From positions 124,001 to 188,000 of the forward strand of contig JAFKAC010000027.1 in assembly GCA_025766275.1 (NCBI GenBank): 64,000 nt of DNA, read 5' to 3'. The notes beneath the pieces are model-generated. The model ran no database searches. It worked only from the letters and a program-made list of their open reading frames with translations, and had not been told where the DNA came from. The position numbers and the translations under genes are program-made. Each line of letters opens with the position of its first letter. The first letter of the stretch is position 1. Source of the DNA: Lactarius indigo (taxonomy: Eukaryota > Basidiomycota > Agaricomycetes > Russulales > Russulaceae). Shown here one piece after another: positions 1 through 64,000 of the stretch.

Positions 1-243
1 CCCACTCGGCTTCCTCAACCCGCTGATATACTCGATGAACGGTACAGGATTCAATGACATCACGACCGGGAATGCCCCGGGATGCGGGACGCCTGGTTTC
101 AACGTGAGTGCTTCCTCGCTCTTCTGGGTATGGTACACACATGGCTCTGAACATCTGGTTAGGCGACGGAGGGATGGGATCCCCTGACAGGTTGTGGGAC
201 ACCTAATTTCGAAGTGCTGAAAGAAATCGCGCAGACATCCTAA
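1..243 (+). CDS. sedolisin (S53, tripeptidyl-peptidase-type) C-terminal fragment, cut by window start
   Basis: Last two exons of a secreted serine-carboxyl peptidase. Exon 2-103 encodes the end of the catalytic domain (GFLNPLIY, then the calcium-site region [11 protein letters not shown]); a 59-bp GT-AG intron (104-162) follows, and the final exon (163-243) reads WDPLTGCGTPNF and stops at TAA 241. The active-site Ser (SGTSAS motif) lies upstream of the window. Exon phase and intron position match the last junction of the next gene at 4104-4162. The sequence after the stop (to about 400) also resembles that gene's 3' flank, so the two are recent tandem duplicates. The product should be exported and cleave peptides at acidic pH. 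Identity is secure by motif; completeness cannot be judged. Confidence 0.88.
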
Positions 244-1813
244 GGCAGGGTTTTATGTTCGTGTTCGTACTGGTGGTGTGCCGGCACATTAATCCTTGGC
301 ATTAAGACTCTCAATTGTGTATGTTTTTGGAAGGATCAATCGTTCGGGAACGTGGTCCGGGTACAACGACTCGTTTTAGCAAAGTAGTTACTAAATTCGT
401 GCCCAAGAGGCGCATATTATCGTTCCAAGCACGTTGCACAAAAACCAATGAAAACTTCTGTGGCTTTAACAACACATCATAGACACTTCAGCTTGCGCAT
501 GGTCGTAGAATAATTCATATCCTACTGCAGAGTAACTTTTTTCGGGTCCTTCAAAGGGTGGCAGACATCCAAGTTTGCCCACAACGTTGCACACTTTTGT
601 AACGCATCTGTCACCCTGGGGTGTACTCTAGGTGAGTTTCGTTTCTACAGCTCAATCCTCATTCGCCTCAAGCAATGGACTACACACTTCTCATGAGTGA
701 TGCTTTCCGTGTGAACCCAGTAAAATAATTTTATGTGGAAGTACTACTGGGATCATTGGGTTCTGGGGGTGTGAACGCGTATGCCAGACCACCACCCGGA
801 ATTGTAATTTGTTTTTTTTTTTGAAGCCATAAATCCGTAAAGATCGCTTATTTTATTCATGATCTCGTATCTATAGAACCTACTGTATCTACCGTTTTCG
901 TTTTGGGTAGAAAAGCTAATGGGAAAGCATTGATATATTCTGATCTTTCAATTGCTTGCCGTGTGGCAGTGCTTGGTTGCATTGCGTCAAATTGACCGAT
1001 GGTTGTGAAGTGGTTATCTGTGTTGCTCTGCTCGAGAGCTGTGCCATCTCGGTGACGGAGTTGTGTCCAAAAAATGGTCACCAGGGGACAATCGTTATGG
1101 AATCAGCTGTATGCATTTGTGGCTGTGTCTGGTTCAGGGCCGTTCATTAACATTCATTAGGCATATTCTTTTCAGGATATGGTGCAAGTTTTTGTTCAGT
1201 TCTCTCATGGAATAGTGTTGTGTTTTATTGCCTGCATTGGGCCGTTGGTGTGCGGTGACTAGATTTCTGGACCAACCTTTCCCGGGTGTGGGAAAAACCA
1301 CCCTGGTGGTGGTTGCGGTTCGAGGAGTCCGTCTTCTGTTCTGAAGGCTGGCTGGCTGGCTGGCTTGCGACCTATGAGCCGGGGCGGGAAATCATCATCT
1401 GGGACATCCCCACTGCACTGCGCCAGGAGGGCAAGTCTCGTTCGCACAGATAAAGTCATGGTCCTCCTTTTATATTTCACCGCTATGCTTGCCACTATGC
1501 CAATGACCAGCCGTCCTTTCTAAACGGGACTTGCCAGTGCCGGTGCCAGCGGGGGTCATGTCATCTCTCGGTTCGTGGCAGTTCATGGAAAATGCTGTTC
1601 AAGTTTCTGGGAAAGTTGGTCGTTTGTCTGGTTCAAATGTTCAACCCGCCGCTGCGGATTTGAAAAATACTTAGCAACCCATGGGCAATATTCTGGCGTT
1701 CCTTCCTTATAACCGGCCATTGTTCTGTGAGAGAGTGAGATGCAACCGCAAGTACTATCGGATATCTCGCTTTCGCCAATGAAATGAGGGCACTTCGTTA
1801 ATTTTTCTTTAGG
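244..1813. other. intergenic region between sedolisin genes 1 and 2
   Basis: About 1.6 kb with no supportable gene. The first ~150 bp is a duplicated 3' flank shared with 4244-4400. A short GGCT microsatellite lies near 1345-1367. The rest shows nothing I recognise. Confidence 0.5.
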
Positions 1814-1837
1814 GGCCCTATCTTTATGGTCGGCACA

Positions 1838-1844
1838 TATATAA
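1838..1844 (+). promoter_or_regulatory. TATA box of sedolisin gene 2
   Basis: TATATAA sits 70 bp upstream of the ATG at 1914, which places a start of transcription near 1868-1872 and gives a short leader. No ATG lies between the two except out-of-context candidates upstream of the predicted start site. Confidence 0.5.
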
Positions 1845-1913
1845 CCCCAATGGTATTCTCACCTCTTCCGTTACTCTCTGTTGGGATTGGAGCAACACCA
1901 GCTAGTTGTCCCC

Positions 1914-4243
1914 ATGCGCGTATCCACTCTTTTCAATTTCTTCCTTGCGGTCCCCTTGGCCAGCCTCGCCGCCGGCACTACAAGCGATCTAAAACTGCGC
2001 CAGATCGTTGACTCTCCACATAACTGGCTCAATCTAGGCCGCGCACCCTCTTCCCACATCATTCCGCTCCGCATCGCCCTTCGCCAGCCTCGCTTCTCCG
2101 AGCTCGAGAACCACCTCTCAGAGATCAGTGATCCGTTCCACCCAAATTATGGAAAACACCTATCGAAGGAGGAAGTCGAAGCGCTCGTGGCACCGCATCC
2201 GAGCAGCGTCGACGCGGTCCACGAGTGGCTTGAAAGTCATGGCGTCCAGAAGGAGACATGTCACCAGTCGCCTGCTGGTGATTGGGTGACCGTGAATCTG
2301 CCCGTTGTGCAGGTGGAAAAGATGCTCGGAACGGTCTGCCACCATGCCTGGTTTTTTGGGAAGTGCAACTCAATGCAGGTTCTAGGAATTCCGCGTGTGG
2401 AAACACGCTGAGGACGGTGACGCCCTCGTGCGCACAACCCAGTACAGCCTTCCCCACCACCTTGACGAACACATCGAGCTGATCCAACCGACGACGGTAT
2501 TCAATCGAGCCAAGGCACAGCGCGCTACATATCAGTTCATAGATCCTCACCGGACTACTTTCTTCCAACTCTCATCCGAAAATATTACGGTGCCTGGATC
2601 GGGGGTGACAGTTGACGCGAGCTGCAACACGACGATCACGGTTTCGTGTCTCAAACAGCTCTACAACGCGGTCAATTACATCCCCCAGGCCGTAGATAAG
2701 AACGCGATTGGGCTTACAGGCTATTTGGAAGAATTCGCTAACTTTGCAGATTTGAAGCAGTTCTACGTAGAACAAGTGCCAGCAGCGATCAACACGTCGT
2801 TTGATGTTGTGCTCGTCAACGGTGTGTATTGTTCCGCCTCTTCGCCCCCTCATTTGACTTAGAGGTCGGCCAATTGGTTTGAAGGTGGTCTAAACAACCA
2901 GACTTTGGCAGAGGCCGGAGCTGAGGCCAACTTAGACGTGCAGTTCGCTCTTGGGATCTCATTCCCAACTCCTGGAACATTTTATTCGACCGGTGGAAGG
3001 GCACCATTCATAAAAGATGTGCACACGCTGAATGCCACGAACGAACCTTATGGAGACGTGAGTGCGCATTTTCTACATCGAGGCTGATTCTTGATACTCG
3101 TTGCACGTCTAGTGGCTTGACTTCATCCTGGCGCAGAACAGCATCCCACAAGTCATCTCTACGAGTTATGGTGATGACGAGCAAAGTGGTCAGGATCTCT
3201 TTTAACCCGCCCCGTTCTTTTCGTGGACCCACCTCCGTTTACGCATATAGTTCCTATTGACTACGCGAACCGTTTGTGCCGAGGCTTCGCTCAACTTGGT
3301 TCTCCACCCTTCTCTTTCCGTCGTTGTGTGATGGACTGAAAATGGTTAATAGGCGCACGTGGTGTCTCCTTGTTGTTCAGTTCAGGCGATTTGGGCGCTG
3401 GGGATGGGGACCCCGACCCTGCGACACAGACCTGCTTCACGAACGATGGCAAAAACCAGACCAGGTTCATTCCCTTTTTCCCTGCAAGTTGTCCATAGTA
3501 AGCCAGAATTATTTCCTTCTCTTTCTCTTACGCTCGTAACGTATTTTCCGTGGGTGGTATAAGTGTTACCGCAGTTGGCGCCGCGATCCAAATTCCAGAA
3601 GTCGCTGCTAACTTCTCAGGAGGCGGGTTCAGCAACTATGTGCGCATTATTTCATCCCTCGCGCTCTCACCAATCTGACGGGCACGCTTCAGTTTAAACG
3701 CCCGTCCTGGCAAGACGCCGCAGTCACCAAGTACTTAGAATCGCTGCCGGAAGGCACGTACGCGGGGCTGTTCAATAGCTCAGGACGTGTATGGGCCCAC
3801 ATTTTCGAGATAGAGTTCTGAACTGATGACGCATGGCTGTGATCTTGACAGGCATTCCCGGACATCTCAACACAGGCATATGCCTTCCGGATTATCTACC
3901 GGGGGCGCCCAGCGCACATTTTCGGCACGTCTGCGTCGGCACCAACAGTCGCTGCGTTTGTCGCCCTACTGAACGACGCGCGGATCGCTACGGGAAAACC
4001 TTCACTCGGTTTCCTCAACCCGCTGATATACGCGTTAAACGGAGCAGGATTAAATGACATCACGGCCGGGAACGCCCCGGGATGCGGGACGCCTGGGTTC
4101 AGCGTGAGTGCTTCCTCGCTCTTCTGGGTCTGGTGTATATATGGCTCTGAACACCTGGTTAGGCGACGAAGGGATGGGATCCCGTAACGGGTTTTGGGAC
4201 ACCTAATTTCGAGGTACTGAAAGAGATCGCGCTGAAAGTCTGA
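1914..4243 (+). CDS. secreted sedolisin-family tripeptidyl peptidase (S53), complete, ten exons
   Basis: Exons by GT-AG and phase: 1914-2333, 2386-2821, 2885-3057, 3113-3188, 3251-3298, 3353-3497, 3564-3639, 3693-3788, 3852-4103, 4163-4243; the total is 1803 nt, 600 residues. The start gives a hydrophobic signal peptide ([16 protein letters not shown]), followed by a Pro-kumamolisin activation domain ([16 protein letters not shown], then [10 protein letters not shown]) to about residue 200. The catalytic pair is in EANLD (Glu-x3-Asp), the oxyanion Asp in FSSGD, and the nucleophile Ser in GTSASAP; all are present. The C-terminal calcium-site segment is intact. The family releases tripeptides from proteins outside the cell at acidic pH. 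Intron 1 has an unusual donor (GTCTGC), chosen because it restores the join used by the paralogue at 6264/6340. Confidence 0.9.
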
Positions 4244-5814
4244 GGCTGGGTTTCGTGTTTGTGTTCGTAGTTGTGATGTGCCGGCACATTTCTATAATAT
4301 GCACTAATCCTGGGCTATTGAGACTCCCATTTGTGTATGTTGTTGGAAGGGTCGGGAACGTAGACCGGGGGAAATAGTTACTAGATTCGTGCCCAAAGCC
4401 GCAGAGGCGCATAAACTGTACAGCTGTTATTTTGCTCTTAAGCCGTCTTGTATGTAGACACCTCGGTCGTCCTTTTCCCTGGTCATCAATTAGGTAAAGG
4501 CGACTCGGAGACACATTAGGGAATATGGCAGGTGTTCTAAAGATGCACCGGGATGAGCCAGTTGTTGACAGTGAGCTTGACTCGAGGCTTGGTGGCGTTG
4601 GCACTCAACCTGGCGTGACAAATTTGGCGTTGGCGCGACAGCGGTGTCGATCGGTGTGGTTCGAGCTTGAGTACTGAGTTCGAGCTATACCAGTCCTACA
4701 GTTGACCACCTCCGCTGATCATACCGTCATGCCGCCACACCATAGCTACCAAGATAGCCACTACAGGACAGTAGCAGTCACTTCCACAAGTTGCCTGTGT
4801 CTAGTGACTAGTGGCTACCTTGTAAAAAGCGCACATATAGACGGAAGGTGCCCCTGGACCTGATTAACGTTGTGAGCTAAGGCACAGGAACTTGAACGGA
4901 CAGTACTGTATATGTGCCTTTAGCCGGGTAATTCTTCCACCGTGCACCGTCCTTCTCACTCATCTCAACCCCAGCAGTGTTTCTTCGAGAATTCGATACA
5001 GTTTTTAGGAATATAGCGCGGCAGGAAGTCAATATATGAGGGAAGCGTGAGAGTTGGAGGACGGGAGGAGAGCGTATGGCGCTCTCTCCACACTATTATT
5101 AACAGATAGCCGTTTAACTACGGTAATATTACGATTATCTAATATGTCGGTCTAGCCCCAGCAGTCCGAGTCTATCTTATTTCTTCTTGTTTGTTTGGCC
5201 GCTTCGAGTTACTGATGCCATTCGTCATTAATTATCTACCCCGCTCTCTGCACTTAACCGTCCAAGCATTGAAGCTTTGGATCTTGAGGCCTTGAGGTTT
5301 GAAGCTTGAAAAGCGCTGATTGGTCGGGAAGTAGCCGAGACTCATGTGGACATCTCACGTCACAGATGTGGATTATACTCTTTCTCTCATGACGGCATCA
5401 TTCATGGCCACTAAATCACCACCTGTGCTCCTATGCGAATCCCAGGTCTGTTCGGGGACCGCATCTTACTGTAATCATACATATAGTATCTATTAGGTCG
5501 GGGAATACAAGAGCAGGCCCCAAAATTCCACACAGCAAGGGCGATTTGGCTTACAGTACAGTATGTCTATTATCACCGAAAGCACATCTTGACCTGACGT
5601 TCGGGCATTTCTTGTGCCCGCCTCGTGCCACTTGCGTGATCTCTTCTGACATGTGTCACGGACTCGGCCGGATTTGCCCAGAACTAATTTATAGCCAACT
5701 TGAGCGTCACGTTTACAGGGCATGGTTGTTGGCACTTAAAACGCGGCCGCCGGCCTGTGCAGCCCTCTTTTTCTTTCCCCAACGCACGACAGTCCTCGTG
5801 TCTGCGTCTCAGAA
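4244..5814. other. intergenic region between sedolisin genes 2 and 3
   Basis: No gene supported. The first ~150 bp repeats the 3' flank of gene 1. A short imperfect run of GAAGCTTGA-like units lies near 5270-5312; a similar run occurs near 16160. AATTTATAG near 5688 is the only TATA-like candidate for the next gene. Confidence 0.45.
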
Positions 5815-8411
5815 ATGCGCTCGTTCTTTTTCTGTCCGACCGTTTTCGTTGCTTTGGTTCTAGGTGCCCTTCAGTCGTCCCTCGCCGCTCCTGGTACTTC
5901 TCACCCAAACACGAACACGCCGAGGCTGAAAGAGTCCGTCCCGCCACCGCATGACTGGATCGACCTGGGCCGTGCACCTCCCGCGCGGCCGATCCCCTTG
6001 CGCATCGCGCTACCCCAGACACGTTTCGACGAGCTCGAGCGCCATCTGTATGAGAGCAGCGACCCATATCACGCGCGGTATGGACAGCATCTCCTGAAGG
6101 AGCAAGTTGAGGAGCTCGTCAGGCCCCCTCGTCATAGTGTCGATGCTGTCGACGCGTGGTTAACTCAGTATGGCATCACGGGTGAGATGGTTAGACGCTC
6201 GCCAGCGGGTGACTGGATCTCGGTCAACGTGCCCATCATGGTGGCCGAGGCGATGCTCGACACTGTGAGTTTTCTTTACGTGTTGGCACTATTAAGTTCC
6301 ATCTCCGTTCTGACGTCGCAATCCGCATGTTGCATGTAGGAGTTCCATTTGTGGAAGCACGCTGTTGAAGGCAATGTGCTCGTCCGTACGACGCACTACA
6401 GTCTCCCGGAGAACCTGCACGCGCACATCGATCTCGTGCAGCCCACGACGTACTTTGGCCACCCCAAGGCGATGGGCGCCACCTTCCACTTCAACAACAT
6501 CAGCATTTCACTTGGCGGGCTTATCGACGTCTCTATCGCCTCCTCTCCGGCTGGACACGGTGGCTCCCCCGTCACTCCTGTGCCTACGGATCCACACCTC
6601 GGGGTTAACTGTACCAATGTGATCACTGTCTCTTGTCTCCTTCAGCTCTACAACGCGGCGTCGTATAAGCCAGCTGCAACGGACAAGAACTCGATCGGGA
6701 TCACGGGCTATCTGGGTGAGTTCGCGAACGCGGCCGATTTGCAGAGTTTCTACGCTTCCGAGCGCCTAGACGCAGTCGGCTCCACGTTTAAGACCGTCCT
6801 GGTTAATGGTGCGAGCCCCATACGCTCAGGGTCCTGCCTCAGACTCATCGCTGTGGGTGTGGTTGTCAGGCGGTCAGAACCCTCAAGATACTTCATTGGC
6901 AGGTCCAGAAGCCAATCTGGACACCCAATTCGGTTTTGGTCTCACGTATCCGACACCCGGGACGTTCTACTCTACCGGCGGCAGCCCACCCTTCATCCCG
7001 GACGCCACGATACCGGACAATACGAACGAGCCATACGACGATGTGGGTGACAGTTCTCTCTTTCCTCATCTGACGAATGTGTTGATGCCTGTATGACCTT
7101 CCTAGTGGCTGCAATTTATGCTGGCCCTCTCTGACAAGGATATCCCACGGACTATTTCGACGAGCTATGGAGAACATGAACAGACAGGTAAAAACGCCGA
7201 TATCTACATATAGCGATACAGCGCGCCCGTAATGTGATCGAAACTGACGTGCCCTGCCTCGCTTTCAGTGCCCAAAGACTACGCAGTGCGCGTTTGCAAG
7301 GAATTCGCGAAGCTCAGTGAGATCTTCCACCGAATAATATCCTCCGAGCCGAACTAACGACCTGTACAGGCTGCCGTGGGGTGTCGATTATCTTTGCATC
7401 GGGTGATTTCGGTGTCGGCGACGGCAACCCCGACCCAGAGACCCAGCAGTGTTTCACGAACGACGGCAACAATCGAACCCAGTTCTTACCTTCGTTCCCA
7501 GCGAGCTGCCCATTGTGCGTCGTGCCGTCCTTCCGCCCCTTCTTTTCTTCCTCACCACGACTGCGTAAACATGTAGCGTTACTGCCGTGGGCGGGACGAA
7601 GCGTATCCCCGAGGTCGCAGCAGAGTTTTCGGGTGGAGGGTTCAGTAACTATGTGAGCCCTTTCGTGATTCGGATTACCACCACGCTGAAACGATCAACC
7701 AAAGTTTGCGCGCCCATCTTACCAAGATGGGGCCGTCCGTAGTTACCTCTCAAGCCTTAATGGCAAATACTCGGGATTGTACAACTCGTAAGTGTTCTTC
7801 CTTTTCCCTTCGTTCGGGGCCAACTGATACTTATTTATATGCAGTCGCGGCCGCGTACGTTTATTTTCCCCACACTCTATTTCTGGCAACCTGACCCCAG
7901 TATTGTTCGGATATAGGCCTATCCGGATGTTTCGGCCCAGTCCGACAATTTCCTGATCTACTGGCAAGGTCGTCCCGGGCTGATTGCTGGTACATCTGCT
8001 TCCGCCCCGGCGTTCGCAGGCATCGTCGCTCTTCTGAATGACGCGCAACTCGCCGCGGGAAAGCCCCCCCTTGGCTTCCTCAATCCGATGCTATACTCCA
8101 TGGGGGTACCCGGCTTCAATGACGTGACGAGTGGGAACGCGCCGGGGTGCGGTACTCCGGGTTTCGACGTGCGTTTTTGTTTTTATTTTTTTCCCTGGAT
8201 ATACGTGCTAATGTGACATTTTTATCTTTTCGGACAGGCATCGCAGGGTTGGGATCCCGTGACGGGCCTCGGGACGCCCGATTTTGGCAAGCTGAAGGTT
8301 ATCCTGAGCCGAAATAACCTCCCGCCGCCCTCGTCATTGGGTGGTCTGCTCTCGAACGTGCTCAGTTTCCTACTCGACATTTCGATCAGTCTCCAGCTCA
8401 AGTTGCTGTAG
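5815..8411 (+). CDS. secreted sedolisin-family tripeptidyl peptidase (S53), complete, eleven exons with a 10-nt micro-exon
   Basis: Exons: 5815-6264, 6340-6808, 6870-7042, 7106-7187, 7269-7316, 7370-7514, 7577-7652, 7705-7787, 7845-7854, 7917-8168, 8238-8411; 1962 nt, 653 residues. Signal peptide [19 protein letters not shown], activation prodomain ([16 protein letters not shown]), catalytic EANLD, oxyanion FASGD, and GTSASAP with the nucleophile Ser are all present. Intron positions match gene 2 except for one extra intron that isolates a 10-nt exon completing the Asn-Ser-Arg-Gly-Arg stretch before AYPD. The C-terminus is about 30 residues longer than in gene 2 and ends in a leucine-rich tail ([15 protein letters not shown]). 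It is the most diverged of the three tandem copies. Function by family: extracellular acid tripeptidyl peptidase. Confidence 0.9.
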
Positions 8412-9179
8412 AAGAATAAGCACTCGTATACCCGCAATGACTTTCACTTTTCGCTTTTCATGGACACACATCGTAGCACACTTTAATCATGTCACTCGTT
8501 TGTTTGTTTTGTTTGGGCTTGATTATGACGGACAGACCAGGACTCTACCATCTGCACATTAGTTCACTCAGTCTCTTTTTACATAGTAGCACCTTGCTTT
8601 CTTTTGGTTGCTTGGACCAGTCGCTCCTTCCCGGACTTTGGTATTACACGCCCACTTTACTGTTGTGTGAAAAGATACTGCAAAGTAGGGGCTCAACACT
8701 TTGGGGGATGCACCTGAGTGGGTACCGTGACCCCAGGGATCAACGTCGCGCACCGGTTTTACTTCCCAACGGAGTTTGCACGACGAATCGATCAAGGGTA
8801 GGATCTGGTGATGGACCTTACTGTAGGAGGCTTTATTCTTCTTTTGGGTAAGCTTAAGGCTGAAAGAAACAATGAGGACGGTGCCTGCAGGTGCCTGCAT
8901 TGGTGCCTGCGTATTATTAGCACATCCTGGCCCGTGCCTTGTCCTTGTTTGTCACGGTGCCGCGAAGCCTTTTTTATGCTTCACGTGGCCGGCGTCACCC
9001 TCCCAGCTAACTTAGAAACATCTGCGCAACCCCCACTAGTGTCTCTGGATTCACTCTAATTGCAGATAGAGTGTGATTCGCGTAAGACAAATGCCAGAGT
9101 TACATAGAAAACAAGGGAAACGATATACATGCGGAGCAAAAGGGGGGGAGGGGGCGTAAAGAGCGAACCTATATGAGCC
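8412..9179. other. convergent intergenic region, sedolisin 3 / Tls1 gene
   Basis: Shared 3' flanks of two convergent genes. A small tandem repeat of GGTGCCTGC units lies near 8880-8908. No gene supported. Confidence 0.45.
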
Positions 9180-10354
9180 TCATTTGCGCATGCGCTTCTT
9201 GAACCGCTCCATCACCATCTCATCTGTTGCCATCCGCGGGCCCCGTGCGCGATCTTCCTCCTCAACAGTTGGTGGGAGCCCGAGCGCCTCGCGTCTTGCG
9301 TCGCGAATGATATCTGCATCTGACTTGGCGCGCAAAGACGGACGGTAGACTGTACGTAACAATGAGCTTATTTCTATGCTGAGAAGGGGCGGGGAGAGAA
9401 AGACAACGTACACCGAGTCGCGACGAGGTGTGCTTCGTCGTCAGGTTGTTTGCGGTCACGTGAGCGACCGTGCGATAGCGTGATCTTGGCCTTTTCCGTC
9501 TCTTCGATATTTCGCAGACGTGTGCTAGTTTTTTTAGAGGAAATAAGTGCAAGGAGAGACAAGAGAAGAGGACGAGACGTACTCCATGCCGAGGTCGACC
9601 TCGGGTATGGCGGTGAGCATCGATAGCGAGTTGGTGACGCTGCCCTCCTCGCCGGGCTTACGATCGACCTTGTACCGCGGGTCTAGATTGCTGAAAAGGT
9701 CCTCTTGCGCGCTCCCACTGGGGACTGCGTCCGCACTGGGGTCATCGGGCGACTGCTGGGCGCGCCCACGACGTAGCTTCATGTTTTCCTCGATGTACGC
9801 CAGCCTGCATGGAAACATGAGCCCTCACTCTCTGAAAAGAAAAGGAGGAGCATACATGTGCTTGTCTACGTCGAGTGCGTTTGTCTGCTGGGTAAAGTTG
9901 TTAGCGCGCACAGCACGCCGCATCTTGGCCGTTTTGTCGCCTGGGTCTCTGACGATTGTCGTGATTAGTGCGCGCGAGCTGGATAAGCACGAAAAAAAAA
10001 AAAAACGCACTCAGAGTCAGAGTCGTCCTCGGACACCTGTGCACCGGGCTGAAGCCCGCCCTCAGGCATGTCCCCATCTTCCTCGGGCTTGCGTCGCCGC
10101 TTCTTCTTGCCGTCCCCTTTGGTCAATTTGGCCGCATCGATGCCCTGTCGCGCACGACGAAATTTTCGAAGCTCGAGGAGTTCGGAGACACTGTGGCACT
10201 CGGGTGCACGTTAGGCGGAGACGACAACAAAAAAAAAAAAAAAATCTCAAGCATACGGCAGTTCAGCTTCGCCTTCATTCTGGGGCGCGGAGTCCGAGAG
10301 GTCCGGTGAAGGTTCACGGACGCGGGGTTGGGGTCTTGTGCGTTTCTTGATCAT
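9180..10354 (-). CDS. tls1: Tls1/C9orf78 (HCA59) family splicing factor
   Basis: Six exons on the minus strand: 10354-10257, 10190-10011, 9948-9856, 9804-9583, 9524-9412, 9349-9180; 876 nt, 291 residues with every phase closing. Start MIKKRTRPQPRVREPSPD, then an acidic/basic N-terminus (KKKRRRKPEEDGD, SEDDSDSEDPGDK). The family core is visible as DVDKHMLAYIEENMKLRRG, then IPEVDLGMD and RLRNIEETEKAK. The end (MVMERFKKRMRK) matches the family's basic FKK tail. Fission-yeast Tls1 and human C9orf78 bind spliceosome helicase Brr2-type complexes and tune splicing; the same role is inferred here. Two introns contain long A/T homopolymers (A runs near 9992-10005 and 10230-10245 on the plus strand). 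The gene is convergent with the third sedolisin. Family call is firm, the symbol is by homology. Confidence 0.82.
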
Positions 10355-11060
10355 CGAGTTTGAGGTCAAAGTCACCGTTGAGCACATCAACCAGGAAAAA
10401 CCGGCATCCGGCCCGGAATGGGGGCATCAACGCACATCTCTGTAGAGGATTTGACGAACTCGAATGTCACCATTTGCTCATGCCTGACTGGCCTCCACTG
10501 GCACACTGTGTGCCGTCGTCAATGCCCGCAGGCCAGCCTCTCGTACCCACAACCGTCGCAAGTCCCTTTCGTTGTCCCGTTCAAGTTGCACCGCCTTCAT
10601 CATCGCCCTCGTGACAGTTCTCTTTGTTCGCTTCTCGTCTTTGCACATTCCTCAAGAGGGCTGCACCTTAGATACCAATCTACATGTAGCTTATCTTGCA
10701 GCGCACTTGAGCCACGGATTTCCCCATTTACTCTCAAGTCTGTCTCAGTGAGCTACTTGATGGAACACTACGAGCGAGGTGATTGCTTTGACCGTTGTCT
10801 CGAACCAGGTGCCACAAATTCTACATATGCAAGCAAATTTAGCCGTCAAGCTGAGCCTAAGCCTTCCAACGCAGCATAGCCCTAGATGTAAATAACATCG
10901 AGACATGGAGTGCAGTCCGATGAATGGGACATGCGCATATAGCCTACCGTGCAGTTCGGGCACCACCAAGAAGAACGCGGTCATCCCACATTGGGTGTCA
11001 CTACTGTAATAAGCACTAGCTCCAACGATACGGACCAGACCATACTAGCGAGCCCCACTA
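10355..11060. other. intergenic region between Tls1 promoter and dynein 3' end
   Basis: Holds the upstream region of the Tls1 gene and the 3' flank of the dynein gene, both minus strand. I see no further gene or repeat. Confidence 0.45.
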
Positions 11061-12982
11061 CTACCCATCCTCTGCTCCACTGCCCGCATCCGGATCCGTC
11101 TGCGAATCCCCACTCGTACTCGTACCACCACCAGCGCCACCACCCGACGTCCTCGGCCCTGTCGGCGGCTTCCCAGCCGTAGCACCCGGGCTCACCGCCG
11201 AGGTCCCAGGGCTCGCCGCGCGGTCCTTGGTATTCAGCAGGCTCTTGAAGAAGTTCTGCAGTACCTCGTGCTGCGTCTGTCCCGTCGGACTCGGCGCGCT
11301 CCCGAGGATAGGCGACGTCGGCGCGCCCGTGCGCTTGCCGAGCCCGAGCCCACCAGGGGCGGTGCCTGCGCTGCTGCCCTCCATCTCCGCCAGCGCACGC
11401 TCGACCGTCGGCAGCGAGAAGGACGACGAGCCCAAGGGCCCGACAAGGCCGGCAGCCGGCGGCGCAGACGCGTCCGTGGGGGTACGGAAGATCCCACGTG
11501 GGTCGCGATCTGCGCGCCGCGCATTCTCGTCGTAGTTCTTTGCGAGGAAGGCTTGTTCGGGCGTCGGGTTGTTGAGGGGCGGGAGCGGGGTCGGCTGCGT
11601 TTTGATCAGAGTTTTTAATGAGAAAAAAAAGGGGGGCCGGGTGAGGGGAACGCGTACTTTGGGGCCCTGGTCCTGCACGAGGGACGCGTACAATTTTCGC
11701 GCACTGGCCTCGCCGTCCGAGTCGATTCCGGCGTCGGACGACAGATCGTGCTCCCATGCCTCGCCCCACGCTTTCGCGTCAAAGCCGTCGCGTAGCACCG
11801 CGATCTTTCCCCAGCTGTCCCACCCCGCGGGCACAACGATGCGGTCGCGGTCGAGCGTGTTCGGCTTGTGGGCGAATGGGAATGGGTTACGTACCGGCGC
11901 TGCAGTGCCGTCGAGCGCGCCGTCGGGGGAAGGGGCTGGGGGCACAAATAGGACATGCAGTGCGTATTGGCGCAGGACGTTGAGTGTCGTCGGTTGCGGT
12001 GTCGTGTAAAAGAGGCTTGCGCCGTCTGCGACACCATGAGAATAAGAAACGAATAAGGGAGCCTACGAAGTGACGCGCACACTTCAAGCAAATTGTGCGT
12101 AGTATTTGCATGATCCCATCGGTGCGCTCCTCCCATTCGCCTCCCTTCCCTTTCACCATACCACCCATCCCAGACGCGCCAGCGCCGACAAGGTCGGTAT
12201 TATCATCGATTAGGTCTGCCTTGGTGCACGCAACGATAATGGGCACGCCGGCGGTGTTGTGTGTGAACGTTCCCGGGCCTAACGGGAGGATCGTTCCTTG
12301 GAGAGCGCTGGACGTCGCAGGAAGCGGCTCGGCGGATGGTTCAGTGTAATGTTGCAGGTGCGCCTGCCCTAAATGAGGAGCCGCAGTCAGGACTAAGGAG
12401 AAAATAACGAAGATAGAATGGACACACAGCGCTCCCGATGCTCCTCGCGGGTGACCTCGAGCTCGCGTGCGTCGTCGCCTTGGACCCAACGCTCGATCCA
12501 AGCGAGCCAGGTGTGTAGCTCCTCGAGGAAGGTCCAGGGTCGTGTCCAGTCCAGCACGATTACAACGGCGGTATGTGGAATAGTGGATTGTGGCTGCAAG
12601 AAATGCGGTACGAGGGCGGTGTATGAAGGAGCCGATGATGGGACGGTGTACACAGACAACCGGGCAAGGATATCTGCATAAGTTAAGTGTGAGGCACGGT
12701 TCAGGAGGGTCGAATAGACAACAGACCTTCTTCTCCCTCGTCGCGTATATCTGCCCAGTCGTATCCTAACGCGTAGTCTGTGCGTGGCTCGTCTTTGCCG
12801 GCATCGGCAGGTGGTTTTTGGAGAAGGGCAGATACGAGTGTGCTCTTGCCGGTGGAAGGCTGGCCAAGGACGAGGACATTCTTCGCTGGTATCGAGCGCG
12901 ACGAAGACACAGAATTAAGGATGCTCGACCAAAGATCCTGGGGAGGTGCGTTTGGCGAAGATGGACGCGAGTCGTCGTTCAT
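11061..12982 (-). CDS. cytoplasmic dynein light intermediate chain
   Basis: Five exons: 12982-12727, 12673-12428, 12368-12081, 12025-11658, 11594-11061; 1692 nt, 563 residues. An early P-loop (LVLGQPSTGKSTLV, about residues 36-49) begins the Ras-like G domain. Family signatures follow: VVIVLDWTRPWTFLEELHTW, PIIVACTKADLID, YGASLFYTTPQ, TLNVLRQYALHVLF, HKPNTLDRDRIVVPAGWDSW and GKIAVLRDGFDAKAWGEAW. The Ser/Pro/Gly-rich C-terminal third (after LPPLNNPTPEQ) is the flexible adaptor-binding tail, with a conserved-looking helix at HEVLQNFFKSLLN. In the dynein-1 complex this subunit links the heavy chain to cargo adaptors for minus-end transport and nuclear migration. It is transcribed divergently from TIP41. 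Confidence 0.93.
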
Positions 12983-13091
12983 GGTAGTCCTTGGACGTTC
13001 GGAGATTGAACCGCGTCTGTCCTCTCTGCCACTACACCGCTCGGCCCCCCTTCAAACGACGGCCAACATCTCATCCTATCGAGACACTGTG
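12983..13091. promoter_or_regulatory. compact divergent promoter, dynein LIC / TIP41
   Basis: Only 109 bp separate the two start codons (12982 on minus, 13092 on plus), so both 5' UTRs and both core promoters must lie here or overlap the neighbouring coding sequence. No TATA box is visible. A tRNA-like A-box/B-box pair is present on the minus strand but does not fold as a tRNA. Confidence 0.6.
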
Positions 13092-14191
13092 ATGGCAGCA
13101 GCCGTCGCAGTACCTGAGCACAAACTCTCCGAATCGCCAAACTCACGCGCGATACAGATCTTCGACTGGACCGTCACCGCCCAGACGGGTCCAATCTCAA
13201 GTGCGGCCGAGTGTGACGCCCTGCAGGCGTCCCTGGGCATCCCGCATCCAGAGATGATGTTCGGAAACAACTTGTTACAGATCAAACACCGTCCGAGCGG
13301 GTGGACGTACGCATTCCGCGCAGAAGGCGCGCTCAGGGGAGTAAAAAGCGGTCCGCTCGAGGACGGGGACGGGGGCGTCAAAGTGGGCTATGCCGATGCT
13401 TGGCTTAAGAGTCGGTGAGTGTCGCACTTTGCACTGACCTAAATCCTCACGCGTATCTCTCTTTCTCAGGACCGGGGCTGACTCACAGATCCCTCTGCCG
13501 CAGATGGTCGCGACGAAACCTTACGACTGGACCTACACTACGACCTACGCAGGCAGCTTAGACGATGCGGGCTCGAGCAATTCACAGTGGACACCTGGCG
13601 AGCCCTCCAACACGCACCACTCGATCCCCATCGCCGAGCTCTCACGCCCCGATCCGATCTTGTTCTATGCAGAGATCCCGCTATTCGACGACGAGCTACA
13701 CGACAACGGCGCATCGCATCTGCTTGTCCGCGTGGTGCGTCACTCATTCCTCATCACGCCTCTTTTCCAAACACGAATACCGACCGTGTAGCGCGTGATG
13801 CCGACATGCATCTTCATCCTTTCCCGCTTCACGCTGCGCGTCGACAACGTACTCTTCCGCGCGCACGACACGCGAGTATACCACTCGTTCGCGTCATCGC
13901 CTCCGCTCGTCGTACGCGAGACGCGGGGCTGGGAAGCGCCGCACGAGCGCGTCAAGCGGGTACGGCTTGCCCTTCCTCCCACGTAGCCTGCTCTTCTCTG
14001 ATATAACACTCTCCGGCGCTTCCCCTTTCTAGGCCCTGCCGCGGCGGGACGACCTGATGCCGCTCACAGACCCCAACTTTATCTGCAAAGTGCTTTCGGA
14101 TATGCCGAAGGAAGCGTCGCAGGAGGCCGGCGCCGGCACTGGCTGGCGCGGTCTCGGAACTGTCGTCCAGGTCACCACGCTGCGGCCGTGA
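13092..14191 (+). CDS. TIP41: TIP41-like protein, TOR signalling / PP2A-phosphatase regulator
   Basis: Four exons: 13092-13414, 13470-13734, 13792-13959, 14033-14191; 915 nt, 304 residues, all phases closing. TIP41 signatures: [13 protein letters not shown] segment [71 protein letters not shown] and [12 protein letters not shown]41 binds Tap42 and PP2A-like phosphatases and opposes TORC1 signalling in yeast. The protein ends in VVQVTTLRP, close to the usual C-terminus. A Gly/Ala-rich insert ([11 protein letters not shown]) precedes it. Chosen start is the first ATG that leaves the conserved N-terminal block ([15 protein letters not shown]) intact. Confidence 0.92.
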
Positions 14192-14862
14192 TTGGGGAGG
14201 CGAGTGTCGTTCGATCAAGCATCTGGTCACCTGGTGTATTTGTACTCGGTCTCGCGGCGAAGTCAATCTTACGAGCGGAAAGTACCGCCTTTGTACTACA
14301 CACTTGTGCGTGCTTGGCCTATATAGCCAAGCGCGCGTTTCAGCGCGGTTCTAGGCTACGCACAATAGGCAACCCTTGCGTTGGCACGAAATTATTCATG
14401 CGATTTCTCCTGCATACTATCCCGCTCAATGGAGCCCTGGACCAGAAGGGTTCTAAAGAATCTCCACGGATATACCCGAAAAGTTCTGTAGGGCTCCGAG
14501 GTCGATACGCAAAACTGAATCGGTACACGGTGCTCAACGCTGGCACCCTATACTAGCACGATGAAATGACATTCTTTCGTATTGGCTAGGTGTGGCCACT
14601 GCAGGCCCTGCACTTGGGGTATCGGTCGGTAGAGGGACCATTTCCTGGTCAGTTCCACAACACGATTATGTAAATTTCAGCGCAGATCCCTCGACGATGA
14701 GCTACAGACCTTCATGATCGCCCAGACTGTCGAGTAGGAAGCGAGCCCGTCCCGGATGTCTGCCCTTTCAAAGACGACTCGCAAGAATTGTCCCACCTCA
14801 GTGTCGAAGCTGCAGCTGAAGATGAGCAACCTGCAACTGTGAGAGGGAGGGCATATAACATA
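14192..14862. other. convergent intergenic region, TIP41 / F-box gene
   Basis: About 670 bp of 3' flank shared by two convergent genes. No gene or repeat recognised. Confidence 0.45.
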
Positions 14863-15959
14863 CTACGAGCTGGCGCGTTCTGGGTACGCAAGCACTTGGC
14901 GCGTCAAGAATTGCTGCATGAATTGGCTCAGTTTTGGACAGCACATCACGTGAGCAAGTCTGAGCAGCCTTGGGCGAAGCACAATGCCACATATCTGAAT
15001 CCCAGTGCTGTGGCCTTCCTCAGATGGCCGCAGGAATACGCAGCTGCTCGTGTATAGAGGGTCGCGGGCCGAGGAAGACGAGCCAAATGCCAATTGGGGT
15101 AGATCAACGTTTGTCTGGTCGAACGTGACGACCCAGCTGGAGCGGTCTGAGAAACTGCGATACATCGGCCCCAGGCTCGGTTGCGGCAGCTTGGAGAGTG
15201 CTTCTAGTATGGGGTCTCCAATGGGCCTTTCGTATTGAGCCGGAAAGAGAGAGTAGGCGCCATCGAACGTGAGGACGTCTGTGAACTCTGTGGAACCGCT
15301 AGACGTCATTTTCTCGTGCTCGCGGGCGATGCTCTAGCACGCTACTAGTACGTACCTTTCGGAAAGTCGCGGGCCTTGTCTAGAGTATCGAATGACTCAA
15401 GTGGCCCAACCCGCAGCACGATCTTGCTTATGACCTCGTCCTCCCCTTTCTTAGAGAACACCAACTCCTGTCCACGTGCCTTCACATCGTACCCCGCACG
15501 CGTCAAGAAACTGTCCACCCGCGGGGCGTACGCCTCGTCCACGAATAGGTCCATCTCCGTATCTGTCAGCGGTGTGCGCGCGAAAAAGTTGCGCACGGCC
15601 TTCCCGAACACCACGACGCCCGTCTCGGCCTGAAGGGACCGGAACGCGCGTACGTCTTTAGGGTCCGGGAGGAATTGCTGCAGAAAGCGCTCGGGGCTAT
15701 ACGCGACGCGGAAGTAGGAGGCCGCGATAGGGTGCGCAGCGCGGCATGTATGAGATAGAGAGATGATGGTGCGCGGTGTTGAGAAGGAGAAGATCACGTC
15801 GACGATGGCGTCGATTGCAATGACGCGCTGGCCGAGAGAGGGGACTTTACCTTGACTCGAAGATCGTACAGGCAGGCGGTACATCGGAGCTCGCTGGCTA
15901 TCGTTAGCTGTAGGGTACAGCAAGTAGAAAAAACCAGCTGCGGAGCCCATCCTCAACAC
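14863..15959 (-). CDS. F-box domain protein (Agaricomycete type)
   Basis: Two exons fit by phase: 15959-15356 and 15287-14863 (intron 68 bp, joining FPK to EFTDVLTFDGAYSLF); 342 residues. The N-terminal third carries an F-box-like stretch (AIDAIVDVIFSFSTPRTIISLSHTCRAAHPI), followed by FLPDPKDVRAFRSLQAETG and a nucleotidyltransferase-like segment (VFGKAVRNFFAR, TDTEMDLFVDEAYA) common in mushroom F-box proteins. Such proteins recruit substrates to SCF ubiquitin ligases; mushrooms carry large, fast-evolving sets. The last ~90 residues look unlike the family, so the true 3' exon structure may differ. The start could instead be one of the internal Met codons (GSAAG or YRLPV). Confidence 0.6.
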
Positions 15960-16826
15960 CTTTATAGGTCAAAGATAGGCGCCTGACAGCTGTGAGAGTT
16001 GCTAACAGGGTCGAACAGCCAATCGAGCAAGACCGCTCCAGGCACAATGATATAGAGTTGCGTGCGATGCCGGTCCAGGAGAGACACGTTTGGGCACAAC
16101 GTGAAGCGCTGCACTTGTCGAAGGGGCGTACGCTACTTACCCTCCAGCTTATCAGTGCCTGAACTTGAAGCTTGAAGCTTGAAGAGTCGTCACTTTGTAT
16201 TGGTAAGAATATCGTCCGTGCGCGCGACAAGTCTTCGCGATTTCTCAAGCTTCAACTTTCCGTTTTCATTTGCGTAGTTGCCCCATAGGCAACATGTCCA
16301 CCAGACAGTTTGTGGTGAGGGGGTTTACTGTAAGTAGGATATCAGAAGTCTATCAGAACGCGATGGTATGATCCAAGTGGAGATAAAAATGCAACTCGGA
16401 TGATGGCTGGCTCCGCCAACTACAGCAAGAGGAGGTACACACGTTTCAGTTGACGAGCGCGTTGCAAGAAGCACGCCCAGATACACGATATCTGAACAGA
16501 TATGGACAGTAGTCTACGCTTCCCGTTTGTATATTACTGAGATGTGACAAGATAGCGGGCGGTAGGTTCCGCAGCCGCAGTTGTGTCAAATGGTAGAACA
16601 GACTCGGGCTAGTACTAAGTTACGCATTCACCCTCTGACATCCTTCAGACCAACGCCGGACCGAAGGAATAGAACCGAGGTCATGTGGATACTCTTGGAT
16701 GCGCGAAGCTGCCGCGGCTGCGAAGCGAGTGAGAGAAGTCACCGTAACTGGTCAGTAAAGCTGTTTTTCGGGAATACCCGAGAGCCTCACATGTACTAGT
16801 TCTCAGGGTGCTGTACTCTATCGCCG
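15960..16826. other. intergenic region upstream of two divergent genes
   Basis: Contains short direct repeats of CTTGAAG near 16160-16183. No gene supported. Confidence 0.4.
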
Positions 16827-18261
16827 TTGTTTCTCAACCAAGTTCTCAACATGCCGGCTCCTCGAGAGTTCGATTTTCAAGATGTCGGGAGATCTATGAA
16901 AAATACAGGGAGAGCCTATCAAAAACGCTCCGTTGCAATGATCGAGCTTTGTAGATTGTTCCTTGAGATCTCTCCCGGAAATCGGGATCAAGTCGATGCG
17001 TTGAAAAGGTTCAACTATTTTTGGGTGTACGATTGTTGTGCTGATAAGCTAGCATCTTTCAGTCTCGTTTATGTCATCGACAGAGCTGTAGAGCGTGCAG
17101 TCGATGCTAGGAAAGACAGGAGTACGGACGCCGATAACGCATTTGCTACTGCGGAAAAAGAGATGGATAGTTACGCTGAGCGCTATCATCCAGGACACGA
17201 GTTCGTCCGCTTTACTACTTTGTGTATTCGAAGTGCGCTTAGACCTCCCAGTGTCGTTTTGGGCGACATGCAAAACATCATACGCGTTGCAGCTAAAGAA
17301 GACAATAGCATCATAAAGTCTCAAGGACTCTCGTCTTGGCGATCTAGTGTAGGTAGCATCTCGGATAACACCAGGCATAAGTCAGATTTTTCTAATACGT
17401 TTGAAGCGGGAGGACACTTCGTCTGGGCACTCCTCGCAAGTCAGGGTTCATTTTCAAATCCTAACTTCTCCCACTCGCCGGTCGAATTTTCAAACCTTGA
17501 TCTGTAAGTCCTTTCGCACCATAAGGGTGCACAATTATCCATTGACGAGATCGCCTTCGCAAATATGCAGTCGAGCTTGGTACGGAGGTCAAAATAACTG
17601 AGTTATTATGGATATTCGCCCGGTTGCCTGTTAACCACCGAATTGCGCCGAGAGATATCCCACATTTCTACCTGAGCAAGGACCTTCCTGACCGACCACT
17701 TACTTACACCGAAGAATTCAAGCTCGAGCCACTGAAGGACCTCAGACCCGAGAATGACCAGGTCGTGTTAGTCCTTCTCGATCACCCCCGGACGGGCAGA
17801 ATCTTCTTTGAATGTGGGAAGTTTTGTAAGACATACACCAACATTTGGAAGCCCCACGATACCGTCATACTGAAAGGTGCTTACAGCCTTTCCCTATCAA
17901 TTGTGCCAACCTTATCCAGATATTAGATCTTCAAGGAACCATTGAAGCGGCAAGCCGCATTGGCCCCATGATCCAAGGCGGTGTTCGTATCTGGAAAAGG
18001 GGAACAACGCACTTCCCACTAATGTTGAATGAATGGACGGAAGTATTAGACCTAGCACTTCATCACGACTATTTGCACGTCGACTGGCTCATACGAACCG
18101 AAACCTCTCCAAGTGAAGCTATCGCAATCGAATTTGCTTGGGTGACGTTTTTTTTTTCACTTTATGCGTAGTCGTCTACTCATCAGGTTACCAGGAGTGC
18201 TGCAGTCCTATTCCGCGTGTTCCTGTCCAAGGGGGAGCACCTCTCTCCCCGTACCTTCTAG
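16827..18261 (+). CDS. unrecognised multi-exon protein, possibly decaying
   Basis: Three coding stretches in succession look like exons of one gene. The first (16827 or ATG 16851, MPAPREFDFQDVGRSM, to about 17503) ends at a strong GTAAGT donor. The second runs from about 17571 (VELGTEVKITELLWIF) to about 17876 (WKPHDTVILKG). The third, 17920-18141 (ILDLQGTIEAASRIGP), joins in phase to a last exon 18172-18261 that ends at TAG (SSTHQVTRSAAVLFR). The first two junctions do not keep phase with the obvious splice sites, so either indels have broken the gene or the sites are unusual. No domain, signal peptide or membrane segment is recognised; the protein would be soluble. Function unknown. Confidence 0.42.
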
Positions 18262-18764
18262 GGCCCCTGTCACTTTCATCCCAAATAACCCCCTCCAGCC
18301 CATCTGATCCCATCGCGGCTAGTAACGCGGTTCATTCACATTCGAGGACAAGGACAATGGAAATGCTCGAGCGTCAGAGACAACTAGTCACCCCTGCTCC
18401 CCCTCTTGCGCAAATCCCCTATTCTCCTCTCGAGCGGCTTGCCTTATCTATTGAGGACCGTATTGAGGACCGTATTGGTTCTACAAGTGGATCCATGACG
18501 TCGGACGCGAATGAGATACTGACTCCTTGGCCGACCTCAAGCAGCGCTTGATCCCTACAGATCCACTGGTCGTGGCACGCGATTCGAAGTGTCCGATCAG
18601 CTCCTGACACCTGACACAGCCAGCGGCGCAATCCGCAACCAGCTTGGTGTCTTAAGTATATTATTTATCTAGAGCCCACGCACGAAACGCATCCCAGATA
18701 GTCAGAGTCAAGTGCTGTAATTGTCGTGATATTGAGGAGAGCGTACTTGTATGATCAATCATGT

Positions 18765-19042
18765 TTCGTTTTTTTTTTGGGTCCACTTATCTTCCGGAGT
18801 ACATATCAGAGATACAGACCGGTCGTAGCGTGACCCACCACACTTGTGAGACGTAAAGTAACCTAGAGAGGTGCTTCGAGTTGTATGTGAATAACCGGGT
18901 ATCACGTTTTTTTTTGATCCATTTTTATTCTGGGACACCTACCAGAGATATAGACCAGTCGTAGCGCGACCCACTACCGAGCCCACTACAGTTACGAGAC
19001 GCAAATTATCCTAAGAAGTTCCTTGAATCGTACATAAATAAC
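18765..19042 (-). repeat. two tandem LINE-like 3' tails with poly(A)
   Basis: Two related units (about 18765-18903 and 18904-19042) each begin with a run of T on the plus strand followed by a sequence like the 3' end of the LINE fragment at 23971. Read on the minus strand they end in a poly(A) tail, preceded by GGTCTRTATCTCTG and a degenerate AATAAA. They are probably 5'-truncated retroposon tails inserted next to each other. No coding sequence remains. Confidence 0.5.
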
Positions 19043-19163
19043 CGAAGCTCGAGAAAGTGTTCGTGAAGACGGCACCGCATGGGTAGCCGGCAGAAACGCA
19101 TGTTAATGCAGCAGGCTGCACGTTCGGACGGAAGCAAAAGAGATCGTGAGAGGAAACCAAACC

Positions 19164-19562
19164 TCAGTGTGGGTTCGGGTGGATTCGGGTGGCACGTTCG
19201 GTAGCGGACCGGATTCCGGCTTCGAAAGCGCGTGAGACGTTCAGCACCTTCGCAGGAGGAGAGAAGGGATAAGGGGGTTTGACTGGTGCGAATGTGGTGC
19301 CGAGGATGGCCATGAAGATCCGGGTCCTTGGATCGATCAGCAACTTACGCCCCCAGTCTCCAGACTCCCATGCATAGTATTTCCCGTCCATGATGCATGA
19401 TGGTCGATACTGCATTCGGTAGTGTACGGTAAATGCTTCCACTTTGAGTTCATCGAGGGCACAGCAAGAAGCACTATCTCTTCTCAGACTCGGAGGCAAA
19501 AGCCCGGAGCATTCAAAGCCTGAACGGCCTGAACTCACGCAGGCACTCTTGGTTAACAGCAT
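19164..19562 (-). CDS. unrecognised ORF, 132 codons, doubtful
   Basis: An open frame with a plausibly protein-like middle (IMDGKYYAWESGDWGRK, then RTRIFMAILGTTFAPV). It has no recognised domain and no clear partner exons. It could be an exon of a decayed gene. Listed because composition in the middle looks coding. Confidence 0.22.
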   Translation of the reverse strand: MLLTKSACVSSGRSGFECSGLLPPSLRRDSASCCALDELKVEAFTVHYRMQYRPSCIMDGKYYAWESGDWGRKLLIDPRTRIFMAILGTTFAPVKPPYPFSPPAKVLNVSRAFEAGIRSATERATRIHPNPH

Positions 19563-22500
19563 AGAGTAGGGGCTCTCCTGCCTTATGGTGTCTGCCGCCC
19601 CCGGTCATACTACGCTATTGTATGAGAAATGAAAGTCCCTATGATGCTGTGATAAATGTAGGTGGTGAATGGCTCGTAATTAAATACAGTAAGCGACTTC
19701 GAGAAAAGGGACACCCACTGTAGCACTGGCACTGACATTTATGGTTGCATTTATGATCACCGGTCACCGTCACCAGATTCGCGGACTCTCGCCGTTCTGG
19801 TCGTCTGGAGGTCGCTTTCCCCTTAACTGTCCTGCTGAGCCCCCCCCCCCCCCTCTTTCCTCAACATAACACTATTCCAAAGTATGCACAGCGTGGGGTC
19901 ATTATGTTCGCAAATTATGACCAACACTTCGGTGACTGGTGCCACCAGAGGTCATTCACTCCGTAAGCCATGAAATGTTACGTGTGCGTAGCGTAGCGAG
20001 ACACGGCAGTTGGGTGTGGGGAAAAGATACACGAGGCGTGGGTAACAATACTGCGCGGAGTATTAGCACGGAGTCTGGGAGCCCGTCGGGCCTCTGATCA
20101 CGACTTTGTACTGCTTGAAAAGGCAATCGCACAGGAAACAAACCCAAGTGCCGATGGATTTGCCGATATGGGATAGCTAGTCGCCAGTAACGCACATCAC
20201 AAATGACTAGTGCCCTGCGTACGATTGTCGACATGTTTTCTCCAGGCGGAACCCTAGACCAGAGCTGCGTGTGCAAGACCCTGACGAAGCCGGGGAAAAA
20301 AAGCTCGCTCCTGGTCGCGCTCCAAGACCCGGAAATGGTGCGGATACAAGGTGCTCGCGAGCTCGGGGACTAGAGCGTGTCTACGTCGGCTAGCGTGCCG
20401 TGCAGTATGCACGAGGGTTTGAACGCGTCTTGGAACAACCGCGCGTCCCCAGCGGGTCCTCCGGCTATGCGGAAGCGCTTCCGCCACGAGCGACGGCATG
20501 TTCTCCGCGAATATCATCTGCATCGTTTCGGGGGAGAGATGGCCGCATACCCCACCCCTGCAAAGAACGTATGGCGACACCCGACCGTAGTGGCACTCGC
20601 ATCCCCAGGGGGAACAACCTGCCGGGGGCATTGATAAAATAAAGCCAAAGTAAAAACAAAGCAGCAAACAGACTCTGGCGCTTCCTTCACCTGTCCGTGC
20701 TGAACGGATGGGGGAAGGAAGCGTCAGAGTCGCGCTCCCTGCTTTCTAGATGGTGGGAAGGAAACAGGCCAAGAGAATGTGCGCACATGAACTCTGAGTT
20801 CGCCTCGGCCGAGATTTTCACGATCAAGGAGTTGGATGTCATCCGGGATCATCTCGGCCCATCGCGCGCCGCGGTAGGCTCTCAAGCTGCACTATCATTG
20901 GTCGTACGTTCGCGAACTGCGTGGCGCTCTCTTCCCACGTTCAGAAGGTCCGTCTAAATGGCTTCCTGCAGCAACGCCATGTGTGCCAGTGCGGGAGGGA
21001 TACGTGGCACCATGCCGTAAGGTCCACGTCACGCTGCGTGTGCAACGACGCCGAATCGCCACCATTTGCTCTGTGTCTCATTCGCGTCCACCTATTGTAT
21101 TCAGTTTGTGTCTGCATTCGCTGTGCCTACCTGTATCTTTATTGTCTTACTCTGTGTCCTGTGGCTCGTTCTTCATGTATACATAACTCTCGGCTCTCGT
21201 GTCTGAGAAGCGTCAATCCATCCATCTACCTCACTTGCCATCCATTCCCGAAGCTCCTTCGTCTGATATCTCGTGTGAACGTCGACTCGCACATCGCACA
21301 CGCGCCGATTCTAGCTCAACGGTTTCCCCCTCTATCCTCTCAATGACTTCGTAGTTATCCCACCTTACCTCACTTGAGTCACTTCTAATCGTCTACGTCT
21401 TCCCTCGGGACGACTCACCCTTATACTCGCACTCAACCCTTCATCGCCCACTGGTGATCCGAGTCGTTGTGACGCCACGTTCTATAAGCAAGGGTGCATG
21501 TGCTACGGTGAGGCATTTTCCGGTGGGCTATGCAATTATTCGTACCATGACGGAAGGGCGATGTGTAGAGCTTCAAAGTATTTCGAGCGGGCCGGGCGGC
21601 CTGCTCTCCTCAACGAAACCTGCTTTTGGGGTGATCAGGCGAACGGATATTGTCTCGAGAGGGTTTGAAAATGGCTCATCACTTAACTCGGTCTGAAAAG
21701 TGGTGCTACTACGGTCGTCGGTATGTCTATCCCGACAACCAATAGGTCTGTATACAGTACCTCCGAAACATTAACGTCTAACGACACGAGATCTTGTGAG
21801 GGCTTAGAGCGTCCAATATCAGCGAATTTACGCTGAGGAAGGGCATTAGCCCCTTTTTATACCGACCCTGCAGGAATTGGTTGATAGTGCTCAGTTTTAT
21901 AGGAAGCGATATTAGTCTCACTTGATGCAAAACTCGGGTTGTATATGAAAGAGGCGGCCCCGGGTCTTTGCGAGTTATGTTATTGCCGTGCTCTCCGTTT
22001 TAGGTTCGGTATGTTACCAGGAAGGAAAGCGACCGGCGTATGGCACGGAAGTGTACTAGCTCTTGTGTGTAGTGATAGGCAGTGACGAGAAACAGAACTA
22101 AGTAGGCGGACTGCATAGAGAACGAGCTGAAGCACGAAGTACTTCTCGATCGGGATGAGGGTCCCCAAGGCGAGGTCACGACGGGCGGGCCTTCCCAGAG
22201 CGATCTGATGAAGGTCGGAAATCACGGAGCCTCAGACCTCATATGCCTGGCGGGTACTGGGCGTAGCGGGCGGGCGAAACAAAAGGTGTTCTGAATCAGT
22301 CGAGAGCTTAGGAGGACGGATGCTGAAGGAATGAGCAAGTGCCGCCTCGTCTCTTTACTCATGAAGGCTACGCTCTATGCCGCCCGCTCCGGCGGAGACC
22401 GGCTAAATCTCCTACGTCGTGGAAGAGGTGATATTGACAACATCCAATGAAAAACCCGCGTGGTATACACGAGGGCTTGCCTCTGCGGTGGGTGTACAAG

Positions 22501-22812
22501 ATGGGGATATTATACAGCGGCAAGCGCTTCTGCTACTGCACCACCCCTCGCCCACGCACATTTTCATGCTTTCTAACACATTATGGTATCCTTCAAGTTG
22601 ACGGTAACCTCCAACAGCATAAAGAGGGAACGCAGCAATAATATGGCAGTACGATTCTAATAGAGATACAATTCAAACACGAGATAGTAGCTATGAAGCA
22701 ATAACAAACAAGACGTTTAGAAAACCCGTGGCAAGACGACATATATATTTCTCCAAAGCTCAAGCATCGTGGGTAATGACGAGGATCACGTTTACGACGA
22801 TGAATGGTAACT
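19563..22812. other. gene-poor region
   Basis: No gene supported. It contains a C homopolymer of about 13 (near 19838-19851) and one copy of a dispersed repeat (20170-20250). Several short open frames on both strands show neither domain nor splice support. Confidence 0.4.
20170..20250. repeat. dispersed repeat, copy 1
   Basis: Shares the blocks GCTAGTCGCCAGTAA and CGTACGA, in the same order and spacing, with 25719-25797. Nature unknown; probably remains of a transposon end. Confidence 0.5.
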
Positions 22813-23575
22813 TCAGAAAATATCAACTAATTCGAGCGCAATCCACACCTCGAAACGACCATCAGGGCCAGGCTCAATCAGAAGCACGTTGACGCGCGTG
22901 TTAGGATTGTTGAGATAACGGCCCGCAAGATTTCTCAGGCCATTCGCTGGTGGCATGTTAGCAGGTGGGGCTGGGTGGGGCCAGGCGGCGGGAAAAGCCT
23001 CGGGAGGGTCAGCTACGGGAAACTGAGCACCGTAGCCAAAAAGGCCATCGTGATTCCCTTGGACCTCCTGCACCAAATGATCAAATTGGATATATGTGGG
23101 GAGAAGAAAGGCTCTACACACTGGAGTAAAATGGTGTGCTTGCGCTGGGACGGCTTCGGCAACTCCGACGTCACGATGCACGTGCATGTATGGAACCTCC
23201 GGATACTGTGCAAAATGTTATAGGCAGAAGGGGAATCAACATTACACCGATAAATATCGCTTACAGGTAGTGGGGGAGGGCGATGGTGTGCCACGTCGTA
23301 ATTGGGTACCTCGATGCGGGGCGGATACTGCATTTCACCTTGCACAACCACATTCCCCAAAGGCTGAGGGACCTCCCAATGGACGTCTTGCCGATCATTA
23401 CCGTTCACATGAGGGTTCTAAAGAACGATACACATGGGTAAACGACAATGACGACTGACACAGTGAGAAACGCAACACGCTGCAGATGACCATGTGACTG
23501 GTGGAGAGTAGGATGAGGGTATGTGTTTGCTGAGATGTGGTCGGCCTGTTGAGATGGAACGCGATGATCAGCCAT
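22813..23575 (-). CDS. small three-exon protein of unknown function
   Basis: Exons 23575-23462, 23417-23265 and 23205-22813, each a multiple of three, with 44- and 59-bp GT-AG introns; 219 residues from MADHRVPSQQ. An in-frame upstream Met at 23725 would add 50 residues. The first half is Pro/His-rich and low in structure. The C-terminal ~45 residues look like a compact conserved domain (NGLRNLAGRYLNNPNT, VNVLLIEPGPDGRFEV, WIALELVDIF). I recall the last block from mushroom hypothetical proteins but can assign no function. It is the only credible gene between 18.3 kb and the transposons; intact splice phases argue that it is still under constraint. Confidence 0.55.
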
Positions 23576-23821
23576 GAAGTTGTAAGGCACGTGAGCTGGT
23601 CTGGAAGTGTCAAGAACTTGAAGTGATTCTAGCGGGTTGTAGTTTAGCCATTTTATAAGGATAGACTGGGCGTTCTCTCTGGTATTACACCAGCTCAAGT
23701 GACTCTCAAGTGCTATGATAGTCACGGTTGCGTCGCTGAAGTATGACGTACAAGCCCAAGGAGTAGAAAAGATTTTTTACGACCATTTTGAAATGCGCGG
23801 GTATTGCCCTATCTGTCCCGC

Positions 23822-24770
23822 GTGTTTGTCTGCCTTGCCTCGTTGTCGCCTTCATTTGCGCACCTGTTTTTCTACCTTGCCTCGTTTTCGCTCTTCATCG
23901 CTTCATCTGCCGCGGCTGTTTTTCTACCTCGCCTCGTTGTCGCTTTCATCTGCGCGCCTGTTTCCCACCTTTTTTTTTTTTTTTTGAACCATGTTTATTC
24001 CGGGACAGTACAACTAATACAAGACCGGTCTTCAACTCCCTACAGAGCGAAATTTTAGGAGAGGTAACGTGAGCTGAGTCACGTGTATCGAATTGTAGTC
24101 GGTAATTGAACCACCTCGCTAGAGGAAGGCTGGGAACCGAAGGATAGAAGGGTAGCATACCGCGCAATGAAAGACTAGCGGCAGAGGAGAAAGTACAAGT
24201 CAGGTGAGAGATTACGTGAGAGAGCGGCCGTCTGGCGTTGCCAGCTTGGTGAGCTGGAGGAACTTCAGGAAGGTGTAGACAGTTGTGGAAGCATCCCCCG
24301 CGAAGAGATCTGTGGGGTCCATGCGGTCTAGAGGGTCTAAGGGGTAATGGGAGGTGTCATAGGGGTCATTATCCTTGACCGAATGGGGGTAGAGAAGCGC
24401 GCGTTGCCAGGCATAGTTGGGGCAGTCGAACACAAGGTGATAAAAGGACTTGTCTGGGAAGCCGCATCGGCATAGCATTGCTTCTGGAGGCAGGTCCGGG
24501 CGGTGTCGGGTGATATAGTCGGTGGTGAAAGAGTGGAGGGTGGCTAGTTGGAAAGCCGTGGAGTGGGTGTGTCGGGAAATGACCGTGTACGATTTGACCT
24601 GTTTTCCACCTTGCCTCGTTGTCGCTCTTCATCGATTCATCTGCCGCGCCTGTTTTTTTTACCTTGCCTCGTTGTCGCCCTTCATCGCTTCATCTGCCTC
24701 GGCTGTTTTTCTACATGGCCTCGTGGTCGCTTTCATCTGCGCGCCTGTTTTTCTACCTTGCCTTGTCCCA
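23822..24770 (+). repeat. minisatellite with unit of about 50 bp, split by a LINE
   Basis: Imperfect tandem units of the type CTGTTTTTCTACCTTGCCTC followed by GTTGTCGC, TTCATC and CTGCC-rich sequence. About three units precede and three to four follow the LINE at 23971-24597. Downstream, to about 25000, the pattern dissolves into simple CCTGTCT/TGCC-rich sequence. Long open frames across it are products of the repeat. Confidence 0.7.
23971..24597 (-). mobile_element. 5'-truncated non-LTR retrotransposon (LINE) with poly(A)
   Basis: On the minus strand the fragment opens inside the C-terminal part of a LINE ORF2-like protein (HSTAFQLATLHSFTTDY, then a zinc-finger segment CRCG-x6-YHLVFDCPNYAW) and stops at 24212. 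A 3' UTR follows, ending with GGAATAAACATGGTTC and a poly(A) of about 17. A 15-bp target-site duplication with one mismatch flanks it: CCTGTTTCCCACCTT (23957-23971) and CCTGTTTTCCACCTT (24598-24612). The 5' truncation, poly(A) and TSD are the hallmarks of target-primed reverse transcription. Confidence 0.75.
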
Positions 24771-25934
24771 TTTGCCCCACCTGTTTGTCTGCCTTGCCCC
24801 ATCTGTCCTATCTACTCCACTTGTTCGTCTGTCTTGCCCCGTCTGCCCTGCCCTTCCCCGCTTGTTTATCTCATCTACCCTACTCTGTTTGTCTCGTCTG
24901 CCCTGTCCCGTTTGCCCTGCCCTGTTTATCCCCCCCGTCTTACTTGTTCATTCTGTCTGCCCTGTCCTGCCTGTCCCATCTGCCTTGCTACCCTAAAGTT
25001 GGGCTCTCCTTCATTCCCCTCAACTGTCCCGCAGTGGGCTTTCCCCTTACATCACACCCCCTTCCTTCCATACCCCCCTATTCTAGAATGTGTGCGCATA
25101 TTCCAAGACCATTATATCCTCGACCACGACTACCACCTCGGTAGCTCGTACCACCATGACTTCGCACTGACCTCGACGAGAACAGGTGCATTTATGCTCC
25201 GTATCTGTCTGCCTTCCGCATGGTACTTAGTGCCGTTGGCACGTCCGCGCGGTGGCCATTGCGTCGTAGTTTGTTTCGAGTATCGTGCCAGTCGTCTCGC
25301 ACGTCGCGCTGGTGCCTAGGCGCTGCGGGGCGGAGGCTGGAGGTAGGATACACTTCAGAAGTGCATTGATCATTCGGTGATACGCTAGTTATTAGTTGAA
25401 TAACCCTTGGCAGGTCGTACATAGAGTGTACGTCCGGTCGGCGGTCGTGCCTGGTGACGGCATACCTATACCTCCCTCTCCGAGTCCTTGCCACTCGTCG
25501 CGCAGGGTCGTTAGATATATCCATTAATCAAAAATGGTTCTCTCTACTGTCTTTCGGAAGGCGACGTCCCCGAGTGTTATCCGGGAAGGGATATTTTCAA
25601 ACTAATACAAACAAACCGTATAGGGTATAATAGTGTAGGGATTTGTCCGCAGAAGGGAAAACAAAAATTCTTGGGACACCACTCTAAATCGTCAGCGGTG
25701 GTGGCGGCGTCGATAAGGGATGGCTAGTCGCCAGTAATGCATATTCACAGATGACCAGCGCCCTCCGTACGACCGTCAGTGTGCCTTGTCCAGGCGTGCC
25801 CCAGTGCCCGGGCAGCCATCGGGAAAAACCTCCCACCTTAGCGAGAGATAGCGAAGGTCTAATCGAAAAAACTCGGATAATATATCAATAACGCTGAGTA
25901 AACCTAGCTTATACATTACTTTTCGGGAGATTAT
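24771..25934. other. gene-poor region downstream of the minisatellite
   Basis: Degenerate pyrimidine-rich repeat to about 25000, then unassigned sequence with the second copy of a dispersed repeat (25719-25797). The 3' end of the Plavaka transposon must lie in the last few hundred bases; I could not identify its terminal inverted repeat. Confidence 0.4.
25719..25797. repeat. dispersed repeat, copy 2
   Basis: Partner of 20170-20250, same orientation, diverged at about one base in five by eye. Confidence 0.5.
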
Positions 25935-26877
25935 CTACAACAACTTAAGATAAATGTACCTGTCACTGAACGGATTCACATAAAAAGTACTACACTGATC
26001 TAGTACCGAGAAACTATTACAATTATGGGGGCCGACTGGCCCGGTGAGGCGGGGAAGGAGATGCACACTGCAAAGGACACTTTTGACGGGGATGATCACA
26101 GCACGCCAGCAATCCTGATGTATCAACCTCGATACCTTATACATCAGGTTGTTGTTGTCTGGTGTAGCTGACAGCGGAGAAAACCACTCCACATAAGCAA
26201 GATACGATGGAATAGTGGTGTCGGATGATGAAAATAAGTTGGGGATAACCCTGTCAGGGAGTTGGAAGACTATGCGAACTTGCGCAATCCGGTTACCTGA
26301 GAATGATTAGGTGCATGCAACGATCGAGTTAGGGTTGAAACTCACTGTGATTTCCGTGCATGACATCTTCATGTCTACCGCGGACAAGTACGGTGTCAAA
26401 CCATGATGGTATGGTGCACCCATGTGCATCGTTTTGCTCCAGTCGAACAACCACGCTATTGACAACTTCGGAGTTGCCAGAGCTGCCGCTTGATGTGAAT
26501 TTGATTCTGTGAAATACCGGAACTGTTCAGAATGGTAGCAGAGTGTCAGCAGCTCGAGCGCGTAGCACTGCCGCAGAAGCCCCAGGGTGATTGAGCTGAG
26601 CGATGAAGTCGGCAAGGCAGTCTTGGAAATCCACAGCGCCATATCTTTCAGCGAGGTCTTCAAATGACACGGCCTTGAAGGTCGGATGTTGTGCCATCTT
26701 GAGAAAACGATTGCTTTGTAGGTGCCCAACGGGTGCGGTATGGTTTCGCTGCCGCCACTCGACGTACGTTATGTGGGCCTGTACCTTCTCGCAGCGTTCC
26801 ACCCATGCTGTCATCTGAGGGTATTCATCTTTCCGATTTGTTGCACGGTATGCGTCCTTGGTGAAATTGATGTGCAG
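25935..26877 (-). pseudogene. Plavaka-type transposase, C-terminal piece (piece 4 of 4)
   Basis: Reading on the minus strand from the A1 insertion, the protein resumes with a segment of the type NFTKDAYRATNRKDEYPQ, then MTAWVERCEKVQAHITYVEW, and, after a frame change near 26530 (the site of an intron or indel), HKIKFTSSGSSGNSEVVNS. It goes on through RIAQVRIVFQLPDRVI and YVEWFSPLSATPDNNNLMYK, and ends near 25935 with the family-typical FYVNPFSDRYIYLKLL. Plavaka transposases are CACTA-superfamily DDE enzymes abundant in Agaricomycetes. The upstream pieces are at 42365-42904, 43413-45037 and 46270-46378. Confidence 0.8.
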
Positions 26878-27336
26878 TGTAACGCCGTCACAGCGTTAGC
26901 TCGACTTGAGCTCGAATAAAGGTGGCGATTACTCAGCTAATCACGCGCAAGGCGTATGGCACGAAGGCAACCCCTTAGATGTACGCAGACACTAGGGTAG
27001 AAACGTAAAGGCGCGTCGAAAGATGGTAAGAGACAAGACAGTTCGAAAGGAGACCAAAACAAGTGACGATTGAAGAAGACCAAGATGGAGTGTCTTGGTC
27101 TTCCGCAGCTGGCTTAAATACAAGAAGAGCAGGCTTTGAAGCGCTGCTATGAGTCACAGTAATGTAGCGTCCAACGTATCGCGTAAATACCGCGATCCTA
27201 ATACTACTACTACCTGTACTAGGATCGAGTCATCCGTAAACTCCTAACTCCTTCGTAAACCCCGAGTCCGTGACTAATCTACCTTACCGCCGTAGCCACA
27301 ACCGGTACAGTAAGGGTCCGAGATAGAAACGTAACA
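26878..27336 (-). repeat. 3' LTR of A1
   Basis: 459 bp, TGTTA...TTACA when read on the minus strand. It directly follows the purine tract AAGGGGGTGA (27346-27337, minus strand). It carries the same TATTTAA box and start-site palindrome as the A2 LTR. Confidence 0.92.
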
Positions 27337-27371
27337 TCACCCCCTTCGTAGCGTGAGACCCCCGGACTCAC

Positions 27372-28009
27372 TTACTGGAAATCCCGCGCGATCCACTCAC
27401 GCTGCTCTTCTTCAATGCGTCGAAACACATCCGCCCGCTCTAAGCGGTACACGCAGTCCATCTTGTCTTCCCGCGCGACGAGCACCATTCCGCGAAGCTG
27501 GCGGATACGCGCCTGTAGGCGCGATTCTTCGTGGGCGGCGGCGCGATACCGCGTCACCTCCGCAACCAGGGACTCATCCCCTATGCGGTTGAGTGCGCGG
27601 TCCGTGAGTTTGTCGGCGGCGAGGATAACGAGATCCTCGTGAGCAATGAAGGCGCGATTCGCAGCCGAGAGGCGGGGAGTGGCGTAAAGGGGTTTGCCGT
27701 AAAGGTAGGGGGATCCTGGGATGACTCCCAGGACAAAGGGATTCGCACCTCCGACTATCTGGACGTGGCTTGCCTGCAACTCTACTCCGTCCGGCCCGGT
27801 GATGGGGAAGTGAATGTGATGGGGCTGTCGATTCGCCCGGAACCCTTCAGGCGCGAGGACCTGCGCCGGGTCGTCGTCTCGCGTAATGGGGGTGTGTAAT
27901 GCGACGCCGGGCAGTCGCACACGTCCTCGAGACATGGGGGTTCCGTCGGTGTGCAGGAGCCACGGGGTGATTCCGGGATTAGCAGAGTCGCGGTTCGTTC
28001 GAAGGAGGG
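27372..28009 (-). CDS. pol: Pol of A1, C-terminal part cut off by element B
   Basis: Encodes the last ~210 residues of the family-A Pol, downstream of the chromodomain: GITPWLLHTDGTPMSRGR, FRANRQPHHIHFPITGPDG, NPFVLGVIPGSPYLYGKPLY, then a charged coiled-coil-like tail (RLQARIRQLRG, REDKMDCVYRLERADVFRRI). It continues in frame at 35821 once B and one GAGGG copy are removed. Domain function unknown. Homologous C-termini occur in families B and C. Confidence 0.85.
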
Positions 28010-28517
28010 TGTTATGGTACGGACTGGATGACTCATTATACACGACTCATGACCGGTTATGACTACGGTCCGGCATTAGCATTAGTCATGGACTCTTACA
28101 TCGTATCAGTCAGCATAGTAGGTTGCACGTGATTGTGACTCATGTATGACTCATTCCTAGGATAGCTGTACTAGGGTTCGAGCTAGTTACGCTACTGGTT
28201 ACCCATTGTTCTAGCGGCGCTTTAAAGCCCGCGCGTATCTGTATAAGTAGTCGACTCGAAAGACCAAGAGTCCCCATCTTGGTCTTCTTCAATCCACCAT
28301 TTGACTCGTCTCCTGCCTGCCTTAGTCTCTGACTAAGTGTACTTCCGCTCCTATCCATCGAGGGATAGCATTTCTACATCTTACGCTGCAGCGTGTGCCG
28401 GAGAGCCCCTGTTCAGCTTGCGTTGGGTTGACACGTGATCCCCATTCGCTTGACTTTCGCTAAGTCGATTACGCCGTCTTCGTGTCCAAGTCGGACTAAC
28501 GCCGGTGGAGCGTAACA
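28010..28517 (+). repeat. 5' LTR of element B
   Basis: 508 bp. TATA box TATAAG at 28242; the predicted transcript start is at 28276, where ATCTTGGTCTT (28276-28286) begins. A mirror-complement AAGACCAAGA (28260-28269) lies just upstream with a 7-nt gap. Confidence 0.93.
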
Positions 28518-28519
28518 TT

Positions 28520-28530
28520 AAGACCAAGAT
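28520..28530 (+). promoter_or_regulatory. primer-binding site of element B (self-priming type)
   Basis: AAGACCAAGAT, 2 nt after the LTR, is perfectly complementary over 11 nt to the predicted first 11 nt of the element's own RNA (28276-28286), as in Tf1 of fission yeast. I saw no resemblance to a tRNA 3' end. Confidence 0.75.
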
Positions 28531-28537
28531 CCTCATC

Positions 28538-30505
28538 GTGGCGTACTCGACCCGAGACCAGTGGACGTCCTTCCGTCCCTACCATATTGAACGACGAGGA
28601 GATCGCAACGTACCAACAAGATTCTTGGGAGCAGCTCAGTGGAGAGAACGAGGAGAAGACACCGGGTACTTTGTAGAGTTCAACGGTCCTAACCGTTTCC
28701 GACCCGTTGAGTTCAATTTTGAACATCTCTGTTGGGTCGAGGTTACTTGGAACCCCATAGATCATCGCTGGGACATCATACGACCAGCCGGAAGAAACTA
28801 CAACTGCGATATCGACGCGCGAGAACTCAACAGTCGCGCAGACTACGGTCCTATTGACGGACAAACACAAGAACATACCGACGAAGGAATTAGCGGGGAA
28901 GAAGCCTCTGACAGTCAACAATCACCAAGTCGAGGAACAACGCCAGCAGAAGAAGCAAGCCTAGGAGCCATTGGCGATCACATCATACAACGAACTGAGT
29001 CGTTAACTATCCACCAACCCGAACCAGAAGTAATCCACATCCACAGCCCAGCAGTCGCAATGGCGACAGCCACCGTTACCCAAGAAGAGGTATACCTCAC
29101 TACAGAAGCAAGGGACCAGATCGCCCTGGAAGAACAAAGACGCATTGCCGAAGAATCGCGAGCAAATCTCGCTCCCATCAACCCATATACTGGTCATCGA
29201 ATGACTGATGACGACGTAGCAATTCACCGAGCCATCGGACCCGACGTAGCCGACCCCCCCAGCGGAGGAGGTGGACCTCCTGGTGACCTGCCCAGAGGAG
29301 GCGGGGGTGGAGGACCCCCATCAAGAGGACCAGGGTTCGGAGGGTTCCCTGGGGGATTTCCAGGAGGACCACCAGGAGGAGGACCTCCGGGAGGAGGATT
29401 ACCAGGTGCAGGTCCTATCATTCCTCCAAGTAACAAGTTGGCTGGCGAAGCACCTACAGTATTCGACGGAGAACGCGCCAAAGTTGAGGCGTTTCTCACT
29501 CAATGGCATGTCTACTGGGGCATGAATGCTGATGAAGGCATCATGGCGACTCCGTATCGACGCGCCCTACTTTTCCTATCTTACATCAAAGGCGTCAACG
29601 TCAGCGAGTGGGTATTGGCGATGCTTACCTGGCTTAACGGCCAGATACAAGCCGGCATACCCCGAACTAGTGAAGGACTATGGAACGAAGTTACGCGCAG
29701 CTTCATGCAGCGCTTCCGCAACACGATGGAACAAGAACAAGCTCAATACGAGCTTAAAAAGGGAGTCAAGATGATTGGGGGCAATTTAGATGAGTATTGC
29801 ACACAGTTCGAACAGTTAATACGCCGCGCTCAGTACAGATTGGACGATCCACAAACGCTTGACCTATTCGCGAGCGGACTACCGAAAGACCTGTACGAAA
29901 AGGTCTACACCCTTGATAACCCTCGCAACTATCGTGAATGGAAAGAAGCGGCCACAACCCGCCAACAGCAGTACCTCCATCTCAAAGCAGTATTAAACAA
30001 AGGGGTACCACAAGGACAAGGACAAGGACGACCGCGTCAGCGACAGTGGCAGGGGCCACCTAGAAGTTCTTGGCAACCAAGAAACTTGCCCCGTGATCCG
30101 AACGCAATGGACACGTCCGCAGACAGAATTCGAGGGCGACTCGCAGGAGCAGAGGATATACTCGCTCCTCGTCCCCCATATCGACCCCGAGGAGGGTTCC
30201 TCCAGAGAGGAGGGGGACGCAACAACCAAAGGCCAGTCACATGTTATAACTGCGGGAAGGACGGACATATGGCCCGCGATTGTAGGCAACCACGGAGGGA
30301 ATATCAACCCCAAGCATCTACCAGTCGATATATCGACACCGACTATCATCAACAGGAACCCGAAGTCGCTACCAGGGCGGTCCAAGAAGTACCCCCTCAA
30401 CAGCGCGCCAGCGACTGGCTTAACGGAGTAGCCGGAGAATCAGACGACGTAAAGGACATTATCCTCCAACAGTTGTGGAAGAAGGAGGGTTTTCAGGACG
30501 CCTGA
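28538..30505 (+). CDS. gag: Gag polyprotein of element B (non-AUG start proposed)
   Basis: Capsid-nucleocapsid protein of about 656 residues from the proposed GTG at 28538 (frame is open further up, to a GTG at 28505). N-terminal domain DQWTSFRPYHIERRGD to NSRADYGPIDG is closely shared with family A. Then comes a linker; the first ATG of the whole transcript is in frame at 29060 (MATATVTQEE). A Pro/Gly-rich segment leads to the capsid region (TVFDGERAKVEAFLTQWHVY, ASGLPKDLYEKVYTLDNP). One CCHC zinc knuckle (CYNCGKDGHMARDC) is near the end. Gag packages the RNA. The stop at 30503 lies inside the frameshift hairpin. Confidence 0.88.
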   Translation: MAYSTRDQWTSFRPYHIERRGDRNVPTRFLGAAQWRERGEDTGYFVEFNGPNRFRPVEFNFEHLCWVEVTWNPIDHRWDIIRPAGRNYNCDIDARELNSRADYGPIDGQTQEHTDEGISGEEASDSQQSPSRGTTPAEEASLGAIGDHIIQRTESLTIHQPEPEVIHIHSPAVAMATATVTQEEVYLTTEARDQIALEEQRRIAEESRANLAPINPYTGHRMTDDDVAIHRAIGPDVADPPSGGGGPPGDLPRGGGGGGPPSRGPGFGGFPGGFPGGPPGGGPPGGGLPGAGPIIPPSNKLAGEAPTVFDGERAKVEAFLTQWHVYWGMNADEGIMATPYRRALLFLSYIKGVNVSEWVLAMLTWLNGQIQAGIPRTSEGLWNEVTRSFMQRFRNTMEQEQAQYELKKGVKMIGGNLDEYCTQFEQLIRRAQYRLDDPQTLDLFASGLPKDLYEKVYTLDNPRNYREWKEAATTRQQQYLHLKAVLNKGVPQGQGQGRPRQRQWQGPPRSSWQPRNLPRDPNAMDTSADRIRGRLAGAEDILAPRPPYRPRGGFLQRGGGRNNQRPVTCYNCGKDGHMARDCRQPRREYQPQASTSRYIDTDYHQQEPEVATRAVQEVPPQQRASDWLNGVAGESDDVKDIILQQLWKKEGFQDA

Positions 30506-33500
30506 ACCCATCGGCCTGGGTGAGGGCAGTTAATTGTAACAGTGTAATCATGACTCGCTATCGTTCTATGAGAGTTCCAGTATCGATTCGCACAAGTTAC
30601 GCAATGGCCGACATACGAGCATTAGTTGATTCAGGAGCAACCCATTGCTTCATAAAACCCTCCTTCGCAAAAAGGATGGGATTGGGGACCAAGCCACTTG
30701 ACGTCCCAAAGAAAATATGGAATATTGATAACACAGAAAATAAGTCGGGGCGTATCACCCATTATACCGATGTTGACGTCCAGACTAAAGGCATTCACAA
30801 GGAAATTCGCTTCCTCATTACAGATATTGGCAACGAAGATATCGTATTAGGCTACCCTTGGCTCGCTATTTACGATCCACACATTAAATGGTCGCAGGCG
30901 GCTATTCACGAAGACATGCTTCCTATTATTATTCGCTCAACTAATCCCTACATCAAAACAACGCCAGTAGTCGCCACAACCACCGTCCAGGATGACGACT
31001 ATGAAGTCGTACACTCTTGCGTCATCACAGACGAGCAACGACAACAATTCGAAGAAGGATGTCGAATCAGAGCCACCGCTACCGATCTAGCGATCGCGGC
31101 CCAACAATACGTTACTAAAGCTGAGTTACCACCCGAATACCGTGAATTTGAACGCCTTTTCAGTGAAGAAGCGTCGGACAGGTTTCCGCCCAGCAGGCCC
31201 TGGGATCATGCTATCGAATTTAAACCAGGAACAGCCGATGCAATCGACTGCAAGATATACCCCATGACACAAGAGGAAGACAAGAAATTACGCGAATGGA
31301 TTGACGAACAACTCAAGAAAGGCTACATAAGACCCTCTAAATCTCCTTACGCGTCATCTTTCTTCTTCATCAAGAAAAAGGATGGAAAACTACGACCCGT
31401 ACAAGACTATCGCAAAATCAACGCCGTCACCATCCGCAATCAGTATCCTCTTCCCCTCATCTCCGACCTCATCACCGACCTCAGTAATGCCCACATCTAC
31501 ACCAAGCTCGACGTTAGGTGGGGGTATAACAATGTACGTATCAAAGAAGGAGATGAGGAGAAAGCGGCGTTCAAAACACGTTACGGCTTATTCGAACCTA
31601 CGGTGATGTTCTTCGGCTTAACCAATTCCCCGGCAACGTTCCAGACTATGATGAATTTCATCTTCAGGGACATCATCGCAAAACATGAAAAACGCGGCAC
31701 CGTTATTCGCGTATACATGGACGATATCGGTATCGCCACTGGACTTAACCACTCACTACGGGACCATATTGAAGCTGTCAAAGACGTACTCCGTGTGTCC
31801 GCGGAGCATGATTTATATTACAAACTCGAGAAATGCCTCTTCCACTCCCCTCGTATGGATTACCTGGGGGTAATCCTTGAAAAGGGGGTGACACGTATGG
31901 ACCCTGTCAAAATTTCGGGCATTAAGGATTGGCCTACGCCAACAAAAGTTAAGGACGTCCGCTCTTTTCTTGGCTTCTGCAATTTTTACAGACCCTTTAT
32001 ACGAGGATTCGCAACCAAAGCACGACCGCTGAACAAACTTACACGCAAGGATACCGAATGGCACTGGGGCACGGAGGAAGAAAAGGCATTCCAAGACCTT
32101 AAAACCCTCGTTACTAGCGAACCAGTCCTAGCACACCCCGACCTCACGCAACAATTCGAGTTAGAAGTCGACGCATCAGGTTTCGCCACTGGAGCGGTCC
32201 TTCTTCAACGCAAAGCAGATGGCAAACGACACCCTATCGGCTACTACTCATCCACCCTCAATGAAGCTGAACGAAATTACGACATTTACGACCTCGAACT
32301 CCTGGCCATTGTCAAGGCCTTTCGTCACTGGAGGCCCCTTCTAGCGGGCTCCCCTCACAAGATTAAAGTATTCTCCGATCATCTTAATTTACAATATTGG
32401 AAGTCACCACAAAAGATCAGCAGACGCGTGGCTAGGGAAGTACTTGAACTTTCGGAATACGATTTCGAAATTCACCACATCAAAGGTACTTCCAATGGAC
32501 GCGCCGATGCATTATCCCGAAGACCAGATTATGATCAAGGAGAAAACGACAACGAAGGCATCACAGTACTACCGGAAAGCGTCTTTGCACGCGCCACCAC
32601 ATTAGAAGAACCCCGACATCCCCATTGGAGACCCGAAATTCTACCCGTGGAGATGACGCCAGAACACCCCATTTACGAACAAGACACAGCTAAGTTGAAA
32701 CCCTGGGTTGACGCTCACAAGCTAAAAGACATCGAGGGAACATGGTACAAGGACGGGCGCCGAGTAGTCACTGGTGGCATCCACGACAAGCGTACTATCA
32801 TCGCCGCTCATCATGACTCCCCTGTCTACGGCCACCCGGGCATCAAACGCACCCTTCAACTCACTGAACGACACTACTGGTGGCCGCAAATGAAGAATGA
32901 CGTCATGGATTACGTCAAAGGTTGTGCGGAATGCCAGCGGCACAAAGTCAACCTCCGTCCCATTAGGGCGCCTTTACAACCCATCTACCCCAAACCAGAA
33001 TCCCTACCATTCGAAACTATTGCCGTGGACTTTATTACGAAACTCCCTGTCTCTCGGGGCTATGATTCCATTCTAACGGTAACCGATCACGACTGTACTA
33101 AAGCGGCTGTCTTCATTCCGTGCAACGAAGAAATAACAGCCGAAGGAACGGCCGCTCTGTACGTCTCTCACGTTTTCCCACGATTTGGACTCCCTTCGCG
33201 CGTCATCAGTGATCGAGACCCTCGTTTCGCATCCAAGTTCATGCGAGAGATATGCAAAATCCTTGGCATCAGCCTCAACCGCTTATCACCCACGAACCGA
33301 CGGCCAATCGGAACGAACAAATCAATGGCTCGAGCAATATCTCCGATTCTGGGTGAATGAACGACAAGATGACTGGGTTCGCTATCTACCAATGGTGGAA
33401 TTCACGCACAACAACTGGCCCAACGAAACTACACGGGAGTCCCCCTTCTTTCTCTTATCAGGGTTCAACCCTCGCGCTGATTGGACCGATAGGCCTTCCC

Positions 33501-35275
33501 CTATTCCCCAAGTGTCGCTAAGGCTAGACCAATTCAAGCAGGCACGACAACGTGCCTTCTCCTGTATGCTCCGGGCGCAAAAGTCATGGGTCAAGCACAA
33601 AGATACGCCCAAGTTCAAAGAAGGAGACCTCGTGTGGTTAGAAGGACGCCACTTACGCACACATCAGCCAACCGCAAAACTGGCGGCCAAACGACACGGA
33701 CCGTTTAAGGTCATCCAGGTGATGTCCCCTGTCAATTATCGTCTAGAACTTCCCACGCAGTGGAGCATCCACGACGTCTTCCATATAGACCTTCTCACGC
33801 CTTATCGCGAGACACCCACGCACGGACCAAACTATCAGCGCCCACCACCTGATTTGGTCGATAACGAAGAAGAATACGAGGTCGAGAAGATTCTGGACTC
33901 TCGGCGATTCGGCAGAAGACGACGGCTACAATACCTTGTGAAATGGAAGGGATATCCAGACTCTGACAACCAATGGATAGATAAGGATGACGTATTTGCC
34001 GACGAAGCCGTTCGGGAATTCAAACATTCCAACCCCGATAGAGAAGCACATATAAGGGTGACCTCTTGTCGTGATAAGTCCCCATCTCACATTCACTCCA
34101 TGCCTTCTACTCGACACAATGAACAGCTCGCACTCCTCTCTACCCTCGTCAACGATTCCTCAGTCACGCTCGTCAACCCCGACTCCACCAACGACACCAC
34201 AGCCACTAGAACTACAAGAGGAAGCCGTCCCTCCGTGCAGCATGAGGAAGACGGCCCTATCACTGGTGAAGAATTGCACCAGACACTGCAACGATTCCCT
34301 CTGCCCATACAGGGAACTCTCGACGACGATCCAGCAGCAACTCAACCAGCACCTCCGCTGCCAATGTATGCCCTCACAAACCCCGACACCGGTGAGCCCG
34401 ACGTCCTCCTCACGGAAGACGAACTCTTTCGGCTTCAAGCAGCTGTCCCGCGCGGTGAAACCGCCCGACGCCATGAAGAAGTACGAACAAGAATGGAAGG
34501 AGACGGCGGCGCGGTGGCAGCGGGAGCAACTGCATATCGCCGCCTGCCGGCGCCGGATGATGAAAGAACGGAAGGAGTATTGGACGACGATGAGGATGAA
34601 GACGAGCTTAGAGACCACTACCCCATCAGGCACGCATTCCTTAATCATGAATTCTACGCTGAAGATCCAGCCGCCACTCCCTACCTCGTCGACGCAGCGG
34701 GGGGGCCTCTACACCGAGGACGAGTCGCCGTGGCACAAGCGGCTCGTTATACACCAATGGGGGAACGAGACCCAGCAACCAGGGTCGTCGTCCCTGAGGG
34801 GTTCCGGGTCAATCGAGGACCCGATTACATTCCGTTCCCGATCAAGCTCCCCAACGGACCGACGGTACAAGCCTCCCACGTGCAGGTTATCCGAGGAGGA
34901 GACCCCTTCGTACTCGGATTAGCTCCGGGGTCTGGATTCCTCTACGGTAAACCCCTCTATGCGACTCCTCACCTCCCAAAGAACAACCGCGCATTCATCC
35001 CACACGAGGAGTATTTCATACTCCGCGATCGACACCCCACCGATCTGCTGCTTATGCGCATTGGGGACGTCACCCTCACGCAAGAATTGCGGCGGTTCCG
35101 GCAGTTCGCGTTCGCCGAGGACCAACTGGAGAAGAGAATTCGGCAGCTGCAATTGGAGAGGCAGCTTGTGGCTGACGACAAGAAGGACAGTCTCTATCGC
35201 CTCGAACGTGCTAACATATTAGCACGGATGGAAGATGAGGCGGAGAGAATGAGGCAAGAGTCGGTGGCGGATTAG
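30475..35275 (+). pseudogene. pol: Pol polyprotein of element B, broken by an 8-nt net deletion in integrase
   Basis: Reached by a -1 shift at 30487-30493. Domains: aspartic protease (ALVDSGATHC), reverse transcriptase (YMDD in VIRVYMDDIGIAT), RNase H (FELEVDASGF, then HIKGTSNGRADALSRR), integrase zinc finger (YGHPGIKRTL, then CAEC) and core (AVDF, SDRDPRF, then DGQSERTNQ). In the core the frame changes between 33271 and 33280: 8 nt are missing relative to family A between the Ile of ILGI and the STAYHP motif, so translation stops at 33358. The rest, in the other frame from 33275, encodes integrase Glu, the C-terminal part, a chromodomain (YEVEKILDSRRFGRRR, LVKWKGYPDSDNQWI) and the post-chromodomain domain, ending at 35273. 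Confidence 0.9.
30487..30527 (+). promoter_or_regulatory. -1 ribosomal frameshift signal, element B
   Basis: Heptamer G-GGT-TTT in the Gag frame (30487-30493), a 6-nt spacer, then a stem starting at 30500: GCCT, mismatched GA, ACCCA, loop TCGGCC, TGGGT, GA, GGGC. Pol has no ATG here, so a shift rather than re-initiation is required. Confidence 0.8.
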
Positions 35276-35307
35276 TGAGGTGGGCCTCACTCCTGAAAAG
35301 GGGGTGA

Positions 35308-35815
35308 TGTTACGGTACGGACTGGATGACTCATTATACACGACTCATGACCGGTTATGACTACGGTCCGGCATTAGCATTAGTCATGGACTCTTACATC
35401 GTATCAGTCAGCATAGTAGGTTGCACGTGATTGTGACTCATGTATGACTCATTCCTAGGATAGCTGTACTAGGGTTCGAGCTAGTTACGCTACTGGTTAC
35501 CCATTGTTCTAGCGGCGCTTTAAAGCCCGCGCGTATCTGTATAAGTAGTCGACTCGAAAGACCAAGAGTCCCCATCTTGGTCTTCTTCAATCCACCATTT
35601 GACTCGTCTCCTGCCTGCCTTAGTCTCTGACTAAGTGTACTTCCGCTCCTATCCATCGAGGGATAGCATTTCTACATCTTACGCTGCAGCGTGTGCCGGA
35701 GAGCCCCTGTTCAGCTTGCGTTGGGTTGACACGTGATCCCCATTCGCTTGACTTTCGCTAAGTCGATTACGCCGTCTTCGTGTCCAAGTCGGACTAACGC
35801 CGGTGGAGCGTAACA
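35308..35815 (+). repeat. 3' LTR of element B
   Basis: 508 bp, one visible difference from the 5' LTR. Preceded by the purine tract GAAAAGGGGGTGA. Confidence 0.93.
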
Positions 35816-35820
35816 GAGGG

Positions 35821-38800
35821 GGTGGCTGACCGGGTAGTAATCTCCGTCGTCATGGTCAGCTTGGTCCGGCATCGCTGCCTGCGCTGCCGCAACTCGCTCA
35901 ATTTCTCCTGCGCCAACCTCAACTGTTCTCTGGCCCATTCCTGAGCCGTCCTCCGCCAGACCTCCTCTGCCTCCGTCTCCTCCCGGTCCTTCGTTAGATC
36001 GATCGGCCGGGAAAACTCCCCTAGTACCGATAAGAGCGTCGTCTGGGGGGATGATCGCGATGGGTTCGCGAGCCCCGCTGTCGTCTCGGAAGATGTGAGC
36101 GACGGCATGCTGCTCGTCGCTGGGCTGGCGCGTGGGGTCTGGGAACCTCTGTAGGATGCCAGCCCATTCTTGAGCGGTGATATGCCCCGTTCGCATGTCT
36201 GCAGGTGTGTACGGAGTGAGCTGGACCGCTGGAACCACGGTTTCTTCGTCGTCTTGGATGATGGCGGCGGCGTCTTGCGCGACTTGGTCGAGGAGGATCG
36301 CCGTGGTGACATGTCTGAGAGGAGAAGTGGGCATAGACGTAGAAGTGAATCGAAGATGGGAGTGATACTCTCCCTGACCGTCCATCGTCTCGCTTTTAAG
36401 TCCTCGTGCGGCTGTTCGGGCCGCTTGATACGCCTCTATTGCTTCCGGGGCAAAAACATCATCCTTATCGACCCACTGATTTTCCGAGTCAGGGTACCCC
36501 TTCCATTTGATGAGATACTGCAGCTTCTTGCGGCGGCCGAAATGGCGCGAGTCTAGAATGGCCTCGACCTCGTATTCTTCTTCCCCGTCCACAAGATCCG
36601 GTGGTGGTCGAGGGAAATTTTCACCATGCATGGCCGTGCTTTTGTACGGCGTGAGAAGATCTATGTGAAACACCGGGTGGATGCTCCACTGCGTGGGAAG
36701 TTCAAGGCGGTAATTGTACGGGGACATCACCTGGACTATCTTAAAGGGGCCGTGGCGTCGCGCCGCAAGTTTGGCCGTGGGTTGGTTGGTTCGAAGATGT
36801 CTTCCTTCTAGCCACACTTGATCACCTATTTGATATTTCGGGGTATCTCGGTGTTTCACCCAGCTATCCTGGGCCTTTTTGATAAGGGTCTGGGCCAGCT
36901 GTCGCGCCTCCTTGAGCTGTGTGAGTCTGGAGATAACGTGTGGAATAGGGGATGGCTTATCCGTCCAATCCGCTGTCGGATTGTAGCCCATAAGCAGCAT
37001 AAAGGGGGATTGCTTTGTATGCTCATGGGGCCAATTGTTATGAGCGAATTCTGCTACGGGAAGATATGCCGCCCAGTTATCTTGGCGCTCATTGGCCCAG
37101 AACCGCAGATACTGTTCCAGCCACTGATTGGTTCGCTCCGATTGTCCGTCCGTTCTTGGGTGATACGCCGTGGACACGTTCTGTTTGATGCCCAAGATCC
37201 GACAAACCTCTTTGGTGAACTTTGATGTGAATCGGGGGTCGCGATCACTGATGATTTTACGCGGTAGTCCAAACCGTTTGAACACGTGAAGGACGTACAG
37301 GGTGGCCGTTTCCTCCGCCGTAATCTCCTCATTGCACGGAATGAATATCGACGCCTTGCTGCAATCGTGGTCTGTTACTGTGAGAATGCTATCGTAGGAT
37401 TGGGACGTGGGTAGTTTAGTAATAAAGTCCAACGCGATGGTGTGAAAGGGGGGAGCGTCCGTTATTGCAGTAATGGGGTGTAACGGCGCGTGCGTTGGTC
37501 TTGTGTTGACTTTATTTCGTTGGCAGTCGGCGCATCCTGTAACGTATTCATACACGTCTCGGCGAAGCTTCGGCCACCAATAGTGTCGTTCTACTATCCG
37601 TTGGGTCCTACTAATACCTGGATGTCCATGGATAGGGGGGTCATGGTGGTCGCCTATTATCGCCCTGTATGCAGACATGGGTCCGGTGATTACCAGTCGT
37701 CCGTCCTTATACCATTCTCCGTCTATCTTCTTTAGTTGGTGTGCGTCGACCCACGCCTGAACGATCTCTGGGTCTTGTCGTCGTCTCGGCGTTTGCAGCA
37801 GCGGGTGTATTTCCAAGATGCGGGCGGTATTAGCGGCTCTTACGAATACTTCGGGGGGTAGGACTACCACACCTTCGTTGTCTCCTTCTCCCTGGTCGTA
37901 ATCTGGTCGCCTGGATAAGGCATCTGCCCTGCCGTTGTTCTTCCCCTTGATGTGATGGATCTCGAAATCGTACTCCATCAGTTCAAGCACTTCTCGGGCG
38001 ACTCGTCGGCTGATCTTCTGCGGGGTCTTCCAATATTGTAGGTTAAGGTGGTCCGAGAATATTTTGATTTTGTGCGGGGATCCTGCCAGTAGGGGTCTCC
38101 AGTGTCTGAGAGCCTTGACGATGGCGAGGAGTTCCAGGTCGTAGATGTCGTAATTACGCTCGGCTTCATTTAACGTAGCCGAGTAATATCCTATCGGGTG
38201 CTTGCGACCATCACTTTTCTTTTGCAGGAGTACAGCACCTACCGCGAATCCCGACGCGTCGACCTCCAATTCGAATTGATCATGCAGATTGGGGTGGGCC
38301 AACACCGGTTCTTCGGTGACAAGGCGCTTGAGGGTTTTGAATGCGCGGTCCTCGTCTTCCGTCCACTTCCATTCTGCGTCTTTCCGCGTGAGTCGGTTTA
38401 AGGGTCGTGCATGGGTAGCGAAACCGCGGATGAAAAGTCGGTAAAAGTTACAGAAACCCAAGAAAGATCGTACGTCCCTTACTTTAGTCGGAGTTGGCCA
38501 GTCCTTGATCCCGCGAACTTTTACCGGGTCCATGCGTGTTACCCCCCTCTCAAGGATTACCCCCAGGTAATCCATCCGCGGTTGGTGGAAGAGGCACTTC
38601 TCAAGTTTGAAGTAAAGGTCATGGTCCTGGGCGACGCGGAGGACGTCAGTTACGGCGGCGATGTGGTCAGCTAATGTGGAGCCTTCTCGTGTGGCGATGC
38701 CAATATCGTCCATGTAGACTCGAATGACTGTCCCCCGAGTTTCGTGTTTTGCAATGGTGTCACGGTAGATATGGTTCATCATGGTTTGAAAGGTGGCCGG

Positions 38801-39928
38801 CGAGTTCGTAAGACCGAAGAACATGACCGTTGGTTCGAAGAGGCCAAATTTGGTTTTGAAAGCCGCCTTCTCTTGATCTCCGTCTCGTATGCGGACGTTG
38901 TTATACCCCCAGCGAATATCAAGCTTAGTGTAGATGTGGGCATTGCTGAGGTCGTAAATGAGGTCCTGAATCAAGGGGAGCGGGTACTGGTTGCGTATGG
39001 TATGTGAGTTGATAACCCGGTAATCCTGCACCGGGCGTAGTTTTCCGTCTTTCTTTTTAACAAAAAAGAATGATGACGCGTACGGGGAGATAGAAGGTCG
39101 CAGGTATCCCTGCTGGAGCTTTTCGTCTAGGAACTCCTTGAGCTTTCCCTCCTCTTCTTGCGTTAGTGGGTATATCTTGCAGTCGATTGCGGAGGGGGTA
39201 CCCGGCTTGAAATCAATGGCGTGGTCCCAGGGTCTAGCTGGGGGGAATCGTTGGGATGCTTCCTCGCTGAAGAGCCTTTCAAAGGCTTTGTATACTGCCG
39301 GCAGCTCGACTGGGTCTTCCTCTACCTTTGCACGGATTGCTAGCTCCGTCGACGTAGTTGCTCGCAAGTACGTGTCTTCTTCATCCATATCAAGGATGAT
39401 TGCTTCCTTTTCTTCGTTAGTGAGCGCGGTTGCAATGACAGTGTGACGACTCGGACTGTCCTGCGTACTAATCACGACCGGCATGATTTCCTCGTGTATT
39501 ACGGCGTCTCGCCAATTGATGGTTGGTTCGTAGGTTGCCAGCCAGGGGTATCCTAGAACGACATCCTCACCACCAAGGTCGGTTATGAGGAAGCGCATGG
39601 TTCTGTGATATCCCTTAGCGTATACGTCTAGATCGGTAAAGTGGGTAATAGACCCAGCTTTGTTTTCTGTGTTGTCTATATTCCATATTTTACGAGGTTG
39701 CGGTAGAAGTTGAAGTCCTATACCCATCCTTTTGATGAAGTTTGGGTGTATAAAGTTGTCGGTCGCTCCCGAGTCAACTAATGCTTTGATGTCGGCCATT
39801 CGGTAATTCGTGCGAATCGAGACTGGAATTCGAAGGGAGCGAAAGCGCGTCATGATTACAGAATTACAATTTAAAGCCCTCACCCAGGCCGATGGGTTCA
39901 GGCGCTCCGAAAACCCTCTTTCCCCCAT
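35821..39928 (-). CDS. pol: Pol of A1, main part
   Basis: From MGERGFSERLNPSAW, reached by -1 shift from Gag. Contains protease (LVDSGATDNF), RT with YMDD, RNase H, integrase with zinc finger and D-D-35-E residues, and chromodomain, all open. Reading on past the B insertion joins the C-terminal part at 28009. Residue differences from A2 are few and scattered. The open frame that runs through 35711 is an artefact of reading into B's LTR. Confidence 0.92.
39876..39916 (-). promoter_or_regulatory. -1 ribosomal frameshift signal, A1
   Basis: Minus-strand heptamer GGGTTTT at 39916-39910, 6-nt spacer, hairpin 39903-39876, same as in A2. Confidence 0.8.
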
Positions 39929-41886
39929 AAGTCCTGCAATATCAGATCTTTCACTTCGTCAGGGGCGTTGGCCACTCCTGTGAGCCACTCCTTGGCCCGC
40001 TCCTCGGCCGTTTTGTTGGTCGACGCTGCTTGTATTTGGGCGGGCGGTATTTCTTGTGAATAGTAGTCGGTTTCTGTCATTCGGACAGTAGACGGTCCGG
40101 GCTCCTGTTGTCGCCATTGTCGCGGCTGTCGCGGATGGGGGCAATTTCGTGAGAGGTGGCCTGGTGCGTTACAATTATAGCACAGGACTGTCCTTAGGTC
40201 TCTTCGCTGTCCTCCCCTTCCGCGTCCTCTGACTCCTGGGCCTCCTCTTGGTGGGAATGGAGGCTGATTGGTGTAGGGCGGTTTTCCGTAATCGATTTCT
40301 TCTGATCCGGCCAATCTTGCCCTTGTTCGATCGGCAGACGTGTCCATCGCCCAAGGATTGGCGAGGTTTTGTGGGATGCTCCAATTGGCGTTGGCCGTTT
40401 TCTTCGGCTTGTTGTCCTTATACTCATCCACCCTGGCTCTGATGTGGATGTAATTGCGTTGTCGGCGAAGCGTTGCTCGCTTCCATTCGTCGAAGGTCTC
40501 CGGCTCGTCTAGGTCGTAGGTCTTCTCGTATAGTTTCTTGGGTAACCCCTTTGTAAAGAGGTCGATTGTCTGTGGGTCGTTGAGACGATAGCCTGCTTTT
40601 CTGGCCGCTTCTTCGAATTCGTTGACGTATTTGTCGATGTCCCCATCGACCATTTTGAGGCCTTTCCTCAGCAGGGCTTGAGCCTGTTCTCGCTCAAGTG
40701 TGTTGACGAACCTTTGGTTGAACCCTTCTGCTACTGCATTCCACAATTCCCGCGTATGTTGATCTATGCCCCGTTGTATTTGTCGGTTGAGCCACTTGAG
40801 ATATGAGAGCACCCATTCGCTGACGGACACCCCCTTGATATAGGAGAGGAAGAGCAGGCATCGTCGGTAGTCGTTGCGCATGACAGAGGTGTCGAGGTTC
40901 ATCCCCCAATACACGTGCCATTGCGTGAGGAAGGAATCTACTTTAGTGCGGTCTCCGTCAAAAATGGTGGGAGGTTCACCAGTTAGTTTCTCATGCCCGT
41001 GTCCTCCTCCTCCTGCGCCTCCACCGCCGCCTCCACCCGCTCCTGGGGGTCCCCCTTCCGGCGGATTGTTCGGGAGGTCAGGCGGATTTCCTCCTGCTCC
41101 TGGTCGTCGGGGGAAATCGCCCCCGGGTGGTCCTCCCCATCCCGGTGGGGGGTCTAGTGGCATTCCTCGTCTCCCTCCATCCCCCGATGGGGGGTCTCCT
41201 TGGTCAGGTCCGATGGCGCGAAAGATTGCCGCGTCGTCTGCGGTCATTCGATGTCCTGTTTCGGGGTTGATAGGCATGAGGTGCCGCTGGGACTCCTGCC
41301 TAATTGCTTCGGCTGCTTCTCGTGCTGCTTGCTCCCTGACGGTCATGATTTCTTCTGCCGTCATAGTTGTTGTTGCCATTTCTGCTGCGGGTGATCGTAC
41401 GTGGATCACTTCTGGCGGCTCTGAGATATGTAGAGACTCAGCTTGCTGGATGGTATACTGCTCGATGGGTCCGACGCTTGCCGGATGGTTCTCTTCACTC
41501 TGCTCTTCTTCTTCGGTTTCTTCGCTCACTGCTTCCCCAGTTGAGTGTTCTCGTATTTGGCCGTCGATGGGCCCCCAGTCGGCTCGTGAGTTGAGTTCGC
41601 GTGCGTCGATATCGCACTGATATTGTCTTCCTGCTGGTCTGACAACGTCCCAGCGGTGATCTATGGGGTTCCACGTAATTTCTACCCAACACAGGTGGTC
41701 GAAATTGAACTCAACAGGTCTGAACCGTGTAGGCCCGTTGAATTCCACGAAATATCCGGTTTCGTCCCCTCGTTCTCTCCAACGAGCTGCTCCTAAGAAC
41801 CTGGTTGGTACGTTGCGATCTCCTCTTCGTTCTAAATGATAGGGACGGAAGTTCGTCCACTGATCGCGCGTATTGACAGTCGCCAC
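39898..41886 (-). CDS. gag: Gag polyprotein of A1 (non-AUG start proposed)
   Basis: 662 codons from GTG at 41886, nearly identical to the A2 Gag. Same conserved N-terminal domain, acidic linker, first ATG in frame at the MATTTMTAEE position, Gly/Pro-rich stretch, capsid and one CCHC knuckle (CYNCNAPGHLSRNC). No interruption. Confidence 0.9.
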   Translation of the reverse strand: MATVNTRDQWTNFRPYHLERRGDRNVPTRFLGAARWRERGDETGYFVEFNGPTRFRPVEFNFDHLCWVEITWNPIDHRWDVVRPAGRQYQCDIDARELNSRADWGPIDGQIREHSTGEAVSEETEEEEQSEENHPASVGPIEQYTIQQAESLHISEPPEVIHVRSPAAEMATTTMTAEEIMTVREQAAREAAEAIRQESQRHLMPINPETGHRMTADDAAIFRAIGPDQGDPPSGDGGRRGMPLDPPPGWGGPPGGDFPRRPGAGGNPPDLPNNPPEGGPPGAGGGGGGGAGGGGHGHEKLTGEPPTIFDGDRTKVDSFLTQWHVYWGMNLDTSVMRNDYRRCLLFLSYIKGVSVSEWVLSYLKWLNRQIQRGIDQHTRELWNAVAEGFNQRFVNTLEREQAQALLRKGLKMVDGDIDKYVNEFEEAARKAGYRLNDPQTIDLFTKGLPKKLYEKTYDLDEPETFDEWKRATLRRQRNYIHIRARVDEYKDNKPKKTANANWSIPQNLANPWAMDTSADRTRARLAGSEEIDYGKPPYTNQPPFPPRGGPGVRGRGRGGQRRDLRTVLCYNCNAPGHLSRNCPHPRQPRQWRQQEPGPSTVRMTETDYYSQEIPPAQIQAASTNKTAEERAKEWLTGVANAPDEVKDLILQDLWGKEGFRSA

Positions 41887-41905
41887 AATGGGATCTTGGT
41901 CTTAA

Positions 41906-42364
41906 TGTAACGCCGTCACAGCGTTAGCTCGACTTGAGCTCGAATAAAGGTGGCGATTACTCAGCTAATCACGCGCAAGGCGTATGGCACGAAGGCAACC
42001 CCTTAGATGTACGCAGACACTAGGGTAGAAACGTAAAGGCGCGTCGAAAGATGGTAAGAGACAAGACAGTTCGAAAGGAGACCAAAACAAGTGACGATTG
42101 AAGAAGACCAAGATGGAGTGTCTTGGTCTTCCGCAGCTGGCTTAAATACAAGAAGAGCAGGCTTTGAAGCGCTGCTATGAGTCACAGTAATGTAGCGTCC
42201 AACGTATCGCGTAAATACCGCGATCCTAATACTACTACTACCTGTACTAGGATCGAGTCATCCGTAAACTCCTAACTCCTTCGTAAACCCCGAGTCCGTG
42301 ACTAATCTACCTTACCGCCGTAGCCACAACCGGTACAGTAAGGGTCCGAGATAGAAACGTAACA
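41906..42364 (-). repeat. 5' LTR of A1
   Basis: 459 bp. Ends 2 nt before the primer-binding site (AAGACCAAGAT on the minus strand, 41903-41893). Identical by eye to 26878-27336. Confidence 0.92.
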
Positions 42365-42904
42365 TGCAGGCACTCCGTTTGCTCCGTGTTGTAATTGTCA
42401 GTAGTGCCAAATAAAGTGATAGAATGGCCGTAATGAAGGAGGCTATGGAGTTTGGGGATGTTGAAATTCTCGCATACGCCAACATCAACAAAAATATCTT
42501 TATTTTGATAGAAAGTTGCGAGGGAGTCCTCGAGGCGTTGGAGTGTCTGTGCTGTATGGGATGGAAACTGCGCGAGATAAATGAAGTTGAGGAGTGCGCG
42601 GGTGGCTCTAACCACACGCGACGGCACCTGCCCACCTGGAAGAGAAACGTCAACAATGAGGCCGATCAGAATTCGGCACATCGCTTTGTGCTCTTTCCCT
42701 GAAATGCGCGAGAGACCGGTAATGCCCTTTGGGAAGAGCATGATGTGATGATTTGGTGGTAAGCATCGGCACCGTGTGTCGATCTCCCTTGCACTGAATA
42801 TAACTGAACTGGTGAGCCACAATACGAGGTGCTTCAAGACACCCTGGAGCAACTGGTGAAGCACATCCGGAGTGATCGAAATGTAGATGTTTGCGAGTGG
42901 GAGG
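42365..42904 (-). pseudogene. Plavaka-type transposase, piece 3 of 4
   Basis: Minus strand. Encodes the well-conserved C-terminal catalytic half: LLHQLLQGVLKHLVLW, REIDTRCRCLPPNHHI, GISGKEHKAMCRILIGLIVD, FIYLAQFPSHTAQTLQRL, NKDIFVDVGVCENFNIPKLH and FGTTDNYNTEQTECLH, the last cut by A1. Cut at the other end by a solo LTR. Confidence 0.85.
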
Positions 42905-43412
42905 TGTTACGCTCCACTGGCGTTAGTCTGACTTGGACTCGGAATAGGTGTAATCGACTTAGCGAAAATAAGTGAATGGGGATCACGTGTCAACCCAACA
43001 CAAACTGAACAGGGGCACTGATGGCACACGCTGCAGTAATAAGGTGAAAGAAAGTATCCCTTGGTGGATACGTATGGAAGCACACTTAGTTCGAGACTAA
43101 GGCAGACAAGAGACGAGTCAGGTGGTGGATTGAAGAAGACCAAGATGGGGACTCTTGGTCTTCCCAGTCAACTACTTATACAGATACGCGCGGGCTTTAA
43201 AGCGCCGCTGGAATAGTAAGTACCCAGTAGCGTAACTAGCTCGAACCCTAGTACAGCTATCCTAGGAATGAGTCATACATGAGTCACAATCACATGCGTA
43301 CTACTATGCTGACTGATGCGATGTAAGAGTCCATGACTAATGCTGATACCGGACCGTAGTCATAACCGGTCATGAGTCGTGCGTAATGAGTCATTGAGTC
43401 CATACCGTAACA
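42905..43412 (-). repeat. solo LTR of family B in the Plavaka gene
   Basis: 508 bp, same length and ends as the LTRs of element B but on the minus strand and more diverged. Flanked by GGAGG on both sides (42900-42904, 43413-43417). Left by LTR-LTR recombination of an older full element. Confidence 0.93.
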
Positions 43413-45037
43413 GGAGGTGTTGCCAAAATGGGTGGTATATGGGCTTGAGACCAGCTTCACGACAAGCCGCGTGAAAACCGGACGTGTTTTTGTCTGCCAA
43501 AAGAAAGGTGTCAAATGCATTTGTGAGATCTCGGGCTGGGAATCGAAGGAACTCGCCAAGTCGACCACGAGGAACAGTACATTTGGGACAGCGGCCATTG
43601 TAAGTACATGTCACGAGCGTCTGCTCAGGGTAGTCGCCAACAAAGGCAGCAAAAATAGGATGGCACCGCCGCCAGGCGCCATCACCGCTCATCATCACAA
43701 TGCCATCCTCTCCATACGAATGGATTGGACTTAGTACCTTGTCCATGCACGCGTGAAACAGGTTAGCGAGAGCACGGCGCTGGGCTGCCTTGTTCCCTAT
43801 ACCCTCTAGTCACGTTGACGGAATGTAACCGATCAACATTTGGGCTCCCCTAGATGGTTTTCGGTGGATGTCCTTGGGTATATTGCCAATTGTGAGGTAG
43901 ATCGGATACACGCTCTTCCCGTGGAAGAGCGTAAGTTGTGTCTTGTCAGAGGAAATAATGACGGGAACTACTGTCGCACCGGGTTGAATCGATTAGAGAG
44001 AGGTCTAGAATACCAGTGAGTACCTGCATTCAACAAAGGGCTCAGCCACGCACCTGTACGGACCACCACCAGTCCCCGGTATGCATCTCGCTGTAGACTC
44101 GACATATCCGCTCAGCGTCAGCATAGTGTTGCTCTGGAGCGAATACAAGATCTCGTGTGAACTCAGGCTTCCCGAAGAGTGCTTGGATACAAAGTATGAT
44201 ATCGCGATGGTGAAATTGTAGGTGTTCCCCCCCTACTTCAAGGACGTCGCTCTTGAAGGGGGGAGGGCCCGGCAACTTGTCGATGATGCTGTTCGGCTCA
44301 TTGCTGGTGCTGTACGACAAACTGAGCCTTTCGACGACCTTAGGACACTCAGTTGTGCGATAGAAAATCGTATGATGAGATCCGTACCTCAGGAATCGCG
44401 AGTAATTCTGTTACTGCTGAAGACGATGGCCCACACATCTTGGCCCAACACACGACCTCCCAATCGCACTGAGATCGAAATGGTGCCCACGCTGTGTCTC
44501 CAAGCACATTGCGCATCACCTCATACGCGGACAACCCTTGATTGACACTAGGAACTGGTGCGCCTGGAGATCCGTGAGGAAACCGATCGATAATCAACAC
44601 ACCTGGATGGGATGACTCTGTTCCAGTCACGACGTAACCTTCTGGGGGCGGTGCTGACGACAGGGTCGCATCAGGAGGTTCCGGATTTGAACTGGCCAAA
44701 GATGAGAAGTTGACGTCCCTAGCTAAAATGTCGAACGCGTTAGTATCCTCTGTGTCAGCCAAATCCTCTGCCACAATTTTGTCACCATCTAGCATGTTTG
44801 TATTAGTACGACTCGTGGCAAAGTGGAGACTTACCTTCATCTGGTGTCACGGCACTAGAAGCCTCATGTGTTGCCAAGGCATTCTCGTCAGCCGAAAGAG
44901 CTTCGGGTTCTGAATGGTATCCACTACCAAGTCTTGAACTAGTGGAGTCGCACGGCCTTGAAACATGGTTTGGCACCACTGAAGACACGGCTTGAGGGTC
45001 CAATCAAGATGCCATCCGTTGATGCTCTGATTGTTCC
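43413..45037 (-). pseudogene. Plavaka-type transposase, piece 2 of 4
   Basis: Minus strand, with introns or frame changes. In order: DPQAVSSVVPNHVSRPCD after an in-frame TGA near 45007, then VLIIDRFPHGSPGAPVP, AWAPFRSQCDWEVVCWAK, EPNSIIDKLPGPPPFKSD, EVGGEHLQFHHRDIIL, NEMHTGDWWWSVQ-like YSEMHTGDWWWS, a stretch matching VVPVIISSDKTQLTLF and IYLTIGNIPKDIHRKP, then MMSGDGAWRRCHPIFAAFVG and CPKCTVPRGRLGEF. These are diagnostic Plavaka blocks including the conserved DDE-region segments. The in-frame TGA and the insertions mark it as dead. Confidence 0.85.
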
Positions 45038-46269
45038 TGTTGATAAGTGACCCTTGCGCACTTAGCAGCTCATACGGACCGGACTTGCAGCATGGACTGC
45101 TTTAGATTAGATATTATTTGATCTGTACAATCTGGACTTATCATTGCGTCATACATGACATCACTGTACTTCTATGACATCATACATCCAGACTCTGCAT
45201 TGTATATCGCCTTTGTACTTTCCTTTGTTCCGTACTTAGCTCTATCCTTATTATGATGTCACTATGATATCATTTAGTTCTGGACTCTCCTTATTCTTTC
45301 TTCCCTTGTTCTTGATGAACAGCAAACACAGAGGGCATACTCACAGAGACAAAGTAGACTGTGGTGAGATATGCTGGAGTGCTGGAAGCAGAGGTGAGAC
45401 AGGGATCTTGCAAGTAAAGCAAAGGGAGTCTGGCACACAAGCAGTGAGAACTGATGTTGTTACATTGGAGAGAAGGGAGCTTACCTGGCACACAAGCAGT
45501 GAGAACTGATGTGGACCAGGAGCGTACATGGTACTCTACTTATACACTTTCTGGTAGTGACACTGTACAAGGGATGTAACACTAAGTCACACAGTACAAG
45601 GAAGTATTGTTCTACAAACGGACAAAGGAGTGGACGTTCTGAGAACAAGGAAAGAAAGAATAAGAAGAGTCCAGAAGCAAATGATATCATAGTGACATCA
45701 TAATAAAGATAAAGCTAAGTACGGAACAAAGGAAAGTACAAAGGCGTTGTACAATGCAGAGTCCGGATGCATGATGTCATAGAAGTACAGTGATGTCATA
45801 GATGACGCAATGGTAAGTCCAGATTGTACAGATCAATCAGTATCTAATCTACAAGTCCTGTATATCTAATCTAAAGCAGTCCATGCTGCAGGTCTGGTCC
45901 GTACGAGCCGCTAAGTGCGCAAGGGTCACTTATCAACAGTTCTCAGAACGTCCACTCCTTTGTCCATTTGTAGAACAATACTTCCTTGTACTGCGTGACT
46001 TAGTGTTACATCCCCTGTACAGTGTCACTACCAGAAAGTGTATAAGTAGAGTATCATGTACGCTCCTGGTCCACATCAGTTCTCACTGCTTGTGTGCCAG
46101 GTAAGCCTTCTGCTCTCAATGTATAACATCAGTTCTCACTGCTTGTGTGCCAGACTTCCACTTTGCTTCACTCTGCTTGACACTCCTGTGCTGCTTCCAG
46201 TCACCCTCTATATCTCACCACAGTACTATCAGTCCACTGTGAGTATAGTTCTTATGTGTCTGTTCATCA
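45038..46269 (+). repeat. outer solo LTR (unclassified, ~601 bp) holding an inner LTR
   Basis: TGTTGATAAG...GTTCATCA in plus orientation, in two parts: 45038-45312 and 45944-46269. Flanked by GTTCC (45033-45037, 46270-46274). The internal part of its parent element is gone. Family not determined; the 5-bp TSD and TG...CA ends fit either copia or gypsy. No relation to LTR families A-D was seen. Confidence 0.82.
45313..45938 (-). repeat. inner solo LTR, inverted copy of the outer LTR
   Basis: 626 bp, same family as the outer LTR but on the minus strand, flanked by GTTCT (45308-45312, 45939-45943). Together with the outer LTR it makes an imperfect inverted repeat over 45038-46269. It contains a TATA-like GTATAAGTAGAGTA when read on the minus strand and two direct copies of a CACTGCTTGTGTGCCAG block. 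Confidence 0.82.
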
Positions 46270-46378
46270 GTTCCATAATATGACACCCCACCCGCTGAGT
46301 CCTGGTGACATGTTGAGAATGACCTTGAGGGGTAAAATTTCTACCGCAGCCAGTACAGCGGACAAACGAAGTGCTCAT
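46270..46378 (-). pseudogene. Plavaka-type transposase, N-terminal piece (piece 1 of 4)
   Basis: ATG at 46378 on the minus strand: MSTSFVRCTGCGRNFTPQ followed by GHSQHVTRTQRVGCHIME, a C2H2-like zinc finger typical of the Plavaka N-terminus. The outer solo LTR cuts in right after it. The continuation beyond the LTR meets a TGA within ten codons. Confidence 0.7.
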
Positions 46379-47694
46379 GGTGGGAGACAAAGAAGAACGA
46401 ATGTGATGAGTCAGCGATGAGCCGGTCCAAATTGTATGGGTGCTGCGGCCCTTGCGGCCCTTGTGAGCAAAATGATGAAAACTCTTGGTCGTTTCAGAGT
46501 CTTCGGTCTGACACGTGACTCGGCTCTCTTTCTGGGAAGATCTGTGGTCCTTGCGTTTCATCAAAATTTCCCATCGCTCGCCTCGATGTACAACATTCTT
46601 TTCTTTCCTTCCTCCATCATCTCATCTCAACCTCAGTCGTTCCTTCCCCTTCGCCAAAATGCCCAACTACTCCGACGCTGATGGCCCTCCTCGTCCACCT
46701 TCACCATACCTGAAGGCAACTCGCCCAAAGTGTCGTCAAGGGTCTTGCCTCAAAACTTATTACCTTCCATTCCCAGCGTTGCAAGCCTTCCTATACCTCA
46801 CCTTTTCTCGGCCCTGTAATATTGTGAATGCATACACCTTCGGCCGGTGATAGGCCCAGGAGCTATGCTGATTGTTTCGGAAAAAGGTATGCCTGACTTT
46901 TCTTTTCTCAGATCTCAAAAACTCACCCTCATCTTCTATCAGTGTGCCCCGTCGTGACCAACTCGTGTCACCTCCACTGGCTGTGCCTCATCGATACCAA
47001 CTTGTGCCGCCTTTATGGCCATATCTCGCTCCTTCTCCTCGCGTTCCTTTCGGACTACAACCAAGATACATGCCATTTACTTTACTTTTGCTACCTACAT
47101 ACCCCGTTTCATTGCTGTTCCGCTTAGTTCAACACCGCCAACCTCGGGGTCTACTCGTGTAAGGTGATCTCACCCCTCTGACTTTCGGACTTTGTCGCTA
47201 TCGACCCTCATCCTTCCTTACTTACTTTCCCCTACCTGCACCACCTTCCCTCTCAAAATTCGACACCGTCAACCTCGGGACTTGCTCATGTACAATATCC
47301 TCACCCCTCTGACTCTCGGACTCTGTTGCTACCGACACCTTCCTTACTTACTTCCCCCCACTCGCGCTACCTTCCCTCTCGTAATTCAACTTGGCATCTT
47401 AGACCACACCCTTCTTACCTACACTTGAGGTATATAAGGCGTAGAGTATGCTCAATAAACGACATCATTTTTCGTTGCAACTTTTCACTCCTTCGTAAGA
47501 CCTTCGCAGAACTGTCGGGGCAGGTCTAAGTCAAAGACACCCCATCTGTGTGAACCGCACACTCATTTTAACAATTATATGCACTCCCATTCCTTTTGTT
47601 CCTTATTTGTTCTACACATTTATTCCCCTCTTTCCATTCTTTATCCGTCTCAACCAATTCTTGATGGCACGTCGCACGCGTCAGTCAATGAGGG
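46379..47694. other. unassigned region between Plavaka start and LTR C
   Basis: The 5' end of the Plavaka transposon should be here; no clear terminal repeat was found. Pyrimidine-rich sequence with a tandem duplication (47131-47385), then TATATAAGG near 47431 and AATAAA near 47453. The TATA plus repeat pattern would suit an old LTR, but no second copy is in the window. Confidence 0.4.
47131..47385 (+). repeat. tandem duplication, two units of about 128 bp
   Basis: Units 47131-47260 and 47261-47385, both starting near CACCGYCAACCTCGGG and containing CACCCCTCTGACT and TACCTTCCCTCTC-like blocks, about 80% alike by eye. Confidence 0.6.
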
Positions 47695-48222
47695 TGTAAC
47701 GTTGCCACAACGTTAGCTTGACTTGAGCGCAGATGGTGGTAACAACTTAGCGATATAATGGTCTGTTGGCTTGAAGACACGGAGGTCCAAGTCCTTGCCT
47801 TAGTGAATACACGGAGGTACACCGGCAAGCTGATATCTTCGTCACGAGCGAAGTCGGACACCCTTCAGAAGCGAAAGTGAGAGAAGAGAAGAAGAGAAGG
47901 AAAACCAAGTGATGATTCAAGAAGACCAAGATGGCGTATCTTGGTCTTCACAAGACAGATTAAATACAAGTCAAGCAGGCTTTCAAGTGCTGCTATGAGT
48001 CACAGTATCGTAGCGTCCAACGTATCGCGTAAGTAACTCGAACCCTAATACTACTACTACTAGTATTAGTGGTGTAGTCCTCAGTCAGCAATCAGCGCGC
48101 AATCTCCTATCATACTCATATTGCCTATCGTAAGTCCGCAACTAATCTACCTTACCGCCGTAGTTGCAACCGGTACAGTAAGGGTCTCGAGTTGTACAGT
48201 CCATACAAGCATGAACGTGACA
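47695..48222 (-). repeat. LTR of family C (gypsy)
   Basis: 528 bp on the minus strand, related in layout to family A (TGTAACG... at the left, ...ACGTGACA at the right as printed). TATTTAA box (47966-47960), and 34 nt downstream the palindrome GAAGACCAAGAT / ATCTTGGTCTTC with a 5-nt loop (47921-47949). Preceded on the minus strand by the purine tract AAAGGGGGTGA, so it is a 3' LTR. Confidence 0.85.
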
Positions 48223-48253
48223 TCACCCCCTTTCTAAGCGTGAGACCCCAGGC

Positions 48254-48547
48254 TCACCAGAAGTCCCTCAGCGGCCAATCGCGCTGTTCGTCGGCGATCC
48301 TCTCCAGCACTGTGGTGCGCTCCAGTCGATAGATGGAGTCACGCTTGTCGTCTTGCGCGCACTCAATCATCACCCGGAGTTGACTGACACGGGCTCGCAG
48401 TCGGTCAAGCTCGTAACTCGCCACGCGGTAGTGCGTGACTTCAGTGGTGAGTGACTCGTCGTTGATGTGGTTGAGGGCGCAGTCGGTGATCTTGTCAGCC
48501 GCGAAGATGACAAGGTCTTCATGCGGATACTGGGGGTGGAGACACAT
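48254..48547 (-). pseudogene. Pol C-terminal stub of family C
   Basis: About 97 codons joined to the LTR above: HEDLVIFAADKITDCALN, HINDESLTTEVTHYRVA and KRDSIYRLERTTVLERI. It aligns along its length with the C-terminal domain of family-A Pol. Everything upstream is missing: the element ends abruptly at about 48548, without LTR or TSD there. Confidence 0.8.
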
Positions 48548-49003
48548 AATGATCTGCCATCATTTCCATTGTTGATGGGCCACCCAACGGGAAGATTCCC
48601 TCATGACTCATGGACCAACCGACGTCGGCCGACGCACTAGATTTTTCCAGAATTCATGGGCCACCCGACATCGGTTCGGAGTTTTTTGATTCCGGAGCAA
48701 TTTCTTGAAGTGGGAATTGTCAATAGAATACACATGCATGTCTAAATGTATCTGGAGACTTGGATAAGCACAGGGTATCCAGGGATGGATGATGGGTCAC
48801 TGCAAAGTTACAATGGGTGCAAAAAGGATGGAACATCAAGTTCCTTCACATGGAAATGGAAAATAAGCAGTGAAGCAGCAACTCCAAAACACATTACAAT
48901 GGAACTGGTAAGGGTATGGAACACCAAATCCTGGTCCATAGAACATAGGACATAAAACATAACCTGCCAGCTGCAAGGGAACTGCCAAATAGACGGAACA
49001 CTG
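48548..49003. other. unassigned region before element D
   Basis: AT-richer sequence with no coding signal. The last five bases CACTG (48999-49003) would be the left target duplication of D; its partner is outside the window. Confidence 0.4.
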
Positions 49004-49583
49004 TGTTATGATCCGACGCTTCGGACCTAAGTCACAGTATGTCTCCACCCTGCCTTTCCCCTTCTGTACTATGCCTTGTTACCAAAGGAGCTACTGTCAC
49101 TAGCGGCGCTGTTTCTTTGATCCGAACTTCTGTTTACTCCGTTTAGTCTCTTTGATATTGTGTGGACTTGTGTTCATGTTGTTTGGAACCCTGTCCTATA
49201 TAAACCTGTACCATAGACCGTAGGAAGCCAGACTTGGCTTCGTTTGCAATCTAGCAACCTTGCCTCCGTACTTTGGTGTGACCTCGCCTTATCCCTCTCT
49301 TCTTGTGCATCCCCTACCTCAGTCCCTAACCAGGACACTTCAAAGTCTTTGCAGTTGAACTATATCAACGCGTCACACCTGTTATACTCTGTGCACTAGC
49401 AAGATCAAGTGTAGAGAAGTGTTAGACACTTCGGACAAGGAGTCCTACATTTCAGAGTAGTGCTGCACCTTGTGCCACACTTTTTGTCACTCGTATTTCA
49501 TAGCAGTAAGACAACAGAGGTCTTCGCTTGATACTTGTGTGATTCAGAACCTTTAGAACCCACGCCCCTGCTAGGGTGTAACA
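49004..49583 (+). repeat. 5' LTR of element D
   Basis: About 580 bp, TGTTATGATCC...GGTGTAACA; limits inferred from TGTTA/TAACA ends and the PBS, since the partner is not visible. TATA box TATATAAA at 49197; predicted start at 49230, where AGACTTGGCTT begins. A short inverted repeat GAAGCC/GGCTTC (49224-49229, 49236-49241) flanks the start. Confidence 0.78.
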
Positions 49584-49584
49584 T

Positions 49585-49595
49585 AAGCCAAGTCT
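49585..49595 (+). promoter_or_regulatory. primer-binding site of element D (self-priming type)
   Basis: AAGCCAAGTCT, 1 nt after the LTR, perfectly complementary to AGACTTGGCTT at 49230-49240. Differs from the A/B site at three of 11 positions, and the LTR partner has changed to match. Confidence 0.75.
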
Positions 49596-49791
49596 ACAAC
49601 TCCCAACACACCCAAGACACTACTGCCACACAGCAGAGTGGGCGACGATCCAAGAGGACGCATCAGCCAACAACCAGACACTCCACAGAACCCAGAAACG
49701 ACGGCATAGCCGGGCGACGGATCCTCCTTGACACAAGAGGCCGCTTCAGCCATCCCCTTACACAAATCAGCACCCAAGACAGACCACAATC

Positions 49792-51483
49792 GTGGCTAGC
49801 ATCAGTGTCACCTTTGAATCAGACAATGATTGGACCCCAGTCACAACCAGAACACAAGACAACCTCCCACACCACATTAAAAGCAGTCAACTAGGAAAAG
49901 GAGCTCGCTGGGCCACAACATCAGGCAGACCACCTTGTTACAAGTGCCTCATCAAAGGCAAACTCAGACCAGTGGAATTCATCAACAACAACTGGTACAT
50001 CCTCCGATACTTTCAGAATACATACCACACCAGAGCCATAAACATCACACCACACAGATTTGCTGAAGGATTAGGCTGGTGGAACGAAGAAGACGAACAG
50101 AACCCAGAAACGCCCACACAACAATCATCCTCAGCACCAAGAAACACTAGGGGAACATACGGACTACAACAAGATTCATCAGAAGAAGAACCCAGCTCAG
50201 ACGAAGCAGAATCACACTCAGAACTATCCCACTCCTCAGAACACCGCCTAGACATCACAGTACCCACACAAGCTTTGTCACAAGCCAGCCCCACTATCCC
50301 TATCTGGATAGAACCATCCCCAGCAGAAGAAGGATTCCCAGCCCCACTACCACCAATCAGATTGCCCTCCCCAGTCGAACCACCCCAGATCCCCATCACA
50401 CCACAGCCAACACTCATCATGTCAGCCATAAATGCCACGGGCACTGGCACAGGTACCGGCTCAAGCACCGGAACAGGAGGAACACCAACGACGAGCTCAG
50501 GAGGACTCAAAGGAGCACCCCCTACTCCGTTCACCGGAGATAGAACAGAGAGTGGTCAGTTCAAAAGAGAACTACTACGATACATCAAGTTAAATAGCGA
50601 GAATGAACTCATCAAAGAACCTTATGCACGGGTACTATTCGCCCTTACAATGTTCAAAGGACCCAGTGTACAGCTGTGGGTCAACCAAACCGAAGATGAC
50701 ATGGAAGCGGCACTAGCAGACCCCACCAAAGCCCTCACCAAAAACAGCAAAGATCTTTGGGACGGTTTTCTCGACACCTTCGACAGAGACTGGACCGACA
50801 CTCTAAACAAGGAAAGAGCCTATCAGAAGCTCATCAGTTTGACAATGCAGGGTGGAGCATTGGACAGTTACATCCTCGACTTCGAACACCTTGCAGGAAT
50901 AGCAGGATGGGCAAGAGATGCCCCTGGAACGGTGGAATTCTTCAAAAGAGGACTACCCACAGGACTGTATCGTGCTTGCCTTATGTGAACCACTATCCCA
51001 AACACCATGGACGAGTGGCAAACCGCTGCCAGAGCAGAACACCAACGCTGGAAGCTACTAAAAGCCAGACCAGGGAATAGAAACCCAGGGCCAACCCAGA
51101 ATGTCCACCAAGGATGACCAAAGCGAGACCCAAATGCGATGGATGTAGATGCCACCACCTCCACCCCCTTTAAGAAGCTTACTGAAGAAGAAAAGAAAGC
51201 CCTCATGAAAGAAGGACACTGCTTCAAATGCAGACAGCAAGGACACATGGCTAGGAACTGTCAACGACAAAACACCACCAACCAAACCAAAGCCAGAGCC
51301 ACAGACACCCAAGAAGCGGACACTGCACCCCCATACACCCCAGAAGCAAGCACCTCATCAGTGGCTGCTACCACAACCGAAGATAAAGTCTGACAAGCCC
51401 ATGCACTCGTCCAAGGCATGACTGAAGATGAAAAGAGACACTACTATGCCTTAGATCAGGATTTTTGCGATGCCGACCTGTGA
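49792..51483 (+). pseudogene. gag: Gag of element D with premature TGA codons
   Basis: Frame from GTG 49792 (upstream stop at 49729). The N-terminal domain (NDWTPVTTRTQDNLPHH, GKGARW, LRPVEF) is a distant match to the A/B Gag N-terminus. An acidic Ser/Pro linker follows, an in-frame ATG at 50419 (MSAINATG), then capsid (TPFTGDRTESGQFKRELLRY, FFKRGLPTGLYRACLM) and a CCHC knuckle (CFKCRQQGHMARNC). TGA codons at 50986, 51115 and 51391 interrupt it; each fits a former CGA codon with C-to-T at CpG. The TGA at 51481, inside the frameshift hairpin, is probably the true Gag stop. Confidence 0.82.
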
Positions 51484-51499
51484 GAGCTGACAGGGAGGC
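51459..51499 (+). promoter_or_regulatory. -1 ribosomal frameshift signal, element D
   Basis: Heptamer G-GAT-TTT in the Gag frame (51459-51465), 6-nt spacer (51466-51471), then stem GCC, mismatched GA, CCTGT, 8-nt loop, ACAGG, GA, GGC (51472-51499). Same layout as A and B with different paired bases. Confidence 0.75.
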
Positions 51500-52462
51500 C
51501 AATTCAATGTATAGTGTTCGCGATAGTGCTATGACAATCAAAGTCCTCGTTCGCCTTTACTACAAAGAAGCTCGCATAAATGTGCTGCTGGACAGCGGTG
51601 CAACAGACAACCTAATCGACCGAAACCTAATCCAAAAACTTGGACTAGGAACCACTCCTCTGAAACCACCCAGATTGGTCCGAAATGTAGATGGATCGCT
51701 AAACAAAGATGGCACCATGACAGAAACATGCCAGCTATGGATAAAAAGAGGAGAAGAAGAAACTCCTTTCCAGTTTTTCGTAACCAGCCTAGGGGAAGAC
51801 AGAATGATCTTTGGATACCCCTGGTTCGAACACGAAAACCCAGACATAGACTGGAAGAAACAAGAGCTGAAAGGAGAAGCCGTCACCATCCTGACAGGAG
51901 GGTACCGCTTCCGAAGAAAGCGACACCAAGAAGCGAAAGCGGCAGCAACCAAAACAACCTTTGACCCAGTAAAAGAAACCGCAATCCCAGAAGAGTACCA
52001 GCACCACAACAAGGTATTCTCAGACGAAGAAGCACAGCGCTTTCCCCCAGAAAGAGAAGAAGACCATCCCATCACATTGCGACCAGATGCACCCAACAAG
52101 ATCAATTGCAAAATCTACCCCTTGACTCCAGAAGAAGACAAGGAGTTGAAGGCATACCTCGACGAAAACATAGCAAAAGGATACATCTATGAAGGAAGCT
52201 CCCCCTACGCTTCCTCCTTCTTCTTCAGAAAGAAAACAGACGGAGGGTTGTGCCCTATCCTGGACTACAGACCCCTAAATACCTGGACAATAAAAGACAC
52301 TTACCCACTACCTCTCATCTCCGACATCCTGACCAACTTAAATGGGAAAACACTGTTCTCAAAGTTCGATATCAGATGGGGGTACCATAACATCCGCATA
52401 AAAGAGGAAGACCAGTGGAAGGCAGCCTTCAAGACACCAAGGGGGCTGTTCATCCCTCGAGT
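51465..52462 (+). pseudogene. pol: Pol of element D, N-terminal part up to the A2 insertion
   Basis: No ATG at its start; entered by -1 shift. Protease motif LLDSGATDNL, then a connection domain and the first half of reverse transcriptase: FPPEREEDHPITLRP, YEGSSPYASSFFFRKK, DYRPLNTWTIKDTYPLPLIS, FSKFDIRWGYHNIRIKEED, ending at GLFIPR where A2 entered. The frame is continuous with 60144. The open frame that appears to run on to 52520 uses A2's LTR. Confidence 0.88.
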
Positions 52463-52921
52463 TGTTACGTTTCTATCTCGGACCCTTACTGTACCGGTTG
52501 TGGCTACGGCGGTAAGGTAGATTAGTCACGGACTCGGGGTTTACGAAGGAGTTAGGAGTTTACGGATGACTCGATCCTAGTACAGGTAGTAGTAGTATTA
52601 GGGTCGCGGTATTTACGCGATACGTTGGACGCTACATTACTGTGACTCATAGCAGCGCTTCAAAGCCTGCTCTTCTTGTATTTAAGCCAGCTGCGGAAGA
52701 CCAAGACACTCCATCTTGGTCTTCTTCAATCGTCACTTGTTTTGGTCTCCTTTCGAACTGTCTTGCCTCTCACCATCTTTCGACACGCCTTTACGTTTCT
52801 ACCCTAGTGTCTGCGTACATCTAAGGGGTTGCCTTCGTGCCATACGCCTTGCGCGTGATTAGCTGAGTAATCGCCACCCTTATTCGAGCTCAAGTCGAGC
52901 TAACGCTGTGACGGCGTTACA
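52463..52921 (+). repeat. 5' LTR of A2
   Basis: 459 bp, TGTTACG...GCGTTACA. Carries the core promoter and start-site palindrome described at 52679-52724. No ATG lies between the predicted transcript start and the LTR end. Confidence 0.95.
52679..52724 (+). promoter_or_regulatory. LTR core promoter and U3/R palindrome (A2)
   Basis: TATTTAA begins at 52679. GAAGACCAAGA (52696-52706) and TCTTGGTCTTC (52714-52724) form a perfect 11-bp inverted repeat with a 7-nt gap. The 11 nt complementary to the PBS start at 52713, 34 nt after the TATA start, where transcription is expected to begin. Confidence 0.75.
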
Positions 52922-52923
52922 TT

Positions 52924-52934
52924 AAGACCAAGAT
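52924..52934 (+). promoter_or_regulatory. primer-binding site of A2 (self-priming type)
   Basis: AAGACCAAGAT, 2 nt after the LTR, complementary over 11 nt to 52713-52723. The TAA at 52923-52925, partly within it, closes the Gag frame upstream. Confidence 0.78.
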
Positions 52935-52940
52935 CCCATT

Positions 52941-54929
52941 GTGGCGACTGTCAATACGCGCGATCAGTGGACGAACTTCCGTCCCTATCATTTAGAACGA
53001 AGAGGAGATCGCAACGTACCAACCAGGTTCTTAGGAGCAGCTCGTTGGAGAGAACGAGGAGACGAAACCGGATATTTCGTGGAATTCAACGGGCCTACAC
53101 GGTTCAGACCTGTTGAGTTCAATTTCGACCACCTGTGTTGGGTAGAAATTACGTGGAACCCCATAGATCACCGCTGGGACGTTGTCAGACCAGCAGGAAG
53201 ACAATATCAGTGCGATATCGACGCACGCGAACTCAACTCACGAGCCGACTGGGGGCCCATCGACGGCCAAATACGAGAACACTCAACTGGGGAAGCAGTG
53301 AGCGAAGAAACCGAAGAAGAAGAACAGAGTGAAGAGAACCATCCGGCAAGCGTCGGACCCATCGAGCAGTATACCATCCAGCAAGCTGAGTCTCTACATA
53401 TCTCAGAGCCGCCAGAAGCGATCCACGTACGATCACCTGCAGCAGAAATGGCAACAACAACTATGACGGCAGAAGAAATCATGACCGTCAGGGAGCAAGC
53501 AGCACGAGAAGCAGCCGAAGCAATTAGGCAGGAGTCCCAGCGGCACCTCATGCCTATCAACCCCGAAACAGGACATCGAATGACCGCAGACGACGCGGCA
53601 ATCTTTCGCGCCATCGGACCTGACCAAGGAGACCCCCCATCGGGGGATGGAGGGAGACGAGGAATGCCACTAGACCCCCCACCGGGATGGGGAGGACCAC
53701 CCGGGGGCGATTTTCCCCGACGACCAGGAGCAGGAGGAAATCCGCCTGACCTCCCGAACAATCCGCCGGAAGGGGGACCCCCAGGAGCGGGTGGAGGCGG
53801 CGGTGGAGGCGCAGGAGGAGGAGGACACGGGCATGAGAAACTAACTGGTGAACCTCCCACCATTTTTGACGGAGACCGCACTAAAGTAGACTCCTTCCTC
53901 ACGCAATGGCACGTGTATTGGGGAATGAACCTCGACACCTCTGTTATGCGCAACGACTACCGACGATGCCTACTCTTCCTCTCCTACATCAAGGGGGTGT
54001 CCGTCAGCGAATGGGTGCTCTCATATCTCAAGTGGCTCAATCGACAAATACAACGGGGCATAGAACAACATACGCGGGAGTTATGGAATGCAGTAGCAGA
54101 AGGGTTCAACCAAAGGTTCGTCAACACACTTGAGCGAGAACAGGCTCAAGCCCTGCTGAGGAAAGGCCTCAAAATGGTCGATGGGGACATCGACAAATAC
54201 GTCAATGAATTCGAAGAAGCGGCCAGAAAAGCAGGCTACCGTCTCAACGACCCGCAGACAATCGACCTCTTTACAAAGGGGTTACCCAAGAAACTATACG
54301 AGAAGACCTACGACCTAGACGAGCCGGAGACCTTCGACGAGTGGAAGCGGGCAACGCTTCGCCGACAACGCAATTATATCCACATCAGAGCCAGGGTGGA
54401 TGAGTATAAGGACAATAAGCCGAAGAAAGCGGCCAACGCCAATTGGAGCATCCCGCAAAATCTCGCTAACCCTTGGGCAATGGACACGTCTGCCGATCGA
54501 ACAAGGGCAAGATTGGCCGGATCAGAGGAGATTGATTACGGAAAACCGCCATACACCAATCAGCCTCCATTCCCACCAAGAGGGGGCCCAGGGGTTAGAG
54601 GACGCGGAAGGGGGGGACAGCGAAGAGACCTAAGGACAGTCCTGTGCTATAATTGTAACGCACCAGGCCACCTCTCACGAAATTGCCCCCATCCGCGACA
54701 GCCGCGACAATGGCGACAACAGGAGCCCGGACCATCTACGGTCCGAATGACGGAAACCGACTACTATTCGCAAGAAGTACCGCCCGCTCAAATACAAGCA
54801 GCGTCGACCAACAAAACGGCCGAGGAGCGGGCCAAGGAGTGGCTCACGGGAGTGGCCAACGCCCCTGATGAAGTGAAAGATCTGATATTGCAGGACTTAT
54901 GGGGGAAAGAGGGTTTTCGGAGCGCCTGA
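52941..54929 (+). CDS. gag: Gag polyprotein of A2 (non-AUG start proposed)
   Basis: 662 codons from GTG 52941. Translation must begin between the in-frame TAA (52923) and the conserved domain, where codons ATT, GTG and ACG are the only near-cognates. Order: conserved N-terminal domain (DQWTNFRPYHLERRGD, RFRPVEFNFDHLCWVEI, CDIDARELNSRADW), acidic linker, first ATG of the transcript in frame at 53448 (MATTTMTAEE), Pro/Gly-rich stretch, capsid (TIFDGDRTKVDSFLTQWHVY, TKGLPKKLYEKTYDLDEPET) and CCHC knuckle CYNCNAPGHLSRNC at about residue 569. Forms the virus-like particle. Stop TGA lies in the frameshift hairpin. Confidence 0.92.
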   Translation: MATVNTRDQWTNFRPYHLERRGDRNVPTRFLGAARWRERGDETGYFVEFNGPTRFRPVEFNFDHLCWVEITWNPIDHRWDVVRPAGRQYQCDIDARELNSRADWGPIDGQIREHSTGEAVSEETEEEEQSEENHPASVGPIEQYTIQQAESLHISEPPEAIHVRSPAAEMATTTMTAEEIMTVREQAAREAAEAIRQESQRHLMPINPETGHRMTADDAAIFRAIGPDQGDPPSGDGGRRGMPLDPPPGWGGPPGGDFPRRPGAGGNPPDLPNNPPEGGPPGAGGGGGGGAGGGGHGHEKLTGEPPTIFDGDRTKVDSFLTQWHVYWGMNLDTSVMRNDYRRCLLFLSYIKGVSVSEWVLSYLKWLNRQIQRGIEQHTRELWNAVAEGFNQRFVNTLEREQAQALLRKGLKMVDGDIDKYVNEFEEAARKAGYRLNDPQTIDLFTKGLPKKLYEKTYDLDEPETFDEWKRATLRRQRNYIHIRARVDEYKDNKPKKAANANWSIPQNLANPWAMDTSADRTRARLAGSEEIDYGKPPYTNQPPFPPRGGPGVRGRGRGGQRRDLRTVLCYNCNAPGHLSRNCPHPRQPRQWRQQEPGPSTVRMTETDYYSQEVPPAQIQAASTNKTAEERAKEWLTGVANAPDEVKDLILQDLWGKEGFRSA

Positions 54930-57900
54930 ACCCATCGGCCTGGGTGAGGGCTTTAAATTGTAATTCTGTAATCATGACGCGCTTTCGCTCCCTTCGAATT
55001 CCAGTCTCGATTCGCACGAATTACCGAATGGCCGACATCAAAGCATTAGTTGACTCGGGAGCAACCGACAACTTTATACACCCAAACTTCATCAAAAGGA
55101 TGGGTATAGGACTTCAACTTCTACCGCAACCTCGTAAAATATGGAATATAGACAACACCGAAAACAAAGCTGGGTCTATCACCCACTTTACCGATCTAGA
55201 CGTATACGCTAAGGGATATCACAGAACCATGCGCTTCCTCATAACCGACCTTGGTGGTGAGGATGTCGTTCTAGGATACCCCTGGCTGGCAACCTACGAA
55301 CCAACCATCAATTGGCGAGACGCCGTAATACACGAGGAAATCATGCCGGTCGTGATTAGTACGCAGGACAGTCCGAGTCGTCACACTGTCATTGCAACCG
55401 CGCTCACTAACGAAGAAAAGGAAGCAATCATCCTTGATATGGATGAAGAAGACACGTACTTGCGAGCAACTACGTCGACGGAGCTAGCAATCCGTGCAAA
55501 GGTAGAGGAAGACCCAGTCGAGCTGCCGGCAGTATACAAAGCCTTTGAAAGGCTCTTCAGCGAGGAAGCATCCCAACGATTTCCCCCAGCTAGACCTTGG
55601 GACCACGCCATTGATTTCAAGCCGGGTACCCCCTCCGCAATCGACTGCAAGATATACCCACTGACGCAAGAAGAGGAGGGAAAGCTCAAGGAGTTCCTAG
55701 ACGAGAAGCTCCAGCAGGGATACCTGCGACCTTCTATCTCCCCGTACGCGTCATCATTCTTTTTTGTTAAAAAGAAAGACGGAAAACTACGCCCGGTGCA
55801 GGATTACCGGGTTATCAACTCACATACCATACGCAACCAGTACCCGCTTCCCTTGATTCAGGACCTCATTTACGACCTCAGCAATGCTCACATCTACACC
55901 AAGCTTGATATTCGCTGGGGGTATAACAACGTCCGCATACGAGACGGAGATCAAGAGAAGGCGGCTTTCAAAACCAAATTTGGCCTCTTCGAACCAACGG
56001 TCATGTTCTTCGGTCTTACGAACTCGCCGGCCACCTTTCAAACCATGATGAACCATATCTACCGTGACACCATTGCAAAACACGAAACTCGGGGGACAGT
56101 CATTCGAGTCTACATGGACGATATTGGCATCGCCACACGAGAAGGCTCCACATTAGCTGACCACATCGCCGCCGTAACTGACGTCCTCCGCGTCGCCCAG
56201 GACCATGACCTTTACTTCAAACTTGAGAAGTGCCTCTTCCACCAACCGCGGATGGATTACCTGGGGGTAATCCTTGAGAGGGGGGTAACACGCATGGACC
56301 CGGTAAAAGTTCGCGGAATCAAGGACTGGCCAACTCCGACTAAAGTAAGGGACGTACGATCTTTCTTGGGTTTCTGTAACTTTTACCGACTTTTCATCCG
56401 CGGTTTCGCTACCCATGCACGACCCTTAAACCGACTCACGCGGAAAGACGCAGAATGGAAGTGGACAGAAGACGAGGACCGCGCATTCAAAACCCTCAAG
56501 CGCCTTGTCACCGAAGAACCGGTGTTGGCCCACCCCAATCTGCATGATCAATTCGAATTAGAGGTCGACGCGTCGGGATTCGCGGTAGGTGCTGTACTCC
56601 TGCAAAAGAAAAGTGATAGTCGCAAGCACCCGATAGGATATTACTCGGCTACGCTAAATGAAGCCGAGCGTAATTACGACATCTACGACCTGGAACTCCT
56701 CGCCATCGTCAAGGCTCTCAGACACTGGAGACCCCTACTGGCAGGATCACCGCACAAAATCAAAATATTCTCGGACCACCTCAACCTACAATATTGGAAG
56801 ACCCCGCAGAAGATCAGCCGACGAGTTGCCCGAGAAGTGCTTGAACTGATGGAGTACGATTTTGAGATCCATCACATCAAGGGGAAGAACAACGGCAGGG
56901 CAGACGCCTTATCCAGGCGACCGGATTACGACCAGGGAGAAGGAGACAACGAAGGTGTGGTAGTCCTACCCCCCGAAGTATTCGTAAGAGCCGCTAATAC
57001 CGCCCGCATCTTGGAAATACACCCGCTGCTGCAAACGCCGAGACGACGACAAGACCCAAAGATCGTTCAGGCGTGGGTCGACGCACACCAACTAAAGAAG
57101 ATAGACGGAGAATGGTATAAGGACGGACGACTGGTGGTCACCGGACCCATGTCTGCATACAGGGCGATAATAGGCGACCACCATGACCCCCCTATCCATG
57201 GACATCCAGGTATTAGTAGGACCCAACGGATAGTAGAACGACACTATTGGTGGCCGAAGCTTCGCCGAGACGTGTATGAATACGTTACAGGGTGCGCCGA
57301 CTGCCAACGAAATAAAGTCAACACAAGACCAACGCACGCGCCGTTACACCCCATTACTGCAATAACGGACGCTCCCCCCTTTCACACCATCGCGTTGGAC
57401 TTTATTACTAAACTACCCACGTCCCAATCCTATGACAGCATTCTCACAGTAACAGACCACGATTGCAGCAAGGCGTCGATATTCATTCCGTGCAATGAGG
57501 AGATTACGGCGGAGGAAACAGCCACCCTGTACGTCCTTCACGTGTTCAAACGGTTCGGGTTACCGCGTAAAATCATCAGTGATCGCGACCCCCGATTCAC
57601 ATCAAAGTTCACCAAAGAGGTTTGTCGGATCTTGGGCATCAAACAAAACGTGTCCACGGCGTATCACCCAAGAACGGACGGACAATCGGAGCGAACCAAT
57701 CAGTGGCTGGAACAGTATCTGCGGTTCTGGGCCAATGAGCGCCAAGATAACTGGGCGGCATATCTTCCCGTAGCAGAATTCGCTCATAACAATTGGCCCC
57801 ATGAGCATACAAAGCAATCTCCCTTTATGCTGCTTATGGGCTACAATCCGACAGCGGATTGGACGGATAAGCCATCCCCTATTCCACACGTTATCTCCAG

Positions 57901-59644
57901 ACTCACACAGCTCAAGGAGGCGCGACAGCTGGCCCAGACCCTTATCAAAAAGGCCCAGGATAGCTGGGTGAAACACCGAGATACCCCGAAATATCAAATA
58001 GGTGATCAAGTGTGGCTAGAAGGGAGACATCTTCGAACCAACCAACCCACGGCCAAACTTGCGGCGCGACGCCACGGCCCCTTTAAGATAGTCCAGGTGA
58101 TGTCCCCGTACAATTACCGCCTTGAACTTCCCACGCAGTGGAGCATCCACCCGGTGTTTCACATAGATCTTCTCACGCCGTACAAAAGCACGGCCATGCA
58201 TGGAGAAAATTTCCCTCGACCACCACCGGATCTTGTGGACGGGGAAGAAGAATACGAGGTCGAGGCCATTCTAGACTCGCGCCATTTCGGCCGCCGCAAG
58301 AAGCTGCAGTATCTCATCAAATGGAAGGGGTACCCTGACTCGGAAAATCAGTGGGTCGATAAGGATGATGTTTTTGCCCCGGAAGCAATAGAGGCGTATC
58401 AAGCGGCCCGAACAGCTGCACGAGGACTTAAAAGCGAGACGGTGGACGGTCAGGGAGAGTATCACTCCCATCTTCGATTCACTTCTACGTCTATGCCCAC
58501 CTCTCCTCTCAGACATGTCACCACGGCGATCCTCCTCGACCAAGTCGCGCAAGACGCCGCCGCCATCATCCAAGACGACGAAGAAACCGTGGTTCCAGCG
58601 GTCCAGCTCACTCCGTACACACCTGCAGACATGCGAACGGGGCATATCACCGCTCAAGAATGGGCTGGCATCCTACAGAGGTTCCCAGACCCCACGCGCC
58701 AGCCCAGCGACGAGCAGCATGCCGTCGCTCACATCTTCCGAGACGACAGCGGGGCTCGCGAACCCATCGCCGTCATCCCCCCAGACGACGCTCTTATCGG
58801 TATTAGGGGAGTTTTCCCGGCCGATCGATCTAACGAAGGACCGGGAGGAGACGGAGGCAGAGGAGGTCTGGCGGAGGACGGCTCAGGAATGGGCCAGAGA
58901 ACAGTTGAGGTTGGCGCAGGAGAAATTGAGCGAGTTGCGGCAGCGCAGGCAGCGATGCCGGACCAAGCTGACCATGACGACGGAGATTACTACCCGGTCA
59001 GCCACCCCCTCCTTCGAACGAACCGCGACTCTGCTAATCCCGGAATCACCCCGTGGCTCCTGCACACCGACGGAACCCCCATGTCTCGAGGACGTGTGCG
59101 ACTGCCCGGCGTCGCATTACACACCCCCATTACGCGAGACGACGACCCGGCGCAGGTCCTCGCGCCTGAAGGGTTCCGGGCGAATCGACAGCCCCATCAC
59201 ATTCACTTCCCCATCACCGGGCCGGACGGAGTAGAGTTGCAGGCGAGCCACGTCCAGATAGTCGGAGGTGCGAATCCCTTTGTTCTGGGAGTCATCCCAG
59301 GATCCCCCTACCTCTACGGCAAACCTCTTTACGCCGCTCCCCGCCTCTCGGCTGCGAATCGCGCCTTCATTGCTCACGAGGATCTCGTTATCCTCGCCGC
59401 CGACAAACTCACGGACCGCGCACTCAACCGCATAGGGGATGAGTCCCTGGTTGCGGAGGTGACGCGGTATCGCGCCGCCGCCCATGAAGAGTCGCGCCTA
59501 CAGGCGCGTATCCGCCAGCTTCGCGGAATGGTGCTTGTCGCGCGGGAAGACAAGATGGACTGCGTGTACCGCCTAGAGCGGGCGGATGTGTTTCGACGTA
59601 TTGAAGAGGAGCAACGTGAGTGGATCGCGCGGGATTTCCAGTAA
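54899..59644 (+). CDS. pol: Pol polyprotein of A2
   Basis: 1581 codons in the -1 frame from Gag, overlapping it by 31 nt. Approximate residues: protease DSGA 52-55; RT 230-420 with YMDD 405-408; RNase H from D557; integrase H2C2 finger to C799/C802, catalytic D834, D895, E931 (D-35-E); GPY-like module near 1060; chromodomain 1118-1160 (EEYEVEAILDSRHFGRRK, LIKWKGYPDSENQWV); acidic spacer; and a C-terminal domain of ~210 residues (SPYLYGKPLYAAPRLSAANR) of unknown role. Copies RNA to DNA and integrates it; chromodomains of this class steer integration to heterochromatin, which fits the nested insertions. The ATG at 54899 precedes the slip site, so it is unlikely to be a start. Confidence 0.95.
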   Translation: MGERGFSERLNPSAWVRALNCNSVIMTRFRSLRIPVSIRTNYRMADIKALVDSGATDNFIHPNFIKRMGIGLQLLPQPRKIWNIDNTENKAGSITHFTDLDVYAKGYHRTMRFLITDLGGEDVVLGYPWLATYEPTINWRDAVIHEEIMPVVISTQDSPSRHTVIATALTNEEKEAIILDMDEEDTYLRATTSTELAIRAKVEEDPVELPAVYKAFERLFSEEASQRFPPARPWDHAIDFKPGTPSAIDCKIYPLTQEEEGKLKEFLDEKLQQGYLRPSISPYASSFFFVKKKDGKLRPVQDYRVINSHTIRNQYPLPLIQDLIYDLSNAHIYTKLDIRWGYNNVRIRDGDQEKAAFKTKFGLFEPTVMFFGLTNSPATFQTMMNHIYRDTIAKHETRGTVIRVYMDDIGIATREGSTLADHIAAVTDVLRVAQDHDLYFKLEKCLFHQPRMDYLGVILERGVTRMDPVKVRGIKDWPTPTKVRDVRSFLGFCNFYRLFIRGFATHARPLNRLTRKDAEWKWTEDEDRAFKTLKRLVTEEPVLAHPNLHDQFELEVDASGFAVGAVLLQKKSDSRKHPIGYYSATLNEAERNYDIYDLELLAIVKALRHWRPLLAGSPHKIKIFSDHLNLQYWKTPQKISRRVAREVLELMEYDFEIHHIKGKNNGRADALSRRPDYDQGEGDNEGVVVLPPEVFVRAANTARILEIHPLLQTPRRRQDPKIVQAWVDAHQLKKIDGEWYKDGRLVVTGPMSAYRAIIGDHHDPPIHGHPGISRTQRIVERHYWWPKLRRDVYEYVTGCADCQRNKVNTRPTHAPLHPITAITDAPPFHTIALDFITKLPTSQSYDSILTVTDHDCSKASIFIPCNEEITAEETATLYVLHVFKRFGLPRKIISDRDPRFTSKFTKEVCRILGIKQNVSTAYHPRTDGQSERTNQWLEQYLRFWANERQDNWAAYLPVAEFAHNNWPHEHTKQSPFMLLMGYNPTADWTDKPSPIPHVISRLTQLKEARQLAQTLIKKAQDSWVKHRDTPKYQIGDQVWLEGRHLRTNQPTAKLAARRHGPFKIVQVMSPYNYRLELPTQWSIHPVFHIDLLTPYKSTAMHGENFPRPPPDLVDGEEEYEVEAILDSRHFGRRKKLQYLIKWKGYPDSENQWVDKDDVFAPEAIEAYQAARTAARGLKSETVDGQGEYHSHLRFTSTSMPTSPLRHVTTAILLDQVAQDAAAIIQDDEETVVPAVQLTPYTPADMRTGHITAQEWAGILQRFPDPTRQPSDEQHAVAHIFRDDSGAREPIAVIPPDDALIGIRGVFPADRSNEGPGGDGGRGGLAEDGSGMGQRTVEVGAGEIERVAAAQAAMPDQADHDDGDYYPVSHPLLRTNRDSANPGITPWLLHTDGTPMSRGRVRLPGVALHTPITRDDDPAQVLAPEGFRANRQPHHIHFPITGPDGVELQASHVQIVGGANPFVLGVIPGSPYLYGKPLYAAPRLSAANRAFIAHEDLVILAADKLTDRALNRIGDESLVAEVTRYRAAAHEESRLQARIRQLRGMVLVAREDKMDCVYRLERADVFRRIEEEQREWIARDFQ
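54911..54951 (+). promoter_or_regulatory. -1 ribosomal frameshift signal, A2
   Basis: G-GGT-TTT (54911-54917) in Gag frame, spacer 54918-54923, stem 54924-54951: GCCT/GGGC outer pairs, tandem G.A and A.G mismatches, ACCCA/TGGGT inner pairs, six-base loop TCGGCC. Gag stop TGA 54927-54929 is inside the stem. Confidence 0.82.
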
Positions 59645-59679
59645 GTGAGTCCGGGGGTCTCACGCTACGAAGGGGGTGA

Positions 59680-60138
59680 TGTTACGTTTCTATCTCGGAC
59701 CCTTACTGTACCGGTTGTGGCTACGGCGGTAAGGTAGATTAGTCACGGACTCGGGGTTTACGAAGGAGTTAGGAGTTTACGGATGACTCGATCCTAGTAC
59801 AGGTAGTAGTAGTATTAGGGTCGCGGTATTTACGCGATACGTTGGACGCTACATTACTGTGACTCATAGCAGCGCTTCAAAGCCTGCTCTTCTTGTATTT
59901 AAGCCAGCTGCGGAAGACCAAGACACTCCATCTTGGTCTTCTTCAATCGTCACTTGTTTTGGTCTCCTTTCGAACTGTCTTGCCTCTCACCATCTTTCGA
60001 CACGCCTTTACGTTTCTACCCTAGTGTCTGCGTACATCTAAGGGGTTGCCTTCGTGCCATACGCCTTGCGTGTGATTAGCTGAGTAATCGCCACCCTTAT
60101 TCGAGCTCAAGTCGAGCTAACGCTGTGACGGCGTTACA
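59680..60138 (+). repeat. 3' LTR of A2
   Basis: 459 bp; one visible difference from the 5' LTR. Followed at once by the second CGAGT. Confidence 0.95.
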
Positions 60139-60143
60139 CGAGT

Positions 60144-63100
60144 CATGACCTTCGGCCTCACAAATGCACCAGCCACCTTTGCAAGAACCATGAGCAGAAT
60201 ACTTCGACCACTTATGGACAAATACCCAAGAGAGCTATTTGTGTACATGGATGATGTCCTGATAGCCACAGAAGAAGATACAGAACGCCACAGACAAATT
60301 GTACACGAGTTCTTGGAAATCTGTGAAAAGGAATCCTATTTCCTCAAAGCGTCGAAATGCGTGTTCGAACAAAGAAAGATCCACTACCTAGGCATTGTCA
60401 TCGATGGGTCTCAAATCAAAATCAACCCAAAGAAGGTAGAAGGACTAAAAGACTGGCCAAGAGACATCAAGTCAGTCAAACAAGCAAGAAGCGTGTTGGG
60501 AACACTAAGTTATCAGCGACCCTTCATCCCCAACTTCGCTCACTTAGCAAGACCCATCACGGACACAATAAAGACATCAGAAGGACCCTTCAGATGGACA
60601 AAGGAAGCAGCAGAAGCCTTAGAAGCTCTCATCACGCTTGTGTGCAAAGACCCCATCTTATGCCAACCAGATATGGACAAACCTTTCGAACTAGAAGTAG
60701 ATGCCTCCGCTTTCGCCACAGGGGCAATCTTAACACAAAGAGACAGCCGAAACAAACCACAAGCTGTGGGATACTTCTCCAAATCATTTTCAGAAGCGGA
60801 GCGCAACTATGACATCCATGACAGAGAACTCCTAGCAGTAATCAGAGGACTGGAACACTGGAGACACCTTCTTTTAGGGTCCCCCCACGAAATCACAGTG
60901 TTTACAGACCACAAAAACCTAGAATATTATCACCACCCTCGACAAATCAATAGGAGAGTGGCGCACTACATCCCCAGACTTGCAGACTATCACATCAAAC
61001 TTCACCACAAACCCAGACCCCAAAACCATGCTGATGCCCTGTCAAGACGCCCTGATCATGACACCGGAGCAGGGGATAACACTGATGTAGTGGTCCTGAC
61101 CCCAACCATCTTTGCAAACTCCGCTCTCTCCATGAGGATAGATGACCGAGTCATGGCACACCAATTAGACCACCAAGACACTCTGGACGAGTGGACCGCC
61201 CCCTTCCACCTAGTAAAACAAGGCAAACACTGGTGGAGAGGCGACAAACTGGTGGTTGTGGACAACACACCGCTAAAGAGGGGGGTAATTTCCCTGTTTC
61301 ACGATACAAAAACAGCTGGACACCCCGGAATAACAAAGACCTTGTGGTTAGTGTCACAAGACTTTTGGTGGCCAAACATGAAAGACGACATATCCGCATA
61401 TGTAAAGGGCTGTGCCACATGTCAATCAAACAAGAACTTCCCTGGGAACCCGAAACCACCGATATTCCCCATCAAGACTAACCCAGAAGCACTCCCTTTT
61501 GAAACCATCGCTCTAGACTTTATCACAAAGCTACCCAAATCAGAAGACAATGACACAATTCTCACCATCACGGATCATGACTGTTCCAAAGCAGCCTTCT
61601 TTATCCCATGCAGCAAAACAATAGATGCAGAAGGAGTGGCAAAACTCTACGCCAAAACTGTCCTGCCACACTATGGACTACCAAGAAGGGTCATCTCCGA
61701 CAGAGACCCCAGATTCACAGCGAAGTTCATCAAAGAACTGTGCAGAGTACTTGACATAGAACAAAACATCAGCACAGCATACCACCCACAAACAGATGGA
61801 CAATCAGAGCGAACAAACCAGTGGTTAGAACAGTACCTCCGAATGTTCATAAACCATCAGCAAGACAATTGGACGGAGCTACTACCACTGGCACAGTACA
61901 CCCACAACTCCTGGCCAAGTGCAACCACTAAAAAGGCACCCTACGAGTTAATCCTTGGGTACATCCCAAGAGTACACCAACCAGAAAGAACGACCACAGT
62001 ACCAGGAACACAAGAAAGATTGGAGCGAATCCAGGAAGCCAGAAGGACCGCCCAAGCAGCAATCACCCATGCACAGTCACTCTACAAAGGATCCTCTCGC
62101 TTTGAACAACACACAGAAGGAGATAGTGTGTGGCTGGATGCCAGGAACTTGAAAACAACGCACCCTAGTTTCAAGTTAGCCCCGAAAAGATATGGACCCT
62201 TCAGGGTCACAAAGAAGATCTCCGCCACCACATATGCCCTGAAACTTCCCCATCAGTGGCGGATCCACCCAGTATTCCATGCGTCCCTCCTGATGCCATA
62301 CAAAGAAACCTCCATACATGGAAAGAACTTTACGGAACCACCCCCAGATCTAATAGATGGAGAACAGGAGTGGGAAGTCGAGAAAATACTAGAAACAAGA
62401 CGCCACAGGAACCAGTTACAGTTCCTAATCAAGTGGAAAGGATACTCCGATGCACACAACAGTTGGGAACCAGAAAAGAACCTCAACGCCCCAGAACTTA
62501 TTCAGGAACACTTTGAAAGCAACCCCAGAAGTGAAGGAGCAAAACAATGGTTAAAACGAAAGGAAGTAACAGTACAAACAGCAACCACCTTCCCCACTAG
62601 CTTCCTCACCATGCCCTCTCGCTCCTCCTCTGTAGAACGTCTTGTTGCTCATGCCATGGAAAGAGGCTCCTTTGACGAAACGCCCTCTGTCACACCCTCC
62701 TCTGGCTATTCTCCCTTCCCAGCACGACCCCCTTCCTTGCCTTCACTCATCCAAGAACCACAACCCATCGATCCCACCATGCCCAGCGTCATAGAAACAG
62801 AAGGAGGAGGAATAGCCCTTCGCGTTCCCCCTCCTGGACACACAGCTCCCCCTACTCCCAAGATACACCGACCTACCACCTCCCCCCCTGATCCTAGAGT
62901 GACCATGGCTCGTCTCAGCGAAATAATCAACGACCCAATCATGGACGCACTCCCCATTAACTATGAAAGGATGCACATCACTGCTGAAGAAGATGACGAC
63001 CCTGGCTACCCCTTCTTCTTGAATGACCCCTGGAGCAGCCGCTATGTCCACTTCCTCATCCCTGACGACGCTGACCCAACCTCGTACATCCGAAAGGATG

Positions 63101-64000
63101 CCAAGTGGATCAAGATCAGTGAAAACAAAGAAGATGTCATCGGCACCATGGGCAAGAACCTCCCTCACTATGGCCTCCCCCTTTTCCTCCTTCCCAGAGA
63201 CGACGACCCCCACAATCCAGCTCCCCCCATCACCCCAGCTCAGATGCAGAACTTGGACGAAGCTTCCCCCACAGCCAGACAAGTCGATGAAGTCCTAGAA
63301 GACCTGAAAGATGACCGCCTCACAGCCGAAATCTCCAGGACTCGCCGACTCTTGCGAAACCAGAAGGCCCTCTGAAAGGAGATTGAAGGCCTGTATAAGA
63401 CGATGGAGCCCCTCAAAAGGCACCTCCTCAACATGGACATGCAACTAACCAGCACCCGAAGAAGGCTGCAAGAACACAAGGCCTATGTCCGGATTGCAGA
63501 CCGATGGCTCACACTACACCCCCCTCCTCCCGAAGAAGAAACTCACCCCTTTGAAGTCCACCACATTCCTGCCCCTGCTCCACCTCACTACCACTCCATG
63601 CCAAGACTCCACGACGAACCAGAAGGACCTAGCCCCTCTGCAGAAAGGAAGAAGAGACGCAAGCACAGAGCCAACAAGAAGGAGACTGGCACCATTCGAC
63701 TTTGTTACAGGTGTCAGTCTGAAGACCACCTCTCCTTCGCCTGCCCTCAAAAACAGAAGTTCTGCTGGAGGTGTTCTAGCACTGACCACTTCCCTTATCA
63801 GTGCCTCTGGCCAGCCCCAGAAGAACGCACTCAGTGGTGTGGCAAGTGTTTTACCAGCAACAGCCACGAAGAAATCAAGTGCCCCAAGTATGAAAATTGT
63901 CGCAAGTGTGGGGCCCATGGTCCCTTCAACTTCCTTCGCCAACATCGCTGCCCCCTCCCTCACGAAAGCACCCCCTCCAACGATGTAGACAATGATGTCT
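60144..64000 (+). pseudogene. pol: Pol of element D, C-terminal part with added zinc knuckles, cut by window end
   Basis: Resumes the RT at MTFGLTNAPATF, with YMDD about 34 residues on. RNase H (FELEVDASAFATGAIL, PQNHADALSRRPD), integrase finger (HPGITKTL, CATC), core (ALDF, SDRDPRF, DGQSERTNQ) and chromodomain (WEVEKILETRRHRNQ, LIKWKGYSDAHNSWEPE) are intact. A Pro-rich stretch and a domain with YGLPLFLLPRDDDP follow. A TGA at 63373 (fits former CGA) interrupts a coiled-coil-like region, but the frame stays open to 64000, encoding a basic patch (KKRRKHRANKK) and four tandem zinc knuckles (CYRC, CWRC, CGKC, CRKC types). The true end lies outside. Confidence 0.85.

Follow-up and report, generated by a model that had tools for sequence, protein, structure and literature searches.

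Retrotransposons in a 64,000-nucleotide stretch of Lactarius indigo DNA (the window) were found to carry a gag frame whose first conserved codon is a fixed GUG in a fixed context. Coding constraint begins at this codon, ATG triplets are depleted up to a downstream in-frame AUG, and that AUG is conserved. These features suggest that self-priming Ty3-type LTR retrotransposons start a long Gag at the GUG and, by leaky scanning, a short Gag at the AUG; we assign this reading as a whole, including the class of the elements and the chromodomain of element A2, a probability of about 0.8.

The features of the elements are listed in Table 1. Element A2 is a Ty3-type chromovirus, with paired LTRs and a target-site duplication, Gag domains, and a Pol that runs in the order protease (53-137), RT (297-466), RNase H (529-660), integrase (760-931) and chromodomain (1126-1175), the protease and integrase core scoring under their Pfam cut-offs. 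Its Pol also carries an SH3 domain similar to that of Tf2-1. No chromodomain was found in the 976 aa of B that were scanned. Both A2 and B exceeded the curated cut-offs for Retrotrans_gag and the CCHC knuckle; in the truncated D copy of the window, Retrotrans_gag fell below the cut-off and CCHC was absent. Comparisons were carried out on a panel of 122 copies belonging to four families (A, 41; B, 41; D, 21; E, 19), which were located via a downstream protein anchor and not by the start codon itself.

Table 1. Coordinates in the window of the retrotransposon features discussed in the text.
Feature	Position	Strand	Remarks
A2 5' LTR	52463..52921	+	459 bp; 3' LTR 59680-60138; target-site duplication CGAGT
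A2 TATA-like box	52679..52684	+	34 nt 5' of predicted RNA start
A2 predicted RNA 5' end, ATCTTGGTCTT	52713..52723	+	11 nt, perfect complement of PBS (Tf1-like self-priming)
A2 primer-binding site (PBS), TTAAGACCAAGAT	52922..52934	+	directly abuts LTR
A2 proposed long-Gag GUG start codon	52941..52943	+	context ATT GTG GCG; A at -3, G at +4
A2 Gag N-terminal extension	52941..53447	+	169 codons; no ATG in any frame
A2 gag reading frame, GUG to stop	52941..54929	+	Retrotrans_gag and CCHC zinc knuckle, both 3' of AUG
A2 proposed short-Gag start, first AUG	53448..53450	+	in frame; G at -3, G at +4
Element B	28276..29062	+	predicted RNA start 28276; GTG 28538; first ATG 29060
Element D, damaged copy	49230..50421	+	predicted RNA start 49230; GTG 49792; in-frame ATG 50419; private ATG 49826
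Element A1 GUG	41884..41886	-	A1 99% identical to A2 across this stretch

The first conserved codon was GTG in 118 of the 122 panel copies and ATG in the other four, and all 122 had A at -3 and G at +4; by contrast, -2 is variable in families A and E, and -1 in every family. The sequences given by a first-pass annotation of this DNA (ATT-GTG-GCG in A2, ATC-GTG-GCG in B and ATC-GTG-GCT in D) were recovered as described. Valine at the start position was encoded by GTG in 97/97 copies of A, B and E. By comparison, a single codon was kept in none of the other 23 conserved four-fold columns (V, A, G, P or T, at least 90% one residue). Genome-wide, PBS-anchored patterns, which force pyrimidines at -2 and -1, matched 1067 GTG, 47 ATG, one TTG and no CTG codons. 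At a spacing of 8-11 nt after TTAAGACCAAGA these were 541 GTG and 25 ATG, with no GTA, GTC, GTT, CTG or TTG and two sites lacking A at -3; at 6-7 nt they were 526 GTG, 22 ATG, one TTG and no CTG. Replacement of the start GTG by a synonymous valine codon was found neither in the panel nor with the patterns searched. Sequence diversity shows codon periodicity 3' of the GTG. The PBS core lies 6, 7, 8 or 9 nt from the GTG among A copies, so the upstream frames differ and the spacing spans all three, while the downstream frame stays the same; in D the GTG lies about 195 nt 3' of the PBS. V-A are likewise the first residues called for a more distant metagenome Gag (P0011), in which methionine first appears at residue 163. 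A conserved near-cognate codon in strong context thus stands at the first constrained codon, and these comparisons make a long Gag started at GUG very likely.

The first-pass annotation had left the start between GUG and the preceding AUU or AUC, confined in A2 by an in-frame TAA at 52923. This stop is present in A2, and upstream frames differ among other A copies; of the two candidates the comparisons favour GUG and reject AUU/AUC. An AUU or AUC does precede the start codon in 111/122 copies, and the B copy of the window has no upstream in-frame stop until within the LTR, as initiation at AUU/AUC or at a near-cognate codon further upstream would allow. However, the remaining 11 copies have ACT, ACC or AAC there, nine of them stop-free over the 325-403 codons read, and ACC or ACT also occurred in 37 of the 100 genome-wide matches listed at spacing 6-7. 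Together with the unconserved upstream spacing and the periodicity 3' of the GTG, this makes a start elsewhere highly improbable. A point against the GUG reading is that other near-cognates in strong context were in excess over shuffles in the leaders of up to 20 copies per family (observed/shuffled: A, 43/8.3; B, 42/23.0; D, 86/40.6; E, 48/13.9), partly because one sits in the 5'-terminal self-priming motif.

We also considered that the A..GTGGC block is kept as an RNA or DNA signal for packaging or priming and is not a start codon. Its location 6-9 nt past the PBS core in A, B and E would fit such a role, but in D the block is remote from the PBS and yet again opens the conserved frame, and the bases that are fixed are those of start-codon context, with -2 (A, E) and -1 (all four) free to vary; we regard this explanation as hardly credible. 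Between RNA start and AUG, A..GTGG occurs once in 35/41 A, 39/41 B and 16/19 E copies; in D a second occurrence was found in 18/19 copies and a third in one.

The predicted RNA 5' end is complementary to the PBS, as in self-priming elements of the Tf1/sushi type. A perfect 11-nt complement was present in 119 of the 120 copies with a located leader, and the self-priming sequences of A, B and E differ from that of D, each matching its own PBS (in the D element, AGACTTGGCTT at the predicted RNA start and AAGCCAAGTCT near 49585). A TATA-like box lies at the same 34-nt offset as in A2 in 39/41 A and 19/19 E copies and at 33 nt in 16/19 D copies; the pattern used matched just 7/41 B copies. In predicted folds of one copy per family, the first 10-11 nt pair with a 3' stretch, which in A, B and E adjoins the GTG on its 5' side. 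A stable RNA structure near the GUG that might aid initiation was rejected, as z-scores of the four representatives ranged from -2.3 to +0.7 with no common signal.

Between predicted RNA start and first ATG lie 735 ATG-free nt in A2 (52713-53448) and 784 in B (28276-29060), and in both the first ATG is in frame, as previously noted. The chance expectation, put then at 11-12, is 10.5 (A2) and 10.6 (B) from base composition; the depletion itself stood. Synonymous-codon shuffles of the coding part alone gave 5.1 expected out-of-frame ATGs against none in A2 (P = 0.0006) and 4.1 against none in B (P = 0.0014), and comparison of panel copies with shuffles, a check of the kind suggested by the first-pass annotation, revealed depletion in all four families. 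Single-sequence tests gave P values of 0.0004-0.003 for the four representatives, and 0.057 for a further E copy with one ATG. Summed over panel copies, which are interrelated so that the counts are not independent, observed/expected ATGs were 5/77.8 (A), 5/99.6 (B), 14/97.4 (D) and 3/33.8 (E) in the leader, and 20/215.4, 10/195.5, 4/72.0 and 9/69.2 out of frame in the extension, which is an approximately 8- to 20-fold depletion there (43 against about 552 for all families between GTG and in-frame AUG). An equal length after the AUG showed none (193/176.9, 191/192.6, 120/101.8 and 56/60.3), so that the interval up to the downstream AUG is AUG-poor relative to both shuffles and this control.

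The depletion has exceptions. Counting against the first-pass annotation, the D copy of the window has an out-of-frame ATG (49826), 34 nt past the GTG at 49792, ahead of its in-frame ATG. In the 20 remaining D copies read this position is AAC, not AAT; three of them have an out-of-frame extension ATG elsewhere and one an in-frame ATG. Leader ATGs occur in 8/19 D copies. In A and B the ATG-poor zone already sets in within the 100 nt upstream of the predicted RNA start (A, 3.2 and 2.4 per kb; B, 2.9 and 0.8 per kb).

Delivery of ribosomes to the GUG by shunting or internal entry, with no leader scanning, was weighed against these data. Predicted folds of A, B and E let the RNA 5' end pair with the PBS immediately 5' of the GUG, and rice tungro bacilliform virus (RTBV) couples a shunt with a non-AUG start (PMC5902531). 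Such a route would need no ATG-poor leader, yet within the first 100 nt ATG is absent from all 41 A, 41 B and 19 D copies and occurs once among 19 E copies, and PBS and GUG are far apart in D; we consider it quite improbable. Basidiomycete genes are intron-rich, and a spliced transcript might provide an in-frame AUG. Gene callers that demand an AUG can garble this Gag, and several Lactarius gene models do have long, unrelated-looking stretches ahead of the N-terminal domain. However, the A2 and B leaders lack ATG, so the junction itself would have to create the AUG; in-frame AUG-creating GT..AG junctions numbered 6 (A), 0 (B), 16 (D) and 0 (E) in one representative each, just one of them, in D, with a GTRNGY donor. 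Since splicing would also leave the invariant GTG and its fixed -3 A and +4 G unexplained, there is very little chance that it accounts for the start.

An in-frame ATG was present inside the searched range in 122/122 copies, at codon 169 in 41/41 A copies, with a purine at -3 in 118/120. A short Gag started at this AUG has indirect support from the ATG-poor interval reaching it in four families. The GUG might instead be the sole functional start and the AUG merely a conserved methionine, an ordinary residue of a long Gag that alone matters. Consistent with this, some stop-free copies have out-of-frame ATGs before the AUG (11/35 A, 6/39 B, 4/19 D, 6/18 E), and the ATG-poor zone, with a sharp edge at the AUG in A and E, overruns it by about 100 nt in B (2.0 per kb) and D (2.7 per kb). 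But out-of-frame ATGs past a sole GUG start should be free to accumulate and are instead depleted in all four families, this depletion is absent after the AUG, and the -3 purine is maintained; we therefore judge a single product unlikely. Leaky scanning past the GUG to a short Gag is likely from these patterns, and one RNA would then give two Gag products.

The extension comprises 169 (A2), 174 (B) and 209 (D) codons before the in-frame ATG. In A2 it consists of a conserved domain of about 110 residues, in line with the conserved in-frame Gag domain of over 100 codons noted earlier within the ATG-free stretch, and an acidic linker. The frame evolves under purifying selection (dN/dS 0.04-0.15 in seven pairs). 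The A2 extension had no match in Pfam at E 0.1 or among PDB sequences at E 1, and no homologs were retrieved with the D extension as query. Two structure predictions of the domain had mean pLDDT of 42.6 and 52.0, too low for structure-library comparison.

From the sequence we infer the transcript start, initiation at GUG, the two proteins, and their ratio and functions. Capped RNA would begin about 34 nt past the TATA box, and ribosomes would scan a leader emptied of AUGs. Some would initiate at the GUG, in optimal context, to give a long Gag with the extra conserved N-terminal domain; the rest would cross a further 500-630 nt, largely AUG-free, and initiate at the first, in-frame AUG to give the conventional capsid-nucleocapsid Gag. 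More speculatively, and less likely than not, a fungal retrotransposon lineage may have fixed GUG as an obligatory weak Gag start whose weakness, rather than transcription or splicing, sets the long/short ratio; the priming helix 6-9 nt before the GUG in A, B and E could make priming and long-Gag translation mutually exclusive, acting as an RNA fate switch.

By analogy, murine leukemia virus (MLV) glyco-Gag, RTBV ORF I and PEG10 are precedents for this mechanism. MLV uses a near-cognate CUG (accCUGg), and also a GUG, to make an N-terminally extended Gag, and a start further downstream for normal Gag; AUGs are generally absent from gammaretroviral extensions (PMC5778647). The MLV extension (88 residues; PMC5120145) has a signal peptide and its GUG is poorly conserved (PMC5778647), whereas the fungal Ty3-type extension has 169-209 codons with a conserved domain and a nearly invariant GUG. 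In RTBV, about 10% of ribosomes start ORF I at AUU and the rest leak through about 900 nt without internal AUGs to downstream AUGs (PMC5902531), but the products are separate ORFs after a shunt, in contrast to one frame behind an AUG-poor leader. PEG10, a retrotransposon-derived mammalian gene, uses a CUG 5' of an in-frame AUG for two N-termini and has a -1 frameshift (PMC2800197); it is a host gene with a 34-residue extension. Ty1 p22, a shorter in-frame Gag form of the same element, comes from an internally initiated transcript and covers the C-terminal half (PMC5408680), while the proposed short Gag retains Retrotrans_gag and the zinc knuckle. In Tf1 of Schizosaccharomyces pombe the first 11 RNA bases are complementary to the PBS (PMC7175516), a likeness that extends to the Tf2-1-like SH3 domain of A2 Pol; a non-AUG Gag start is not mentioned for Tf1 in the available text of that paper. 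Near-cognate starts give longer isoforms of Neurospora cpc-1 (PMC5487733) and, from ACG, AUU and CUG, in Cryptococcus (PMC7049704), in host genes, unlike the retrotransposon Gag. Among the titles and abstract openings of the papers listed, subscription papers being mostly outside this scope, no GUG-started Gag of a fungal LTR retrotransposon was found. If correct, our reading would carry the gammaretroviral two-Gag strategy over to fungal LTR retrotransposons, where the added N-terminal domain is unmatched in Pfam and PDB. With more than 1000 matching sites, this one genome offers a natural mutagenesis panel for GUG initiation in a eukaryote, on which start-codon context and leaky scanning can be tested directly in mushrooms.

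Finally, copies with ATG at the start site were characterized. All four in the panel are stop-free over the first 165 codons, indicating that an AUG there is not plainly harmful. Selection against AUG received no support in B, D and E from other conserved CpG sites, where CpG to CpA changes averaged 2.0% in B, 4.1% in E and 8.2% in D; start-site ATG occurred in 2/41, 2/19 and 0/21 copies, respectively. Genome-wide, 46/47 ATG variants are preceded by C, so CpG decay accounts for most. A successful ATG lineage was discarded on this ground, and because 8 of the 10 variants followed further had stops within the first 169 codons and the 14 ATG tips of a 70-tip tree need at least eight changes. Copy L129 aligned poorly and is frameshifted or badly decayed. 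Copies L133 and L136, both ATG, are 96% alike, and a copied ATG element is possible given this likeness.

The window belongs to a genome of 90 Mb and contains, beside element A2, the related retrotransposon copies A1, B and D, the last of them damaged and carrying A2 inserted within it. Both Retrotrans_gag and CCHC are present in the Gag of A2, and its pol contains protease, RT, RNase H, integrase, Tf2-1-like SH3 and chromodomain matches. On these domains, the LTRs and the target duplication (see the table), A2 was classed from its sequence as a Ty3-type chromovirus. About 400 residues of A2 pol past the chromodomain had no Pfam match at E 0.001. In A2 and B, a GGGTTTT motif lies close before the gag stop, in a phase that suits a -1 frameshift into pol.

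Coordinates of elements and sites in the window
Feature	Positions	Strand	Details
Element A2	52463-60138		LTRs 459 bp; target duplication CGAGT
Predicted RNA start, A2	52713		within LTR
Inverted repeat, A2	52696-52724		spans predicted RNA start
Proposed GTG start, A2	52941		
First in-frame ATG, A2	53448		
pol, A2	54878-59641		
GGGTTTT, A2	54911-54917		
Element A1	26878-42365	minus	holds nested B
Element B	28010-35815		apparent target duplication GAGGG
GGGTTTT, B	30487-30493		
Out-of-frame ATG, D	49826		private to this copy

A panel of 122 copies from four families (A, 41; B, 41; D, 21; E, 19) was compared, consisting of 120 fetched copies and the B and D copies of the window. Of the 54 places listed for A2, the 40 long matches were fetched (A1 and A2 themselves included), as were 20 of the 40 listed for B, 20 of the 104 listed for D (lowest-scoring ones included), and 20 places each found with the related proteins P0003, from Lactarius pseudohatsudake, and P0008. 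Family E comprises the copies found by P0008, one place of which turned out to be of type A. Copies were picked by similarity and not at random; since the start position was read from a downstream protein anchor, matched in all 120 fetched copies, their selection was independent of the GTG.

The proposed start position held GTG in 118 of the 122 copies and ATG in four, and all 122 shared an A at -3 as well as a G at +4. Position -2 varied in A and E and position -1 in all four families. Further 5', variation in family A was high, in part due to differing spacing (6, 7, 8 or 9 nt between the core of the primer-binding site, PBS, and the GTG), and the distance from GTG to AUG was constant in this family at 169 codons (41/41). 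Past the GTG, variation was greatest at third codon positions (0.068, 0.020 and 0.258 for positions 1, 2 and 3 in A). When A, B and E were pooled, valine at the start position was encoded by GTG in 97/97 cases, and none of 23 comparison four-fold columns, each conserved as V, A, G, P or T to at least 90%, used a single codon. Genome-wide, patterns following TTAAGACCAAGA, with pyrimidines fixed at -2 and -1, gave at a spacing of 8-11 nt 541 RYYGTGGC, 25 RYYATGGC and neither RYYGTHGC nor RYYYTGGC, with two occurrences of GTGGC after a non-A at -3; a spacing of 6-7 nt gave GTG 526, ATG 22, TTG 1 and CTG 0. Codon invariance, fixed context and these counts indicated that the site behaves as a start codon, unlike an ordinary valine. 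The first-pass annotation had proposed GUG or AUU/AUC as the start; GUG was upheld, and AUU/AUC was excluded by the triplet preceding the start, which is ACT in six A copies, ACC in four E copies (one with an ATG start) and AAC in one E copy.

All four panel copies with an ATG start were stop-free across 165 codons, and genome-wide ATG variants, when read further, contained stops in 8 of 10. Since 46 of the 47 genome-wide ATG variants were preceded by C, they are consistent with CpG decay. CpG-to-CpA change at other conserved sites was similarly frequent, and for this reason selection against AUG at the start cannot be claimed. Among the ATG-start copies L106, L107, L112, L120 and L129-L138, 13 of 14 had the ATG after C, where CpG decay is likely; L133 and L136 are 96% alike. 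The P0003 gene model starts with Met-Ala exactly at the GTG position, and may be an ATG variant like those of the panel.

Immediately 3' of the A2 LTR lies TTAAGACCAAGAT, whose complement ATCTTGGTCTT begins, within the LTR, at the predicted RNA start, with a TATA-like box 34 nt before it. The complement was exactly 11 nt long in 119 of the 120 copies with a located leader (predicted RNA start to GTG); the D pair differs (AGACTTGGCTT with AAGCCAAGTCT) and is likewise 11 nt. Eleven bases is also the figure given for Tf1 in an excerpt of PMC7175516. A TATA was found at -34 in 39/41 A and 19/19 E copies and at -33 in 16/19 D copies; the pattern used matched just 7/41 B copies. The inverted repeat GAAGACCAAGA...TCTTGGTCTTC makes the U3 end repeat the PBS sequence.

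Expected ATG numbers were obtained from dinucleotide shuffles for leaders and from synonymous-codon shuffles for out-of-frame ATGs in the extension, the Gag stretch from GTG to the first in-frame ATG. Observed/expected counts, not independent owing to kinship among copies, were 5/77.8 (A), 5/99.6 (B), 14/97.4 (D; 19 copies, two without a located leader, L072 and L075, being omitted) and 3/33.8 (E) in leaders, and 20/215.4, 10/195.5, 4/72.0 and 9/69.2 in extensions, the latter summing to 43 against about 552. A control stretch of equal length past the AUG gave 193/176.9, 191/192.6, 120/101.8 and 56/60.3. The initial observation of an ATG-free leader and Gag N-terminus was confirmed. Single-sequence tests of representatives gave P = 0.0006 (A), 0.0014 (B), 0.0030 (D) and 0.0004 (E); for another E copy, P was 0.057. 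A leader ATG was present in 4/41 A, 5/41 B, 8/19 D and 3/19 E copies, and an out-of-frame ATG in the extension in 11/35, 6/39, 4/19 and 6/18 stop-free copies, respectively; the one in the D copy of the window is missing from 20 other D copies. In A, the number of ATGs per kb was 8.2 in U3 and fell to 3.2 and 2.4 over the last 100 nt ahead of the predicted start; it was 0-2 thence to the AUG and 20-22 past it. In B the corresponding values were 43.8, 2.9 and 0.8, and 0-1, with 2.0 in the first 100 nt past the AUG and 12.8-24.0 farther on. D was still low (2.7) over 100 nt past the AUG, and E reached 26 straight after it. In A and E the AUG marks a sharp end to the ATG-poor zone; in B and D the zone extends about 100 nt beyond it. 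In A and B the zone starts somewhat upstream of the predicted RNA start.

The extension domain had dN/dS of 0.04-0.15 in seven pairs drawn from A, B and E, some of one family and some of two (dS up to 2.0). The extension gave no match in Pfam at E 0.1 or in the PDB at E 1, and two structure predictions for this extra N-terminal domain were too weak to use. Ten relatives were found, nine of them Lactarius proteins and one without a name. In the metagenome Gag P0011, known as protein sequence alone, the first two residues are Val-Ala and Met does not appear until residue 163.

An AUG-poor leader, a GUG in the best context, an AUG-poor interval and a conserved in-frame AUG together form a leaky-scanning layout, in which scanning ribosomes would make a long Gag at the GUG and otherwise a short Gag at the AUG. 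The main evidence supporting two products is the scarcity of out-of-frame AUGs past the GUG in four families, since such AUGs would be harmless were the short product useless; the earlier interpretation of the Gag start was supported and sharpened. Ribosome density on the extension is 6.7% of that on gag in MLV, and in RTBV the non-AUG (AUU) start is used by about 10% of ribosomes (excerpts of PMC5778647 and PMC5902531); by analogy, these values suggest that long Gag would be the minor form. This type of mechanism has precedents in a gammaretrovirus, a plant pararetrovirus and PEG10; among the papers listed by the literature searches, none described its nearly fixed GUG form for fungal LTR retrotransposons. 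The leader also holds other near-cognates in strong context; one, for instance, falls at nt 3 within the 5'-terminal motif, and some A copies have an ACG a little upstream of the GTG. In D, a second A..GTGG was present in 18 of 19 copies, and the remaining one had three.
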